Below, piece after piece: positions 1-64,000 of a stretch of 64,000 nucleotides of DNA. The stretch's first letter is position 1, and the number at the start of each line of letters is the position of its first letter. Below the pieces are notes generated by a model. That model had not been told where the DNA came from, ran no database searches, and was given only the letters and a program-made list of their open reading frames with translations. Both the position numbers and the translations under genes were made by a program. This stretch comes from Lignipirellula cremea. GTDB taxonomy: Bacteria; Planctomycetota; Planctomycetia; Pirellulales; Pirellulaceae. The DNA is taken from the NCBI RefSeq assembly GCF_007751035.1, contig NZ_CP036433.1, forward strand, positions 9,157,001 through 9,221,000. The letters run 5' to 3'.

Positions 1-2
1 GC

Positions 3-1616
3 CGCGTTCCCACGGAGCGGCCGATTCTCGCCTTGCTGGTCCTGTTTGCGGCCGCCTTTCTGGCGTACCTGATGGCGATTCGCCTGGCCAGCCGGGCGGC
101 TCCTGGTCGTCGGCTGATGGGGCTGATTGTGGGGTCGGCCGTGCTCTTTCGCGTGGTGCTGCTGTTCTCCGCGCCGATCCAGGAGGTCGACATCTACCGC
201 TACCTGTGGGACGGCGCGGCGTCCTGCGCCGGCGTGAATCCGTTCCGTTACAGCCCCCAGCAGGTCCGCCTGGCTGACTCCCTCCCGCCAGACGACCCGG
301 CCCTGGTAAGGCTGGTTGCTGTGCGCGACAACCGGCCGGCGCTGGCACAGATTCTGCGTCGCGTGCATTTTGGCGAACTGCCGACCATTTATCCGCCCAC
401 CAGCCAGGCCGTGTTCGCCGCCGCGACCGCGATCACACCCGCCCGTTCGTCCGTGCTGAGTCGTATTTTTATCATGAAGGCATGGTGGATCGGTTTTGAC
501 CTGGCCACGCTTGGCCTGGTGATTGCCTTGCTGAAACTGACGGTCCAACCGGTTGGTCGCTGCCTGATTTACGCCTGGTGTCCGCTGCTGCTGAAAGAAG
601 TCGCCAACAGCGGCCATCTGGACGCGGCCGCCGTTTTTCTCACCACGCTGGCCGTTTATCTGGCGGCCCGCCTGGTCGTGAAACCGATCGCCGCGAGGGA
701 CGCCTGGAGCACGACGGGCCAGGTCGCCCTGGTTGGTTTCGTGCTGGCGCTGGCGGTCGGCGCGAAGCTGTATCCGGTCGTTCTCGCGCCGCTCCTCTGC
801 CTGGTTCTTGCCCGCCAGATGGGTTGGCGCCGCCTCCTGCTTCCCGCGGCCATTTTTTCGGCGACCACGCTGCTGCTGCTCTGGCCGATGCTGCCGCGTG
901 AAACGGCCGCCTCCGCGGAGTCGCCCGCCGTGGCTCCCGCACTGGCGCCGTTGCCGGCATCCGCCGTTGTTTCGGGCGCCGCGATCGATCCCAGCCTGGG
1001 CGTGGCGACCTTCCTGCGCCGCTGGGAGATGAACGACTTCCTGTTTTTGATCCTTGTCGAAAACCTCAAGTCGACGGCCGAACCGACGCCGCAGCCTGCC
1101 CCCTGGTTTTCCGTTCTCCCGGAATCCTGGCGGCGAGCGATCGTGGACCGTTTCGCCCGGGTCCTGCAGATCGAACCTTACGAAGCGCCGTTTCTGCTCA
1201 CGCGGGCGATCACCGGAGCGTTGTTCTGCGCCATCGCGATCCTGCTTGCCTGGCGAGCCGCGCGTCGGGCCGATCTCGACGCGTTCCTCACCGCGGGCTT
1301 TCTCACCCTGGCCTGGTTCTGGCTGCTTTGCCCCACGCAGAACCCCTGGTACTGGACCTGGACGCTGCCGCTGCTCCCCTTCGCCCGCAGCCGGGCATGG
1401 CTGGCGATGAGCGGTCTGGCGCTGCTCTACTACCTGCGGTTCTGGCTTCTTTATCATTGGCCGGACGCCCCGGTGCTCGGCACGCCTTACCCCGGGGCCG
1501 AGTTCTTCGACTTCGTCGTGACGTGGATCGAGTTTGCTCCCTGGCTGCTGTGTCTTGCCGGAGAATACATCCTGCGCCGACGCAGTAAAAAACCGGACAC
1601 ACCGGGAACGAGGTAG
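3..1616 (+). CDS. GT-C fold membrane glycosyltransferase (5' partial)
   Basis: The frame is open to the left edge of the window, so the true start is probably outside; the first in-window start is a TTG at 33. The product is a polytopic membrane protein with roughly ten hydrophobic stretches separated by short loops, and it has no soluble catalytic domain. The loop after the first membrane segments carries an acidic E-V-D followed by IYRYLWDG and a G-x-NPF-x-Y-x-P stretch. That arrangement is typical of GT-C enzymes, which transfer sugars from polyprenyl-phosphate donors on the outer face of the membrane (GT87/mannosyltransferase-like families). A second hallmark region, CPTQNPWYWTW, lies near the C-terminus. 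The substrate cannot be deduced. The next gene starts about 100 bp downstream on the same strand but is functionally unrelated. Family assignment is by pattern recognition; the exact GT family is unsure. Confidence 0.7.
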   Translation, partial: RVPTERPILALLVLFAAAFLAYLMAIRLASRAAPGRRLMGLIVGSAVLFRVVLLFSAPIQEVDIYRYLWDGAASCAGVNPFRYSPQQVRLADSLPPDDPALVRLVAVRDNRPALAQILRRVHFGELPTIYPPTSQAVFAAATAITPARSSVLSRIFIMKAWWIGFDLATLGLVIALLKLTVQPVGRCLIYAWCPLLLKEVANSGHLDAAAVFLTTLAVYLAARLVVKPIAARDAWSTTGQVALVGFVLALAVGAKLYPVVLAPLLCLVLARQMGWRRLLLPAAIFSATTLLLLWPMLPRETAASAESPAVAPALAPLPASAVVSGAAIDPSLGVATFLRRWEMNDFLFLILVENLKSTAEPTPQPAPWFSVLPESWRRAIVDRFARVLQIEPYEAPFLLTRAITGALFCAIAILLAWRAARRADLDAFLTAGFLTLAWFWLLCPTQNPWYWTWTLPLLPFARSRAWLAMSGLALLYYLRFWLLYHWPDAPVLGTPYPGAEFFDFVVTWIEFAPWLLCLAGEYILRRRSKKPDTPGTR

Positions 1617-1718
1617 CCGGACGGGCCCTTTTCGCCGTCCCGTTTCTGTTCGAAACTAGACAAAAATGACGCCATCGATTTTTGCCCCAGGCCGACTGGC
1701 CGCAGGGAAAAGGTGACC

Positions 1719-2771
1719 ATGAATCCCCTTCCGAATACGCCCTCGCAAAGTCCTGCGGAAAACTCCACGTCCCTTGTTTCCGCCATCGGGCTTCTGCTTC
1801 TCTGCTTCTTCCTCGCCGCGAGTCCAGTACAGGCGGAAGAAGGCGACAAACCAGCCCTGGTTCCGCTGCCGGCTGCGGCTCCTTCCCCCAGAGAAAACCC
1901 GACCACGCCCGCCAAGGTCGCCCTGGGCCGGCAACTGTTCTTTGACACGCGGCTCTCGGGCGACAACCGGATGAGCTGCGCCTCGTGCCATCTGCCGGAC
2001 AAGGCGTTCGCCGACGGACTGCCGCGATCCGCAGGAAACGCGGGGCAGGAGCTGACCCGCAATACGCCGTCGCTGCTGAATGTGGCGTTCTTCGAGCGCC
2101 TGTTCTGGGACGGTCGGTCAAAAAGCCTGGAGGAACAAGCGCTGGCCCCCCTGCAGTCGCCGGCGGAGATGAACCAGGATCTGGACGAACTCGAGAAAGA
2201 GCTGAACGCCGTCCCCGGCTATCGGCGGCAGTTCCAGGACGTCTTTCAATCCCCCGTTACCCGCCGCGGAGTCGCCCAGGCGCTGGCTGCTTTCCAGCGC
2301 ACCCTGGTGACCCAGCCCTCTCCCTTCGACCGCTACCTGGCTGGCGATGAAGAGGCGCTTTCCGACGAAGCCAAGCGCGGCCTGGAGCTGTTCACAGGCG
2401 CTGCCGATTGCGTCCGCTGCCACCAGGGTCCGCTGCTGAGCGACGGCAAGTACTACCGGCTGGGCGTCTCCTTTATTGATGAGGGACGCGGCGGCGTCAC
2501 CGGCGCCGCGACGGATAAAGCCCGCTTCCGCACCCCCAGTTTGCGGAACATCGCGCAGACCGCCCCCTATATGCATGACGGTTCCATGAAAACGCTCTAC
2601 CGGGTCGTAGAGTACTATTACCGCGACGCCCCCAGCTCCTCTCGCCCGGGACGTGAACTCGATATCCGTCCTTTGACGGGGCAAAGCTACTCCGAGATTC
2701 CGGCGATTGTCGCCTTTCTGGAAAGCTTGACCGGCGAAGCTCCCCGCATCACGGCCCCTGACCTGCCCTAG
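1719..2771 (+). CDS. Di-haem cytochrome c peroxidase (CcpA/MauG family)
   Basis: A secreted 350-residue protein with a signal peptide (hydrophobic LVSAIGLLLLCFFLAASPVQA) and two haem c motifs, CASCH at about residues 87-91 and CVRCH at about 231-235. The spacing and the PYMHDG motif near residue 284 match bacterial di-haem cytochrome c peroxidases, which reduce hydrogen peroxide in the periplasm using cytochrome c or copper-protein electrons; MauG-like oxidases share the fold. The length is normal for the family. I chose ATG 1719 over GTG 1713 because the purine-rich GGGAAAAGG lies 6 bp upstream of it. The permease gene follows after only 11 bp, so the two are probably co-transcribed, although no functional link is evident. 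Peroxidase versus MauG-like activity cannot be told apart from sequence alone. Confidence 0.9.
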   Translation: MNPLPNTPSQSPAENSTSLVSAIGLLLLCFFLAASPVQAEEGDKPALVPLPAAAPSPRENPTTPAKVALGRQLFFDTRLSGDNRMSCASCHLPDKAFADGLPRSAGNAGQELTRNTPSLLNVAFFERLFWDGRSKSLEEQALAPLQSPAEMNQDLDELEKELNAVPGYRRQFQDVFQSPVTRRGVAQALAAFQRTLVTQPSPFDRYLAGDEEALSDEAKRGLELFTGAADCVRCHQGPLLSDGKYYRLGVSFIDEGRGGVTGAATDKARFRTPSLRNIAQTAPYMHDGSMKTLYRVVEYYYRDAPSSSRPGRELDIRPLTGQSYSEIPAIVAFLESLTGEAPRITAPDLP

Positions 2772-2773
2772 GA
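2770..2773 (+). promoter_or_regulatory. Shine-Dalgarno site supporting a TTG start
   Basis: AGGA overlaps the TAG stop of the peroxidase gene and lies 9 bp before TTG 2783. The next in-frame ATG would remove the first membrane segment of the permease, so this site decides the start. Confidence 0.55.
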
Positions 2774-2782
2774 CAATCCCCG

Positions 2783-4129
2783 TTGCCCGCATCCGCCCCC
2801 CAGGAAACACAGCCGCCGTCCGCACCGCCGGCGGCCAGCCTCCGCCGCGCCGTCGGCATCTATGGCGCCGTGATGATGGGTCTGGGATCGATCCTGGGGA
2901 CCGGCGTCTTTGTGAGTATCGGGATCGGAGCCGGAGCCGCCGGGCCGGCCGTGGTGCTGGCGATCCTGCTGGCGGCAGGCGTCGCGGCCTGTAACGGGCT
3001 CAGCAGCGCGCAGCTGGCCGCTAATCACCCGGTCAGCGGCGGCGCCTATGAGTACGGCTATCGCTGGCTGCACCCGTCGCTGGGCTTTACGGCCGGCTGG
3101 ATGTTCCTCTGCGCCAAGAGCGCCTCGGCCGCCACGGCCGCCCTGGGACTTGCCGGCTATCTGCTGCATGCGTTTGGCGCCAGTGCGGGGATCGTGCCGC
3201 TGGCGGCGGGAACGGTCGTCGTTCTGACGATCCTGGCGCTGACCGGCATCCAGCGCAGCAGCCTGGCGAACATCGTCATCGTGTCGCTCACGCTGTTCGC
3301 CCTGCTGCTGTTTGTCGCGGCCGGCCTGCCCCTCGCCTGGCGATCAGGCGTCGACCACATGCAGCCGTTCTTCGCGCCGACGGCGGGGACGTCGAAGCTT
3401 TCCGGATTGCTGGAAGCGTGCGCCCTGATGTTTGTCGCTTACACAGGCTACGGCCGGATCGCGACGCTGGGGGAGGAAATGCAAGAGCCGCGGACGAACA
3501 TTCCCCGGGCCATCATCCTGACGCTGGCGATCTCCATGACGCTCTATCTGGCGGTCAGCATGACCGCGATCTCCGCCGTCGGCGCCGGAGCGCTCGCCGC
3601 CGCAACGCTGCAGCAGAACGCTCCGCTGGAAACGGTCGCCCGCGGTTTTGATTTTCCCGGCGTGGCGATCCTCGTTTCGGTCGGCGCGGCGACGGCCATG
3701 CTGGGCGTGCTGCTGAACCTGATTCTCGGCCTGTCGCGCGTGGCGCTCGCGATGGGACGCCGCGGGGATCTGCCCCCCGTTCTGGCCCGGCTCAACCAGT
3801 CCCAGTCGACGCCTTATGCGGCCGTCATTGCGGTGGGCGCGATGATTGCCGCCCTCACGCTGATCGGCAATGTCCGCACCACCTGGTCGTTTAGCGCCTT
3901 CACGGTGCTGGTTTATTACGCCCTGACCAATCTGGCCGCCCTGCGTCTGACCCGGGAGGAGCGTCTTTATCCGGTCTGGATTCCATGGATCGGCCTGTGC
4001 TCCTGCCTGTTTCTGGCATGCTGGGTGGAAACGCGCATCTGGCTCACCGGGTTTGGCCTGATTGCGGCCGGTCTGCTGTGGCAACAGATCGCCAGGCGGC
4101 TGTTCCCGCATCCGCAGATCCCCCGGTAA
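2783..4129 (+). CDS. APC-superfamily amino acid permease
   Basis: A 448-residue inner-membrane transporter with about twelve hydrophobic segments. The first segment carries the G-x-G-S-I-L-G-T-G-V-F signature (around residues 33-43) that marks helix 1 of the amino acid-polyamine-organocation superfamily, where the backbone breaks and binds the substrate. Helix 6 has the expected F-V-A-Y-T-G-Y-G-R pattern, and a cytoplasmic EEMQEPRTNIPRAI motif follows it. Members exchange or import amino acids or amines with H+ or Na+; the substrate here is unknown. The start is TTG, supported by an AGGA at 2770. The gene lies 11 bp downstream of the cytochrome c peroxidase and is probably co-transcribed with it. 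The length is normal and nothing is missing. Confidence 0.88.
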   Translation: MPASAPQETQPPSAPPAASLRRAVGIYGAVMMGLGSILGTGVFVSIGIGAGAAGPAVVLAILLAAGVAACNGLSSAQLAANHPVSGGAYEYGYRWLHPSLGFTAGWMFLCAKSASAATAALGLAGYLLHAFGASAGIVPLAAGTVVVLTILALTGIQRSSLANIVIVSLTLFALLLFVAAGLPLAWRSGVDHMQPFFAPTAGTSKLSGLLEACALMFVAYTGYGRIATLGEEMQEPRTNIPRAIILTLAISMTLYLAVSMTAISAVGAGALAAATLQQNAPLETVARGFDFPGVAILVSVGAATAMLGVLLNLILGLSRVALAMGRRGDLPPVLARLNQSQSTPYAAVIAVGAMIAALTLIGNVRTTWSFSAFTVLVYYALTNLAALRLTREERLYPVWIPWIGLCSCLFLACWVETRIWLTGFGLIAAGLLWQQIARRLFPHPQIPR

Positions 4130-4229
4130 CGGTCGGGAGAGAACCGCTCGCCGCCGGGAAGCCGACTTGTTCGTTATATTGAACCCGTTAACTTGACAAT
4201 CCACGCAGCCCTTTCTCAAGGACCGACAG

Positions 4230-4973
4230 ATGGCATTCGATGTGAAAGATAAAACCGTTCTGGTAACGGGAGCGAACCGCGGCATTGGCAAATCGATCCT
4301 GGAAGAGGCCCTGCGTCGCGGGGCGACCAAAGTCTATGCAGCCGTGCGCAAGATCGATTCGGCCGAACCGCTGGTTGAAGAGTACGGAGACCGCGTTGTC
4401 CCGGTTCGCCTGGACCTGGACGACCCGGCGTCGATCACCGCGGCGGCGAAAACGGCTGCCGATGTCGACGTGGTCGTCAACAACGCCGGCGTGCTGAAAA
4501 TCTCCTCCGCCCTGGACCCCGACGCCATCGCCGCGCTGCAGTTTGAAATGAACGCCAATGTGTACGGCCTGATCCAGGTCGCCCAGGCGTTCGCCCCCGT
4601 GCTCAAAGCCAACGGCGGCGGCGCCCTGGCGCAGCTCAACAGCGTGGCTTCGGTGACGACGTTTGCTGCCTTTGCAACCTACTGCGCATCCAAGGCGGCC
4701 AGCTACGCCATCACGCAGGGCTTGCGGGAGTCCCTGCGGGAACAGGGCACGCTGGTCGTCAGCGTGCACCCGGGACCGATCCAGACCGACATGGGAGTAG
4801 AAGCGGGCTTCGGCGACGACGCCGACTCCCCCGACCTGGTCGCGGCGGGCATTTTCGACGCGATCGCCGCTGATCGTTTCCTCGTCTGGCCCGACAAAGT
4901 CGCCCAGCAGATCGGCGGCGCCTATCAAAGTTTCGCCGAGAACGTCATCGAAGCGGGCGCTCAGGAGGGTTAA
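4230..4973 (+). CDS. Short-chain dehydrogenase/reductase (SDR)
   Basis: A 247-residue cytoplasmic NAD(P)-dependent oxidoreductase of the classical SDR family. The nucleotide-binding motif TGANRGIG is at residues 13-20, NNAG at 84-87, and the catalytic Ser-Tyr-x-x-x-Lys set is S138, Y151 and K155 (YCASK). The start ATG is preceded by AAGGA at about 7 bp spacing. The gene is transcribed towards the leftward MDR oxidoreductase, with small hairpins in the 96-bp gap. The substrate is unknown. A TTGACA sits about 36 bp upstream of the ATG without a matching -10 box, so I do not call a promoter. Confidence 0.92.
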   Translation: MAFDVKDKTVLVTGANRGIGKSILEEALRRGATKVYAAVRKIDSAEPLVEEYGDRVVPVRLDLDDPASITAAAKTAADVDVVVNNAGVLKISSALDPDAIAALQFEMNANVYGLIQVAQAFAPVLKANGGGALAQLNSVASVTTFAAFATYCASKAASYAITQGLRESLREQGTLVVSVHPGPIQTDMGVEAGFGDDADSPDLVAAGIFDAIAADRFLVWPDKVAQQIGGAYQSFAENVIEAGAQEG

Positions 4974-5006
4974 GGAGCCGTCCGCCGGTTCGCGGTCATG
5001 CCAACG

Positions 5007-5024
5007 GTGCGGCCCCAGCCGCAC
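5007..5024 (+). terminator. Candidate terminator hairpin after the SDR gene
   Basis: GTGCGGC, loop CCCA, then GCCGCAC: a perfect 7-bp GC-rich stem about 34 bp after the SDR stop codon. No T tract follows, so intrinsic termination is uncertain. Confidence 0.35.
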
Positions 5025-5043
5025 ACGTAGCAGGCAGAAGAAA

Positions 5044-5070
5044 ATCCGGCCTGCCGCTGGGCAGCCGGAT
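5044..5070 (-). terminator. Candidate terminator hairpin at the MDR gene end
   Basis: An outer stem ATCCGGC/GCCGGAT encloses an inner CTGCC/GGCAG-type stem and overlaps the last base of the stop codon of the leftward oxidoreductase. It is a strong hairpin between convergent genes, but on the minus strand it is followed by only a short T-rich run. Confidence 0.45.
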
Positions 5071-6083
5071 CAGAACCCTTCCAGCACGATCTTGCCGCGG
5101 GAGGTGGTGCTTTCAATCCGGGCGTGCGCTTTCCGCAAAGCGGTCGCATCGATCTTGCCGGCCACTTCGGTCAGGGTCGAGCGGACGCGTCCCACGTCAA
5201 CCAGGGCGGCCACTTCGTTCAGCAGCTTTCCTTGCTCCGCCATGTCGGGCGTATCAAAGAGCGACCGGGTGAACATCAGCTCCCAGTGCATTGAGATCGC
5301 TTTCCGCTTGAGCAGCAGCGGGTTGAGGGCCTTGGGGTCATCGATCAGGCCAAACCGGCCCTGCGGCGCCATCAGCTCCACAAGATCCTGCAGGTGCGCG
5401 TCGCTGTGCGTGGTCGAGAACACAAACCCCGGCGCGCCGATCCCCAGCGCTGCGACCTGGGGAGCCATCGGCTGGCGATGGTCGACTACATGCTGGGCCC
5501 CGCATTCCCGCACCCAGTCCTGCGTTTCCTGGCGAGACGCCGAGGCGATCACCGTCAGATCGGTCAGCGCCCGCAACAGCTGGATCGTGATCGAACCGAC
5601 GCCCCCTGCCCCGCCGACGACCAGAATCACGCCTGCTCCCTGCCGGGTCGGACGTTTAACTTCCAGCCGCTCAAACAGCATTTCCCAGGCCGTGATCGCC
5701 GTCAGCGGCAAGGCCGCCGCCTCGGCGTCGGTCAGGGTCGACGGCTTGCGGCCGACGATGCGTTCATCGACCAGGTGATACTCGCTGTTGGTGCCGGGCC
5801 GGGCGATCGAACCGGCATAGAACACGGCGTCGCCCGGTCGGAAGTCGGTCGCGTCCGGCCCGACGTCCTCGACCACCCCCGCGGCGTCGAAGCCCAGGAC
5901 CCGCCAGCCCCCGTTCTCGGGCGCCGCATGATTGCGCAGCTTGGCGTCCACCGGGTTGACCGAGACCGCATTGATTTTCACCAGCAAGTCGCGGCCTGTG
6001 GCTTCCGGCTTCTCCAGGGTGATGTCCTGCAGGGCGTCCTCGCGGTCAATGGGACCGGCTGTCTGGTAGGCGATCGCTTTCAT
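5070..6083 (-). CDS. MDR-family zinc-type alcohol dehydrogenase-like / quinone oxidoreductase
   Basis: A 337-residue medium-chain dehydrogenase/reductase. The N-terminal GroES-like domain (about 1-125) contains the VNPVDAKLR and GFDAAGVV motifs, and the Rossmann domain (about 125-260) has VVGGAGGVGS as its NADP-binding loop. The cysteine-rich structural-zinc lobe of true alcohol dehydrogenases is absent, so an NADPH:quinone reductase-like activity is more likely than a zinc alcohol dehydrogenase. I start at ATG 6083 because the family normally begins M-K-A-I and a GAGAG lies upstream; an in-frame ATG 39 bp further up is possible. It is the last gene of a leftward run after a SnoaL-like protein and an FG-GAP protein. 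The substrate is unknown. Confidence 0.88.
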   Translation of the reverse strand: MKAIAYQTAGPIDREDALQDITLEKPEATGRDLLVKINAVSVNPVDAKLRNHAAPENGGWRVLGFDAAGVVEDVGPDATDFRPGDAVFYAGSIARPGTNSEYHLVDERIVGRKPSTLTDAEAAALPLTAITAWEMLFERLEVKRPTRQGAGVILVVGGAGGVGSITIQLLRALTDLTVIASASRQETQDWVRECGAQHVVDHRQPMAPQVAALGIGAPGFVFSTTHSDAHLQDLVELMAPQGRFGLIDDPKALNPLLLKRKAISMHWELMFTRSLFDTPDMAEQGKLLNEVAALVDVGRVRSTLTEVAGKIDATALRKAHARIESTTSRGKIVLEGF

Positions 6084-6148
6084 CTGTTGCTCTCGGGTGT
6101 ACTGGGTATTGTCGTGAGTCATCGCGGGGTAAACACCGGCGTTCCGGT

Positions 6149-6529
6149 TCAGAACATGCCGTTGTTATGGAGGGCCGTGTCGGGCACGACCTGCAGGACG
6201 TCCCAGTGCTCGACGATCTTTCCCTGGGCGTCGAACCGAAAGATGTCGATCCCCGCGTAGTCATGGTCGCCCGGCCAGTGCTGGTAACAATGCAACATCA
6301 CCAGGTCCCCTTCGGCGAGGGCTCGCTTGAACTCCACTCGTTTGCCAGGGTACTCTACGGCCATTCTTTCGAAGTAGTCGATAAACGCCTGTTTGCCGTC
6401 GCCGACGCCCGGGTTGTGCTGGATATAGTCGTCGCCGACGAACCGCTCGACCGCTTCCCGCGGCCGTCGCTGGTTAAACATCATGTCATAGAATGCCATC
6501 GCGTTCTGCTTGAGCTGTGCAGGTTCCAT
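6149..6529 (-). CDS. SnoaL-like / NTF2-fold protein
   Basis: A 126-residue cytoplasmic protein of the SnoaL-like (NTF2 fold) family. Family features visible are the helix leading into [10 protein letters not shown], then [21 protein letters not shown] and a C-terminal IVEHWDVLQ. These proteins form cone-shaped barrels used as small hydrolases, isomerases or binding proteins, and function varies too widely to assign one. The ATG at 6529 is preceded by GAAAGGA at a good distance; the open frame extends further upstream but that extension is not conserved-looking. It sits 65 bp upstream of the MDR oxidoreductase in the same direction, suggesting joint expression and perhaps metabolism of the same small molecule. 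Confidence 0.82.
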
Positions 6530-6611
6530 TCGATCCTTTCTGGCGATTCCGGCCGATGCGGGACCGGCCGCCTGCCTGCGGAATCCAGCATCGCCTGTTT
6601 CAATCGAACGC

Positions 6612-8231
6612 TCACTTCTGTTTCGCAGGCGACTCCCCCGCGGTGACAACGACCCGTTCATCGGCCGGCACGTTCGTCCGCTCGACCTGCGTTCCATCGG
6701 GGAAAACAATGCGCAGATCATAAGCTTTAAGCTCGCCCAGTCCGACATGCACGGGCATGCCGTCCCAGCGCGCCTTGGCCGTATGTAGCGCCTGGGCGTG
6801 CGGACGCTGCAGGTCGCCGGCCGGATAAACCGAAAGGATTGCATCGACCGCAAACGGATTGGGCCCGCTCATGCGGGGAGTGATCCAGGCCGCGTGACCG
6901 GCGTCGACCGTCTTGTTCAGAAAGACGGCGATATCGGTCCTGGTCGGGCCGCCCACGACCACATCGAGCAAGCCGTCCTGGTTGATGTCGCAGATCACGG
7001 CGGGGTTGGAATCCCACCCTTTGACTTGCATCACCTCGCGAAAATCGCCATCGCCCAGGTTCTGAAAGACGCGGGTCAGCCCCAGTCGCGGATTGGAGAG
7101 CAGCAAATCGGTCAGGCCGTCCTGGTCAAAGTCAGCCGGGAATGCCCGCAGCATATAGGGGCCGCGCTTCCGCAGAAACGCGGTCAGCGCAGTCTCCTGT
7201 GGGACGAAGGCTCCTGCCTCCGTGCTGGCATAGAGGCCGCCCGTCTCTTCCCCCGCGATCAACAAATCCCGGCGACCGTCGCCGGTCAGATCGCCGTAGT
7301 AAATGGGGCAGCCTTGCTCCGGCAGTCCCAACGCCTGGCCGCTGTTTTCCAGGGCGCCGTCTTTCGTTCCCAGCAGATAGCGTCCCAGGTACTCGCCTCC
7401 GTAACCGCCCTGGCCGGCCAGGACCAGATCGGGAACGCCGTCGTGGTTCAGATCGATCGGCTGCGGATCGTGACCCTGCGTGTCATAGCCGTTGACGAAA
7501 TTCTCCATGATCTTCGCGGTGAAGAAACGGTTGTTCTTGCCGGCCTGTTTCCTCTTGTTTTCGAAGTCGACCAGTTCATCCGGCAGGTTCTGCGGCTCGG
7601 CATGATGGGGCGTTTTGCTCCAGGTGAACGAACGGGTTTCGGGTGCGTAAACATGCGTCCCGCGGGAGCCGCTGTCGAGATCGGGATATCCGTCGCCGTT
7701 GAGATCGACGACTTCAATCGGATGACTGACCGGATGAAAGGAGCCCGCCGCGTCCGGCTCCAGCTTCTTTCCTTGCCGGTTCCAGACGAACCCCTTCCGC
7801 GATTCGTCGGACAGGGACGCCAGATCGAGAAAACCGTCGCCGTCGAAATCCCAGATCCAGGGACGATCGTCGGCGCCCGGCAGCTCACGCGGATCAACGC
7901 CCAGGTTCCGGGTGTGATCCACAAAATGGAGCTTGCCGGTTTCCTTCAGTTCATTCCGCAGAATCATCGAGCCCGGCACGCCGTGATGCGAGGCGATCAG
8001 ATCGAGATCGCCGTCGTTATCCAGATCAAACGCCCGCAGGCCCCAGGGCCACCAGCCGTGGCTTTGAAACTTTCCGTCCTGTCGGGCCAGCTCCGTTTGC
8101 TGCCAGGCCTCCATCGCCTTGGCAAGGCCGACCTCCCCGGCAGGAACCTGTTCCAGCACCACTTCCGCAGCCAGCGACGGGCTGACAGCCAGCATCAGCC
8201 CGAGCGACGAGAGAATCAATAAACGGCACAT
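6612..8231 (-). CDS. Secreted FG-GAP/VCBS repeat protein
   Basis: A 539-residue exported protein with a clear signal peptide ([17 protein letters not shown]...SLAA). Repeated D-x-D-x-D-G-D-x-D-L motifs ([72 protein letters not shown]) mark a beta-propeller of FG-GAP repeats that bind calcium. The C-terminal ~100 residues ([10 protein letters not shown]...[18 protein letters not shown]) resemble the ASPIC/UnbV tail found after such propellers. The start at 8231 is supported by AGGGAG at 8238-8243. No catalytic domain is visible; extracellular binding or a structural role is the reasonable reading. It may lead a small leftward operon with the SnoaL-like and MDR genes. A hairpin repeat lies in its upstream region. 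Confidence 0.85.
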
Positions 8232-8640
8232 TTCTGTCTCCCTGGGATGCAAAGAACACGTTGAGAAAACCTGTCGGATTCTGATTCGTCGTTTAGAGGA
8301 AGGACAGACGCCGGTCGGTCGCCTTTCACTCCGTGAAAGGACCCGTTATTTCGCGGAGCAAAAGACGTCTGACTATCCGTCAAAGGTTGCGCGTCCCAAG
8401 CCAGAGACGACAGACCGACGACTGCCAAAAGTTGCAATCCCAGGCCGCACCTCGCCAGGGAGAAGCTTGATTCTAGGTTCGCCGCCCGGCCGCTTCAACT
8501 GCGAGCAAGTTGCCGGCAGACTTTGCGCCACTTATGATGGCGCTCTCAGGTCGCCGTCCCGGCAAGCCCGCGGGGACGGCCCTCGATGCCAGGCAAACCC
8601 CATCCTTCTGAACGTCCCCCTTCTCCGGGAGAGAAGCCCC
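8232..8640. other. Divergent intergenic region with a hairpin repeat copy
   Basis: A 409-bp gap between the leftward FG-GAP gene and the rightward RidA-like gene. It holds copy A of the double-hairpin repeat (about 8275-8405). The last 60 bp before 8641 include GGGAGAGAAG, which serves as the RidA-like ribosome binding site. No open frame here looks coding, and I cannot pick promoters with confidence. Confidence 0.6.
8275..8405 (+). repeat. Double-hairpin repeat, copy A
   Basis: The left arm (ATTCTGATTCGTCGTTT...) resembles copy B. Hairpin 1 is CCTTTCAC-TCC-GTGAAAGG at 8322-8340. The linker is the degenerate ACCCGT, and hairpin 2 is a decayed TTTCGC-GGA-GCAAAA. The right arm (GCGCGTCCC) resembles the right end of copy C at 10.7 kb, so this copy looks like a complete single element. 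Confidence 0.7.
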
Positions 8641-9246
8641 ATGCAGCCCGCCACGACCCGCCGGAAACTACTGCGCGACGGAATGCTACTGGGCGTCGGA
8701 CTGACGGCCGGAGCCTGCGCGCCGTCCGCCTTGCGCATGATGTTCCAGTCCCCTGCCCTGGCGGAAGATCACGGCGACCCGCCGTCGGCCGAGCAGCGAC
8801 TGCGGGACCGGGGCATCACGCTGCCGCCGCCTCCACAGCCGGTCGCCGTTTACATCCCGGCCGTTCGCGTCGGCAATCTGCTGTATACGTCGGGCCACAT
8901 TCCAAAACGCGCCGACGGCTCGGCCATCGTAGGCAAGGTGGGGCAGGACCTGACACTTGAGCAAGGTTTCGACGCGGCCCGGCTGGTCGGCGTCAACGTG
9001 CTCAGTTCGGTCCGTCATGCGCTCGGCAGCCTGGACAAGGTCGCCCGGCTGGTGAAGGTTCTCGGCGTCGTCAACTGCGTCAGCAGCTTTACGCAGCAGC
9101 CGCAGGTGATCAATGGCTTTAGCGAACTCATGATCGAAATCTTCGGCGAAGCCGACGGCAAGGCGGCCCGCAGCGCGATCGGCGCCGGCTCCCTGCCGGG
9201 CAACATGGCCGTTGAAGTCGAAGCGATCTTTGAGATTCGTTCCTGA
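8641..9246 (+). CDS. Tat-exported RidA (YjgF/YER057c/UK114)-like protein
   Basis: A 201-residue protein. Residues 1-40 form a twin-arginine type signal (TTRRKLLRDG followed by a hydrophobic segment and A-C-A), and the rest is a RidA-family domain with YTSGHIPKRADGS and a C-terminal NMAVEVEAIFEI strand. RidA proteins form trimers that deaminate reactive enamines/imines; the long, divergent relatives like this one often lack that activity, and I could not place the usual C-terminal arginine with certainty. Export of a RidA-like protein is unusual, because the classical enzyme is cytoplasmic. The start is ATG 8641 with GGGAGAGAAG upstream. The esterase gene follows after 53 bp, so the two probably form an operon. 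Confidence 0.82.
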   Translation: MQPATTRRKLLRDGMLLGVGLTAGACAPSALRMMFQSPALAEDHGDPPSAEQRLRDRGITLPPPPQPVAVYIPAVRVGNLLYTSGHIPKRADGSAIVGKVGQDLTLEQGFDAARLVGVNVLSSVRHALGSLDKVARLVKVLGVVNCVSSFTQQPQVINGFSELMIEIFGEADGKAARSAIGAGSLPGNMAVEVEAIFEIRS

Positions 9247-9299
9247 CTTCTTTTTTCTCGCAACCCAGCTTTGACCCTTACTAACTTTGAGGCGGTCTG

Positions 9300-10433
9300 A
9301 TGTCGAAATCGTGGATGCTACTTCTCCCGGCGGTTCTCCTGGGCGCCTGCCTGCTGGCGGATTCCGCCCAGGCCCAACCCAAAAAAAGAGCGACGCCGCC
9401 GACCCGCCCGTTCGATGCTCCGGGCTCGCCGTCCTTTACCCGACTGGATGGAAAGCCGGGCGTGAATCCTCCGGCCGATGTGAACGGCAATTTCGTCATC
9501 GGCCCCGAATACGCCCCCGCCCCGGAACGCCAGGTGATGGAAGGCGTACCCCAAGGGAAGGTGTCGCAGTTCACCATGGACTCCACCCAGGGGAAGCTCT
9601 TTAATCCAGGCATTGCCCGGGACGTGTTCGGCACGGTCGATCCCAAGAACCCCAAAACGCTGATCGTCGACACGCACGAGATCGACTACCAGAGGCAGAT
9701 CACCGTCTATGTTCCGGCCCAGTACAAGCCCGGCAGCGAGGCGCCCTTTATGGTCATCCATGACGGACCTAAAGGAAAACCCGACATGACCGTGCCGCAC
9801 ATTCTGGATAACCTGATCGCCCAGAAGCGCGCGCCGGCGATGGTCGTGATCATGATCGCCAACGGCGGCGGCGACGCCCAGGGACATGAGCGGGGCCGCG
9901 AATACGACACCATGTCGGGCCTGTTCGCCGAATACATCGAGACAGAAGTGCTGCCGCTGGTGGAGAAAAATTGCGACGTCAAGCTGACCAAGGATCCCGA
10001 CGGACGCGCCGCCATGGGCAGCAGCTCCGGCGGCTCGGCGGCGCTCATCATGGCCTGGTATCGGCCCGACCTGTATCACCGCGTGCTGACAACTTCTGGC
10101 ACCTTTGTGAACCAGCAATGGCCCTTCAACCCGGAAACGCCCGACGGCGCCTGGGGCTTCCATAACAAGCTGATCCCCGAAAGCGACCGCAAGCCGCTGC
10201 GGATCTTTCTGGCCGTCGGCGACCGCGACAGCCTGAACCCCAACATCATGCGCGACGACATGCACGACTGGGTCGAGGCCAACCATCGCATGGCCAAGGT
10301 GCTCAAAGAAAAAGGGTACCCCTACCAGTATCTGTTCTGCCTCAACGCCGGGCACGGCGTCGGCAACGCCAAAGCCCAGTTCCTGCCCCACGCCATCGAA
10401 TGGGTCTGGCACGGTTATGGTGAGAAGAAGTAG
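9300..10433 (+). CDS. Secreted alpha/beta-hydrolase, Fes/esterase-D-like (paralogue 1)
   Basis: A 377-residue exported hydrolase with a signal peptide (MSKSWMLLLPAVLLGACLLA...AQA). The alpha/beta-hydrolase domain spans about 125-375. The nucleophile elbow is GSSSGG at about residues 240-245, giving S242, and the catalytic His is probably in NAGHGVG near the C-terminus. It belongs to the putative-esterase family (Fes/IroE, antigen 85 and feruloyl esterase relatives). These cleave esters of trilactone siderophores, carbohydrates or lipids; the substrate here is unknown. A homologue of similar architecture lies at 32071-33132, sharing the HDGP/LDGP, GREYDT/GLEYDT and YSGTF-type motifs. Both copies are bordered by hairpin repeats. 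A strong hairpin 21 bp after the stop codon may end transcription. Confidence 0.87.
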   Translation: MSKSWMLLLPAVLLGACLLADSAQAQPKKRATPPTRPFDAPGSPSFTRLDGKPGVNPPADVNGNFVIGPEYAPAPERQVMEGVPQGKVSQFTMDSTQGKLFNPGIARDVFGTVDPKNPKTLIVDTHEIDYQRQITVYVPAQYKPGSEAPFMVIHDGPKGKPDMTVPHILDNLIAQKRAPAMVVIMIANGGGDAQGHERGREYDTMSGLFAEYIETEVLPLVEKNCDVKLTKDPDGRAAMGSSSGGSAALIMAWYRPDLYHRVLTTSGTFVNQQWPFNPETPDGAWGFHNKLIPESDRKPLRIFLAVGDRDSLNPNIMRDDMHDWVEANHRMAKVLKEKGYPYQYLFCLNAGHGVGNAKAQFLPHAIEWVWHGYGEKK

Positions 10434-10453
10434 GGCGAGTTCGCCAAACGCAT

Positions 10454-10486
10454 AACGAAAGCCGGCCCAGAAAGCCGGCTTTCGTT
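10454..10486 (+). terminator. Terminator hairpin after esterase 1
   Basis: AACGAAAGCCGGC (10454-10466), a 7-nt loop, then GCCGGCTTTCGTT (10474-10486): a perfect 13-bp stem starting 21 bp after the stop. The T-rich side of the stem falls at the 3' end, but there is no separate T tract. Confidence 0.6.
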
Positions 10487-10509
10487 CGGACAGCGAAAAG
10501 AATAAATGC

Positions 10510-10646
10510 CGGATTCTGGTTCGTCGTTTTGAGCAAGTACAGACGCCCGACAGTCGCCTTTCACTCCGTGAAAGGACGCGTACTTTCGCGGAGCGAAAGT
10601 CGACTTTCTGCGCCGGCGGGTTCGCAAAACAACCCAACCAGAATCG
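10510..10646 (+). repeat. Double-hairpin repeat, copy B (most complete)
   Basis: Outer inverted repeats are GATTCTGGTTCGTCGTTTTG at 10512-10531 and CAAAACAACCCAACCAGAAT at about 10625-10644. Inside are hairpin 1 CCTTTCAC-TCC-GTGAAAGG (10557-10575), the palindromic linker ACGCGT (10576-10581) and hairpin 2 ACTTTCGC-GGA-GCGAAAGT (10582-10600). The inverted ends resemble a MITE, but I did not find a target-site duplication. Confidence 0.8.
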
Positions 10647-10740
10647 ACGGTAATTACCTTCACTTTCCCCGTGAAAGGACGCGTTCTTTTGCGGAGCAAA
10701 AGACGACTGACCGTCGGTAAAAGGTGACGCGTCCCCCGCA
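10647..10740 (+). repeat. Double-hairpin repeat, copy C (partial)
   Basis: This begins with GGTAATTACCTTC. Hairpin 1 is degenerate (CACTTTC-CCC-GTGAAAG), followed by ACGCGT and a perfect hairpin 2, TCTTTTGC-GGA-GCAAAAGA, at 10685-10703. Its right end matches copy A, so B and C together look like one element with an internal duplication. Confidence 0.7.
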
Positions 10741-10750
10741 ACAGGCGACA

Positions 10751-10795
10751 ATCCCCAGCAAACGCCTGCCCTGCGGCAGGCGTTTGTCCTGGGAT
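10751..10795 (-). terminator. Strong hairpin at the aminopeptidase N gene end
   Basis: CAAACGCCTGCC (10759-10770), loop CTGC, then GGCAGGCGTTTG (10775-10786), extended by ATCCC/GGGAT outer pairs. It lies just past the pepN stop codon on the minus strand and may act in both directions. Confidence 0.6.
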
Positions 10796-10803
10796 TTGCC
10801 CTT

Positions 10804-13461
10804 CTAAAACTTCAGCGCCCGTTCGACGATTTCCAGCACGTCGCTGGACAGACCCTGCTTTGCCTGGATCCGCTCCAGCTGGGCCTGCATCAGCGACTGG
10901 CGTTCCTTGTCGAAGCGGCGAATCGTGTTGAATGCCGAAACCAGCCGCGACGCCAGCTGCGGGTTGTTCGCGTCGATCTGCAGGATATAGTCGGCCAGCA
11001 GCGCATAGCCCACGCCGCTTTTGTCATGGAAGCGGCAAGCGTTGGCCGCAAATGCGCCGAGCAGCGAGCGGACCCGGTTCGGGTTGGTAATGGCGAACTT
11101 TTCGTGCTGCGTCAGCCGCTTTACCTGCTCCACCACGTCCGACCGACGGGAGCCGGCCTGCACGGCGAACCACTTGTCCAGCACCAGCGGATCCCTGTGC
11201 CAGGCCTGGTAAAAGTCGGCCGTCGCCGACTCCCGCTGCGGGCAGTCCAGATCGGCCAGCAGCGACAGCGCGGCGATCTTGTCCGTCATGTTGTCGGCCG
11301 CCTGGTACTGGCTGGCGACCAATGCCGTGGTCTCCGGCCGCTCCAGTACAGCCAGGTACGACAGCAGCCGGTTCTTCAGCCGCCGACGATTGATGGAGCG
11401 CTCATCGTTCCGGTAAACGGCGTCGCTGGCCAGTTCGTCGTAGCGCGAGCGGAGCGCCGCCTCGTGCCGCTCCGCCAGGCTCTTCCGCACAAACTCCCGC
11501 GCGGCGTGAATCCCTTCGGGATCCCACACGGTCATCTCCTGTCCCAGAACCCCTTCGCCCGGCAGCGTCAGGACGAGCGCTTTGAACGCATCGTCGATCG
11601 ATTCATCGGCCAGCACCGCGGCGAAAGCGTCGTGAATCATCGCGGGGCACTCCAGCGCTTCCCCTGCGGCCGACCGTTCCGCCAGATCCAGCAGCACGTT
11701 GGTCGACAGCGATTGCCCCGCGTCCCAGCGGTTAAAGGCGTCGCTATCGTGGGCCGCCAGAAACGCCAGCTCCTCCTGGCTGCAAGCCATTTTGAGCTTC
11801 ACCGGAGCCGAGAAATTCCGCAACAGCGAGACGACCGGCTCTTCCGCCAGGCCGGTAAAGGTGAACGTCCTGGACGCCTCCTCCAGCAGCAACAACGGCC
11901 CCAGGTCGGACGCAATCGGTTCCCCTTCCGCCAGGCGCACGGGCATGTCGTTCCCTTGCGAATCGAGCAGGCCGATCGCCACCGGCAACGGCGGCGGCAA
12001 GCGATCGCTGGCGCCCGGGATGCCGTCCGGCAGCGGCGGGTACGACTGTTCCAGCGTCAGCACATACTGCCCCTGGTCGGCCTGCCATTCCCCTGTCGCC
12101 TTGAGCGTGGGCGTGCCCGGTTGCGAGTACCAGCGTTCCAGCAGATCCAGATTCGTGTCGTTGGCGTCGGCCATGGCGGCGCGGAAATCGTTACAGGTGA
12201 CCGCGCTGTTATCGTGCCGCTGGAAGTACAAATCCATGCCGCGGCGAAAGCCTGCCTGGCCGAGCAGTGTCTGATAGATGCGAATGATCTCGGCGCCCTT
12301 GTTGTAGACGGTCGCCGTATAGAAGTTATCCATCGCGATGTAGGACTCGGGCCGGATCGGGTGCGCCATCGGGCCGGCGTCCTGCGGGAACTGATGCGAC
12401 CGCAAAGCGACGACGTCATCGATCCGTTTCACGGCGGCCGAGATCTGGTCCGACGTGAACTGCTGGTCACGAAAAACGGTCAGGCCTTCCTTCAGCGTCA
12501 GCTGGAACCAGTCCCGGCAGGTCACCCGGTTGCCCGTCCAATTGTGGAAGTACTCATGGGCAATCACGGCTTCCACGCCCAGGTAGTCATCGTCGGTCGC
12601 GGTCGCCGGCGAGGCCAGCACATACTTGGAGTTGAAAACATTCAGCCCCTTGTTTTCCATGGCGCCCATGTTGAAGTCATTGACGGCGACGATCATATAA
12701 ATGTCCAGATCGTACTCCAGGCCGTAGACGTCTTCGTCCCACTTCATCGACTTCTGCAGCGACGCCAGGGCGTGTTCGCACTTGTCGATATTCTCCGGCT
12801 CGACCCAGATTTCCAGCTCCACCTGGCGACCGGAACGGGTGGTGAAACTGCCGCGCTGGCATTTCAAATTGCCGGCCACCAGGGCGAACAGATAACACGG
12901 CTTGGGGAACGGATCCTCCCAGACCGCCTGTTGCCGGCCATCGGCCAGCATGCTCTGCGAAATGCGGTTGCCGTTGGAAAGCATCACCGGACAGGCGTCG
13001 ACGTTGCCGCGAATGGTCACCTGGAACTTCGCCATCACATCGGGGCGATCCAGGTAATAGGTGATATGCCGGAAGCCAAGCGCCTCGCACTGGGTGCAAA
13101 AATTGCCCGACGACAGGTACAAGCCGCTAAGCGATTTGTTCTGTTCCGGATTGATCAGGACCTGCGTCGTCAGCAGGAACGAATCGGGGGCGTTCTCGAT
13201 AATCAGCTGCGTGTCGCTGACCGCGTACTGGTCCGCCGCCAGCGGTTCGCCGTCAAGATGGATCGACTGCAGCTCCATCCCTTCGCCATCAAGCTCCAGG
13301 CGGTTTCCCGGCTGATCCGCGTTGCGGCGGAAACGGATATGCGCCGTGACCAGCGTGCGGGACGCTTCGAGATCAAACTCCAGAGCGACGTCGTCAATCC
13401 AGTAAGCCGGGCGCGTATAATCTTTCCGATAAACAATGACGGGCTTCTCTTGGGTAGACAC
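10804..13461 (-). CDS. pepN: Aminopeptidase N (M1 family zinc metallopeptidase)
   Basis: An 885-residue cytoplasmic M1 aminopeptidase that removes N-terminal residues from peptides, part of intracellular peptide recycling. The zinc-binding motif HEYFH is at about H302-H306, with the third ligand Glu in LKEGLTVFRDQ, 23 residues after H302. The exopeptidase motif GAMEN lies upstream (GAMENKGLNVFNSKYVLA). The N-terminal beta-domain, catalytic domain, beta-sandwich and C-terminal helical domain (ending in SSDVLEIVERALKF) are all present, and the length matches the gamma-proteobacterial PepN type (about 870-890). It is a single leftward gene with a strong hairpin after its stop. The upstream region is shared divergently with the first planctomycete cytochrome gene and contains a repeated inverted-repeat element. 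No anomalies are visible. Confidence 0.96.
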   Translation of the reverse strand: MSTQEKPVIVYRKDYTRPAYWIDDVALEFDLEASRTLVTAHIRFRRNADQPGNRLELDGEGMELQSIHLDGEPLAADQYAVSDTQLIIENAPDSFLLTTQVLINPEQNKSLSGLYLSSGNFCTQCEALGFRHITYYLDRPDVMAKFQVTIRGNVDACPVMLSNGNRISQSMLADGRQQAVWEDPFPKPCYLFALVAGNLKCQRGSFTTRSGRQVELEIWVEPENIDKCEHALASLQKSMKWDEDVYGLEYDLDIYMIVAVNDFNMGAMENKGLNVFNSKYVLASPATATDDDYLGVEAVIAHEYFHNWTGNRVTCRDWFQLTLKEGLTVFRDQQFTSDQISAAVKRIDDVVALRSHQFPQDAGPMAHPIRPESYIAMDNFYTATVYNKGAEIIRIYQTLLGQAGFRRGMDLYFQRHDNSAVTCNDFRAAMADANDTNLDLLERWYSQPGTPTLKATGEWQADQGQYVLTLEQSYPPLPDGIPGASDRLPPPLPVAIGLLDSQGNDMPVRLAEGEPIASDLGPLLLLEEASRTFTFTGLAEEPVVSLLRNFSAPVKLKMACSQEELAFLAAHDSDAFNRWDAGQSLSTNVLLDLAERSAAGEALECPAMIHDAFAAVLADESIDDAFKALVLTLPGEGVLGQEMTVWDPEGIHAAREFVRKSLAERHEAALRSRYDELASDAVYRNDERSINRRRLKNRLLSYLAVLERPETTALVASQYQAADNMTDKIAALSLLADLDCPQRESATADFYQAWHRDPLVLDKWFAVQAGSRRSDVVEQVKRLTQHEKFAITNPNRVRSLLGAFAANACRFHDKSGVGYALLADYILQIDANNPQLASRLVSAFNTIRRFDKERQSLMQAQLERIQAKQGLSSDVLEIVERALKF

Positions 13462-13946
13462 CGTGACAACTCCGTTCGGGATATGCAGCTTGGGATAGGC
13501 AGCTTATGGTTAGGCAGCAAGGCGATCGCCAAGGCGGATCGTGGATTAACGGCCAGAGAAAGTCTCCGCCGGGCTGCAGTATATCGAGTCCCGGTCAGAA
13601 TTCACCCAACGGCGTCGCCGATTCAAGCGCCTGCGTGATCGCGTCACGGTTGTGGGTGATTCCCCGCAAGTAGCCAAAGTCGCCAGACTTGGGAGAGAGT
13701 CGTCTGGGCCAGGCAAACAGCGGCCAAACTCTGGCGAGTTCGTTTACGGGTGACCGAAGGGGCGTTTTGGCGTGCGGCGATGCACCGAAAAGACGGAGAT
13801 TCCTGGGGGAAAACATGGTAAGATCGAATCGGTTCCGGGAAGCTCGCTGCGGTCAAACAGCGGCTCCCACCCGCCCGGACCGAGCCAAACCCTGCATCAA
13901 ATGCATCGACCCGCCTGGGGACTGCCTGTCCTGGAGTTTGCCACTC
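13462..13946. other. Divergent intergenic region with an inverted-repeat element
   Basis: A 485-bp gap between leftward pepN and the rightward cytochrome gene. Short open frames cross it on both strands, but they run through the repeat and do not look coding. The inverted-repeat element at about 13666-13760 is its only recognisable structure. The GTG start at 13947 of the next gene defines the right edge. Confidence 0.55.
13666..13760 (+). repeat. Inverted-repeat element, copy 1
   Basis: GTAGCCAAAGTCGCCAGACT (from 13670) and its inverted partner CCAAACTCTGGCGAGTTCGT (from 13724) form 24-nt arms separated by about 30 nt. A diverged copy in the same orientation is at about 25928-26018. Confidence 0.6.
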
Positions 13947-16628
13947 GTGAAATTACTTCCCGTCTGGATCGCCTGCTGCCTGCTGTTCGCGCCCATCGCC
14001 ACCGCCCAGAATGCGGCGCCGGCGTCTCCTGACACCGCGAACGTCCCCTCGCTGGCCGAACTGAAAGCAGCGGGAGCCCAGCGGTCGAGCTACCGACAGG
14101 CGTCGCCGCAGCCGATCGAAACGGCCGTCCCCCAGCCGCGACTGGCCGCTTTTCGCCAGGAGATTCAGCCGATCCTGCAGCAGACCTGCGTGCCATGCCA
14201 CGGGCCAGAGCTGCAGGAGGGGAACATCCGCATCGACACGCTCGATCCCGATCTGCTGCATGGCGACGACGTGGACTGGTGGCTGGAAGTGGTCGCCGTG
14301 CTGAGCAAGGGCGAAATGCCGCCCGCCGACGAAGCCGAACTGGCCGACCAGGATCGCAGCAAGATCATCGAGTGGCTGTCGACCGAGATCCAGACCGCGT
14401 CGACCGTCCGCCGCGCGGAACAAGGACGCTCCTCCTTCCGCCGTATGACGCGTTACGAATACCAGTACGCCCTGCAGGATCTGCTCGGCGTGCCGGGCAA
14501 CTTCGCCGACAACCTGCCGCCCGAGTCGCCCTCGGAAGACGGCTTCCAGAACAGCTCGGAAATGCTGCACATGACGGCGACCCAGCTCGCCGCCTGTCGC
14601 GAGTCAATCCGCCAGGCGCTGCGGCGGGCCATCGTCCGCGGCGATCAGCCCCCGCCCCAGTACTGGGGCGTATCCATGGAAGACGCCGCAGCCGCCGAAT
14701 GGGTCAAGCAGGACGAACAGCTGGCCAGGATCAGGGAGCAGCACAAGAACGATCCGGAAAAGCTGGCACAAGAATTAAAACGACAGACAGCCCGCTTCCA
14801 GGCCCGACCCAGCGGAGCCCATTACCGGAACCTGACCACCGGACAGACCGCCGGCGCCTCCTGGCGTTACTCGGGCGCCAGGTACGCCTGGAAACCGGCC
14901 GCAGCGCCGCCGGAGATCCCGGCGGATTTCGATCACGTCGCCGTCATTCCGCCGCGGCAAAAGTTGATCGTCGAACTGGGCGACACGGTTCCCGACGAAG
15001 GCGTCCTTCGCGTTCGCATCCGCGCTTCGCGCACCTCCGCGGAAGAGCAACCGGCCCCCAGCCTGCAGCTGGAATTTGGCTGGCAGGCGAGCAACGACTC
15101 GCACGCCTCCGTGCGGATCAGCGACCACGACCTGGCGATTACCGCCGGGCCCGATCAGCCCGAGTTCTACGAGTGGCGAATTCCCCTGAGCGAGGTCTAT
15201 CCGCGTAACTCGGTCCGCGGCGTCAATCGTATGGGCGACCTGCCGAGCCCTTCCGAGTACATCAAAATCGTGAACAGCTCCGTCTCCGGCGGCGATGTCC
15301 AGCTGGACTACGTGGAGATCACCGCGCCCGTTTACGACCAGTGGCCGCCCGCCTCGCATACGCGCATCTTTTTCGACAGCCCGCACCGCCAGGACGAAAC
15401 GGTCTATGCGCGGGAAGTGCTCGCCCGCTTTCTCACCCGCGCCTGGCGCCGACCGCCGACGCCGGCGGAGCTGGATCAGAAGCTGGCCCAGTTCACGCGG
15501 ATCCGCCCGCAGTGCGACGACTTCCAGGACGCCATGACCGAAGTGCTGGAAACGGTGCTCGCTTCCCCCCGCTTCCTGTACCTGGTCGCCGCGGACGACA
15601 CCGACGCGGAGAGCCGGACGGCCGACTTTGAACTCGCGACGCGATTGTCCCTGTTCCTGTGGTGCAGCACGCCGGACGAGGAACTACTGGACCTGGCGGC
15701 CGACGGACGACTGGCCGACCGCGAAGTGCTGGCCAGCCAGGTGCGGCGGATGCTGGCCGACCCCAAGGCCGAACGATTCTCCCGACACTTTGTCCGACAA
15801 TGGCTGGGCATGCAGCTGCTGGACTATTTGAACGTCGACCGGAAAGCGTACCCGCAGTTTGACCCGGCCTTGAAAGAGGCCATGCAGCAGGAGCCGGTCG
15901 CCTTCTTCCAGGAGATGCTGCAGCAGAATCACAGCGTGCTGGATTTTCTCCATGCGGATTACGCCCTGGTCAACGAACGGCTGGCAAAGCACTATGGGCT
16001 GTCCGATGTTGAAGGGAACCACTTTCGTCGCGTCAAGCTGGATCTGCAGCCGGAACGCGGCGGGCTGCTGACCCAGGCGGGCCTGCTCGCCATGAACTCC
16101 GACGGCAAGGATTCGCATCCGCTGAAACGCGGCATCTGGATGCTCAAGAGCCTGCTCAACGATCCGCCGCCCCCGCCGCCGCCGGCCGTGCCGGAGATCG
16201 ACCTGGCCGACCCGGAGATTGCAAAGCTCACGCTGAAAGAGCGGATCGAAGACCACCGGAACCATACGGCCTGCATGTCGTGCCACGCCAAGATTGACCC
16301 GTGGGGGATCGCCTTTGAGAACTTCGACGCCGTCGGAGCCTGGCGAACGCAGGTCCAGGGAAAACCGGTCGACGCTTCCAGCCTGCTGTTCAACCGGGAA
16401 AAACTGGACGGCGTGGACGGACTCAAACGCTACCTGCTGGAACACCGCCAGGACCAGTTCGCCCGCGCCCTGGTGCATAAAATGACGACGTTCGCCCTGG
16501 GACGTCCCCTGACGTTCGCCGACCGCGCCCCCATCGACCAGATCACGGCCGAGCTCCGCCGCCAGGACGACGGACTGGCCACGCTGGTGCAATTGATCGT
16601 CGCCAGCGATCTGTTTTCGCCGCAGTAA
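13947..16628 (+). CDS. Planctomycete cytochrome c / DUF1587-DUF1592-DUF1588-DUF1585 protein (pair 1)
   Basis: An 893-residue exported protein of the large planctomycete cytochrome family. A signal peptide (VKLLPVWIACCLLFAPIATAQ) follows the GTG start; GGAG lies about 10 bp upstream, and upstream in-frame codons are not signal-like. Domains in order: planctomycete cytochrome c with CVPCH at 81-85; DUF1587 (TRYEYQYALQDLLGV); a middle beta-rich region; DUF1595 (FLTRAWRRPPTPAEL); DUF1592 (ATRLSLFLWCSTPDEELL); DUF1588 with a second haem motif CMSCHAKIDPWG at about 776; and DUF1585 at the end. The biochemical role of this family is not established; a periplasmic or cell-surface redox role is inferred from the haem motifs. 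The DUF1552 partner starts 60 bp downstream, the usual arrangement in planctomycetes, so the two probably form an operon. Confidence 0.9.
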   Translation: MKLLPVWIACCLLFAPIATAQNAAPASPDTANVPSLAELKAAGAQRSSYRQASPQPIETAVPQPRLAAFRQEIQPILQQTCVPCHGPELQEGNIRIDTLDPDLLHGDDVDWWLEVVAVLSKGEMPPADEAELADQDRSKIIEWLSTEIQTASTVRRAEQGRSSFRRMTRYEYQYALQDLLGVPGNFADNLPPESPSEDGFQNSSEMLHMTATQLAACRESIRQALRRAIVRGDQPPPQYWGVSMEDAAAAEWVKQDEQLARIREQHKNDPEKLAQELKRQTARFQARPSGAHYRNLTTGQTAGASWRYSGARYAWKPAAAPPEIPADFDHVAVIPPRQKLIVELGDTVPDEGVLRVRIRASRTSAEEQPAPSLQLEFGWQASNDSHASVRISDHDLAITAGPDQPEFYEWRIPLSEVYPRNSVRGVNRMGDLPSPSEYIKIVNSSVSGGDVQLDYVEITAPVYDQWPPASHTRIFFDSPHRQDETVYAREVLARFLTRAWRRPPTPAELDQKLAQFTRIRPQCDDFQDAMTEVLETVLASPRFLYLVAADDTDAESRTADFELATRLSLFLWCSTPDEELLDLAADGRLADREVLASQVRRMLADPKAERFSRHFVRQWLGMQLLDYLNVDRKAYPQFDPALKEAMQQEPVAFFQEMLQQNHSVLDFLHADYALVNERLAKHYGLSDVEGNHFRRVKLDLQPERGGLLTQAGLLAMNSDGKDSHPLKRGIWMLKSLLNDPPPPPPPAVPEIDLADPEIAKLTLKERIEDHRNHTACMSCHAKIDPWGIAFENFDAVGAWRTQVQGKPVDASSLLFNREKLDGVDGLKRYLLEHRQDQFARALVHKMTTFALGRPLTFADRAPIDQITAELRRQDDGLATLVQLIVASDLFSPQ

Positions 16629-16687
16629 CTTCCTTCGCCATCCACGCCGCACGAACTCGCCGTCATCCCTCTGCAAAGGCAAGCCTT

Positions 16688-18079
16688 ATGAATACGCCCC
16701 TCGCATCCGTTGATCGTCGACACTTCCTGCGCGGCGCCGGCGTCGCCCTGGCGTTGCCGCTGCTGGAATCGTTTGCACGCGCCGCCTCCGAACAACCGGC
16801 CGCGCCCCGGCGGTTCGCCTGTTTCTACATGCCCGACGGCGTGCCGATGCCGCTGGCGGAAGATCCGGCCCACCGCGACTGGTCCTGGTTCCCGCATGGC
16901 AGCGGGAAGGATTTCACCTTTTCCAAATGCCTGGATCCGCTGGAGCCGCTGCGGAGCGATCTGACCGTATTGTCGGGCTTCTCGCATCCGTCGGCCCGGT
17001 CGATCCACGGCCATTCCAACGCCGACCAGTTCCTGACCGGCGCCGCCACGGGCCCTGCCGGCGACTACCGGAACAGCATTTCGCTCGACCAGGAATTTGC
17101 CGCCCACGTGGGCGACCAGACGCGGTTCTCTTCGCTCGTCATGTCAACCGACGGCGGCGCCGGCACGCCCCGCGGCGCGCATACGTTGTCGTTCAATCGC
17201 AGCGGCCGGGCCATTCCCGCCGAGCACAGGCCGAAGCGGATCTTCGACATGCTGTTCGTTAAAAGCGATGACCAGGCGGCCCGTCGCCTGGCGCGGAGCG
17301 AGAGTTCCCTGGACGCCCTGCGGGAAGACGCCCGCTCCTTGCGAAAAACGCTGTCGGCCAACGACCAGAAGACGCTTGACGAGTACCTGGAATCGGTCCG
17401 CGACACGGAGATCAAGGTCGCCAAAGCGAAGCGCTGGATCAACATCCCGCTGCCCCAGGTCGACGTCGATCACCTGCAGCTCGACATCACCCCCGAAGAT
17501 CCGCGGGTCTATCTGCAGACCATGTTCGAGCTGATCTATCTGGCCTTCAAAACCGATTCCACCCGCGTCGCCACCTACCAGATTGGCCGGGAGAACGGCA
17601 TCGGCGTCAGCGATTATCTGGCCCGGGCGGTCGGCTTCAACCTGACACATCAACTGTCGCACAACACCAAGAATCCCGGCGGCTGGAAAAACTTTGGCCT
17701 GTACTGCCGCTTCCTTAGCGAAGAATTCGGACGCTTCGCCAGTCGCCTGAAAGCGACGCCCGAGCCCGGCGGGAACGGCCCCATGCTGGACAACACGCTG
17801 CTGCTGTTCGGGTCTGCTTCCAGCGCGTTCCACCTGTCCCGCAACTACCCGCTGATTCTGGCCGGCGGCAAAAACATGGGCTTCCAGCACGGGCAATACC
17901 TGAACCACTCCGGCGACAACCCCGCCGGCGGCGCCTGGAACGGCGGCCGGGAACCGTGGCAGCAAGAGATCACGCGGGAAGACATCCCGCTGGCGAATCT
18001 TTATGTCACGATGCTGCAGCGACTCGGCGTAGCAACCGACCAATTCGCCGACAGCACCGGCCCGCTCGACGGCGTGTAA
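16688..18079 (+). CDS. DUF1552 Tat-exported protein (pair 1)
   Basis: A 463-residue DUF1552 protein. The N-terminus has a twin-arginine signal (DRRHFLRGAGVALALPLLESFARAA), suggesting export in a folded state, possibly with a cofactor. Conserved blocks include FYMPDGVPM, WFPHGSGKDF, LSGFSHP, FLTG and a C-terminal NTLLLFGSASSAFHLSRNYPLILAGG-type stretch. That last pattern is reminiscent of the DUF1501/sulfatase-like group in the alkaline-phosphatase superfamily, but I cannot see a full metal-binding set and do not assign an activity. The gene follows its cytochrome partner after 59 bp. A homologous pair lies at 21.9-25.7 kb on the other strand. The function of DUF1552 is unknown. Confidence 0.9.
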   Translation: MNTPLASVDRRHFLRGAGVALALPLLESFARAASEQPAAPRRFACFYMPDGVPMPLAEDPAHRDWSWFPHGSGKDFTFSKCLDPLEPLRSDLTVLSGFSHPSARSIHGHSNADQFLTGAATGPAGDYRNSISLDQEFAAHVGDQTRFSSLVMSTDGGAGTPRGAHTLSFNRSGRAIPAEHRPKRIFDMLFVKSDDQAARRLARSESSLDALREDARSLRKTLSANDQKTLDEYLESVRDTEIKVAKAKRWINIPLPQVDVDHLQLDITPEDPRVYLQTMFELIYLAFKTDSTRVATYQIGRENGIGVSDYLARAVGFNLTHQLSHNTKNPGGWKNFGLYCRFLSEEFGRFASRLKATPEPGGNGPMLDNTLLLFGSASSAFHLSRNYPLILAGGKNMGFQHGQYLNHSGDNPAGGAWNGGREPWQQEITREDIPLANLYVTMLQRLGVATDQFADSTGPLDGV

Positions 18080-18229
18080 GGGGGAAGAAGGACTGTGTGT
18101 CTGGCAACTCTGTACGCCAGGCGGCCCGACCGGACCAGGTAATGTCAGCCGCAAGCCTTTGCAGCAACTCATTGCCTGCGGCGGCGATGAGCCATCGGTA
18201 GATCCTTATATTCTTAAAAACAACAGGGA

Positions 18230-19072
18230 TCAGTAAACGAGTTGACACTCAGGAACCGCCTTCTGAAAGGCCTCGATGGCGGCGGGGGAGATCTGATTGC
18301 TGTGATCTAGCTCTAGAAGTTTCAGTTTTTTCAGGGACCCCAAGTGACGTAGTCCTACGCTGGTCATGATAATGCTTCGGACGTTGAGACGCTCTAAGTT
18401 TTCGAGACCGGAAATGACCTTGAGAGAAGCGTCGGTGATCTTTTGGTTGTGATAAATATTGAGTCGCTTCAACTGCTGAAGCTTGCTGAGGTGAGCAATT
18501 CCCTCATCGGTCAATTGCTCATTGAATCGAATGTCCAGGACCTCCAGATCCGTCAGCTTCCCTAAGTGCTGGAGTGACTCGTCAGAGAGATCAGTCCCTT
18601 CCAAATAAAGAACTCGCAACTTTTTTGCGTGGACCAGGGAGGCGATTGACTTTTCCGTCAGTTCGCAACGGTCAAGTACAAATGCTTTGAGGTCCGGCAG
18701 GTTGATGAGGATGGCAGCGGCTTCGTCATCCAGGATGCACCAACTGAAACCGACTTCAACGAGGCCGGGCAAGCCTTTGATGGACTGAAGAGCTGTCGGC
18801 GAGATCGACTGTTTTTCGTCCGAAAAATAATCCCTTCCACGACTGCTCAGATAAGATCCGTCAGCTTTATACGTTCGGGTAAGTGACAGGCCAAATTCCT
18901 TTAGCCGCTTCTGCGCTTCCAACTCCCTTTCCGTGATTTCTTCCCAGGCAGCAGAATCCGCTGCCTTTGGTTGTTCGGCGATCGTCGCTTCAGGGAATAC
19001 CAGGCCTGCGGCAAGGCACGTAACGCAGGCCGTTATCGACAACCTGAAACGGTTGAGTAATACAAAAAACAT
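18230..19072 (-). CDS. Secreted leucine-rich repeat protein
   Basis: A 280-residue exported protein. A signal peptide (MFFVLLNRFRLSITACVTCLAAGLV) follows the chosen ATG, with GGAGGA about 11 bp upstream. A short charged helical region comes next, and then about eight leucine-rich repeats of about 24 residues from residue ~90 to the end. Examples are LRVLYLEGTDLSDESLQHLGK and LEVLDIRFNEQLTDEGIAHLSK (shown in part). This is the bacterial L-x-x-L-x-L-x-x-T-x-I-T-D-x-G-L type common in planctomycetes. LRR solenoids bind proteins; a partner is not evident. The coding region is visibly less GC-rich than its neighbours, which may indicate recent acquisition. A fragment resembling another LRR lies just upstream. 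Confidence 0.85.
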   Translation of the reverse strand: MFFVLLNRFRLSITACVTCLAAGLVFPEATIAEQPKAADSAAWEEITERELEAQKRLKEFGLSLTRTYKADGSYLSSRGRDYFSDEKQSISPTALQSIKGLPGLVEVGFSWCILDDEAAAILINLPDLKAFVLDRCELTEKSIASLVHAKKLRVLYLEGTDLSDESLQHLGKLTDLEVLDIRFNEQLTDEGIAHLSKLQQLKRLNIYHNQKITDASLKVISGLENLERLNVRSIIMTSVGLRHLGSLKKLKLLELDHSNQISPAAIEAFQKAVPECQLVY

Positions 19073-19100
19073 GGTGCAGCTGCTCCTCCCAATCCGCGGT

Positions 19101-19166
19101 GCTTCCCATCGGTTCGAGCGCATGATTGGAGAGGTCGCACCTGTTCAAGTAAAGCATCCGTAACTC
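19101..19166 (-). pseudogene. Probable leucine-rich repeat remnant
   Basis: The minus-strand frame here reads ELRMLYLNRCDLSNHALEP. This matches the repeats of the adjacent LRR protein (LRVLYLEGTDLSDESLQHL) but is in a different frame and lies upstream of that protein's signal peptide. It looks like a decayed LRR gene fragment. The match is short, so confidence is limited. Confidence 0.45.
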
Positions 19167-19270
19167 TGCTGCGTCCACCCACGAAAACCCAAGTGGTCGC
19201 ACGCAGGTTCGGTCCGACGGCCGTTCGTCTGCATGCGGCAAACGAACGGCCTGACGATTACGGCGAGTCG

Positions 19271-21610
<2,340 letters not shown>

Positions 21611-21891
21611 GATGGATATCTCAAGCAGAAGGTACAGAATGCAAAGGGAAAAGGGCCGACGAGGAGCCTCGCGACGACTCGGTCCGCATGGCAATGGGAC
21701 GACGGCTGAGCCTTGGGCGTACTACCAGGATATACGCGCACGCCAGCACTTGCCACGCGCTATGGCGTCCGGTGAACCAGCCCCCCGCCGTTGGAATCTC
21801 TCCGCGCAGCCACAGGAGCCGGCCGGCAGCCGGTCGAAGCCCAACAAGCGTCACCCGCCGATGCGGACGACGGAAAGAAAGTCGCCGCTTT

Positions 21892-23220
21892 TTAGACGAG
21901 CAGTTGCGACAGCTCACCCGTGCTGTCGGCGAACGATTCCACCGGGATGTTCGCCCGGTCGAGCATGGTGACGAACAGGTTCGCCAGCGGCGTTTCTTCG
22001 GTGTACTGCAGGTACTGCCCGTGCGCCATGCCCAGCTTCCGCCCGCCCGCCACGATCAACGGGTAGTTCCGGTTCTGGTGCGTTTTGCTGTTGCTGCTGC
22101 CGTACAGGACCAGCGTATGGTCGAGCATGTTCCCGTCTCCTTCGGGCGTGGACTGCAGGCGCTTGAGAAAGTACGCGAAGTGCTCGGCCAGGAACTGGTC
22201 AAAGCGTCCCAGCTTTTCGGCCCCTTTGTCGCTGGCTCCGCTGTGGGCCAGGCCGTGCCAGTTCCCTTCCAGCCCGACGGCCGCGGGGAAGGAGTTGGCG
22301 ATGGTCGTGGCGCCGGCCACCTGGCCGATCATGTAAGTCGCCAGGCGGGTGGAGTCCGTCTGGAAGGCCAGCAGCATCAGGTCGTACATGGTCCGCAGGT
22401 ACGTTTGCGGCGTTTTCTGATCGACGTCCAGGGCGATCGACTCGGCGTCGACCTTCGGCTTGGGGATATCCAGCCAGCGCTGCGACTGCTCGACCTGCTG
22501 CTCCACCTGGCGCAGCGAGGCCAGGTAATCGTCGAGCTTCTGCTGGTCAACCTTCCCCAGTTGCCGGCGGAGCGAGCGGGAATGATCCAGCACACGGTCC
22601 AGCATGCTGGCCGTGTTGACCAGCTTGCGGCGTTCTGTCTGGGCCGCGTCGTCGTTGCCGAACAGCCGGGCAAACACTTGCTGCGGGCTGGCGAGCGCGG
22701 GGATCGGCTTCCCTTTGGCGGAGAAGCTGAGCGTGGTGGAACGGGTCGGTTCGCCCACGCCGCCGTCGCTGGAAAGGATCAGGGAGCGATAGCGGGTGTC
22801 GTCGCCAATGTGCTGGGCAGCGTACTGATCGAGCGAGATGTCATTGACGAACAGCGGCCCTTTCAAGGAGGCGCCCGTCAGAAAGGTGTCGCCCGTATCG
22901 TGCCCGCCCAGGGTCCGGCCGCGGGGATGCGAGAGCCCGCCCAGGATGGTGATCTGGTCGCGCAGGTCGGCCAGCGGCTGCAGCGGTTTGGTGAGCTGGT
23001 AGTCGCGTCCTTCGCCGCGAGGGAACCAGCCCCAGTCGCGCAGGCCGCCGTCCTCACTGGGCATGGAGACGCCGAACGGGAAGTAAACAAAGGCCATCCG
23101 CCGCGGCGGCGTTTTGGCGGCGGCTCCAAAACTCATGCTTTCCAGCAGCGGCAACGCCAGCGCCAATCCGGCGCCCTGCAGGCACGTTCGTCGATCCAGT
23201 CGCCAGGATTTATTCGCCAT
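21892..23220 (-). CDS. DUF1552 Tat-exported protein (pair 2)
   Basis: A 442-residue DUF1552 protein homologous to the one at 16688-18079. The N-terminal twin-arginine signal is DRRTCLQGAGLALALPLLES. Shared blocks are VYFPFGVSMP, WFPRGEGRDY, LGGLSHPRGR, FLTGAS, ISLDQYAA and HTLVLYGSSNSKTHQNRNYPL (shown in part). ATG 23220 is preceded by AGGAAGACC. The gene lies 54 bp downstream of its cytochrome partner in the same direction, so they are probably one operon. Compared with pair 1 the protein is about 20 residues shorter, with differences spread through the middle. The function is unknown; the constant pairing with haem-bearing DUF1592-type proteins suggests a shared complex in the periplasm or on the cell surface. 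Confidence 0.9.
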   Translation of the reverse strand: MANKSWRLDRRTCLQGAGLALALPLLESMSFGAAAKTPPRRMAFVYFPFGVSMPSEDGGLRDWGWFPRGEGRDYQLTKPLQPLADLRDQITILGGLSHPRGRTLGGHDTGDTFLTGASLKGPLFVNDISLDQYAAQHIGDDTRYRSLILSSDGGVGEPTRSTTLSFSAKGKPIPALASPQQVFARLFGNDDAAQTERRKLVNTASMLDRVLDHSRSLRRQLGKVDQQKLDDYLASLRQVEQQVEQSQRWLDIPKPKVDAESIALDVDQKTPQTYLRTMYDLMLLAFQTDSTRLATYMIGQVAGATTIANSFPAAVGLEGNWHGLAHSGASDKGAEKLGRFDQFLAEHFAYFLKRLQSTPEGDGNMLDHTLVLYGSSNSKTHQNRNYPLIVAGGRKLGMAHGQYLQYTEETPLANLFVTMLDRANIPVESFADSTGELSQLLV

Positions 23221-23274
23221 CGGTAAAGGTCTTCCTGAAAGATAAGGGGTTGCCTGGTGTGTCTTTGAATCGTC

Positions 23275-25731
23275 TTACTTGGTCTGGAACGGTTCGCTCG
23301 CTACGATCCGGGCGATCAACTGGTCCAGGCGGTAATCGTCGCTGGCGAACTGGGCCGTCAGCTCGTCGACGATCGCCTCGTCCGGCAGTTCCAGACTGCG
23401 TCCCAGGGCGTAAACCAGCACCCGTTTGGCCAGCGAACGGGCGAACGGCTGCTGCTGCTTCTCCAGCAGGTAACGCTGCAGGTCGGCCACGCCGGCCACC
23501 TCGGTTCCATCGGGCAGTACGGCGGCTGCATCGACAGGCGCCGGCTTGCGTCCGCGACCGGTGACGATCGTTCGCCACTGGCCCACGGCGTCGAAGTTTT
23601 CAAACGCCACGCCCCAGGGATCAATGCCGCGGTGGCAACCGTTGCAGGACTCTTTTGCCCGGTGCATTTCCAGCTGCTGCTTCAGCGGCAAGCCGGCCAC
23701 GCTGGGCGATTTGGAATCCAGCTCCGGCACGTCCGGCGGCGGCGGGGCCGGCGGGTTGTCCAGCAGACGATCCAGCAGCCAGACGGCCCGTCGAATCGGA
23801 TGCGAATCCTCGCCGTTGGAATTGGTCAGCAAAAAGCTGCCCTGGGTCAACAGGCCGCCGCGGATGCTGTCGGCCTCCAGCGGCACGCGTTCAAAGTCCA
23901 TGCCGCGGGGACCGGGCAAGCCGTAATGCTCGGCCAGCGGCCGGTTCAGCATGACAAAGTCGGAATCAATCAGCAGCAGGGCGCTGAGTTGGTTGTTCAG
24001 GATCTCGGCGAAAAATTGCTGCGTTTCCCGCTGCATGTCGTCTTTCAGGCGGTCGTCGAACTTGCCGTAAAACTGCGGGTTGACGGCCACCCGGGTCAGG
24101 CCGGACAGGTTCAGCCACTGGTTGCTGAAGTGCTTGACGAACTGCCCTGACCGGGGATCGTCGAGCATCCGCGTCACTTGCGCCGCCAGTTGTTCCGGCT
24201 GTCGCAGCTGGCCCGCATCGGCGGCCGCCATGAGCGGCGCGTCGGGCATGGTGCTCCAGAGAAAGTACGATAATCGCGAGGCCAGTTCATGATCGGTCAG
24301 CGGCTGCCGACCGGCGTCGGTCCGCGGCTCCACCAGGTACAGGAAGTCGGGCGAAATCAGCGCCAGCGATAAGGTCTCCCGGAACGCCTCTTCCAGCGTC
24401 GGCGAAGTGGGCCGCACCTCGGCGAAGAACGCCAGCAGCGGTTCCAGATCGGCTTCCGTCGCTGGGCGACGGTACGCCCTGCGCAAGAACCGTTCCAGCA
24501 CCTGGCGGGCATACTCCGATTCGCTGAGCGATTCGTCCCGCGGGAAGAGAATCTGCGTATGGCTCTCCGGCGGCCAACTGGTCGACACGGGCCCGAGGAA
24601 CTCGATCGACTTCAGCACGATCGCCGGCGCCGATTCGCGATCGGCCTTCTCCTCGGTGTCTTTCGTCACGACGACTGGTCCCTGGTAAACGTTACGCAGG
24701 TTGATTCGCAGGCCCGGGAACTTCGGGTTGTGGCCCGGCAACGGGAAGTCTTCGATCCGGCCGCGGAACTCCAGCACCTGCGGCTGGCCAGCGGGCGCGG
24801 TGACATCGGCCTCGCCCAGGATCCGTTCCGGGCTTTGGGTATCGGCCCGGACTCCCAGGGCGACCTGCAGGCGGGGGAAGCCGACTTCCGGCGTCGCTGC
24901 CGCTTCCGCCGTGATGCGGATCAGGATGTCGCCTTCGCGGGGGAACTGCTGGACGACCGTTTGATAGTACGAGCTGGTATCCTTCGGCTCCAGCCGGGCG
25001 GCGGCGCCCTTCTGCTTCTTCCGAAAGTTCTTCAGCAGGTTCTGGCGTTTGTTCTCAATCTGTTGCGGCTTCATGCCGGTGGTGTCAAAATCTTCCAGCA
25101 CCAGCGGCCTGATCTCCTGGGCGAACGAATGCGACTCCGGCCGCGGGCCGCTGACGATCGCCTTCCGCAGGGCGTTACGCGCCGCCTGCAGGTAGTACTC
25201 GATCTGCATCGCCGAAACGCCCAGCGAGGCGCCGTTGTTCTGGAAGCCTTCGGGCGACGTCGACTCGGGCGGAAGCTCGGCGGCGTAGTTCAAATCCAGG
25301 CCGATCAGGTCCCGCATGGTGTTCTGGTATTCATAGTTCGTCAAACGACGAAACACCACGCGGCCGCCCGTGCTGCGGCGAGCGTCGATGGCGTGCTGCA
25401 GTTCGCTCGTCAGCCAGTCCGTGAGCAGCTTGCGCTCGGCCGGCGTCGGCTGCGGTTCTTTGGCAGGCGGCATCTGGCCCAGGTTGAGCTTGTTCAGCAC
25501 ATCGTGCCAGGTTTCCGCGTCGGAACCTTGCACCAGATCCGGGTTGAGCTGCGACAACGACAGATCGCCCTCCTGCTGCTCTGCCCCATGACAACGCATG
25601 CAGTGCGTTTTCAACAACGGCAGCACCTCGGCCTGGAAAACCTTCAGACGACCGGTCGGCTCCACCGCCTGCGCCAGCGCCGGCAGCAAGAGCCCAAGCG
25701 CAACAGCAATTGACAAAAGATGCTTCAACAT
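23275..25731 (-). CDS. Planctomycete cytochrome c / DUF1587-DUF1592-DUF1588-DUF1585 protein (pair 2)
   Basis: An 818-residue exported protein with the domain order of its homologue at 13.9 kb. A signal peptide (MLKHLLSIAVALGLLLPALAQA) decides the start at 25731; in-frame codons further upstream run through non-coding repeat sequence. The first haem motif is CMRCH at 44-48. Then come DUF1587 (TNYEYQNTMRDLIGL), a beta-rich middle, DUF1595 (FLRRAYRRPATEADL), DUF1592 (ASRLSYFLWSTMPDAPLM), DUF1588 with CNGCHRGIDPWG at about 696, and DUF1585. It is followed after 54 bp by its DUF1552 partner. The role is unknown beyond an inferred redox or scaffold function. The two pairs lie on opposite strands about 4 kb apart and probably arose by an old duplication, since identity appears moderate. 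Confidence 0.9.
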   Translation of the reverse strand: MLKHLLSIAVALGLLLPALAQAVEPTGRLKVFQAEVLPLLKTHCMRCHGAEQQEGDLSLSQLNPDLVQGSDAETWHDVLNKLNLGQMPPAKEPQPTPAERKLLTDWLTSELQHAIDARRSTGGRVVFRRLTNYEYQNTMRDLIGLDLNYAAELPPESTSPEGFQNNGASLGVSAMQIEYYLQAARNALRKAIVSGPRPESHSFAQEIRPLVLEDFDTTGMKPQQIENKRQNLLKNFRKKQKGAAARLEPKDTSSYYQTVVQQFPREGDILIRITAEAAATPEVGFPRLQVALGVRADTQSPERILGEADVTAPAGQPQVLEFRGRIEDFPLPGHNPKFPGLRINLRNVYQGPVVVTKDTEEKADRESAPAIVLKSIEFLGPVSTSWPPESHTQILFPRDESLSESEYARQVLERFLRRAYRRPATEADLEPLLAFFAEVRPTSPTLEEAFRETLSLALISPDFLYLVEPRTDAGRQPLTDHELASRLSYFLWSTMPDAPLMAAADAGQLRQPEQLAAQVTRMLDDPRSGQFVKHFSNQWLNLSGLTRVAVNPQFYGKFDDRLKDDMQRETQQFFAEILNNQLSALLLIDSDFVMLNRPLAEHYGLPGPRGMDFERVPLEADSIRGGLLTQGSFLLTNSNGEDSHPIRRAVWLLDRLLDNPPAPPPPDVPELDSKSPSVAGLPLKQQLEMHRAKESCNGCHRGIDPWGVAFENFDAVGQWRTIVTGRGRKPAPVDAAAVLPDGTEVAGVADLQRYLLEKQQQPFARSLAKRVLVYALGRSLELPDEAIVDELTAQFASDDYRLDQLIARIVASEPFQTK

Positions 25732-25927
25732 GCGGGGAAATTCGCAAAAACGGGAAGGCTGAAGAGGTTCCATGACGACGCGTTCGAACGCAACAACGTC
25801 GACCACGACCAGGGCGGGACTGCCGCCAGTATAACCGTTCGTTGATCCTTTCGAAATCTCTTTTCCGGCGCCGGCGGCAAGACGCAGGCTTTGGGAAACC
25901 GGGCGATCCGTTTCGGCCCCTGGCATG

Positions 25928-26018
25928 CAGACGAAGTCGCACGACCTGGGCGGGAGGATTCCTGGCAAGGGAAACGACGGGCAAACTCCGGTGAGTTCGG
26001 CGACGGACGACCGATTGG
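25928..26018 (+). repeat. Inverted-repeat element, copy 2
   Basis: Diverged copy of the element at 13666-13760 in the same orientation. Shared parts are AAGTCGCACGACCTGGG on the left, GGCAAGGGAAACGACGGG in the middle, and CAAACTCCGGTGAGTTCG on the right, the last containing the AACTC-CGGT-GAGTT stem. Confidence 0.5.
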
Positions 26019-26321
26019 CTTTCACGGGCGAACCGGGAGAATTCGGTTGATCTGGCCAGATCAGCCTCGTACCTTTCTCTGCAGGCTTGCTCTTCAGGCC
26101 GGCAACGCATTTCCGATTCCGCTCGGGGGTTCGATCTCCCCCCGCACCTGCCGACGCGAGCGCTTTGGCGTCTGAGGCGATCCGGTCCTGCCTTTCCCCC
26201 ACTCCCTTCCCGCATGCCTTCCCACCGACGGTATCCGCGGAAATCGATGCTGCGCGGTTTTCTGCAAATCGCCGTAACTGCTTTCAGTTGCCGCGGATGT
26301 GTCAGGAAGAGAAGACGAATC

Positions 26322-26860
26322 AGGAACCGCCGCCGGAAGAAGCACGGCCTCGCGAAGCGAAGAAATCGCGATTTGATACCACCCCTCGATCCCCCGTTCT
26401 TAATCTTACTCTTAATCCTTCTTGGAGCGACGAACCGCCTGCGCTCGCTCGTCATCTGGCCGTCAGATCGATCGGGGTTCCTTGATTCGACCGTCCCGCT
26501 GGGGATTAAGATTAGGATTAAGATTAAGAGTAAGAGTAAGAGTTGAAGGAGGAGGCGACCCAGGAACCACCGCCGCCGGGAGCACGGTTCGCGAAGCGAA
26601 GAAATCGCGATTTGATACCACCCCTCGATCCCCCGTTCTTAATCTTAATCCTTCCTGGAGCGGCGAACCGCCTGCGCTCGCTCGTCATCTGGCCGTCAGA
26701 TCGATCGGGGTTCCTTGATTCGACCGTCCCGCTGGGGATTAAGATTAGGATTAAGATTAAGAGTAAGAGTTGAAGGAGGAGGCGACCCAGGAACCGCCGC
26801 CGGAAGGAGCACGGCTCCGCGAAGCGAAGAAATCGCGATTTGATACCACCCCTGCATCCC
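26322..26860 (+). repeat. Tandem direct repeat, 240 and 227 bp plus a partial third unit
   Basis: Units start at AGGAACC at 26322, 26562 and 26789; the third stops near 26860. The length difference comes mainly from 6-bp microsatellite-like steps (TTAATC and TAAGAG tracts). Each unit contains CTTAATC-type tracts near its start and GATTAAG-type tracts near its end, so it is also internally inverted. Each also has the palindrome AAATCGCGATTT. No gene is encoded. Confidence 0.85.
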
Positions 26861-27037
26861 GTCCCATTTCACGGGCATGGTTCTGCGCGCAGTCCGGCCG
26901 CCCGTTGTCGGTTAATATGGATCCGCCGCCTGGCGGAGTTGTCGCTCCCTGGGTAAACACCCCTTGCCTCCCACCATTCGCTCGCCTCCTGCAAGCGCCC
27001 CGTGAATCACCCCTGCAAGCTGCCAAGGATTTTGCCC

Positions 27038-30000
27038 ATGCGTTTCTCTCCTTTGCTGGCGACCTGCTTTCTGCTGCTGGGTCAGATGTCCCTGTCGGCG
27101 GACGACGGGAACCGGCTGGCTTACCTCAACGATTTCTGCAATCCGTACTATGCACATCGGACCTTCCCCAAACTCGTGACGCCGCAGTGGGTGGGAGAAG
27201 CAGGCGTCGAGGCCGTCGTCACCCTGGGCATCGACGATATGCGCGAGGTCGACAAGTACGAGACGTACCTGCGCCCCATTCTCGAGCGTCTGAAGAAGAT
27301 CGACGGCAGGGCGGCCGTCAGCATCATGACCTGCTCGATCGATCCCGCGCACCCGCACCTGCAGACGTGGCTCAAAGAAGGCGTCTCGCTGGAAACCCAT
27401 ACGGCCGATCACCCCTGCCCTTGCCTGCAGGGCGGCGACTTCGACAAGGCGAAAAGCACCTACGACCGCTGCGTCGATCAGATTTCCGCCATCCCCAACA
27501 ATCGACCGGTCGCCTTTCGCTTCCCTTGCTGCGATTCGCAAAACACCCCCAGCCCCAGGGCGTTCGCCGAGATCATCAACCGCACCACGCCCGGCGGGAA
27601 CTACCTGCAGCTGAGCACTTCCGTCAGCGCCATGCTGACGGCCGACGATCCGGATCTGCCGCGGGAACTGGTCCTGGACCGCGACGGCAAACCGCGGTTC
27701 TCCCGCTATGTGCCGTTTCCGTCCTTTGTTAACAAGGTGGAGAATTACCCGTATCCGTTTGTGATCGACCGGCTGTGCTGGGAGTTCCCGACTGCCGTGC
27801 CGGATGACTGGCAAGGCTTCCATCTGCAGCAGGCCAATAACCCCAAGACCCTTGAGGACATGAAGGCGACCCTCGATGCGACCGTGATCAAACGCGGCGT
27901 GCATAACTTCGTCTTCCATCCGCACGGTTGGATTCGCAACGATCAAATGGTCGACTTCATCGACCACGCCGTCGAACAGCATGGCGGCAAGGTCAAGTTC
28001 CTCAACTTTCGCGAATGTATCGACCGGCTGAACAAGCATCTGCTCGCCGGCCAGCCGCTGCGCGATGAACACGGCGGCGACAACGGCGTCCGCATCCTCG
28101 ATCTGAATAACGACGGCTACCTCGATGTGGTCATCGGCAACGAGCAGCTTCAGCGCACCCGGATCTGGCTGCCGAAAGAAAACAGATGGCAGGAGTCCGA
28201 CTTCCCCACGCGGATCGTCGATCTCAATGCGAACGGCACGCATGTCGATGCGGGCGTGCGGTTCGGCGTGCTGGCTGGCCCCGGTACGACCAGCCTGATC
28301 GTGCGGAACGAAAAAACGGCCGGCGTCTGGCACTTTGACGGCAAGAACTGGCAAGAAGACAAACAGTCGCTCGCCGGCCTGGCGATCGACGGCCAGCCGA
28401 TTTTCACGGCCCGCGCCGGCGTCGACCAGGGCGTGCGGCTGCGCGACCTCGACGGCGACGGCCGCTGCGAAGTGATCGTCAGCAACCCCCAGCAGCAAAC
28501 GGTCTTCGCCTGGCAGAACGAGGAGAAATCCTGGCGACGGCTGCCGTTCTCGCTGCCGGAAGAAGCCGTCATCGTTGACGCGCAGGGCGGCGACCAGGGG
28601 CTGCGACTGATGGACATCGACGAGGACGGCCACGACGATCTGCTGCTTTCCAACGAACGCCGCTTTGGGCTGTACCTGTGGGAGTCCCTGGAAAAAGGCT
28701 GGGCCCGCGAGGTCCGCGCCGGCCGGCGAGGCGACGGCAGCGACGCCATCCCCATGATCTCGCGATCCGGCACAAACAACGGCGCCTGGTTCGCCGCACG
28801 TCACTTGTGGATCCAGAACGAGGACACCCACAAGCTGCCCGATGGCGTGGATCGTCGTTCGTTCGCCGATCTGCTCGGCGGCAAACCGGCCCGGCCCCGC
28901 TCGATCGAGGCCTCGCTCCGCAGTATCGAACTTCCCGAAGGCTTCACCGCGCAGCTGGTCGCCGCCGAACCGCTCGTCATGGATCCTGTCGCTTTCGACT
29001 GGGGACCGGACGGCCGATTATGGGTCGTAGAGATGGCCGACTACCCACTGGGCGTCGACGGCCAGAGCAAGCCGGGCGGCCGCGTCCGCTGGCTGGAAGA
29101 CGTCGACCAGGACGGCGTCTACGACCGTTCCACCCTGTTCCTTGATAACCTGTCGACGCCCAATGGAATCATGGCTTGGCGGAACGGCGTGCTGATCACG
29201 GCCGCGCCCGATGTGCTGTACGCAGAAGACACGACCGGCGACGGCAAGGCCGATCGCGTCGAGGTGCTGTTCACCGGGTTTGGCAAAGGGAACCAGCAGC
29301 ATCGGGTCAACGGCCTGAGCTGGGGGCTGGATAACTGGGTCTACCTCGCCAACGGCGATAGCGGCGGCGTGGTCGTATCCAAAAAGACCGGCGCCAAGGT
29401 CGACATCCGCGGCCGCGATATCCGCATCCGTCCCGACCAGGGTCTGATCGAACCGGTGGCCGGGCAAAGCCAGTTCGGCCGCAGTCGCGACGACTGGGGG
29501 AACTGGTTCGGCAGCAACAATCCGAACCCGGTCTTTCACTACGTCCTCGACGATCACTACCTGCAGCGGAACCCGCACTTCTCGCCGCCCGCTTCCCGAC
29601 GGGACGCCCGCGAAGGCTCGACGCTGGTCTATCCGATCAGCCCCAACATCAGCCATTGCGACCCCAAGCACCGGCCGCTCGGCTCGCCGTCGATCTTCAC
29701 TTCCTGCAACAGCACGATCGTGTATCGCGACGACCTGTTCGGTCCCGACTATGCCCAGAGCACCTTCACCAGCGAGCCCGTCTATAACCTGATCCACCGC
29801 CGCCTGCTGCTGCCCGAAGGCGTCACGTTCCGCAGCGTGCGGCCCGACGACATGCAGACGACGGAGTTCTTCCGTTCCAGCGATCCCTGGTGCCGGCCGA
29901 CCAGTCTCCGCGTGGGTCCCGACGGGGCCCTGTATGTGGCGGACATGGTGCGTGAAGTGATCGAGCACCCGGAGTGGATTAACGACGAGCTGGAGAAACA

Positions 30001-31735
30001 GATCGACGTCCGCGCGGGGCATGACCGCGGCCGGATTTATCGCATCGCCCCCGTCGGCGTTCCACGGCGGTCGGTTCCCCGGCTGGACACGCTGGGCACG
30101 GCCGAGCTGGTCGCCGCCCTCGCCAGCCCCAGCGGCTGGCAGCGGGACCTGGCGCACCGGATGCTGGTCTGGCGCGGAGATGAGGCGGCCATCGAACCGC
30201 TGCAGCAGTTGCTGCGCAAGCATCCCGACCCTCGCACCCGGCTGCAGGCGTTGTGCGTCCTGGAGGGTCTGGGAACCATGCCTCCGGCGTCGCTGGCTCA
30301 GGGCTTGAAAGACGCGGACCCGCGCGTGCGGACGCGCGCCCTGCGCATCGGCGAAGCGCAACTGGCCGGGACGAACACCGTGTTCGCCCCTGTCCTGGAC
30401 GAAGGCGCCGACGTCCCGCTGCTGCAGATGCAGCTGGCCTGTTCCCTGGGTGAGTCGGAAGACGCCGCCTGGAGCGGCAAGCGGCTGGGCCAGCTCGCAC
30501 TCCAGAACGCCAGCGACCCGTACCTGAAGGCGGCCGTCATGAGCTCGCTGCATGCGGACAATATCGAGTACGTCCTGGCCGAAGTCCTGGACGCGACTGG
30601 CGACGAAGTGGTCAAACGGAGCCTGGTCGATCAGCTGCTGGCGGTCGCCATCGGACTGCAGCAAAAGGCGGCCGTGTCGCGGGCGTTCGCCTCGCTCAGC
30701 GTCGCCACAGACAACGGCTACAGCGACGGCCAGCTGGCGTCGCTGGCCCGTTTGCTGACGGTGCTGGAGAGCCGGAAAGAGACGCCCGAAAAACTGCTCG
30801 ACGCCCCGCTCCGCGAACGCATCGACGGGATGGTCGCCCAGGCCCGGGCGACGGTCGCCGATCCCTCGCTGCCGGTCTCCCGCCGGGCGGTTGCGGTCCG
30901 TTTGCTCGGTCGCGATGCGGCCCACGCCGACGCCGACCTGCAGCAACTCACGGCGTTACTAGCGCCCCAGCATCCGCCCGAGCTGCAGCGCGCCGCGGTC
31001 GAAGCACTCGCGCTGCTTTCCAATCCACGCATTCCCGCCCTGCTGCTGGCCGACTGGAACCAGTTCAGCCCTGCCGTCCGGGCCGGAGCGCTCGACCTGC
31101 TGCTGGGCCGGCAGGCGGGCACGCTCGCGCTGATTGCGGGGCTGGAGTCGGGGCAAGTCTCGCCCTCCCAGATCGACGCCGCCCGGCGGGACCGGCTGCT
31201 CCATCACAAAGAGACGTCGATCCGCACGGCCGCCGGCAAGGTCTTCTCGCAACCGACCAGCTCGGACCGGAAGGACGTCATCGAACAGCACCGGGCCGCA
31301 CTCGCCCTGGACGCAGATCCGGCCCGCGGCAAAGTCGTGTTTGGCAAGCGGTGCGCGGCATGTCATCAGCTGGAAGGCGTCGGCAGCCAGGTCGGGCCCT
31401 CGCTGCTGGCGATCAAAGATCGCACGCCCGAGGCGATGCTGATCGCCATCCTGGATCCCAACCGCGCGGTCGAGGAGAAGTTCCTGGCGTACTCGGTCAT
31501 CACCACCGACGGCCGCATCTTGAGCGGCGTGATTGCGGAAGAAAGCGGCAACCAGATTTCGCTCCGCGACGCCAGCGGCAAGCAGCTGGACATCCTGCGG
31601 AACCAGATCGAAGAGCTGCGCGTCACCACCCGTTCCCTGATGCCCGAAGGGCTGGAGAAAGACGTCCCCGACCAGGAGCTTGCCGACCTGATCGAGTACC
31701 TGGTCACGGTCAAGGAAGCAGCGCCCGGCGAGTAG
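27038..31735 (+). CDS. Multidomain secreted protein: deacetylase-like + FG-GAP + membrane-bound dehydrogenase-type propeller + HEAT + cytochrome c
   Basis: A 1565-residue exported protein with signal peptide MRFSPLLATCFLLLGQMSLSA; I start at 27038, where AAGGA lies about 10 bp upstream. Domains in order: residues ~15-340, a polysaccharide deacetylase-like barrel (TLGIDDMREVDKYE, HTADHPCPC and FRFPCCDSQN recall the metal and acid motifs); ~345-610, FG-GAP repeats (DLNNDGYLDVVIG, DLDGDGRCEVIVS, DIDEDGHDDLLLS); ~625-1000, a planctomycete membrane-bound dehydrogenase/PQQ-like propeller (LPEGFTAQLVAAEP, FDWGPDGRLWVVEMADYP, GPDGALYVADMVREVIEHP); ~1010-1400, HEAT-like helical repeats; ~1425-1560, cytochrome c with CAACH at 1439-1443 and the GPSLLAIKDRTPEAMLIAILDPN tail (shown in part). 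The likely role is oxidation of a sugar or alcohol, possibly from deacetylated polysaccharide, with electrons passed to the haem; that is inference. It is probably transcribed alone, as repeat D follows. Confidence 0.85.
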   Translation: MRFSPLLATCFLLLGQMSLSADDGNRLAYLNDFCNPYYAHRTFPKLVTPQWVGEAGVEAVVTLGIDDMREVDKYETYLRPILERLKKIDGRAAVSIMTCSIDPAHPHLQTWLKEGVSLETHTADHPCPCLQGGDFDKAKSTYDRCVDQISAIPNNRPVAFRFPCCDSQNTPSPRAFAEIINRTTPGGNYLQLSTSVSAMLTADDPDLPRELVLDRDGKPRFSRYVPFPSFVNKVENYPYPFVIDRLCWEFPTAVPDDWQGFHLQQANNPKTLEDMKATLDATVIKRGVHNFVFHPHGWIRNDQMVDFIDHAVEQHGGKVKFLNFRECIDRLNKHLLAGQPLRDEHGGDNGVRILDLNNDGYLDVVIGNEQLQRTRIWLPKENRWQESDFPTRIVDLNANGTHVDAGVRFGVLAGPGTTSLIVRNEKTAGVWHFDGKNWQEDKQSLAGLAIDGQPIFTARAGVDQGVRLRDLDGDGRCEVIVSNPQQQTVFAWQNEEKSWRRLPFSLPEEAVIVDAQGGDQGLRLMDIDEDGHDDLLLSNERRFGLYLWESLEKGWAREVRAGRRGDGSDAIPMISRSGTNNGAWFAARHLWIQNEDTHKLPDGVDRRSFADLLGGKPARPRSIEASLRSIELPEGFTAQLVAAEPLVMDPVAFDWGPDGRLWVVEMADYPLGVDGQSKPGGRVRWLEDVDQDGVYDRSTLFLDNLSTPNGIMAWRNGVLITAAPDVLYAEDTTGDGKADRVEVLFTGFGKGNQQHRVNGLSWGLDNWVYLANGDSGGVVVSKKTGAKVDIRGRDIRIRPDQGLIEPVAGQSQFGRSRDDWGNWFGSNNPNPVFHYVLDDHYLQRNPHFSPPASRRDAREGSTLVYPISPNISHCDPKHRPLGSPSIFTSCNSTIVYRDDLFGPDYAQSTFTSEPVYNLIHRRLLLPEGVTFRSVRPDDMQTTEFFRSSDPWCRPTSLRVGPDGALYVADMVREVIEHPEWINDELEKQIDVRAGHDRGRIYRIAPVGVPRRSVPRLDTLGTAELVAALASPSGWQRDLAHRMLVWRGDEAAIEPLQQLLRKHPDPRTRLQALCVLEGLGTMPPASLAQGLKDADPRVRTRALRIGEAQLAGTNTVFAPVLDEGADVPLLQMQLACSLGESEDAAWSGKRLGQLALQNASDPYLKAAVMSSLHADNIEYVLAEVLDATGDEVVKRSLVDQLLAVAIGLQQKAAVSRAFASLSVATDNGYSDGQLASLARLLTVLESRKETPEKLLDAPLRERIDGMVAQARATVADPSLPVSRRAVAVRLLGRDAAHADADLQQLTALLAPQHPPELQRAAVEALALLSNPRIPALLLADWNQFSPAVRAGALDLLLGRQAGTLALIAGLESGQVSPSQIDAARRDRLLHHKETSIRTAAGKVFSQPTSSDRKDVIEQHRAALALDADPARGKVVFGKRCAACHQLEGVGSQVGPSLLAIKDRTPEAMLIAILDPNRAVEEKFLAYSVITTDGRILSGVIAEESGNQISLRDASGKQLDILRNQIEELRVTTRSLMPEGLEKDVPDQELADLIEYLVTVKEAAPGE

Positions 31736-32070
31736 CCGCCGGGCGAATCCTGCCGTTTCGCCCTGCCCCACGCCGGGCCTTGCCTTGGCTCTCGAAAGCG
31801 GTCCGTCTGCACACGATGGTAGAAAAAAATGATGCGTCATCAAGGTGCGACGAATTCCTGTCGGAATCCGAAGAAATGCCAGATATTGATTCGTCGTTTT
31901 GCACGAAAGGCGGCGCAGAAAGTCGACTTTCGCTCCGCGAAAGTACGCGTTCTTTCACGAAGTGAAAGACGACTGTCCGGCGTCTGTTCTTCCTCGGAAC
32001 GACAACAATAGCGTGCCGTAATTTTCCTCGCATTCCTCACCGACATCACCCCCTGCGATGGATTGACCCC
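31736..32070. other. Intergenic region with hairpin repeat D
   Basis: A 335-bp gap between two rightward genes. Repeat copy D occupies about 31884-32012. A GC-rich stretch with inverted GCCGGGCG/CGCCGGGC-like segments directly after the 31735 stop could weakly form a terminator. The last ~60 bp are the leader of esterase 2. Confidence 0.6.
31884..32012 (-). repeat. Double-hairpin repeat, copy D (inverted orientation)
   Basis: ACTTTCGC-TCC-GCGAAAGT (31926-31944), linker ACGCGT (31945-31950), then TCTTTCAC-GAA-GTGAAAGA (31951-31969). The left outer arm is TGATTCGTCGTTTTGC (31888-31903) and the right arm is degenerate (CGGAACGACAACAATAG). It lies about 60 bp before esterase 2. Confidence 0.78.
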
Positions 32071-33132
32071 ATGATGCTGACTCCGCGTTTGTTCCTGCCA
32101 GGCGTTTGCTGCGCGCTGGCCCTGTTCGGCTGCTTCTCCCCGCTGGCCCGCGCCGAGGAAGCGTATACGGAGAATCCGGGCGACGCGGGGAACGGCGATG
32201 TGACGACGGGTCCGGAGTATGCGGTCGATCCCGACCTGACCGACCGCGGCAATCCCCAGGGAAAAATGTTTGAGTTCACCATGCGGCTGGCCGACAGCAA
32301 GATCTTCCGCGGCGATGACGCCACCCTGAACGCCAAGAAAGAAGTCCGCGAAGAACGGAAGATTTTCGTCTACATTCCCGCCGCCTATCAGGACGGAACC
32401 AAGGCGCCAATCCTGGTCACTCTGGACGGTCCCAAGCGGCTGGACCTGGTCTGTCGGGCGCTCGACAATCTGACCATTTCCCAGGACCCGGAGCGGAAGC
32501 TGCCGGCCTTCATTGCGATTGCGGTGGAGAACGGCGGCAATGACGGCAAAGGGAGCCAGCGCGGCCTGGAATACGATACGCTGTCGGACCGTTTTGCCCG
32601 CTTCATCGACGAGGAAGTCCTGCCGGCAGTCCTGGCCCAGCCAGAGATCAAAGCGGCCTATCCGCACCTGGCGTTCACCGAGAACCCCTGGGGCCGGGCG
32701 ATGCTGGGCTGCAGCTCGGGCGGCGCCGCCACGCTGACCGCCGGCTGGTTTCGACCGGACCTGTTTCGTCGGCTGATTACCTACTCGGGCACCTTTGCCG
32801 ACCAGCAGGACGACGACGCTCCCGAAGAAAAAGAGTACCCGCTGGGCGCCTGGGATTATCACTCCGGCCGGAAACTGATCGAGAACTCGGAGAAGAAGCC
32901 GCTGCGGATTTTTATCCATGTTTCCGAGAACGACAATCGCGTGAACGAGCCGGAAGAAACGCACCACAACTTCCTCATCGCCAACCGCCGCACAGCCGCC
33001 GCCCTGAAGGCCAAAGGCTACGCCTATCGGAATCTCTACAGTCTGGGCACGCGCCACTGCGACCAAAAGGTGTTCAACCAAACCCTGGCCGACACGCTCG
33101 TCTGGGTCTGGCGCGGATACCATGCGGAGTAA
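32071..33132 (+). CDS. Secreted alpha/beta-hydrolase, Fes/esterase-D-like (paralogue 2)
   Basis: A 353-residue exported hydrolase with signal peptide MMLTPRLFLPGVCCALALFGCFSPLARA. The core resembles esterase 1 at 9300-10433: TTGPEYAVDPD versus VIGPEYAPAPE, LVTLDGPKRLD versus MVIHDGPKGKPD, IAVENGGNDGKG versus IMIANGGGDAQG, nucleophile elbow GCSSGG versus GSSSGG, and TYSGTFADQQ versus TTSGTFVNQQ. The catalytic His is likely in SLGTRHCDQ. The substrate is unknown. It sits between repeat copies D and E, which share orientation. Either of two adjacent ATG codons (32071, 32074) could be the start. Confidence 0.87.
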   Translation: MMLTPRLFLPGVCCALALFGCFSPLARAEEAYTENPGDAGNGDVTTGPEYAVDPDLTDRGNPQGKMFEFTMRLADSKIFRGDDATLNAKKEVREERKIFVYIPAAYQDGTKAPILVTLDGPKRLDLVCRALDNLTISQDPERKLPAFIAIAVENGGNDGKGSQRGLEYDTLSDRFARFIDEEVLPAVLAQPEIKAAYPHLAFTENPWGRAMLGCSSGGAATLTAGWFRPDLFRRLITYSGTFADQQDDDAPEEKEYPLGAWDYHSGRKLIENSEKKPLRIFIHVSENDNRVNEPEETHHNFLIANRRTAAALKAKGYAYRNLYSLGTRHCDQKVFNQTLADTLVWVWRGYHAE

Positions 33133-33199
33133 AGTGTGGGAGGAAAGAACTCCCGGGTGCGAAACGTGGGCCGTACAGGAACGCGAGGGTAATTACTTT

Positions 33200-33340
33200 C
33201 GCTGTTGGTTTCGTCGTTTTGCGAAACAGCTGGCGCAGAAAGTCGTCTTTTGCTCCGCAAAAGAACGCGTCCTTTCACGGAGTGAAAGGCGACTGTCCGG
33301 CTTCGAAAGGACGAATCAACATCGATCAGTAATTCGTCGC
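33200..33340 (-). repeat. Double-hairpin repeat, copy E (inverted orientation)
   Basis: TCTTTTGC-TCC-GCAAAAGA (33246-33264), ACGCGT (33265-33270), then CCTTTCAC-GGA-GTGAAAGG (33271-33289): both hairpins are perfect. The left arm GTTGGTTTCGTCGTTTTGCG and the right arm CGAAAGGACGAATCAAC are partially inverted. It lies between convergent genes, where it could also terminate transcription from both sides. Confidence 0.8.
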
Positions 33341-33347
33341 ACTTCCC

Positions 33348-34532
33348 TTAGTCGGCCATTTCCAGGGCGATCTGGGCGATCTCTTCCAGGCCGGCGAAGA
33401 AGGCGTCCAGCACCTGCGGGTCGAAGTGCTGGCCGCGGCCTTCTTCGAGAATCTCGCAGCAGCGTTCCAGCGGCATCGGGTCTTTATAAGGACGCCGCGT
33501 ACTCAGGGCGTCAAACACGTCGGCGACGGCTGTGATCCGGCCTTCCAGGGGAATCTCTTCGCCGGTCAGGCCCAGTGGATAGCCAGAGCCGTCCCACTTT
33601 TCGTGGTGGCTCATGGTGATCGTCGCGGCCGCTCGAAGAACGGGCGAAAGGGTCAAATGCTCCGGCGACGTCTGGCTAAGCACCATGCTGTTCTCGCTGC
33701 TGGGCGCGCCGCGGAGAATGTTCATGCCGTATTCGCAGTGCAACTGCATGTGGGCCATTTCTTCCGCGTTCAGGCGGCCTGGCTTGTGCAGAATGTCGTC
33801 GGGAATCCCAATCTTGCCGACATCGTGCAGAATGGCGGCCTGCTCGATGGTCTCGGCGTCATGGCTGCTGTATCCCAGCCGCCGGGCGATCACGCCGGCG
33901 AACCGGCCGACGCGCAACACATGGTTGCCCGTCACACGATCGCGATATTCGCCCGCGCAGGCCAGCACGCGGATGATGTCCCGATGCGATCGCACCAGCT
34001 CGGCCGTGCGCTGCTGGACCTCTTGTTCCAGCCGTTTGGAGTAGGCCGCCATTTGATCATGATGGGCCTTGAGCACCAGGGCGTTGCGCACCCGCGGGAC
34101 CAGTTCCGTCGGTTTGACGGGCTTGTTCAAAAAGTCGGTCGCCCCCAGTTCCAGGGCGCAGGCTTTGGTGTGTTCGTCGGTGGTCGCCGTCAGGAACAGA
34201 ACGGGCAGATGGGCCAGTTCAAGGTCGCCGCGGACGGCATCCAGAAGATCCAGTCCGCTGACACAGGGCATCATAATATCCAGCAACAGCACATCGGGCC
34301 GCTGGCTACGGATGATCTCCATCGCTTCGCTGGAGTCGCTGGTCGTAATGAAGTTCTCGTACCCGGCGATGCCCAGGTACTTTTGCACTACTTTGATATT
34401 GATCGGCTCGTCGTCGACAATCATGATCGTTCCCGGGTGCGCTTCGATCACTCGACGCGCCGGCCGATCGCGCCTTTCGGCCGACGGCGGGTAACCCGGG
34501 TTCGCATCAATTCGCCCTGCAGGCACTTTCAT
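33348..34532 (-). CDS. Response regulator with HD-GYP c-di-GMP phosphodiesterase output
   Basis: A 394-residue RpfG-type regulator. A receiver domain (about 35-150) has acidic pocket DDE in TIMIVDDEP, the phospho-acceptor Asp in LLLDIMMP and Lys in NKPVKP. A coiled-coil linker (EQEVQQRTAELVRSHRD) leads to an HD-GYP domain (about 190-390) with intact HDVGKIGIPD, HHEKWDGSGYP and the trailing VADVFDALSTRRPYK block. Such proteins hydrolyse cyclic di-GMP when phosphorylated. The kinase gene lies 339 bp upstream in the same direction and is the obvious candidate partner, since its HPt domains could phosphorylate this receiver. ATG 34532 abuts GAGGAG (34533-34538); the in-frame GTG at 34526 has better spacing and may be the true start. 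Confidence 0.93.
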   Translation of the reverse strand: MKVPAGRIDANPGYPPSAERRDRPARRVIEAHPGTIMIVDDEPINIKVVQKYLGIAGYENFITTSDSSEAMEIIRSQRPDVLLLDIMMPCVSGLDLLDAVRGDLELAHLPVLFLTATTDEHTKACALELGATDFLNKPVKPTELVPRVRNALVLKAHHDQMAAYSKRLEQEVQQRTAELVRSHRDIIRVLACAGEYRDRVTGNHVLRVGRFAGVIARRLGYSSHDAETIEQAAILHDVGKIGIPDDILHKPGRLNAEEMAHMQLHCEYGMNILRGAPSSENSMVLSQTSPEHLTLSPVLRAAATITMSHHEKWDGSGYPLGLTGEEIPLEGRITAVADVFDALSTRRPYKDPMPLERCCEILEEGRGQHFDPQVLDAFFAGLEEIAQIALEMAD

Positions 34533-34871
34533 CTCCTCGAGCAGACAGTATCGTTGCTGCGCAACTGACTGCGATGGTTCGCCTCTGGGAATGGTCGCTC
34601 GCGCACTCGTTCCCCTTCCCAGTCTCCACCCTGTCGCGTCAGGCTGGGAAGACGGCAGTCCTCCTCGACACTGGCGGCTTGCTCCTGGCGGCTTTTTATC
34701 ACCAGGCTATCACCGGGCTATCACCGAGAAATCCTCCAGGTTTATCTTAGCTTACAGTACCGCTAACGGCCGGTTTGACAGGGGACAAACCTGGTTTTCT
34801 CGACATACGCGGCGCACGCGTTACCCGGAACAGACCACTCCCAGCGAGGATGTAGCAGAGGGTGGCTGGGC
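34533..34871. other. Gap between the HD-GYP regulator and the hybrid kinase
   Basis: A 339-bp gap in the leftward signalling locus. It contains a short direct repeat GGCTATCACCG twice in 22 bp (about 34705-34730), with a related TATCACCAG just before, read leftward as CGGTGATAGCC. This could be an operator-like site for the regulator gene, but that is speculative. I see no gene. Confidence 0.45.
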
Positions 34872-37800
34872 TTATCGCACGGGGGCCGCAATCTCGATCC
34901 GGGCGGCGATCCGCCGCAACCCGGCAATCACGCCAGAAATGGCCGTCTCTTGACGCGTTTTAACCAGTTCTTCCAGTTTTTTCGCCGGCGCCGTGAAGGC
35001 GTCAAAACCGGCCGTACCGCCGGAACCTTTGAGCCAATGGGCCAAGGCGGCAAGTTCCTCGTACTGCTGCTGACCGCAGGCCGTTTCCATGGCGTCCAGT
35101 TGCATATGCAAACGTTCCGTAAACTCCTCGACAATCTCGCGGAAGTCCTCATCATCCGTCGGCAAGCTCGAAAACAAAGGCGGCTCCGTCTGGCCCTGCT
35201 CCCGTTCCGTCGACAGCGGCTGGGGCGATCGCGAAGAGGCCGGCCCCGGGCCGCCTGTAGAAACGGAATTTGCGGCCGACGACGATTGCGACGGCGGCAA
35301 TTGTGGCAGCGGTTCAACGGGCAAGTCAGGTTTGGCCTCCAGCTCCGGGAGAGCAAGGTCTGCAGTCGCCGGCGGACCGGCCGAAGGGGCGGACAAAGCA
35401 GGCGGAGGCGAAAGATCGATCCGCTCGGCGAGTTGGATCAGCTCCTCCATCAGGGCCGGGTATCGGTCCCCCTTTTGCGATCGGGCCGCTTGCTCCAGCT
35501 CCACGGCCGGTCGGTCAAACGCCTCAAAGCCAGCGGTGCCGCCGGAACCTTTCAGCCAGTGTGCTAATCGCAGTACTTCGTCGTGATCACCCGAGTCGCA
35601 AGCCCGATGCATGGCGGCCAGCTGCTCCAGCAAACGAACCACAAACTCCTGGGCGATCTCGCGGAACTCTGGATCCTCCATCGGCAAGCTGCAGCGCAGC
35701 GGCTCCCGGGAAAGTTGGGCCAGCGGAATCGTCCGCGACTCGACCGGCATGCTGACGTCGGGCAGGGCGCGAGGGACAGGAGCCGAGACAGCCGGTTTGA
35801 CCGCGGGACGTTTTGGATCGGGAGACGGCAGACCCTGCTGCAGCAGAATCTCGTTCAGCGTGGAAAGCAGGAGATCAATCTGGATCGGCTTCGTCATAAA
35901 GTGGCTGCAGCCGGCGTCCCGGCATTTGGCTTCGTCCCCTTGCATGGCGTGGGCCGTCATGGCGACGATCGGCCCCGCGTATCCGGCGCTGCGCAGCGTC
36001 GTACTGGCGGTGTAGCCGTCCATTACGGGCATCTGCATATCCATCAGAACCACATCGAACGATTCGGACAGGGCGCGTTCCACCGCCAGCTGGCCGTTGG
36101 CCACGCAGACCACTTCGACGCCAGCCCGGCGAAGGACCAGTTCAATCAACTTGCAATTGGACACGCCGTCGTCAGCGGCCAGGATGCGGGCGGCTGGCAG
36201 CTGCAGCACTTCCTGGCGTTCGGCCCGTTCCTCGCTGGCGGCCACGGCGGCCGTTTGTGCATTGATGAGCCTGATCCCGGCGATCGGGCCCACGTTGACG
36301 GTGACGGTAAACGTGCTTCCCTGGCCTGGCTCGCTGGAGACGGCAATCCGGCCGCCCATCGCTTCGGCCAGCTGCTTGCTGATCGCCAGCCCCAGACCGG
36401 TGCCGCCGAATTTTCGCGTGACCGAGGAATCGGCCTGGGAAAACGGAGAAAAAATCCGCTCCTGCACTTCCTCGGGCATGCCGATGCCGGTATCGATCAC
36501 CTTGATCTGCAGCTGGGCGGGCGTGGACAGGTCCGCCGGCTTGAGCAGCTGCACCACCAGGGTAACGCCGCCGGTTTCGGTGAATTTGATCGCATTGCCG
36601 ATCAGATTGATCAGAATCTGATGCAGCCGCACGCCGTCGGCCAGCATGGTTTCGGGCAGGTCGCTGGCAAACACCACCTCCAGCGAGATCCCTTTTTCGG
36701 CCGCTTTGACCTGCATCACGGATTCCGCCTGGCGGATCAGTTGATGGGGCGACCGTCGGGTCAGCTCCAGCTCCATTCGGCCGGCTTCGATCTTGGACAG
36801 ATCGAGAATGTCGTTAATGAGCGTGAGCAAGTGCTCGCCGCTGCTATGAATCGTGTCCAGATACTCCTGCCGGTCGCGAACGCTTTCATCAAACCCGCGA
36901 CGCAACACGTCGGTATAACCCAGAATGGCATTCATGGGCGTACGGATTTCGTGGCTCATGCGGGCCAGGAAGTCGCTCTTGGCCTGGTTCGCTTCGTCGG
37001 CCACCTGCTTGGCTTCGCGCAGATCACGGCGGGTTGCTTCCAGCTGGGTGACGTCGTCGAAACTGACCAGCACGCCCCGGTACTTGCCATCATGGCCCAG
37101 TACGGGCGAGGCGTTGGCGATCAGCGTCTGCGTGGCCTTGTTCTTCCGCGCGAGTCCCAGCATGACGCCCACTTGCGGCGTTTCCAGGCGGATCGCCTCC
37201 ACCCACGGATAGCGGTCGGGCTTGCCGCCTTCGACCCCTTTGACCCAGCCCAGGCCAATCGCTTCCGCGCCGGTCAGCTTCTCGGGCGAACGGCCGACCC
37301 AGGTGGCGAACGACTGGTTGGCCAGCACAATGCGGCCATTCTTGTCAATCACCAGCAACCCTTCGGCGAGCGAATCCAGCGCGGTGCGGACCCTTTTGGG
37401 CACCGTTTGCGAAGGATCCAGATGGGCGATCATTTTCTTCAGATACAGCAGATACAGCAGGTAGCAGGCAGCCGTCACGAAGCATGTCATCCGGACCCAG
37501 GGGCGTTCCAGCCAGCCGAGGACGCCGGGCCGGTTCATAGGACGAAACAGCAACTCGACGCTGCCCCACTTTTCTTTCCCCGCGCGGATCGGCACCAGTA
37601 ACCGGTCTTGGGTGGATTGTTCGGCGTCGGGTTGGACCTGGACCGGTTCTCCCACCGTCGCCAGCGCCAGTCCATCCGCACGTTGAACGTGGGCGGACAA
37701 AACATCCTCATTACGATCGACCAGCATCTGCAGCACTTGCTCCAGCCGCCGAAGCTCTCCGCGACCGATATAATCGGAGCTGGTAATCGCGATCGCTTCG

Positions 37801-37937
37801 CCCAGATTCGCGCGCCCGGTCCGAATGGCGGACTGCCGCTCCGGCACGATGCCCAGCATCATGGCGGTGCAAAGCACGCTGACCAGCAGGCAGGCCAGGC
37901 CGATCGCGATTCGAGTTTTGGTGGTGAGCAATCTCAT
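34872..37937 (-). CDS. Hybrid sensor histidine kinase with PAS, receiver and two HPt domains
   Basis: A 1021-residue membrane kinase. Residues 1-190: TM1 (IAIGLACLLVSVLCTAMML), a ~110-residue periplasmic sensor, and TM2 (FVTAACYLLYLLYLKKM). A PAS domain follows (LDSLAEGLLVIDKNGRIVLANQSF, shown in part). HisKA has the phospho-accepting H329 in MSHEIRTPMN, and the ATPase domain has DTGIGMP and GTGLGLAI. The receiver has its acceptor Asp at D633 in LMDMQMP. Two HPt domains at the C-terminus carry H793 and H967, both in AHWLKGSGGTAGF. The whole phosphorelay is therefore on one chain, with two similar HPt outputs. The start ATG overlaps the stop of the giant-protein gene by 4 nt, so translation is coupled. 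The sensor region is homologous to that of the diguanylate cyclase two genes upstream. Confidence 0.93.
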   Translation of the reverse strand: MRLLTTKTRIAIGLACLLVSVLCTAMMLGIVPERQSAIRTGRANLGEAIAITSSDYIGRGELRRLEQVLQMLVDRNEDVLSAHVQRADGLALATVGEPVQVQPDAEQSTQDRLLVPIRAGKEKWGSVELLFRPMNRPGVLGWLERPWVRMTCFVTAACYLLYLLYLKKMIAHLDPSQTVPKRVRTALDSLAEGLLVIDKNGRIVLANQSFATWVGRSPEKLTGAEAIGLGWVKGVEGGKPDRYPWVEAIRLETPQVGVMLGLARKNKATQTLIANASPVLGHDGKYRGVLVSFDDVTQLEATRRDLREAKQVADEANQAKSDFLARMSHEIRTPMNAILGYTDVLRRGFDESVRDRQEYLDTIHSSGEHLLTLINDILDLSKIEAGRMELELTRRSPHQLIRQAESVMQVKAAEKGISLEVVFASDLPETMLADGVRLHQILINLIGNAIKFTETGGVTLVVQLLKPADLSTPAQLQIKVIDTGIGMPEEVQERIFSPFSQADSSVTRKFGGTGLGLAISKQLAEAMGGRIAVSSEPGQGSTFTVTVNVGPIAGIRLINAQTAAVAASEERAERQEVLQLPAARILAADDGVSNCKLIELVLRRAGVEVVCVANGQLAVERALSESFDVVLMDMQMPVMDGYTASTTLRSAGYAGPIVAMTAHAMQGDEAKCRDAGCSHFMTKPIQIDLLLSTLNEILLQQGLPSPDPKRPAVKPAVSAPVPRALPDVSMPVESRTIPLAQLSREPLRCSLPMEDPEFREIAQEFVVRLLEQLAAMHRACDSGDHDEVLRLAHWLKGSGGTAGFEAFDRPAVELEQAARSQKGDRYPALMEELIQLAERIDLSPPPALSAPSAGPPATADLALPELEAKPDLPVEPLPQLPPSQSSSAANSVSTGGPGPASSRSPQPLSTEREQGQTEPPLFSSLPTDDEDFREIVEEFTERLHMQLDAMETACGQQQYEELAALAHWLKGSGGTAGFDAFTAPAKKLEELVKTRQETAISGVIAGLRRIAARIEIAAPVR

Positions 37938-40900
37938 TCAGACGCTTTCTCGGGACGGTCGGACGGATCGTCTGCTTGTGGATGCGGCGACTCCGGTTCT
38001 GTCTCAGATTCTGGCTCGTCCGGTTCGAGCAGCGATTCCAGAGAATCGTCGTCCTCGCCGCCAGCCAAAGGAGCTTCCTCGTCCAGATATTCCAGCATGA
38101 CCAGCGGGTCCATCAGTCGCCAGGCAGGCAACTGGGCCAGCAGGCTTGTCATCAGCCAGCCGCTGCGGATCGTCCAGATAACGTAGCCCACACTTAAGGC
38201 GCCGGAGACCCCCGCGGCCGAACCGGCAGCCAGCAGAGGAATCTGGTCGTCGCCCTGAAGCTCCTGGCGGAGTTCTCCCAGGTCCTCCCAGAGCAACCCG
38301 GCGTCAAACGATTCCCCCAGCGAAAGCAGCGTTGGCGAAACGTCCTGCGCTGTCGCCTGGAGGGCCCGCTCCAGCTGCCTGACCGCTTCCGTAGCCGTTG
38401 TAGCCACGTAGTTCTCCGGTCCCGACTGGCGCAACTCGGCGATGGCGGGCAGTTCCGCCGCCGACGCGGTTGTCGGCTCGTCGGCTTCGCGGGACCGCAA
38501 CACCTGGGCGACCACCAGCGACGCGTCCGGCGTGTGTATCTCCGGGTTCGCCAGCTGCGGCTCCTGCGAACTGTCCTCCACCACTTCCTCCGGCGGAGAC
38601 GGCGGCGCTACCGCCGCGGGCGGAGCCGGCGGAGGGGCCGGTCCGACCGGGATCACCGAATCCGGCGAGTTGACCACGACGGTGACCGTCGAAGTGGTTG
38701 TTCCGCCAACACCATCGACGATCTGATAAACAAAGCTGTCGAGACCCGTAAAATCCGGACCAGGCCTATACTGGAACGTTCCATCAGGCAGCAACGACAG
38801 GACGCCATTGGCCGGACCGGTCGCCAGCGACACCAGCAGCGCGTCGCCGTCTTCATCCTGACCCTGAACGACCGCGGCGAGTGTTTGCCCCTGGCCAACC
38901 GTGTAGCTGCTGTCGCGGCTGACAGGCGCTTCATTCACATTGCTCACCGCCACGCGCACCAGCTGGGTGTCCGCCCCGCCCAGTCCATCGGCGACGCGCA
39001 CCTGCACTTCGTAAACATTGTCGCGTCCGCCATCGAGCGGATTCTCAAAGTTGGGCGCGTTTTTGAACGCCAGGTCGCCGGTCACGGCGTCAATCGTCAG
39101 CAACGAAGCGTCCGCTCCTCCGGTGATCGACCAGATCAACGGATCGCCGTCGACGTCGCTCGCGGTTGATGTGCCGGCCGCCGTCGAATTCTCCATCGCC
39201 AGCATAATGGCCGACGACGTAATCACCGGCGATTCATTCACCTGCAGCACGGTCGCCCGCAGATTCTGCACCGTCGTGCGGCCGTTCCCGTCATCGGCCG
39301 TGACGGCCACTTCATAGACGTTATCGACGTTCGCATCCGACGGTGATTCAAAGTCAGGAGCCGTTACAAACGATAGCGCCCCGGTCGCGGCGTTGATCGT
39401 AAACCGAGCCTGGTCGGCGCCGCCCGTGATGGCGTAAGTGATCGTCTGGCCCGGCAGGTCGGCGTCGGTCGCCTGGACCGTTTGCACAAACGTCGTGTTC
39501 TCCGCCACGTTCACTGTCGCAGGCGAACTGAACACGGGACTGTTATCGTTCACCGGCAGCACGGTCACGCTCAGCGTTTGCGGCGTCACGCCGCCGGCGT
39601 TGTCGCTGGCGCTGACTTCGACCTGATAGACGTTATCAGCGTTCGCATCCGTCGGCGCTTCAAAGTCGGGAGCCATCGCAAATGACAGAGCGCCCGTCGT
39701 CGCGTTGATCGTAAACCGAGCCTGATCAGCCCCGCCGGTGATGGCGTAAGTGATCGTCTGGGCCGGCAGGTCGGCGTCCGTCGCCTGGACCGTTAGCACG
39801 AACGTCGTGTTCTCCGCCACGTTCACTGTCGCAGGCGAACTGAACACGGGACTGTTATCGTTCACCGGCAGCACGGTCACGCTCAGCGTTTGCGGCGTCA
39901 CGCCGCCGGCGTTGTCGCTGGCGCTGACGACAACCTGATAGACGTTATCAGCGTTGGCATCGGTCGGCGTTTCAAAGTCGGGGGCCGTTACAAATGATAA
40001 CGCGCCGGTCGTGGCGTTGATCGTAAACCGAGCCTGGTCGGCCCCGCCCGTGATGGCGTAAGTGATCGTCTGGCCCGGCAGGTCGGCGTCGGTCGCCTGG
40101 ACCGTTTGCACGAACGTCGTGTTCTCCGCGACGCTGACCGTCGACGGCGACGTGAACGCCGGATTGTGCTCGTTCGCCGGCAGGACCGTTATTCTCAGCA
40201 ATTGGGTAATACTGCCACTGGCGCCGTCATCTGCTTTCAATACGATCTGGTAGACGTTGTCTCTGTTCACATCCTGCGGTGATTCAAAGTCCGGAGCCGT
40301 CACAAACGACAGGTCGCCCGTTGCGGCGTTAATCGTGAAGAGCGACTGGTCGGGGCCGCCGGTGATGGCGTAGGTCACTGCCTTGCTCGGCAGGTCGGCG
40401 TCCGTCGCCTGGACCGTTTGCACGAACGTTGTATTTTCCGCCACATTCACGTTCGCTGGGGAGGTGAACACGGGACTGCTCTCGTTCACCGCCAGAACCG
40501 TCACCTGGATCGTCTGCGAATCGCTAGAGCCGCTTCCGTCGGAAACTTCCACTTCCACGTCGTAGACGTTATTCGCGTCCCCATCGGTCGGCGATTCGAA
40601 GTCAGGCGCCGTGACAAAGCTTAGCTGGCCGGTGCTGGAATCGATGGCGAACCGGGCCGCATCGGCTCCGCCGCGGATTGCATAAAGGGGCGTATCGCCG
40701 TCGATATCAAACGCCGTGACCGTCACGACGTCCAGCTCATTCTCGTTGACGCTGATCGCACCTGTCGCACCCCCGCCCAGCGAGGTGATCTGCGGAGTGT
40801 CGTTGACGGGGTTCACCTGGATCGTAACGGTCGTCGTGTTGCCGTCGCCCGAACCGTCGTTCGCTTTGTAAGTAAACGTATCGATCCCGGTGAAGTCGGC

Positions 40901-43828
40901 GACCGGCGTATAGCTGAAGGAGCCGTCGGAATTGAAGGCAAAGGACTGCGCGTTCGCCGGGGCCGAACCGACCAGAATCGCCGTGAAGGCTTCATTCTCA
41001 ATGTCGGCGTCGTTTGTCAGCACGCCGCCGGGACCTTCCACCGCGCCGTAGTCAAGGAAGGCGTCCGCCATGGACAGGTACTGGGCCTCGATCCAGTCGG
41101 CCGAGCGCTCGATTGTTTCCAGCCGCACTTCGTCGATGACGCCGTCGAAGGTGCGGTCGGTCGCGCCGGAGCGATTGCCAATCGCCAGGTCATTGGCGGC
41201 ATCGGAGATCGCGCCGCCCAGCGGAAATAAGATCTGCGTCAAACCCACGGATGCCCCATTGATAAAAATCTGGGGATCGTTCGCGGTTGAGCTGCTATCG
41301 TAAACGACGGTGACCTGTTGCCAGGCGTCCAGCGAAATGCTGTCAAGCGGCGTGTACCAGCGACCATTGGTGATGGAGAATCCGAATTCAAACGCTAAAC
41401 GGTTTCCGGTCGAATCGACTTCGAGAGACCAGCCCGAGGTAGTGAGCGTGGTGACGGATTTATCCAGGATCCGGCCCTCGCCCAGTTCGCCCCAGTCCGC
41501 CGGATTGATCCAGGCGGAAACCGTCGCGCCGCCATCGAACAGATTGTTGATGCTGGGGTCGGCGGCGATATCGACCCGGTCGTTCGAGCCGTCGAACGAC
41601 TGGCCGCCGGCGATCTGGCCGCTGGCGTCGGTGGAGCCATTGTTCACGCCGTCGTTGCCGTTGGCCGTGGCGTCCTTGAGATCACCATCCAGGTGCGACA
41701 CGAGCGCGTAACTGCTGGACCAGACGCCCGACGGATTCTGGTTGTCGGCGGCCGCGGCGTTGCTGTAGTACATCCAAAGGTAGTCCGTGTCCGAAGCGGC
41801 GTCGATCTGCGGAATGCGGACCCATACATACGACGTTCCGCCTTCGTTCCACTCTTCGATCTCATACGCCAGCTCCGTCCCGTCAGCGTCGACAAACCGC
41901 AGATCCTGGCCCGCGTCCTGCACCTGGTCGTAGTCGATCCGGCTGGCGTCGAGCGTGACCAGCACGGGAAAGTCGACCAGATTCTCGGCCGAGGCCAGGT
42001 TCTTCAGACTCAGCTTCTGCCGCGCCTGCCAGGCCGCGTCGAACCAGTCCGGCGCCGTGTGCAGCGACGTGTCTCCCTCAATCGTATAACTGTCGGCGGC
42101 CGCAACAGGAGGTTTGTTGACGCCCGGGAAATCCGAACTGACCACGGCCAGGCCGGTGATCGTTTCCTTTCCCTCGTCCTCCAGGCCGATATCGGAACCA
42201 TCCAACAGCAGCGTCGCTGTCGCCGCCGTGCCAGGCGCCGGGTCCTGTTCGGTCTGCGTCACCTGAAGCGCCAGCACGTCAAACTCTTCCTGCGCCTGCC
42301 CCGCCAGCACGCCGGCCCTATTGACCTGCACCAGCAGCGTGCCTGCGGCGAGCGTGGAGGAGCCAAACTGCGTGTCCTGCTGCAGCAGATGCAGTCCCTG
42401 GATCTGGTCGCCCGTGTTTCCCAGAACGGCGCCGGTCAGCAAGACCTCCACGACATCGGCGGCCGAGTTTACGCCCGTGCCGGTGATGTGCAGCGTAGAG
42501 ATATCTTCATGGTTGGGATTGGAGTGGGCGACCAGGAACGTGCCGGCGGTCAGGGTCGTTCCGCCCACCACGGTGTCGGTTTCCACTAGCGTCAGGGCAT
42601 ACACGTTGAACGTATTTGAAGCATCCCGCACCTGGTCGTCGAGCAGCATGAAGTACTCGCCAGCGCTATAATCGCCGGGGGCATCCGGGCGATAAACGAC
42701 CAGATCTTTCCGGTCGGCGTCGAAGTCGTTGCCTGGATCGCCGTCGTTTTCGTTCAGCGTCACAATCTTGTCGAACGCCAGCACCAGGTCGCCGCTGCGC
42801 AGATCAAAGTGGTTTGGGTTGGCGCCGATCGTGATATTGGATTCGACATAGTGCAGCCCGCGGACAATCTCAGGAGCCGTAAATCCAGGAAAAAGGGCAA
42901 GCGTACCACTGGTGAGGCCGGCTTCGCTGTCGAAAGTATCGCCCGCATCGCCAAAAGTAACGATGTCGGTCTTGCTCCAGGTGGTTCCGCCCGCGTCTCC
43001 GTCGCCTTTGGTGGTAAAGACCAGTTCCCCCTGGGCGTCGGCCAGCGTGCTGCGCCAGGTCTGCTGGAGGGTTGCGCTAAAAGCGATTTCGGTATGAACT
43101 TCCCCCTGCCGGAATTCCAGGTCCCAGTCGCCTCCCAGGTCGGCGTGCCCGGTCAGGTCGTCGCTGGCGGCCACATCGCAATCGCACAGCGCGCCGATGG
43201 CGGCGGCCAGGCTACGGCCGTCTTCGGTCGAAGCCAGATCGCACCCGTAGATCAACAAATCGGCGCCGTCGCGCAGCGCACCCTGCCAGGCGGCCAGATC
43301 GCCCGCATAGCCGGCAAGGCTATCCACGGACAACCGCGTCGAGCCCAGGTGGAACTGGCCAGCGGAGCCATGGGTGACCAGATGGACGGCGTCGACCTCC
43401 TGGTAACCGGCCAGAATTTCTCGAATCTGCGTCACTCCGTCGCGCTGGTTGTCGAGCAGATACACTTCCCGCTCGACGTGGTCGGAGGCGTCTTCCAGCA
43501 GGTCGTCGATCAACTGTTGATAGTTGTCGGCCTCCGTATCGACAAACACCAGTTCCAGCCGGGCGGCCTGTTCGTCGGCCCCCTGGGACCGCTCCTGGAA
43601 ACGAAATTCCTCGGAGTCGATGGGCGGCGCCGCATTGTTCCAGAGCGCAGGATCGGCGGCGGCGACCTGGTCGGGCGCGGGGAATGCTGCGGGGGTTGCG
43701 GCGACTTCGCCAGCGCCGGTCGGCAGCGGAGCCGCGCTCAGCATGATGCGCGCTTCCAGCTGTGCGGCGTCGCAGATCGACCTCGTCCGGGAAGGCGCCG
43801 GTTTGCGGCGGGGGAACCAATCAGCCAT
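37934..43828 (-). CDS. Giant LEPR-XLL/DUF4347 cadherin-repeat protein (giant 1)
   Basis: A 1964-residue probable surface protein. It has no classical signal peptide; instead LEARIMLSA at residues 24-32 matches the LEPR-XLL (LEPRVLLSA-like) N-terminal motif of planctomycete giant proteins. DUF4347 spans about 91-260 with HLVTHG (H153) and IYGCD (C196). Residues ~262-590 are an unassigned beta-rich region. Then come DUF2341 (~598-715), a LamG/concanavalin-like domain (~720-920), a cadherin-like tandem domain, about six cadherin repeats (~1015-1620) with DxDxD-type calcium sites, and another cadherin-like domain. A Pro/Glu-rich segment follows, then hydrophobic VSGALSVGYVIWTI and an acidic tail, suggesting a C-terminal membrane anchor. 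The gene overlaps the cyclase gene by 8 nt and the kinase gene by 4 nt, so expression is tightly coupled. Likely role: calcium-dependent adhesion or surface structure. Confidence 0.88.
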   Translation of the reverse strand: MADWFPRRKPAPSRTRSICDAAQLEARIMLSAAPLPTGAGEVAATPAAFPAPDQVAAADPALWNNAAPPIDSEEFRFQERSQGADEQAARLELVFVDTEADNYQQLIDDLLEDASDHVEREVYLLDNQRDGVTQIREILAGYQEVDAVHLVTHGSAGQFHLGSTRLSVDSLAGYAGDLAAWQGALRDGADLLIYGCDLASTEDGRSLAAAIGALCDCDVAASDDLTGHADLGGDWDLEFRQGEVHTEIAFSATLQQTWRSTLADAQGELVFTTKGDGDAGGTTWSKTDIVTFGDAGDTFDSEAGLTSGTLALFPGFTAPEIVRGLHYVESNITIGANPNHFDLRSGDLVLAFDKIVTLNENDGDPGNDFDADRKDLVVYRPDAPGDYSAGEYFMLLDDQVRDASNTFNVYALTLVETDTVVGGTTLTAGTFLVAHSNPNHEDISTLHITGTGVNSAADVVEVLLTGAVLGNTGDQIQGLHLLQQDTQFGSSTLAAGTLLVQVNRAGVLAGQAQEEFDVLALQVTQTEQDPAPGTAATATLLLDGSDIGLEDEGKETITGLAVVSSDFPGVNKPPVAAADSYTIEGDTSLHTAPDWFDAAWQARQKLSLKNLASAENLVDFPVLVTLDASRIDYDQVQDAGQDLRFVDADGTELAYEIEEWNEGGTSYVWVRIPQIDAASDTDYLWMYYSNAAAADNQNPSGVWSSSYALVSHLDGDLKDATANGNDGVNNGSTDASGQIAGGQSFDGSNDRVDIAADPSINNLFDGGATVSAWINPADWGELGEGRILDKSVTTLTTSGWSLEVDSTGNRLAFEFGFSITNGRWYTPLDSISLDAWQQVTVVYDSSSTANDPQIFINGASVGLTQILFPLGGAISDAANDLAIGNRSGATDRTFDGVIDEVRLETIERSADWIEAQYLSMADAFLDYGAVEGPGGVLTNDADIENEAFTAILVGSAPANAQSFAFNSDGSFSYTPVADFTGIDTFTYKANDGSGDGNTTTVTIQVNPVNDTPQITSLGGGATGAISVNENELDVVTVTAFDIDGDTPLYAIRGGADAARFAIDSSTGQLSFVTAPDFESPTDGDANNVYDVEVEVSDGSGSSDSQTIQVTVLAVNESSPVFTSPANVNVAENTTFVQTVQATDADLPSKAVTYAITGGPDQSLFTINAATGDLSFVTAPDFESPQDVNRDNVYQIVLKADDGASGSITQLLRITVLPANEHNPAFTSPSTVSVAENTTFVQTVQATDADLPGQTITYAITGGADQARFTINATTGALSFVTAPDFETPTDANADNVYQVVVSASDNAGGVTPQTLSVTVLPVNDNSPVFSSPATVNVAENTTFVLTVQATDADLPAQTITYAITGGADQARFTINATTGALSFAMAPDFEAPTDANADNVYQVEVSASDNAGGVTPQTLSVTVLPVNDNSPVFSSPATVNVAENTTFVQTVQATDADLPGQTITYAITGGADQARFTINAATGALSFVTAPDFESPSDANVDNVYEVAVTADDGNGRTTVQNLRATVLQVNESPVITSSAIMLAMENSTAAGTSTASDVDGDPLIWSITGGADASLLTIDAVTGDLAFKNAPNFENPLDGGRDNVYEVQVRVADGLGGADTQLVRVAVSNVNEAPVSRDSSYTVGQGQTLAAVVQGQDEDGDALLVSLATGPANGVLSLLPDGTFQYRPGPDFTGLDSFVYQIVDGVGGTTTSTVTVVVNSPDSVIPVGPAPPPAPPAAVAPPSPPEEVVEDSSQEPQLANPEIHTPDASLVVAQVLRSREADEPTTASAAELPAIAELRQSGPENYVATTATEAVRQLERALQATAQDVSPTLLSLGESFDAGLLWEDLGELRQELQGDDQIPLLAAGSAAGVSGALSVGYVIWTIRSGWLMTSLLAQLPAWRLMDPLVMLEYLDEEAPLAGGEDDDSLESLLEPDEPESETEPESPHPQADDPSDRPEKASE
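39426..40673 (-). repeat. Cadherin-coding tandem repeats, 312-bp period
   Basis: The motif encoding YAITGG recurs at 39426, 39738, 40050 and 40362, exactly 312 bp (104 codons) apart. The first two units share a stretch of over 100 bp that is almost unchanged, pointing to recent duplication or gene conversion. They code for VNVAENTTFVQTVQATDADL-type cadherin repeats. Confidence 0.85.
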
Positions 43829-46445
43829 CGACGTCCTCTCCCTGTTCGCCAGGCGAGCGGTCGTCGTCGAACGTGAAAGGGAACCCGGAAACGGGAACGA
43901 CCATGGTTTTCATTTCCAGGGGCGGGCCATCCGGCTCCAGCGGCGGCGCGTCCTTCTCATCCTGGGGCGGCGCGTTCTTCTTTTCCTGCGGCAGCGCGAG
44001 GAGTTGCGAGGCGGGAGTCGCCGCCTCGTTCAGCCAGGCGCGCTGGGCCGAACGGCAAAGGTCCACCAGTTCGTTCGTCCTCAGCACCAGGTCCTGCAGT
44101 TGCTGGTCCTCGCCGGCAGCCGCTTCCAGGTGGGCCGCGGCCGCAGCGATCTGCGGCGATCCAAACTTCACCGCGGTCCGGTTGAGGCGGTTCGCCAGCA
44201 CCGCGATGCCGCTGCGGTCCTGGTTTTCCAGGGCGGCCGACAGACGCTCGATCTGGGCGGCAAAACTCACGGCGGCCGACTTCGACGCTTCAATCGCGGG
44301 GGAAGACTTCCGCGGGTCGCGTCCGCCGACGGCATCGATCAGGCGTTCGACGACCTCGGGATCAAACTGGCGCCCTGCACAACTGCGGAGTTCGGCGAAC
44401 GCCTGCTCCCGGCTGATCGCTTCTCGATAAGCCGCTTGATGGGTCATCGCATCGTAGGCGTCGGCCACGGCCAGGATCCGTGCGGACATCGAGATATCTT
44501 CGCCTGCGGGCGCGCCGGGCTGCGCGTCGTTGCCGCCGTACCAGGACCGATAGGTGCGCAGAATTTCGGTCAGTTTCAGGCAGGCGAACGTGGACTGCAT
44601 GATCTCGGCGCCGATCCGTTCGTGCGAGTTCATCACCTCCCATTCTTCGTCGGTCAGCTTTCCGGGTTTCAGCAAAATGGAGTCGGGCACGCCGATCTTG
44701 CCAATATCGTGCAGCAAGGCGGCGATCTCCAGGGTGTGGGACTCGCTGGCCGACATCAGCCGACGCGCGGTCGCCACGCAAAGTTCGGCCACCCGCCGGG
44801 AGTGGTCGGCGGTGGACAGGTCGCGATACGCCAGGGCGGAAAGCAGTGCCGTCACCGCATGGAACGGGATCGCAGGCTCGTGGTCGTCGGTCGACGTCGA
44901 ATCCTCGTCGCGAACCTGGGCCGGCGCCTCGCCCTGCTGTTCAAACTGGGCGATGCTGTCGGCGGCCAGGTCGAAGCGGATAACCCGGTTGCGTCCTTCG
45001 CGTTTGGCCACGTACAGGCACTTGTCCGCCTGATCGATCATTTCCTGGGGACTGGCGCCCTGCAGCGAACGGGCCGAAACGCCCACGCTGGCGGTTACGG
45101 AAAGCCCGTTGAAATCCTGTTTCTCCACGGACTGGCGGAGCTGTTCGGCCACGACGAACGCCTCTTCAAGTTCGGTGTCTGGCAGGCAGATGCAGAATTC
45201 TTCGCCCCCATAGCGGCACACCAGGTCGCCCGAGCGTACGCCCGAGCGCAACAGCCCGGCCGCCATTTCCAGGACCATATCGCCGGCCTGGTGTCCATGC
45301 GTGTCATTGACCAGCTTGAAGTGGTCGAGGTCAAACATAATACAGGCCAGCGGTCCATTCTGGCGAAGGGCGAGGTTCCAGTGGGTTTCCAGCTGGGTGA
45401 AGAAGGCTCGCCGGTTCAGGCAGTCCGTGAGCGGATCATGGGCGGCGATGCGTTCGAGTTCCAGGTTGTGGCGATGAATTTCGTCGCGCGACTGGCTGAG
45501 CGTTTCGAGCATTTCCCGCAGCTGCTCGCGGTTCTTTTCAATCTCCGTGACGTCGTCGAAGCTGGCCATCGCTCCGCGACGTTCGCCGTCGTCGCTGTAG
45601 ACCGCCATGGCGCTGACTTTCAGCGTGCGGCGCTGCTGGTTCCTGTCGACAATGGTCAGCAGGTCGTCCATCTGCAGGGCGTCGTCGTGCAGAGCGCGTT
45701 GCCAGGGAAAGCCCTCGGTCCCTTCTCCCCGGACGTCGGATTCCCATGGCAGGTCCGACGCTTTACGCCCCATGAGATCCTCGACGGCGGCGCCAATGCT
45801 CTGGGCGAAAGCCTGGTTCGCCAGCAGGATGCGCTCATTCTTGTCCAGCACCAGGAGCCCTTCCGCCAGCGTGTCCAGCGTTTGCCGCACCCGGCGAGGA
45901 ATCACGCGTGAAGGATCCAGCTGCTTCAGCATTTTCTGCAGATAGAAAAAATACAGCAGGTAAGAAGCGCCGGCGAAGAACAGTCCCAGATTCGCCACCG
46001 GCGGCAATCGCCAGGCGGCGAAGCCTGCCTGTTCGGCCGAGTCGCGGAAGCGGACTTCGATGGAGCCCCAGTCAGCCGTCCCCGCAAAAATGGGGACCCG
46101 CATCTGCGACGGCGTGGACTGTTTGCCCGGGGGCAGCGTCCAGCTATTTACATGCGGACCGATCGCCAGCAGCACCGTTCCGTCGGGACGACGCACGCCC
46201 GCCGATTGCACCGCCTTGTTCCGCCGGACCAGTCCCTCCAGGGCCAGTTCGATGGCTTGCGTATCGTTCCGGCTGGCCAGCAGCGAGCAGTTCCAGGCGA
46301 CGTTTTCACACAGCGCCGCGCGGCCGTCGATCTCGGCCTGCCGCCGGTCCGGCAACATTCCCAGAGCGTAGGCAACCAACCAGACGCTCATGGTCAAACT
46401 GACCAGGCCCAGGGTGATGCGCGTTGTCGCCGAGATGATTTTCAC
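43821..46445 (-). CDS. Membrane diguanylate cyclase (GGDEF) fused to a degenerate HD-GYP domain
   Basis: An 874-residue signalling protein. The N-terminal sensor (TM1 ITLGLVSLTMSVWLVAYALG, a ~115-residue periplasmic part, TM2 FFAGASYLLYFFYLQKM) and the following PAS domain (LDTLAEGLLVLDKNERILLA) are homologous to the hybrid kinase. A coiled coil leads to a GGDEF domain with GGEEF at about 413-417 and an RxxD inhibitory site (RSGD) five residues earlier, so c-di-GMP synthesis with product feedback is expected. The HD part has LLHDIGKIGVPD but reads YRSWYGGNDAQPG where HHExxDGxGYP is expected, so hydrolysis is doubtful. GTG 46445 aligns with the kinase N-terminus; a GTG at 46526 is an alternative. 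It is the first gene of the leftward operon; its stop overlaps the giant-protein start by 8 nt. Confidence 0.9.
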   Translation of the reverse strand: MKIISATTRITLGLVSLTMSVWLVAYALGMLPDRRQAEIDGRAALCENVAWNCSLLASRNDTQAIELALEGLVRRNKAVQSAGVRRPDGTVLLAIGPHVNSWTLPPGKQSTPSQMRVPIFAGTADWGSIEVRFRDSAEQAGFAAWRLPPVANLGLFFAGASYLLYFFYLQKMLKQLDPSRVIPRRVRQTLDTLAEGLLVLDKNERILLANQAFAQSIGAAVEDLMGRKASDLPWESDVRGEGTEGFPWQRALHDDALQMDDLLTIVDRNQQRRTLKVSAMAVYSDDGERRGAMASFDDVTEIEKNREQLREMLETLSQSRDEIHRHNLELERIAAHDPLTDCLNRRAFFTQLETHWNLALRQNGPLACIMFDLDHFKLVNDTHGHQAGDMVLEMAAGLLRSGVRSGDLVCRYGGEEFCICLPDTELEEAFVVAEQLRQSVEKQDFNGLSVTASVGVSARSLQGASPQEMIDQADKCLYVAKREGRNRVIRFDLAADSIAQFEQQGEAPAQVRDEDSTSTDDHEPAIPFHAVTALLSALAYRDLSTADHSRRVAELCVATARRLMSASESHTLEIAALLHDIGKIGVPDSILLKPGKLTDEEWEVMNSHERIGAEIMQSTFACLKLTEILRTYRSWYGGNDAQPGAPAGEDISMSARILAVADAYDAMTHQAAYREAISREQAFAELRSCAGRQFDPEVVERLIDAVGGRDPRKSSPAIEASKSAAVSFAAQIERLSAALENQDRSGIAVLANRLNRTAVKFGSPQIAAAAAHLEAAAGEDQQLQDLVLRTNELVDLCRSAQRAWLNEAATPASQLLALPQEKKNAPPQDEKDAPPLEPDGPPLEMKTMVVPVSGFPFTFDDDRSPGEQGEDVDG

Positions 46446-46952
46446 GAGCAAGATTCTTTTCTGGTCGTCCGAATGATGAGGCGCGCCGCGGTCGACGTCC
46501 GTGGGCCTGTCGCCGTCGCCACTCACCGCAGGCGGGGCGACGGCCTATTCCAGCGACGGTCGCTGCCTCCTGCAGCACTGCCGGGGAAAAGTCCGCCGCA
46601 GAAGCGGTGCACTTTCGACCCGCCTGGAAAATGCGGGCACACATCGGCAATCGTGTAATCCTAGGTTACGTTTCTAACGCCCGCGGGAAGCCGCCTTTTT
46701 CCGATTTGCCGGAGGAATCGCTGCGGACGAACATCGCGCAAACTTGACTCCCCCCGCCTTCGCCCTCACAACCCCTGCAACCTGCAGATCAATGAGCTCC
46801 CAGGGGTAGGATTAGGCCGAAAGAAGCAGCTGCAACACGGCGCGTGGTGGATTCGCTTCAATCGGCTGGCGGCGACGTCAACCTTGCCGGGCGGGTCAGC
46901 CGAAACCCTGATAATGCGTAACAGTCGCGTTTGAGGGACCGAACGGATTGCC
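46446..46952. other. Divergent control region between signalling operon and export cluster
   Basis: About 500 bp between the leftward cyclase gene and the rightward TolC-like gene (426 bp if the cyclase starts at 46526). It must hold both promoters if the two loci are controlled from here. I see only a CCTAGG palindrome near 46660 and a CTGCAACCTGCAG near 46780; neither is a recognised operator. No RNA gene is apparent. Confidence 0.5.
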
Positions 46953-48986
46953 ATGAATTGGAATTTCATCAACACGCGAATCTTGCTGGCAGGCGGCTTC
47001 ACGCTCTGGCTGGCAACGACCGCCATGGCGCAGCCGCATGGTGCGTGGTCCCCGCCGCCGCTTCCGGCGCCGCCAGCGAGCGCGAGTCCCTACCCGGGTT
47101 CGGATCAGCAGCCCGTACGCTTGCCGCCGGTCGAGGACGATTTCCGCCCCGGCCATTCATCCGCACCCCGGGTAACGTCCTTACCGGAAATACTGCCGCT
47201 TCCGCCAATGTCGCAAGTTCCGGCGACGCGCATTGCGCCGTCTGATTCGTCTGTCCCGCCTGCCGTCGCGCCGCTGCGCACCCGTCCTATCGGCGGCGCT
47301 GGCGGCGCCACTTCGTACGTCCTGCCGCCCTTACCGGAAGACCAGGCGGTCCCCGACTACGCCAGCCTGGACTACGACACCCAGCATCCGGTCAAACCAG
47401 AAACCGACATGCCTGCCAGCTTCGTACCCTGGTGGCAACCGGCCACGACCCGCCCGCTGCGCAATCCGACCGAAGGCATGGCCGTGGACGCCAACTCCCT
47501 GGTCGTCGACGCCCTGCGCTACTCGGCCCAGGTCCGCGCCATCAGCGATAACGCGCTGATCACGCAGGCCAGCATCACCCGCGCGGCGGCCGAGTTTGAC
47601 GTGCACACCTTTATGGAATCCAAGTTCATCCGCACCAGCATTCCGACCGGCAGCACGCTCGAAGCCGGTTTCAATGTGCCGCGGCTGCGCGAAGAAGACG
47701 GCTATATTCGCGCGGGCGTCCGCAAAAAGAACAGCCTGGGCGGCAGCTTCGAAGTGTCGCAGCAAGCCGGCCTGCGCGACAGTAACTCCCAGTTCTTTTT
47801 TCCGGGCCAGCAAGCCAACTCGCGCTTGACGCTGGGTTATAACCAGCCGCTCCTGAACGGCGCCGGCAAGGCGTACAACAACAGTCTGGTCGTGCTGGCC
47901 AATATCGACACGCGGGTCGCCGCCAATCGCACCGCCGCCGAGCTGCAGGACCACCTGCTCGAAGTCACCGAAGCGATGTGGGAGCTGTACCAGCAGCGCA
48001 CCGTCCTGCTGCAGAAACAGCGCCACCTGGAACGGGCCCAGGTCATTTACGAGCGACTGGCCCAGCGCCGGGGCATCGACTCCCTGGAAAGCCAGGTCCT
48101 GCGGGCCCGGGCCGCCGTGTCGCTGCGCCGGGCCGAACTGATCCGCGCCGGCACCGCCATTCGTAACGCCGAAGCCCGGGTGCGGGCCCTGGTGAACTCG
48201 CCCGACATGCTCTCGAACCGCCAGACCGAACTGGTTCCCGTCGAGCCGCCGATCCACAACTTTATTCCCGTTTCGATGGACGAGGCGATCTACCTTGCTC
48301 TGGAAAACCGGCCGGAAATTAACACCGCCACCAAAGAGATCCAGGCCGCCCGGGTGCGGCTCAATGTGGCCGAGAACGAGCTGATGCCTGTGCTGGATCT
48401 GGTGCTGGAAACGTATGTCAGCGGTCTGCGCGGCCAGTATAACGTGGGCCGGTCCTGGGCCGACCAGTTCGCCGTGGGCGAACCCAGCTACACCGCCGGA
48501 CTGGTGTTTGAAGTCCCCTACCAGCGGCGGGCCGCCAAAGCCAATTTCCAGCGCCGACAGATCGAACTGCGGCAGCTGTCCAGCCGACTGCAGGTCGCCA
48601 TTGAAACGCTCCACGCTGATGTGGAAGTGGCCGTCCGCGAAGTCGAAACGGCCTACCGGGAAATGCAGGCCCGCTACGTCTCGATGGCGGCCGCCGACAG
48701 CGACGTGTGTTATCTGCAGAGACGCTGGGAGGAGTTGCCGGGCGACGACCGGGCCGCCAGCTTCCTGCTGGCCGATCTGCTCGACGCGCAAGACCGCCTG
48801 GTGCTGGAAGAATTCGGCTTCTCCCGCTCGCATGTTGACTACACGCTGAGCCTGACCCGTTTGAAAAGGGCGACCGGCACGCTGCTGCAGTACGAAGAGA
48901 TCGAGCTGGTCAAAACCGAAGCCGACTGCCTGCCGGTGATCGAGTTCCAGAAAGCTTTCGCGGCGCCTCCCACAGCCGGCCCCTGA
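46953..48986 (+). CDS. TolC-family outer-membrane channel protein
   Basis: A 677-residue exported protein with a signal peptide (hydrophobic ILLAGGFTLWLATTAMA). An unusually long Pro-rich segment (about 28-165) precedes the outer-membrane efflux protein domain (about 175-650). That domain shows the two-fold repeated layout of long amphipathic helices and strands of TolC-like trimers (for example VLLQKQRHLERAQVIYERLA, then ALENRPEINTATKEIQAARV). TolC channels provide the outer-membrane exit for type I secretion and efflux. The Pro-rich insertion could cross the wider planctomycete periplasm or anchor to the wall; this is speculative. The SecA-like gene starts 2 bp after the stop, so they are co-translated or co-transcribed. 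Adaptor and M50 genes follow on the same strand. Confidence 0.86.
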   Translation: MNWNFINTRILLAGGFTLWLATTAMAQPHGAWSPPPLPAPPASASPYPGSDQQPVRLPPVEDDFRPGHSSAPRVTSLPEILPLPPMSQVPATRIAPSDSSVPPAVAPLRTRPIGGAGGATSYVLPPLPEDQAVPDYASLDYDTQHPVKPETDMPASFVPWWQPATTRPLRNPTEGMAVDANSLVVDALRYSAQVRAISDNALITQASITRAAAEFDVHTFMESKFIRTSIPTGSTLEAGFNVPRLREEDGYIRAGVRKKNSLGGSFEVSQQAGLRDSNSQFFFPGQQANSRLTLGYNQPLLNGAGKAYNNSLVVLANIDTRVAANRTAAELQDHLLEVTEAMWELYQQRTVLLQKQRHLERAQVIYERLAQRRGIDSLESQVLRARAAVSLRRAELIRAGTAIRNAEARVRALVNSPDMLSNRQTELVPVEPPIHNFIPVSMDEAIYLALENRPEINTATKEIQAARVRLNVAENELMPVLDLVLETYVSGLRGQYNVGRSWADQFAVGEPSYTAGLVFEVPYQRRAAKANFQRRQIELRQLSSRLQVAIETLHADVEVAVREVETAYREMQARYVSMAAADSDVCYLQRRWEELPGDDRAASFLLADLLDAQDRLVLEEFGFSRSHVDYTLSLTRLKRATGTLLQYEEIELVKTEADCLPVIEFQKAFAAPPTAGP

Positions 48987-48988
48987 CC

Positions 48989-50902
48989 ATGACTTCGCCC
49001 TGGACCGCACTCTGGCGGACGTTCCTGCCCGGCGCCGCGCCCCCCGCACGTCGCCACGCCGAATGGATCCGGCAGATTCGCGCCGCATCGACCGCCCTCG
49101 CAACACTGTCCGACGGCGAACTGGCCGTACGGATGACGTCCCTCCGCGAGCGCGTGGAGCACGGACAGGCCGTGACCGAACCCAACATTCTGCTGCCCGT
49201 GTTCGCCCTGGTCGCGGCGGCGGCGCAGCGCGTGCTGGGCATCGATCTGTACGATTCGCAGCTGCTCGGCGGGATCGTGCTGGCCCAGGGCTCCATTGCC
49301 GAAATGCAAACCGGTGAAGGAAAAACGTTCGCCGCGTTGCTGCCGGCCGCCCTGCATGCGCTCACCGGCCAGGGGGTGCATGTGATGACCGTGAACCCCT
49401 ATCTGGCGGAACGCGACTATGCTTTGCTGGCTCCCGTGCATCAACTGCTGGGACTGTCGGTCGGCATGATCCAAGCCGAGTCGGAACCGGGCGAGAAACG
49501 GGCCGCCTATGCGTGCGACATTACCTACGGCCCGGGCTATGAGTTTGGCTTTGATTATCTGCGCGACCAGGTCGCCCTGCTCTCCCAAAAGAAGCCGCGA
49601 CTGGGGGACGAATTCCAGCAGCGACTGCAGGGACGTACGCCGGACAAACCGCAACTGATGCAGCGCGGGCGGGCCGTCGCCATCGTCGATGAAGCCGACA
49701 GCGTGATGCTCGATGAAGCCACCACCCCGCTGGTGCTGGCCCTGGGCGGCAACGATCCGGCCCCCAACGCAGAGACTTACCTCCTGGCCCGCCAGGCCGC
49801 TGGCCGGCTGGAAGCCGATCGGCACTTTGTCCTCGACCCGGCAGCCTCCACGCTGCAGCTCACGCAGGCGGGCGTCGAACTCCTGGCGACGCCCGAATTC
49901 GCTTCGCCCCGGCGGGGACTCGACCGTCCCTGGCGCGTTTATGTCGAACAGGCCTTGCGTGCGGACCACCTGTACCGGGCCGATGTGCATTACATTCTGC
50001 GCGAAGGCGAAGTCCAGATTGTCGACCAGTCCACCGGCCGCATCTTCACCGATCGCTCCTGGCGCGACGGCCTGCAGCAGGCGGTCCAGGCCAAAGAGAA
50101 TCTGACCATTACGGTCGAGTCCCATTCGATTGCCCGGATCACCCGGCAACGCTACTTTCAGCTGTACGATCATCTGTGCGGCATGACGGGCACCGCGCAA
50201 GGCAGCGAACGCGAACTGCGAGACGTGTACGGGCTGGATGTCGCCGTCATCCCCCCGCATCGCCCGTGTCAAAGGCGGACACTCCCCCTGCGGCTGTTCA
50301 CCGATGTGGCCGCCAAAGAGCGAGCCATTGTGGAGGAGATCGCCCGGCTGCACGCCCTGGGTCAACCGGTGCTGGTGGGAGCCGCGGCGATTGAGATCAG
50401 CGAGCGACTGGCCCAGCAGCTGGCCGAACTGCAGGTTCCCTGCCAGCTGCTCAACGGCAAGCAGGACGCCGACGAGGCCGCCATCATCGCCCAGGCCGGC
50501 GCCCTGGGCGCCGTCACCATCGCCACCAACATGGCCGGCCGCGGCACCGACATCAGCCTGGGCCCGGGGGCCGCCGCAGCCGGCGGACTGCACGTGATCG
50601 CCACCGAGCCGCAAGAGTCGGCCCGCATTGATCGCCAGCTGATGGGCCGCGCCGCCCGCCAGGGCGACCCGGGTTCCTGCCAACTGTTCACCGCGCTCGA
50701 CGACAGCCTCTATCGCATCAAAAGCGTCAACATCACCCCGCCAGGAACCGCCGACGCCCACGGCGAATTCCCGCACGCGACCTCGGCCGGGAGCGTCATC
50801 GCCCACACCCAGCGCCAGCTTGAGAAGACTCTGGCGCACGTTCGCCGGAACCTCTACGCTCACGACGACTGGCTGGAAAAGGTCCTGCAGGAACTGGTCT
50901 GA
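48989..50902 (+). CDS. Short SecA-like ATPase (lacks the C-terminal SecA domains)
   Basis: A 637-residue cytoplasmic DEAD motor homologous to SecA. NBD1 has Walker A MQTGEGKT (106-113) and VDEADSVMLDEATTPL (233 onward), equivalent to DEVDSILIDEARTPL in SecA. The peptide-crosslinking domain region is present (HYILREGEVQIVDQSTGRI, then RSWRDGLQQAVQAKE and LCGMTGTA). NBD2 has NMAGRGTDI and GRAARQGDPG. The chain ends about 80 residues later, so the helical wing, most of the helical scaffold and the zinc-binding tail of canonical SecA (about 850-1000 residues) are missing. It is therefore unlikely to be the housekeeping SecA and may power a specialised translocation step. It lies 2 bp after the TolC-like gene and in one cluster with adaptor and M50 genes. 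No strong ribosome binding site is visible, which fits translational coupling. Confidence 0.88.
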   Translation: MTSPWTALWRTFLPGAAPPARRHAEWIRQIRAASTALATLSDGELAVRMTSLRERVEHGQAVTEPNILLPVFALVAAAAQRVLGIDLYDSQLLGGIVLAQGSIAEMQTGEGKTFAALLPAALHALTGQGVHVMTVNPYLAERDYALLAPVHQLLGLSVGMIQAESEPGEKRAAYACDITYGPGYEFGFDYLRDQVALLSQKKPRLGDEFQQRLQGRTPDKPQLMQRGRAVAIVDEADSVMLDEATTPLVLALGGNDPAPNAETYLLARQAAGRLEADRHFVLDPAASTLQLTQAGVELLATPEFASPRRGLDRPWRVYVEQALRADHLYRADVHYILREGEVQIVDQSTGRIFTDRSWRDGLQQAVQAKENLTITVESHSIARITRQRYFQLYDHLCGMTGTAQGSERELRDVYGLDVAVIPPHRPCQRRTLPLRLFTDVAAKERAIVEEIARLHALGQPVLVGAAAIEISERLAQQLAELQVPCQLLNGKQDADEAAIIAQAGALGAVTIATNMAGRGTDISLGPGAAAAGGLHVIATEPQESARIDRQLMGRAARQGDPGSCQLFTALDDSLYRIKSVNITPPGTADAHGEFPHATSAGSVIAHTQRQLEKTLAHVRRNLYAHDDWLEKVLQELV

Positions 50903-51104
50903 ACCGCACGCCGGGCGCTCCTGCCCGATCAGAACCACGACGCAGCTTCTCCTCGCTATCACGCAGAAAACCGCGTGCCATGAGAGCCAAGGACGGTTAC
51001 TATGGAACTTGCCGCAAGGGAATGATGGAGTGACAGGCTGACAACCTTGCAGCCTGCAGGTAACAAGGGGATCATTCTAGAAGCAAGTTATGCGGTGAGA
51101 ATTT

Positions 51105-51731
51105 ATGAACGCCACCGAATTCTGGGCACAAATTGAATCTTGGCTGGATGAACACGAACCCAGCATGAGGTCGCTCATTCGAGCCGCCGCTACCGAGACA
51201 CAGATCGCTGCGGTCGAAACGGCCACTGGCTACACTTTTCCACCGGACCTTCGCGACTCCTACCTTGTCCACGACGGGTGTGACTCCAACAGTGGTCTCG
51301 TCTGCGGTATTGGCTTCATGTCCCTCGAATCAATTCGAAGCAACTGGGAGATGTGGAACGACATTGCCGAAGACGATGACGAAGACCTCAATGAACCCTG
51401 CCAATCTGTCCCGTCTGACGCCGTGCAACTCAAGTATGCAAATGCTGGCTGGCTGCCGTTTGCTGGTGATTCGCTACATTACATCGCCGTTGACTATGCT
51501 CCGGGTCCAGCAGGCAGCCGTGGGCAGGTAATAAACAGTGGCCGTGACGATGAAATTCGACACGTTATCGCAGGCACGGTTAGTGACTTCTATACCTTCG
51601 TGATCCAACAGTTCCATTCGGGTGCAATTTCCGTTGTGCCTGCCGAAAACGGCACGGCGCCGCGCTACCTTCGCGTCGGAGCTTCTGACGATTTGTTAAC
51701 AGCCCTTCCTGAGCTGCTTGCGGCACAATGA
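51105..51731 (+). CDS. SMI1/KNR4 (SUKH) family protein 1
   Basis: A 208-residue cytoplasmic protein. The SUKH hallmark is the N-terminal E-x-x-I-x-x-x-E-x-x-T-G-Y-T-FPPDLRDSYLVHDG block (about 40-65) followed by GIGFMSLESIRSNWEMW and GWLPFAGDSLHYIAVDYAPG. SUKH domains are best known as immunity proteins that bind and neutralise secreted polymorphic or contact-dependent nuclease toxins; some act elsewhere. GGTGAG lies just before the ATG. The DNA here is visibly less GC-rich than the flanking secretion genes, suggesting acquisition. No toxin gene is adjacent, so it may be an orphan immunity gene. A second SUKH gene follows 101 bp downstream; both sit between the SecA-like and adaptor genes. 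Confidence 0.85.
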   Translation: MNATEFWAQIESWLDEHEPSMRSLIRAAATETQIAAVETATGYTFPPDLRDSYLVHDGCDSNSGLVCGIGFMSLESIRSNWEMWNDIAEDDDEDLNEPCQSVPSDAVQLKYANAGWLPFAGDSLHYIAVDYAPGPAGSRGQVINSGRDDEIRHVIAGTVSDFYTFVIQQFHSGAISVVPAENGTAPRYLRVGASDDLLTALPELLAAQ

Positions 51732-51832
51732 CCGCATCATAAAATGCTGCACCGAGGCGCCCTCGGGGCGGAATCTGAAATCAACATCACTCGCGGCAAC
51801 CTGGTGATTCTGGACGTTAGCAGCTGAGAGTC

Positions 51833-52273
51833 ATGGGCCAAATTGAGTCACGTCTGGATGCAATCTTCGGCGCCGCCTTCAACAGTGGTCCCGCCCCGGA
51901 GATCACTGTCGCAGCGGCGGAAGCGAGTCTTGGCCTGCGATTTCCTCCAAGTTACCGACAATACCTGCTGCGATACGGCGCATCGCTGTGTTCCGGGTTC
52001 GAGATTTTTGGACTACCGCCAGTTCCCGATCCGGGCGGGCAACCGCAATGGTCGAACACTACAGAATCAACGCTCCGCTTGCGGCCAGACGGCCTGCCTG
52101 AAAACTCCATTCAAATCTCGCACGACGGCATGGACCACGGATACTTCTTGCAATGTTCCTTGTCGGATACTTCGTTTGAAGGACCAGTGATCGAATGGGG
52201 GCCAACTCACGGTGGCGGAGAGATCGTCGCCGCAGGGTTTCTGGACTTTGTCGAACAACAGAATCGCCGTTAA
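51833..52273 (+). CDS. SMI1/KNR4 (SUKH) family protein 2
   Basis: A 146-residue cytoplasmic protein of the SUKH superfamily, with ITVAAAEASLGLRFPPSYRQ and YLLRYGASLCSGFEIFGLPP at about 25-60 and a C-terminal GPVIEWGPTHGGGEIVAAGF. It is only distantly related to the SUKH protein just upstream, so the pair looks like a small array of different immunity-type genes, not a tandem duplicate. A purine-rich GAGAG is close to the ATG. The hairpin at 52284-52301 lies 10 bp after its stop. The presumed role, by family, is toxin neutralisation; no cognate toxin is visible in the window. Confidence 0.83.
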   Translation: MGQIESRLDAIFGAAFNSGPAPEITVAAAEASLGLRFPPSYRQYLLRYGASLCSGFEIFGLPPVPDPGGQPQWSNTTESTLRLRPDGLPENSIQISHDGMDHGYFLQCSLSDTSFEGPVIEWGPTHGGGEIVAAGFLDFVEQQNRR

Positions 52274-52792
52274 ACGGTTAGTTGGACGGGTTTTTCCGTC
52301 CAGCAAAAAAGGCCGCCCCAGCTTTGGAATGGCTGCAGCCATCCCTTGCCTGCGGAGGATGCTCGCGGTTTCCCTGGCTCCCGTCTGGCTGGGACAGACA
52401 ACAGCCATCCCTTGATTCCTGACGACTCTCTTGGCTTCCGCCTGCTGGTGCTGCGTCTTGATCGTGAACGTGCAACCGCGTGGATTCTACAGCCAAGTCG
52501 ACGCATGGCCGCCACTGGCGATTGCAACGCCTTTCCGGATTACGCCGATACCGCGGACGGTCGACGCCGTGTTTCTTGTGATGACTTTCCGCAACATGGG
52601 GTTCTGTGACCTAAGTTTGCAAAGGCGAAGCAGGGTTGTTCCGCGGCGGATTGCGCAGCGGGACCGTGCTGTTCGCCCCCCTGAGCAGCTGCACGAGGTC
52701 GTCGAGGAAACGGTCGCCAAGGCCGTTCCGGGATGCGACCGACCGGGCACGGGTCCAGGCGAATCAGACTCCCACCGCATGAGATCCTACCG
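52274..52792. other. 519-bp gap between SUKH genes and the adaptor gene
   Basis: It begins with a terminator-like hairpin. At about 52335-52470 there is an imperfect ~65-bp direct repeat; both units open with CAGCCATCCCTTG and continue with loosely matching TGGCTTCCGCC/TGGCTCCCGTC-type sequence. Nothing coding is evident, and the leader of the adaptor gene occupies the last ~100 bp. Confidence 0.5.
52284..52301 (+). terminator. Candidate hairpin terminator after SUKH 2
   Basis: GGACGG, loop GTTTTT, CCGTCC: a perfect 6-bp stem 10 bp after the SUKH 2 stop. The T run is in the loop, and an A run follows the stem, so on the minus strand it would look more like an intrinsic terminator. Confidence 0.35.
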
Positions 52793-53629
52793 ATGAATTT
52801 GACCAGTCGAAGGCTTTCCCTTTCCCAGCTTTTCCTTCGCGGCTGCGTGGGTCTGGCGGCGGCGTTGCTGCTTGCCGGCCCGGCCCTGGCCGTGGAGCTG
52901 GAAGGGTTTGTGGAGCCATACCGCACGATCAGCGTCGCTTCCGATGAGACGGGCGTGATCCAGGAAGTCTTCGTTCGCGAAGGGCAGCGGGTGGAAGCGG
53001 GTCAGCCGCTGGCGCGGCTCAACAGCGACGTCCATCAGGCTCTGCTGGCGATCGCCGAACAAAGCATGCTGGCCGAAGGCCGTATCGATGCCGCCCGGGC
53101 CGATGTGGAGATGCGCCGGCGTCGTCTGGAGAAACTCCGGTCCCTGCGGCTGGAAGGCCATGCCCGACAGGAAGAAGTCGATCGCACGGCCGGCGAAGTA
53201 GCGGTTGGTGAGGCGAATCTCCGCTCGGCCCTGGAAGACCAGCTGAACAAGCGGCTGGAATATGAAAAGATCAATGCCCAGATCACCCGTCGCACCGTCA
53301 AGGCGCCGATTGCCGGCGCGATCATTCGGCTGCACAAAGTGGCGGGCGAGTTTGTTGCGCCGAACAGTCCCGACGTGCTCACGCTGGTGCAGCTGGATAT
53401 GCTGCTGGCCAACTTCACGCTGATGAGTCCGGACTCGGCCAAACTGCAGGTCAATCAGACCGTGCCGGTGCGATTCCTGCCCGGCGGCGTCGAAGCGACC
53501 GGCGTGGTGGAGTTTGTCTCTCCCGTGACCGACGCCGAAAGCGGAACGGTCCTGGTCAAGATTCGCATTGATAACGCCCAGGGCAAATTCCGCAGCGGCG
53601 AACGCTGCTCCATTCGCATCGGGAACTGA
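52793..53629 (+). CDS. Periplasmic adaptor (HlyD/RND membrane-fusion) protein
   Basis: A 278-residue exported adaptor. After a signal peptide (FLRGCVGLAAALLLAGPALA) comes a biotinyl-lipoyl half (VEPYRTISVASDETGVIQEV, then VREGQRVEAGQPLARLN), an alpha-helical hairpin (about 80-165), the second lipoyl half (TVKAPIAGAIIRLHKVAGEF) and a beta-barrel domain to the end. Such proteins bridge inner-membrane machinery and TolC. It is short for the class because the membrane-proximal domain is missing or reduced. The start at 52793 gives the signal peptide; the upstream in-frame ATG at 52733 does not. The GAF-adaptor gene starts 5 bp after its stop, showing an operon with the next genes. Confidence 0.88.
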   Translation: MNLTSRRLSLSQLFLRGCVGLAAALLLAGPALAVELEGFVEPYRTISVASDETGVIQEVFVREGQRVEAGQPLARLNSDVHQALLAIAEQSMLAEGRIDAARADVEMRRRRLEKLRSLRLEGHARQEEVDRTAGEVAVGEANLRSALEDQLNKRLEYEKINAQITRRTVKAPIAGAIIRLHKVAGEFVAPNSPDVLTLVQLDMLLANFTLMSPDSAKLQVNQTVPVRFLPGGVEATGVVEFVSPVTDAESGTVLVKIRIDNAQGKFRSGERCSIRIGN

Positions 53630-53634
53630 GTCCA

Positions 53635-55497
53635 ATGGCGTCGGGAATCGTAACGGACCAGCTGCAGTCGACAAAGGAATCTGCATTGCAGGAACTGCCC
53701 GGCCTGCGCCGGCTGCAGCGGGAAATGCTGCAGTTGACCACGGAGGCCCGCGCGCAGCTGGACCTGGTGCAAGGTCTGCTGAAAATTCTCGACGGCTGCG
53801 CTGCGCCGCTGGCGGCCTTTTACTTCCAGCGAAACGCGCAAGGCGAACTGGCCGTGGTCAACCGCTTGCGACCGACCGAGGAGGATCGCCAAAGCCAGCG
53901 ACTGGCCCGCCAACTGCTGGCCGCCTGCCAGGCGGCGTGCCGCGCCGGAGAAATGGAAATGCGGCAGCAGGCCGCCCCCGCTCGCCTGCTGCTGGCCGCC
54001 CCCGTGTTTCTCTGCGGCCCTGATCCCGAGGGGCTGGGACTGGTGTTTGCGGCCGATCAGCCGCCCGCCCAGGCGGCATTGCTCACGCAGATGTTCGCCA
54101 GCCATCTGGTGCTGTGGCATCTGCTGGCCGGCAATCGCGGCAGCCTGACCGAATCCCGCAGCGCGGCCGCAGTCGTGGAACTGCAGAGCCGACTGCTGAC
54201 CGCTCCCGATCTGCGCCAGGCCTGCTATACGCTGGCTGGGGAACTGCAGACTTTTTTGAACTGCCAGCGCGTCGCCGTCGGCATGCGTGCGCCCGGCGGA
54301 GGACGTTGTCGCCTGATCGCCGTGTCGCAGATGGCCCAGTTCGACAGTCGCTCTCCCACCGCCCAGGCGATGGAAAGCGCGATGGATGAAGCCGTGCTCC
54401 GGCAGGAAGCCACCCGCTGGCCGCCCGCCGACGAACAGCAACGGCACGGCGCCCTGGCCCACAAAAAACTGAGCACGCTCGAAGAACAACAGTCGGTCCT
54501 CAGCGTCCCCCTGATCGACGATGACCAGCAGGCGGTTGGCGTCCTGCTGATCCTGGAGAAACCGACGGTAACGCTCGACACGGCCGAACGCTTCCTGCTG
54601 GCTGCGGCACGGCCGCTGGCCGTATCGCTGGCCGCCGTGCAGCGTTTCGTCGGCGGACCATTCACGCGGCTGCGTCGCGCCTCGGGCAAGGTCGTGCGCA
54701 CCGGCAAAGGGAAGATCGCCCTGGCGGGTACGCTGCTCCTGCTGGGCGCCATGCTGCTGCCGCTGCCGCATCGAGTGCATTGCGATTGCCAGCTGGAACC
54801 GGTTACCCGGCGGTTTGTGGCGGCTCCCTTTGAAGGCGCCCTTGAAGAATCCCTGGTCAAGCCGGGCGACCTGGTTCGCCAGGGCCAATTGCTGGCCCGG
54901 CTGGATGGCAGAGAGCTGCGCTGGAAGCGGGCGAGCGTGTCGGCCGACCACAGCCAGGCGACTAAAAAGCGGGACGCCGCCCAGGCCTCGCGGAATTACG
55001 CCGACCAGCAGATCGCGAGCCTGGAGATTGAGCGTCTGGAGCTGGAGCTGCAGCTGCTCGACCATCGCACGGCCAACCTGGAGATCCGCTCGCCCCTGGA
55101 CGGGATTGTCGCCAGCGGCGATCTCGAACGGGCCGAAGGCGCGCCGCTGACGATGGGGCAAAGCCTGTTCGAAATCGCCCCGCTGGAAACGATGATCGTC
55201 GAAGTGGCCATTCCCGACGACCAGATCGCCAGCGTTATAGAAGGCCAGCCGCTCGACATCAGGCTCGACTCCTACCCGGGCCAATCGTGGCGCGGCGAGA
55301 CAGGCCGCATTCACCCCCGATCCGAAATCCGCGACGACGAAAACGTGTTCATCGCCGAAACAGAACTCGACAACTCCGACGGACGCCTGCGGCCTGGCAT
55401 GAAAGGCCGCGCCCGGGTGCAAGCCGGCCTGCAGCCGCTCGGCTGGATCCTGTTCCACAAGCCGTGGGAATACCTCGTCAAGAAAGCCGCGTGGTAA
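53635..55497 (+). CDS. GAF domain-adaptor (HlyD-like) fusion protein
   Basis: A 620-residue inner-membrane protein. Residues about 1-345 are cytoplasmic, with a helical N-terminus and GAF-like folds (for example LTAPDLRQACYTLAGELQTF, then RVAVGMRAPGGGRCRLIAVS and SVLSVPLIDDDQQAVGVLLI). A single membrane helix (IALAGTLLLLGAMLLPLP) lies at about 355-372. The periplasmic part is a HlyD-type adaptor: FVAAPFEGALEESLVKPGDL, a helical hairpin, then LEIRSPLDGIVASGDLERAE and a beta-barrel. GAF domains bind small ligands such as cyclic nucleotides or sense redox state, so adaptor assembly may be gated from the cytoplasm; c-di-GMP or cAMP binding is only a guess. It lies between the short adaptor and the M50-adaptor gene. 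Confidence 0.86.
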   Translation: MASGIVTDQLQSTKESALQELPGLRRLQREMLQLTTEARAQLDLVQGLLKILDGCAAPLAAFYFQRNAQGELAVVNRLRPTEEDRQSQRLARQLLAACQAACRAGEMEMRQQAAPARLLLAAPVFLCGPDPEGLGLVFAADQPPAQAALLTQMFASHLVLWHLLAGNRGSLTESRSAAAVVELQSRLLTAPDLRQACYTLAGELQTFLNCQRVAVGMRAPGGGRCRLIAVSQMAQFDSRSPTAQAMESAMDEAVLRQEATRWPPADEQQRHGALAHKKLSTLEEQQSVLSVPLIDDDQQAVGVLLILEKPTVTLDTAERFLLAAARPLAVSLAAVQRFVGGPFTRLRRASGKVVRTGKGKIALAGTLLLLGAMLLPLPHRVHCDCQLEPVTRRFVAAPFEGALEESLVKPGDLVRQGQLLARLDGRELRWKRASVSADHSQATKKRDAAQASRNYADQQIASLEIERLELELQLLDHRTANLEIRSPLDGIVASGDLERAEGAPLTMGQSLFEIAPLETMIVEVAIPDDQIASVIEGQPLDIRLDSYPGQSWRGETGRIHPRSEIRDDENVFIAETELDNSDGRLRPGMKGRARVQAGLQPLGWILFHKPWEYLVKKAAW

Positions 55498-55589
55498 AAG
55501 CGGCCTTCCCGGAAAGGCGAAGAACCGCAAACCATCGCCCTGCCCTCTTTTTCCGCCCTCTCCTTTTTTCATGAAGTGACCCTGCGACG

Positions 55590-57752
55590 ATGCCCGTGCA
55601 GTCTGACCCCAGCGTTCGCGAGTTTGGATCGACCCGTTTGCGGTTGCGCAGCGATTTGATCTTTACGCCGCAGCTGACGGGTGACCGGCCGTACTACCTG
55701 GTCGAGGATCCGCTGAACTCGCGGTTCTTCCGGCTGGGTCATGTCGAATATACGCTGGTCACGCTGCTCGACGGCCAGACCACCATCCACGACGCGCTCA
55801 GCCATTTGTCGACCGTGCTGCCGCATCACCAGTTAACCGAAGCCGACGCCGCGGCCCATTGCCGCTGGCTGGTGGCGATGGATCTGGCGCATACGGAAGA
55901 ATCCGCCCAGGCGGCCCGACTGGCCGGCAGCGCCCAGACGGCCGCCCGGCAGAAGACGCTGGCGCAGTGGAACCCGATCTCCTTCCGCCTGCCGTTGGGC
56001 CGCCCTGACCCGATGTTCACCCGGTTGGCCGGTGCGCTCGGCTGGCTGTACTCGCCCGCGGCGACCGCAGTGGGGCTGCTGCTGGCGGCTGTCGGCGGGT
56101 TTCTGGTCTGCTCGCGGTGGGAAGCGTTCGTCGCTTCGTCGCAGGGCGTGTTTGCGCCGGGCAACTGGATCTGGATGGTCGTCTGCTGGGTGCTGCTGAA
56201 GATCGTCCATGAAATTTCGCATGGCGTGGTTTGCAAACGTTATGGCGGGACGGTCCGCGAAACGGGCGTGCAGTTCATCCTGCTGGCTCCGCTGGCTTAT
56301 GTCGACGTCACCTCCAGCTGGCGGTTCCGTTCGCGCTGGCGACGGATCCACGTCGCGGCCGCCGGGATGTACAGCGAGCTGGTGATCGCCGGGATCGCGG
56401 CCCTGGCGTGGAGCCAGACCGGCGACGGCTGGCTGGGGAATTTCTGCTTCAACCTGATCCTGATGGCGAGCGTCACCACGCTGCTCTTTAACGCCAACCC
56501 GCTGATGAAATTCGACGGCTATTACATGCTGTCTGACGCACTCTCGCTGCCCAACTTGTACGGGAACGGCCAGGCCTGCCTGCGCTACGCGGCGTGCCGC
56601 TATCTGCTGGGGATGCCGGCCGCCCTGCCGGACTGGACGCCCCGCGAGTCGACCATTTTTCACCTGTATGGCTGGGCCGCGTTTGCCTGGCGGATCGTGA
56701 TCAGCGTCACCATGATCGTGACGGCGGCCGCCCTGTTCCACGGCGCCGGCGTCCTGCTGGCCTGTCTGGCGGGCGTGCTCTGGCTGGGTTTGCCGGCCTT
56801 TCATTTCGTCAAATTCCTGGCGACCGACGAAGGCGGACCACAGCCGCAGCGATTGCGTTTCCTGCTGATCGCTTCGCTCGCCACGGCGATGGCGGTCGGG
56901 ATCTTTGGCTTTGTCCCCTGGCCGGGAACGATCGCGGCGCCGGGCGTGGTCGACTATTCGCCCCCCCAGTTGATCCGGGCCTCCAGTGCGGGGTTTGTGC
57001 AATCGATTCACGTGCAAAGCGGCCAGCAGGTCCAGCCGGGCGAACTGCTCGTGGTGCTGGAAAATCGCGAGCTGGTGCGTGAACTGGCCGACCTGCAGCT
57101 GCAGATTCGCCAGTCGGAGTTGCGCGGAAGGCAGCGGGAGCAAAAGGGCGAACTGGCCGCCGAACAGGCCGAAGAGAAACAGGCCGAAGCGCTCCGCAGC
57201 CAGCTCGCCGAAAAACAGATCCAGGTCGAGCGGCTCACCGTCCGCGCCCCGTGCGCGGGACAGGTGATCGGCCGCAACCTGGACGCGCTGCAAGGGAAGT
57301 TTCTGGAAGAAGGGGACGAGCTGTTCTCCCTGGGGGACGAAGCGCACAAGGAGCTTCGGATTTCCATTGCGCAGGACGACCTCGAGGTGTTCCACCACCA
57401 GGTGCAGCAACCCGTGCGGATCGACGTGCCGGGACTGGCCCTGTGGCGAAGTCCCCTGGAGAAGGTCATCCCGCGAGCCACGTTGACGCCGCCGCATCCT
57501 GCGTTTGCCGCCGCCCATGGGGGTCCGTTGCCGGTCAAACCGACGGCCGCCCGATCTGACGGTTCGCCGCAGGACGCCTATGAATTGCTGGAGCCGCGCT
57601 TCACCGCCACGGTCCGTTTGACTCCGGCCGAAAGCCGCCAGCTGCGCACCGGGCAACGGGTCGTTGTGAGCCATCGTGCGCTTCACGAGTCGATCGGACA
57701 GCATCTTTACCACGCAGCCGCCGCCTGGATTCGCGAGCGTCTGGCTTCCTGA
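55590..57752 (+). CDS. M50 (site-2 protease-like) membrane protein fused to an adaptor domain
   Basis: A 720-residue polytopic membrane protein of the putative peptide zinc metalloprotease (YydH-like) group. The N-terminal ~30-100 residues resemble a PqqD-like/winged domain (YYLVEDPLNSRFFRLGHVEY). The M50 core has HEISH at 207-211 in membrane helix KIVHEISHGVVCKRYGG, and the third ligand region NANPLMKFDG with D309. Several further membrane helices follow to about residue 455. Then a lipoyl/HlyD-like periplasmic domain (VDYSPPQLIRASSAGFVQSI, LTVRAPCAGQVIGRNLDAL) carries a long coiled coil. Site-2 proteases cut within or near the membrane; coupled to an adaptor, this could process or hand over a secreted substrate. 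It is followed by giant 2 after 155 bp on the same strand. Confidence 0.88.
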   Translation: MPVQSDPSVREFGSTRLRLRSDLIFTPQLTGDRPYYLVEDPLNSRFFRLGHVEYTLVTLLDGQTTIHDALSHLSTVLPHHQLTEADAAAHCRWLVAMDLAHTEESAQAARLAGSAQTAARQKTLAQWNPISFRLPLGRPDPMFTRLAGALGWLYSPAATAVGLLLAAVGGFLVCSRWEAFVASSQGVFAPGNWIWMVVCWVLLKIVHEISHGVVCKRYGGTVRETGVQFILLAPLAYVDVTSSWRFRSRWRRIHVAAAGMYSELVIAGIAALAWSQTGDGWLGNFCFNLILMASVTTLLFNANPLMKFDGYYMLSDALSLPNLYGNGQACLRYAACRYLLGMPAALPDWTPRESTIFHLYGWAAFAWRIVISVTMIVTAAALFHGAGVLLACLAGVLWLGLPAFHFVKFLATDEGGPQPQRLRFLLIASLATAMAVGIFGFVPWPGTIAAPGVVDYSPPQLIRASSAGFVQSIHVQSGQQVQPGELLVVLENRELVRELADLQLQIRQSELRGRQREQKGELAAEQAEEKQAEALRSQLAEKQIQVERLTVRAPCAGQVIGRNLDALQGKFLEEGDELFSLGDEAHKELRISIAQDDLEVFHHQVQQPVRIDVPGLALWRSPLEKVIPRATLTPPHPAFAAAHGGPLPVKPTAARSDGSPQDAYELLEPRFTATVRLTPAESRQLRTGQRVVVSHRALHESIGQHLYHAAAAWIRERLAS

Positions 57753-57907
57753 TTCGCTCCTGCTGGGACCATCTTTTTCCCGGGGCGCAACCGCGGGCGC
57801 TCTACGTTTTTCCCGTCCCTGGGGAGAATCGTGACCTAGGCTTGTAGTGCAACTGGTCTGCGCTCAGATCGGTCGATTTATCTCCCGCCTCAAGGGCGAC
57901 GCTGCCG

Positions 57908-60900
57908 ATGGCGTTCTGGAAAACCTCGAAAACCCCGCAACCGCTGCGAAAATCGGCGCCTGACTACGGTCTGCTCGAAGATCGCGTCATGCTGAGCGCT
58001 GCGCCGTTGCCCGTTCTCGACGGAGCCCCGGAAAGCCAGGCCGGCGACGGTTCCCTGGCCGGCGCGCAGGCGGCCATGATGGCCGATGCTTCCCAGGGGG
58101 TTGCGCCCCAGTTCGCGCAAACGGCCGATTCCCAGGGCCGGGCGGAATCGTCGTTCCGTTTTGAATCGCAGAACGATCTGCAGCAGGCCCGGCAGGAACT
58201 GGTCGTGATCGACCCGGCGGCCGCCGACTACCAGCAGCTGGTCGACGACCTGCTGGCCCAGGAAACCTCCACCCGGAGGTTCGAGGTCGTCCTGCTCGAC
58301 GGCGACCGCGACGGCCTGGAGCAACTGGGCGAAATCCTGGCTCGATATAATAACCTCGACGCAGTGCATCTGGTATCGCACGGTGCGGCCGGCGTGATCC
58401 AGCTGGGAAGCAGCCAGCTGCAGCTGGAAAATGTGGGGGCCTATGCGGGCAGTCTTGTCGGCTGGCGGGACGCCCTGGGGGCGGACGCCGACCTGTTGAT
58501 TTACGGTTGTGATCTGGCCGCCAGCGAAGACGGCCGCACGCTGATCCAGTCGCTGGCGACGCTGACCGGCGCCGATGTGGCCGCCAGCGACGATCCCACC
58601 GGCGCGGAGGCCCGGGGCGGCGACTGGGACCTGGAGTATCGCCTGGGCGAGCTGGAAACGCAGGTCGCTTTTAGCGCGGCCGCGCAAACTTCCTGGCAAG
58701 GACTGCTGGCGGCGCCGCCGGTGGTGTCGACCTATATCGTCAGCAATACGAACAGCTCCGGCGCCGGTTCGCTGGCGCAAGCAATCACGGACGCCAACAC
58801 CAGCGCCGGCTATGACCGCATCGAGTTCCAGCTCGACGTCGCCGACCCGAACTATATCGATCCCTCGCCCGGCAATCCCGGCAGCGGGGACGAATACTGG
58901 ACAATCCCGCTAACCCAGGAGCTGCCGTCGATCACCGAAGGGGTCGAAATCGATGCAACCTCCCAGGCCGGCTTCAGCGGGACGCCCGTCATCGAAATCG
59001 ACGGCTCCGCCCTGGGGGTCGACCAGAACGGCTTCACACTGGAGGGCGGCGGCGTGACGATTCGCGGATTCGCGATCAACCGCTTCTCCGGCGCCGGCAT
59101 TGAGATTCTCAACACTTCCGACGACAACACGATTGCGGGCAATTACCTCGGAACCGATATCACCGGCGCGCAGACCGGTTTCGGCAATCGCTACGGGATC
59201 ACTGTCGAGGGCGACAACAACACCATCGGCGGCGTCACGGCGGATGATCGCAACCTCATTTCCGGAAACAATACGCAAAGCGACAGCTATGGCATTGGGT
59301 TTCTCGATGACGCGCACGACAATCGCGTCCTGGGTAACTATATCGGTACAACCGCTGACGGCCTGTCCGCACTGGCCAACGGCCAGGGCGTGCTCTTCCT
59401 GGAATTCGCGGACCAGAACGTCATTGGCGGCGAAGCGGCCGGACAAGGGAACGTCATTGCATTCAATACGGGCAATGGCATCGCCATCACTTCCAGCTTT
59501 TCCGAAGAGAACGCCTTTGTACGAAACTCGATCCACTCCAACGGCCTGCTCGGCATCGATCTGGGAACGGCCGGCGCCAACGCCAACGACTCGGGCGACG
59601 GCGATACAGGCGCCAACAGCCTGCAGAACGCGCCCGTCATTACCAGCGCCACGACCAACGGCGCCCAGACGAATATTTCCGTCACCCTGAACAGCAACGC
59701 ATCCACCCGTTATCGCGTGGAGATTTACTCCAGCACCATGGCCGACAGCAGCGGCTATGGCGAGGGCGAAACTTTCCTGGGCGTAGTGGACCTGACGACC
59801 AACGGGCTCGGAAACGCCAGTTTTTCGACCACCCTTTTCGAGCATCTCCCCACGGGAACTTACATCAGCGCGATTGCGTCCCGGCTGGATGCGGACGACG
59901 CGCCGCTGGAAACTTCGGAGTTCTCCGCCGTGGTGATTGTCGGCGACGGCGAAGCGACCTTTCAGCAAGGGCTGGACAGTTACGCGGGAACCCAGGACAC
60001 CTACATTTCCTCGAATGCGCCCAACACCGCCTACGGAAATTCCGACCGACTTTACGCCGATTTATCGAATTCTGCAGGCGGCGTCGACCAGGCACTGCTT
60101 CGCTTCGACGATCTGTTCGGCGATGGGCCTGGCCAGATCCCGCTGGGGTCCACCATTCTTTCCGCCCAGCTGACTGTTTACGCCGACAGCCTCTCGGCGG
60201 ACGCAACGGCGAGTTTTCACCGCATGCTCGTCGACTGGTCCGAGGGCTCTACCTGGAACAGCCTGAACGCCGGCGTCTCGGCCAACAACAGCGAAGCGGA
60301 AGCGATCGCCGACGCAGTCTTTGTCGACACGAATACTGCGGGATTGCAAACGATCGTCGGACTGGAAGATTCCCTGCAGGCCTGGTCCGACGGCGAGGCC
60401 AACTACGGCTGGGCCATTCTGACGGACACCAACGACAACTGGGGCTTCCGCACCTCCGAGCACGTCACGGCAAGCCACCGTCCGGCCCTGAGCGTGACGT
60501 ACATCGCGCCGAATACCGCCCCGGTCCTGGATAACGCCCTGAGCCCCGTCTTCACCGCCCAGGAAGAAGACGCCGGCGCCCCCAGCGGCGCGGTCGGCAC
60601 GCTCGTTTCGGAGCTGGTCGATTTCTCCAGCCCGGCCGGTCAGGTCGACAATGTGACCGATCCCGACACCGGAGCACTAACCGGCATCGCTGTGACGGCG
60701 ACCAACACCTCGATCGGGCGCTGGTGGTACACGACCGACGGCGGATCCAACTGGAACGCCCTGGATCCCGTCAGCAACGCCAGCGCCCTGCTGCTGGCCG
60801 CCGACTCCCAGACGCGCCTTTATTTCCAGCCCGACGCCAACGCCAACGGCCTGCTGGCCGACGCTATCACCTTCCGCGCCTGGGACCAGACCACCGGCGT

Positions 60901-63900
60901 GAACGGGCAACCGGCCGACACGACCAGCAACGGCGGCTCGACGGCCTTCTCCACCGCCACGGACACGGCCAGCCTGACGGTGAACGCCGTCAACGACCTG
61001 CCGGTGCTGCTCGCCGGCAGTGTGGACAATTTGACGGTCAACGAAGATTCCGGCCTGACCTCGCTGGGACTTGGCGGCCTGGCGTTTGGTCCCGGCGGCG
61101 GTCCCGACGAAGCCAGCCAGACTCTCAGTTATGAAGTGAACGTCATTCCCGACGCGGTCAACTTCGGCAGCATTTTCCTGGCCGATGGAACGACCGTCGT
61201 GGGAACGGGAGCGTACTCTCTGGCCCAGATCCAGGGCATGCAGTTTCGCCCCGCCGACAACCAAAGCGGCGGCCCTTCGTTCTTTGGCTTCCAGGTAACC
61301 GACTCCGGCCCGGGCGCGTTCAAGCTGGGAGTGTTCCAGCAGCTGAACATTACCCCGGTCAACGACGCCCCGGTGGTGACAACGACCGCCGCGCCGCTTG
61401 AATACCGGGAAGGCGATCCGCCCACGGTGATCGACAACGGACTGACGGTCGTCGATTCCGACCATGCCAACCTGCAGAGCGCGTCGGTCCAGTTCACCGG
61501 CGGTTTTGTCGCCGGGCAGGATGTGCTCGCCTTTACCGACCAGTTGGGAATCACGGGCGCCTACGACGCTGTTGCCGGCATCCTGAGCCTGACCGGTACG
61601 GCCTCGGTCGCCGACTACCAGGCCGCTTTGCGAACCGTCACCTACGAAAACACCAGCAGCCTTCCCAGCACCGCCGCCAGGACGGTCAGCTTTACCGTAA
61701 AAGACGGCGTCGACACCAGCCTGGCCGCCACCCGGCAGATCAACGTCACCGAGATCGACAACGACGCCCCCACCCTGATTGCCAATACGGGCTCGTCGGT
61801 CAACGAAGGCGGAACCGACACGATCGCCCGCACCGAACTGGAGTATCGCGACACCGAACAACCCGCAACCGCCGTGACCTACACCGTCACCGGCGGCCCG
61901 GCCAACGGACAGCTGGAACTGACGACCGATCCGGGAATCGCCGTCTTCAGCTTCACCCAGGACGACATCAACAACAACCGGCTGGTCTACGTCCACGACG
62001 GCTCGAACACCACCAGCGGCGACTTTACGTTCGACGTCGCCGACGGCCAGGGGAACGATATCGCTGGCCAGATCTTCGCCATTACGGTCGCCGCCATCGA
62101 TGACGACGCCCCCGCGCTAATCGTCAACGCGGGCTCGTCGGTCAGCGAAGGCGGAACGGAGACGATCACACGCACCGAGTTGGAGTATCGCGACACCGAA
62201 CAACCCGCAACCGCCGTGACCTATATCGTCTCCAGCGGACCGGCGAACGGACAGCTGGAACTGACGACCGACCCAGGAGTTCCCGTCGCCAGCTTCACCC
62301 AGGACGACATCAACAACAACCGCCTGATTTTTGTTCACGACGGCACGAACACCACCAGCGGCGACTTTACCTTCGACGTCAGCGACGGCCAGGGGAACGA
62401 CATCGCTGGCCAGACTTTCGCCATTACGGTCGCCGCCATCGATGACGACGCTCCCACCCAGGTCGCCAACACAGGCGTCGGCGTCGGCGAAGGCGGCGCC
62501 GCCATGCTCACCCGCGGCGTGCTGGAATTTGTCGACGCCGAACAGCCGGCGACCGCAGTTGTCTTCAGCGTCACCGGCGGCCCGGCTAACGGCCATCTCG
62601 AACTGATGACCAATCCCGGCGCGGCCGTACTCAGCTTCACGCAGGATGACATCAACAGCAACCTGCTCGTGTACGTGCATGACGGCACGAACACCACCAG
62701 CGGCGACTTCACCTTCAGCGTTACTGACGGCCAGGGGAACGATGTCGCCGGACTAACCTTCGCCGTCACGGTGATGCCTTTCGATGACGACGCCCCCGCC
62801 CTGATCGTCAATACGGGCTCCTCGGTCAGTGAAGGCGGAACCGACACGATCGCCCGCAGCGAACTGGAGTATCGCGACACCGAACAACCGGCGACGGCCG
62901 TGACCTACACCCTCACCGGCGGACCGGCCAACGGCCAGCTGGAACTGACGACCGATCCGGGAGTCGCCGTCGCCAGCTTCACCCAGGACGACATTAACAA
63001 TAACCGCCTCGTTTACGTCCACGACGGCTCGAACACCACCAGCGGCGACTTTACGTTCAACGTTACCGACGGCCAGACTAACGATATCACCGGCCAGACT
63101 TTCGCCATTACCGTCGCCGCCATCGATGACGACGCCCCCTTCCTGGTCGCCAATACGGGCTCTTCGGTCGCGAACAGCCAAACGGTGACCCTGACCCGCA
63201 GCCAGCTGGAATACGGCGACACCGAACAACCGGCAACCGCGGTGACCTTTACGGTCGACAGCGGACCGGCCAATGGGCGACTCCAGCTTTCGAGCAGCCC
63301 AGGCGTAGCGATCACCACCTTTACGCAGGACGACGTGAACAATCTTCGTCTGCAGTACGTCCACGACGGCAGCCTGACGACCGACGGCAACTTCTCCTTT
63401 CTCGTCAGCGACGGCCAGGGGAACAGCCTCGCCGGGCAGACGTTCACCATCGCCGTTCCGATTCCCATTCCGGTGAACATGGCGCCGGTGATCACGTCCA
63501 GCAACGCCGTCAACGCGGCCGAGAACCAGACGGACGTGCTCACCGTGACGGCCAGCGACGCCGACGGCGACAAGCCCACGTTCAGCATCCAGGGCGGGGC
63601 CGACGCCGCGAAGTTCTCACTGGACAGCATGACCGGCGTGCTGGTCTTCCTGGCGGTTCCCGACCTGGAAGCCCCGGGCGACGCCAACGGCGATAATATC
63701 TACAGCCTGCAGATCGCCGCCGATGACGGCCGTGGCGGAATCGACCTGCAGACGCTGAATGTCACGGTAACCGACGTCAACGAAGCGCCCACGCTCAATC
63801 CGGCGACCTTGACCCTGAACGAGAACAGCCCCGCCGGCGCCTCGGCCGGATTCGCCAAGGCCAGCGACCCCGACGCCGGCCAGTCGCTGCGGTACGTGAT

Positions 63901-64000
63901 TACGGGCGGCAACGGCGCACCGGCTTTCGCCATCGATCCCGTTTCGGGCGAAATCACCGTCGCCGACAGCAGTCTGCTTGATTACGAAACAACGCCCCAG
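57908..64000 (+). CDS. Giant LEPR-XLL/DUF4347 protein with beta-helix and CSPG-type repeats (giant 2, 3' partial)
   Basis: The frame is open to the right edge; 2031 residues are visible. It has no classical signal peptide. LEDRVMLSA at 23-31 matches the LEPR-XLL motif. DUF4347 at about 97-265 has HLVSHG and IYGCD like giant 1. A right-handed beta-helix region (~275-560) has repeated GN-x-I-G and N-x-I-S-G turns, followed by a DNRLRE-like region (~680-870; TYISSNAPNTAYGNSDRLYA, LLRFD, LSVTYI). Beta-sandwich regions and a cadherin-like domain come next, then five CSPG-type repeats (~1284-1853) and two cadherin repeats at the edge. AAGGGCG precedes the ATG. By position it is the natural cargo of the upstream TolC/SecA-like/adaptor/M50 genes. 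Likely a surface adhesin; the C-terminus is unknown. Confidence 0.9.
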   Translation, partial: MAFWKTSKTPQPLRKSAPDYGLLEDRVMLSAAPLPVLDGAPESQAGDGSLAGAQAAMMADASQGVAPQFAQTADSQGRAESSFRFESQNDLQQARQELVVIDPAAADYQQLVDDLLAQETSTRRFEVVLLDGDRDGLEQLGEILARYNNLDAVHLVSHGAAGVIQLGSSQLQLENVGAYAGSLVGWRDALGADADLLIYGCDLAASEDGRTLIQSLATLTGADVAASDDPTGAEARGGDWDLEYRLGELETQVAFSAAAQTSWQGLLAAPPVVSTYIVSNTNSSGAGSLAQAITDANTSAGYDRIEFQLDVADPNYIDPSPGNPGSGDEYWTIPLTQELPSITEGVEIDATSQAGFSGTPVIEIDGSALGVDQNGFTLEGGGVTIRGFAINRFSGAGIEILNTSDDNTIAGNYLGTDITGAQTGFGNRYGITVEGDNNTIGGVTADDRNLISGNNTQSDSYGIGFLDDAHDNRVLGNYIGTTADGLSALANGQGVLFLEFADQNVIGGEAAGQGNVIAFNTGNGIAITSSFSEENAFVRNSIHSNGLLGIDLGTAGANANDSGDGDTGANSLQNAPVITSATTNGAQTNISVTLNSNASTRYRVEIYSSTMADSSGYGEGETFLGVVDLTTNGLGNASFSTTLFEHLPTGTYISAIASRLDADDAPLETSEFSAVVIVGDGEATFQQGLDSYAGTQDTYISSNAPNTAYGNSDRLYADLSNSAGGVDQALLRFDDLFGDGPGQIPLGSTILSAQLTVYADSLSADATASFHRMLVDWSEGSTWNSLNAGVSANNSEAEAIADAVFVDTNTAGLQTIVGLEDSLQAWSDGEANYGWAILTDTNDNWGFRTSEHVTASHRPALSVTYIAPNTAPVLDNALSPVFTAQEEDAGAPSGAVGTLVSELVDFSSPAGQVDNVTDPDTGALTGIAVTATNTSIGRWWYTTDGGSNWNALDPVSNASALLLAADSQTRLYFQPDANANGLLADAITFRAWDQTTGVNGQPADTTSNGGSTAFSTATDTASLTVNAVNDLPVLLAGSVDNLTVNEDSGLTSLGLGGLAFGPGGGPDEASQTLSYEVNVIPDAVNFGSIFLADGTTVVGTGAYSLAQIQGMQFRPADNQSGGPSFFGFQVTDSGPGAFKLGVFQQLNITPVNDAPVVTTTAAPLEYREGDPPTVIDNGLTVVDSDHANLQSASVQFTGGFVAGQDVLAFTDQLGITGAYDAVAGILSLTGTASVADYQAALRTVTYENTSSLPSTAARTVSFTVKDGVDTSLAATRQINVTEIDNDAPTLIANTGSSVNEGGTDTIARTELEYRDTEQPATAVTYTVTGGPANGQLELTTDPGIAVFSFTQDDINNNRLVYVHDGSNTTSGDFTFDVADGQGNDIAGQIFAITVAAIDDDAPALIVNAGSSVSEGGTETITRTELEYRDTEQPATAVTYIVSSGPANGQLELTTDPGVPVASFTQDDINNNRLIFVHDGTNTTSGDFTFDVSDGQGNDIAGQTFAITVAAIDDDAPTQVANTGVGVGEGGAAMLTRGVLEFVDAEQPATAVVFSVTGGPANGHLELMTNPGAAVLSFTQDDINSNLLVYVHDGTNTTSGDFTFSVTDGQGNDVAGLTFAVTVMPFDDDAPALIVNTGSSVSEGGTDTIARSELEYRDTEQPATAVTYTLTGGPANGQLELTTDPGVAVASFTQDDINNNRLVYVHDGSNTTSGDFTFNVTDGQTNDITGQTFAITVAAIDDDAPFLVANTGSSVANSQTVTLTRSQLEYGDTEQPATAVTFTVDSGPANGRLQLSSSPGVAITTFTQDDVNNLRLQYVHDGSLTTDGNFSFLVSDGQGNSLAGQTFTIAVPIPIPVNMAPVITSSNAVNAAENQTDVLTVTASDADGDKPTFSIQGGADAAKFSLDSMTGVLVFLAVPDLEAPGDANGDNIYSLQIAADDGRGGIDLQTLNVTVTDVNEAPTLNPATLTLNENSPAGASAGFAKASDPDAGQSLRYVITGGNGAPAFAIDPVSGEITVADSSLLDYETTPQ
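61757..63466 (+). repeat. Five CSPG-type tandem repeats, exactly 342 bp each
   Basis: Codons for the D-x-D-A-P junction recur at 61757, 62099, 62441, 62783 and 63125, each 342 bp (114 codons) apart with no indels. Repeats read VNTGSSVSEGG...LEYRDTEQPATAVTY...FTQDDINNNRLVYVHDG...GDFTF. The third and fifth are the most diverged. Confidence 0.9.

Follow-up and report, generated by a model that had tools for sequence, protein, structure and literature searches.

The window, by which we mean the whole 64,000-nt stretch that was analysed (Lignipirellula cremea, GCF_007751035.1, NZ_CP036433.1 9,157,001-9,221,000; positions are 1-based within it), carries on its minus strand, as read from its open reading frames, genes for a sensor diguanylate cyclase, a giant protein (giant 1), a sensor hybrid histidine kinase and a REC-HD-GYP response regulator. 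On the plus strand, divergent from these four, lie a set of exporter genes and a second giant gene.

33348..34532, minus: response regulator REC-HD-GYP, 394 aa; HD and HHE..GYP motifs intact
34872..37937, minus: sensor hybrid histidine kinase, 1021 aa; TM-PAS-TM-PAS sensor, HisKA, HATPase, REC, HPt, HPt
37934..37937, minus: overlap of giant 1 stop and kinase start, 4 nt (ATGA)
37934..43828, minus: giant 1, 1964 aa; LEPR-XLL-like N terminus (LEARIMLSA), DUF4347, DUF2341, cadherin/Big_9 repeats, C-terminal motif
38015..38290, minus: C-terminal motif of giant 1, about 92 aa; SVGYVxWxxRxGxLxxSLLxxLPAWxxxDPLxxL with acidic DDDSLE tail
43042..43552, minus: DUF4347 of giant 1; predicted caspase/CHAT-like fold, conserved His-Gly and Cys
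43821..43828, minus: overlap of cyclase stop and giant 1 start, 8 nt
43821..46445, minus: sensor diguanylate cyclase, 874 aa; TM, extracytoplasmic PAS-like, TM, PAS, GGDEF, HD, HPt-like tail
46953..48986, plus: TolC-type outer-membrane factor (OEP match), first gene of the exporter operon
48989..50902, plus: short SecA-like ATPase, 637 aa, ending soon after nucleotide-binding domain 2; not the housekeeping SecA
52733..53629, plus: HlyD-type periplasmic adaptor (HlyD match)
53635..55497, plus: GAF-TM-HlyD adaptor
55590..57752, plus: M50 site-2-protease-like membrane domain fused to HlyD (HEISH, NPLMKFDG)
57908..64000, plus: giant 2, 2564 aa, extending beyond the window end; LEPR-XLL, DUF4347, repeats and C-terminal motif as in giant 1

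Gene overlaps and the shared sensor

A preliminary description of this DNA had noted the 8-nt and 4-nt overlaps and a REC-HD-GYP gene downstream of the kinase, and the coordinates bear it out on all three; the regulator gene does not overlap the kinase gene, since it starts 339 nt past the kinase stop. The ATG of giant 1 is preceded by AGGGAGAGGA, and the cyclase start was set by homology at a GTG at 46445 (the longest open reading frame is 46526..43821); this agrees with the end position given in the preliminary description. Scanning 33.2-47.0 kb for consensus promoters and terminators was uninformative, because matches were not clearly above those in shuffled sequence. Gene overlap by itself is little proof of linkage, and its weight comes from conservation; the same 4-nt overlap occurs at 22 of 85 giant/sensor junctions, including those of Denitromonas, Aquabacterium and Ramlibacter.

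The cyclase and the kinase have a common N-terminal sensor (TM, extracytoplasmic PAS fold, TM, PAS; 41% identity over 311 aa), and theirs are the only full copies of it in the 9.6 Mb genome. The predicted sensor fold is an extracytoplasmic PAS, matching WalK (Z 12.3), the LapD orthologue CdgS9 (10.4) and DvhD (9.7) in a VIA-align structure comparison confined to Foldseek's own matches. Behind the sensor, the label "diguanylate cyclase" agrees with an intact GGEEF motif and I-site but leaves out an HD domain (assigned by Pfam) that lacks the HHE and GYP motifs and an HPt-like tail that lacks its His. Similarly, the "kinase", whose HPt domains had been mentioned, is a hybrid histidine kinase that contains a REC domain and two HPt domains. 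Among the sensor proteins compared, GGDEF motifs are intact in 64/64, HHE is missing from 40 of 41 sensor-HD domains and the H-box of the hybrid kinases is intact; HHE..GYP is intact in all 28 cluster response regulators, and the regulator in the window is likely a phosphodiesterase.

Giant proteins and exporter

Giant 2 and the tested proteobacterial giants match both the LEPR-XLL (NF012209) and DUF4347 (PF14252) models, while giant 1 matches DUF4347 and lies slightly below the LEPR-XLL cut-off of 17 bits (giant 1, 15.4 bits; giant 2, 18.5; Denitromonas, 25.2; Aquabacterium, 22.2). An AlphaFold2 model of DUF4347 (pLDDT 82, pTM 0.80) has a caspase-type fold whose best structure matches are Tce1 (Z 13.4), SAVED-CHAT (10.9) and caspase-3 (8.7). 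H68-G69 and C111, which follow successive strands, are invariant across 12 aligned sequences; by pattern, the Cys is conserved in 25 of 26 and the His-Gly in 24 of 26.

By their sequences, the LEPR-XLL/DUF4347 giants share one conserved C-terminal motif as their terminus. In short form this undescribed motif reads SVGYVxWxxRGG..LPAWxxxDPLxVL. Its median Kyte-Doolittle hydropathy over 19 residues is 1.64 (1.49 in giant 1). We rejected the motif as a clear TM helix, since hydropathy does not clearly show one in giant 1; anchoring in the membrane is uncertain because the hydrophobicity is only moderate, and the motif could be an export signal instead. A sensor gene was also looked for beside giant 2, and none was found.

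The window's genome has four SecA genes, and on a tree the cluster SecAs are separate from the housekeeping SecAs. The short SecA gives strong matches to SecA2 models, all below the model cut-offs. No ABC transporter domain is among the Pfam matches of the operon genes scanned between 46953 and 57752. A role for this SecA in driving giant export together with HlyD and TolC is hypothetical. SecA genes near the loci of two relatives, G110 and G085, were rejected as parts of the cluster: the G110 copy, at more than 1200 aa and by its place on the tree, is the housekeeping SecA, and the G085 copy has the same relative position.

Conservation in relatives

Relatives were sampled as 149 genomes of Pirellulaceae, as Burkholderiales loci fetched by the sensor alone and as unselected phylum-wide draws; one related-locus search used the whole kinase as query. 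The motif search scored at most 17 candidates per genome, and motif matches outside Pirellulaceae are to be read as "at least". Among the genomes listed in the same-family set of 149, 79 have the sensor, 70 the C-terminal motif and 68 both (Fisher p 6e-28). A same-strand sensor lies within 0.9 kb downstream of 84 of the 143 motif matches in this set, a count that is biased upward because most of the giants used to build the motif profile have a sensor next to them. The other 59 have no sensor beside them; some of these are at contig ends, but they also include the window's giant 2. Counts taken in the direction from sensor to giant are free of that bias: of 20 sensors not beside the motif, 13 are transcribed divergently from a TolC gene, which in 10 cases has the HlyD/M50 genes after it, and one sits behind a giant whose C terminus has diverged. 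All 20 Burkholderiales sensor loci have a giant C terminus upstream, and the phylum-wide draws gave three further genomes with a sensor, in all of which the motif comes directly before it. Besides Pirellulaceae, giant-sensor adjacency is found in another planctomycete family, in Betaproteobacteria and in a single deltaproteobacterial MAG.

On comparing these loci, the gene after the motif is very often of one sensor family, whose variable output is always a kinase or related to c-di-GMP. After giants the output may be a hybrid kinase, GGDEF, GGDEF-HD or GGDEF-EAL; at 85 loci with the sensor beside the giant (two counted twice) there are 49 kinases, 23 GGDEF-HD, 12 GGDEF and 1 broken output, and the sensor tree implies about 11 output changes. 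Commonly the next gene after the kinase encodes a putative c-di-GMP phosphodiesterase regulator, REC-HD-GYP in planctomycetes and REC-GGDEF-EAL in proteobacteria (11 of 11 Burkholderiales kinases, domains by Pfam), although among the 43 planctomycete kinases that adjoin a giant, 13 have no response regulator within the fetched stretch. An operon of TolC, HlyD, GAF-HlyD and M50-HlyD genes, often including the short SecA, accompanies many copies, and in one of the three genomes from the phylum-wide draws (G384, of another planctomycete family) the full TolC-SecA-HlyD-GAFHlyD-M50HlyD operon is divergent as in the window.

Since the adjacency recurs in relatives with the regulator commonly next, we take the conserved unit to be the giant followed by the sensor (and then the putative phosphodiesterase), plus the exporter. 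The cyclase-giant-kinase order, which the preliminary description had offered as the arrangement to seek in related genomes, was rejected as that unit: besides the window it was seen only in G066, and elsewhere the sensor-cyclase gene either diverges from the exporter or comes right behind a giant. The giant-kinase-regulator order, by contrast, is conserved, and the refuting outcome named in the preliminary description, an order that close relatives do not keep, did not occur for it. The proposed link between the giant and c-di-GMP/phosphorelay signalling, with the giant perhaps the sensed component, therefore gains strong comparative support from the recurrent adjacency and the swapped outputs, on a different gene unit from the one first suggested. 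That description missed four features: DUF4347, the second giant, the divergent exporter genes and the sensor that the cyclase has in common with the kinase.

Discussion

The closest known parallels are Lap (LapA, LapD, LapG and the type I system LapBCE) and Dvh of Desulfovibrio, which likewise combine a giant surface protein, TolC-type export, c-di-GMP logic and an inner-membrane periplasmic PAS-type domain coupled to GGDEF/HD, the predicted fold here being like CdgS9 and DvhD. However, the window's exporter adds SecA and M50-HlyD, and no ABC domain turned up in those operon genes that were scanned; the sensor is joined to an intact-motif GGDEF, or to a hybrid kinase with a phosphodiesterase regulator; and the giant has DUF4347 and a different C terminus. 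The LapG-type protease (PF06035) is absent from the 8 of 8 planctomycete genomes tested, the window's included, and is present in 2 of 4 betaproteobacteria tested; because LapG is missing, we rejected the planctomycete systems as members of Lap. Type I secretion shares the TolC-type factor and HlyD adaptors near giant repetitive substrates, but M50-HlyD, GAF-HlyD and a short SecA stand here where an ABC ATPase would be expected, none being among the genes found. Accessory SecA2 systems also place an extra SecA near a large surface protein, but the present hosts are Gram-negative, the SecA is short and its partners are TolC and HlyD. In the open-licence PMC papers searched (for DUF4347, LEPR-XLL, tandem-95 and SecA+HlyD+M50+TolC) the system is not described, and LEPR-XLL and DUF4347 appear as domain names only, with no exporter or sensor partner.

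We lean towards reading the locus as one copy of a conserved giant, exporter and sensor system in which c-di-GMP is set from the outside in, by a push-pull circuit that responds to the giant or to its export machinery. The exporter would recognise the giant by its LEPR-XLL leader and move it out through TolC, and the hydrophobic C-terminal motif would hold it in the envelope. The extracytoplasmic PAS and TM helices of the adjacent sensor would then read the giant or exporter as engaged, empty or loaded; we infer both this signal and a direct contact between sensor and giant. One sensor type would drive opposite arms, the sensor-GGDEF making c-di-GMP and the sensor-kinase switching the response regulator phosphodiesterase through REC and HPt, so that c-di-GMP would track the state of the surface protein and could in turn favour production or retention of the giant. 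With its predicted caspase fold, DUF4347 may cleave the giant, acting within its own chain or in trans, and so mature or release it. More tentatively, planctomycetes and proteobacteria may have in common an undescribed envelope system. Its motor would be of the SecA type, would work with M50/HlyD/TolC parts and no ABC transporter, and would export caspase-fold giants, while a dedicated TM sensor would recognise the C-terminal motif of the giant and adjust c-di-GMP both ways.

The flow of information might instead run inside-out, as in LapD and DvhD, with the sensor-GGDEF-HD a c-di-GMP receptor (its degenerate HD binding the nucleotide) whose periplasmic PAS governs whether the giant is retained, processed or exported. 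The closeness of the PAS fold to the periplasmic domains of CdgS9 and DvhD, the loss of HHE and GYP from nearly all sensor-HD domains and the example of DvhD, where an HD-GYP domain acts on a periplasmic sensor as a switch for c-di-GMP (PMC13090378), all speak for it. Yet the GGDEF catalytic motifs are intact throughout, the planctomycete genomes tested have no LapG, and the partner seen most often is a hybrid kinase whose H-box is intact, often followed by a phosphodiesterase regulator, which fits a signal read inward; we consider inside-out control unlikely.

WalK-like PAS folds bind many different ligands, so the signal is perhaps unrelated to the giant. PAS domains of the WalK/CitA type usually bind small ligands or partner proteins, and many sensors are divergent to the exporter rather than behind a giant. 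The sensors could accordingly watch a small ligand or envelope and exporter stress, such as stalled TolC/SecA/M50 export, with the giant a co-regulated target that the sensor does not touch. Adjacency to the C-terminal motif is nevertheless commoner, has outlasted several output exchanges and comes with ATGA overlaps in two phyla, and we rate this reading, too, as improbable. Finally, adhesin genes are often near c-di-GMP genes and operons often show 4-nt overlaps, as would be expected of an ordinary operon co-transcribed for joint production with no sensing involved. We give this very little credence, because plain co-expression offers no reason to retain the sensor specifically while its output swaps among kinase, GGDEF, GGDEF-HD and GGDEF-EAL, or to keep REC while the phosphodiesterase domain changes.

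Planctomycetes rank with the bacterial phyla that have the most huge proteins (PMC11573180), and a list of giant cadherin-like genes exists for Pirellulaceae (PMC7717043); the relevant passages of these two papers do not explain how such proteins exit the cell or are controlled. Our outside-in reading would supply a parts list for the giants, namely an exporter, a leader, a retention or export motif, a candidate protease domain and a signalling pair. It would also represent c-di-GMP control of the surface assembled from other components: in planctomycetes LapG is missing, no ABC exporter has been seen, and the effector is exchanged (HD-GYP for EAL) while the link between sensor and giant persists. 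In Pirellulaceae and some Betaproteobacteria, where the giant gene is followed by one type of c-di-GMP membrane sensor, usually near a matching exporter, the cells probably choose between sticky and free living according to how the giant or its exporter is faring, and given such parts, how a cell senses that its giant surface protein has reached the outside and holds there becomes a testable question.

Gene order and overlaps

The preliminary description of four genes with two overlaps is borne out by the sequence of the window (9,157,001-9,221,000 in a 9.57 Mb one-contig genome), where all are present as stated. Coordinates used below are:

27002-31735, plus strand: 1577-aa protein in which FG-GAP repeats, DUF7133 and HEAT repeats are joined to a cytochrome c domain at the C terminus; an esterase gene lies downstream
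37934..43828, minus strand: giant 1, with DUF4347, DUF2341, Big_9 and five cadherin stretches
37934..37937: 4-nt ATGA overlap, giant 1/kinase
43821..43828: 8-nt overlap, cyclase/giant 1
51105-52273, plus strand: SMI1/KNR4 (SUKH) gene pair, between SecA and HlyD
57908..64000, plus strand: giant 2

Domain scans gave PAS-GGDEF-HD for the cyclase, PAS-HisKA-HATPase-REC-HPt-HPt for the kinase and REC-HD for the response regulator. The N-terminal modules (sensors) of cyclase and kinase match at 41% over 311 aa, and the best predicted start of the cyclase is 46445 (GTG), the position at which its sensor lines up with the beginning of the kinase; a genome search found no third full sensor copy besides these two.

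An operon divergent from the cyclase encodes TolC, a 637-aa SecA-like ATPase, the two SMI1/KNR4 proteins, HlyD, GAF-TM-HlyD, M50-HlyD and giant 2, whose N and C termini are the same as those of giant 1; no ABC transporter was found among its scanned genes. SUKH proteins are frequently immunity proteins, so the pair may be an inserted immunity pair. The Aquabacterium soli M50-HlyD (449-2710 of locus L070; window counterpart 55590-57752) has an N-terminal PqqD-like (RiPP recognition) domain, which suggests a possible way of binding a LEPR-XLL leader.

In a SecA tree, planctomycete cluster SecAs form one clade and proteobacterial short SecAs another (three rows labelled "elsewhere" are betaproteobacterial short SecAs, one being the Denitromonas cluster gene itself), and a supported branch splits both from housekeeping SecAs. 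Beyond its housekeeping and window copies, the window's genome (G000) has two further short SecA genes, at C1:3051686 and 3778176, the latter grouping with genes kept in genomes G047, G110 and G147, apart from cluster SecAs. Within one genus, a SecA gene lies ~14 kb from a giant/exporter cluster (G110:C12 ~528 kb, the housekeeping gene, and G085:C1 ~1494 kb).

Conservation and spread

Among 149 same-family genomes, 80 have the sensor and 70 the giant C-terminal motif, with both together in 68 genomes among the matches listed (Fisher p 6e-28). A same-strand sensor gene lies ≤0.9 kb 3' of 84 of the 143 motif matches (54 genomes), the motif profile having been trained chiefly on giants adjoining sensors. 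At 85 junctions, two loci being counted twice under different ids, the sensor gene after the giant encodes a kinase (49), GGDEF-HD (23) or GGDEF (12), or is broken (1); 22 junctions overlap by exactly 4 nt. Twenty sensors lack an adjoining motif: 13 are divergent to a TolC gene, ten with an HlyD/M50 set behind it and three (loci L212, L217, L220) with TolC alone recognised, and one more comes after a giant whose C terminus has diverged. Three of these sets have a short SecA between TolC and HlyD, like the window.

Homology searching recovered named relatives among Pirellulaceae, other planctomycetes and proteobacteria. A full-length kinase search also recovered the giant-kinase order in Denitromonas halophila, Aquabacterium soli, Ramlibacter monticola, a Burkholderiales MAG and a deltaproteobacterial MAG. 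The full sensor occurs in 18/300 genomes of the Aquabacterium order, with the C-terminal motif directly upstream in all 20 loci fetched there; some run M50-HlyD, SecA, HlyD, giant, kinase, regulator. At 18423-19901 of one Burkholderiales locus (L264), a second DUF4347 giant starts right after a REC-GGDEF-EAL gene. Three further genomes came from unselected draws across the phylum, and all show giant-sensor adjacency; one of the three, G384, belongs to a different planctomycete family and has a giant, a sensor-GGDEF and a divergent TolC-SecA-HlyD-GAFHlyD-M50HlyD operon.

Outputs and predicted folds

The regulator that follows the kinase has a REC-HD-GYP architecture in planctomycetes and, by Pfam, REC-GGDEF-EAL in proteobacteria. 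For 43 planctomycete kinases beside a giant, it lies immediately downstream in 22 and elsewhere in the locus in 3; it was not found in the examined stretch in 13, and 5 leave no room for it. HHE..GYP is intact in 28/28 REC-HD-GYP regulators of these loci and GGDEF in 64/64 sensor-linked domains, and HHE is lost in 40 of 41 HD domains fused to sensor-GGDEF; these motifs argue that a single type of sensor would drive c-di-GMP synthesis directly and reach degradation by way of a phosphorelay. The ~11 output changes required by a quick sensor tree with a weak backbone suggest that the conserved thing is the sensor-giant link.

The sensor model (pLDDT 81) matches extracytoplasmic PAS domains, with WalK at Z 12.3, the LapD orthologue CdgS9 at 10.4 and DvhD at 9.7. 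The DUF4347 model (pLDDT 82) matches Tce1 (Z 13.4), SAVED-CHAT (10.9) and caspase-3 (8.7), and its nearly invariant His-Gly and Cys follow successive strands; the predicted fold is caspase-like, with proteolysis a candidate function beyond what a fold match proves. P. aeruginosa PA0256 is listed with an uncharacterised DUF4347 domain in a T6SS paper (PMC8262886).

Proposed mechanism

The arrangement might alternatively reflect an inside-out role resembling Lap/Dvh, stress or ligand sensing by the sensors, or a plain operon. The working logic of the giant-sensor system resembles Lap, but Lap membership was rejected for the planctomycetes because none of the eight planctomycete genomes tested has a LapG-type protease (PF06035). 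Judged from sequence, an outside-in circuit that reads the giant or its exporter is most likely: SecA plus HlyD/TolC would export the giant, its C-terminal motif would retain it and DUF4347 would cleave.
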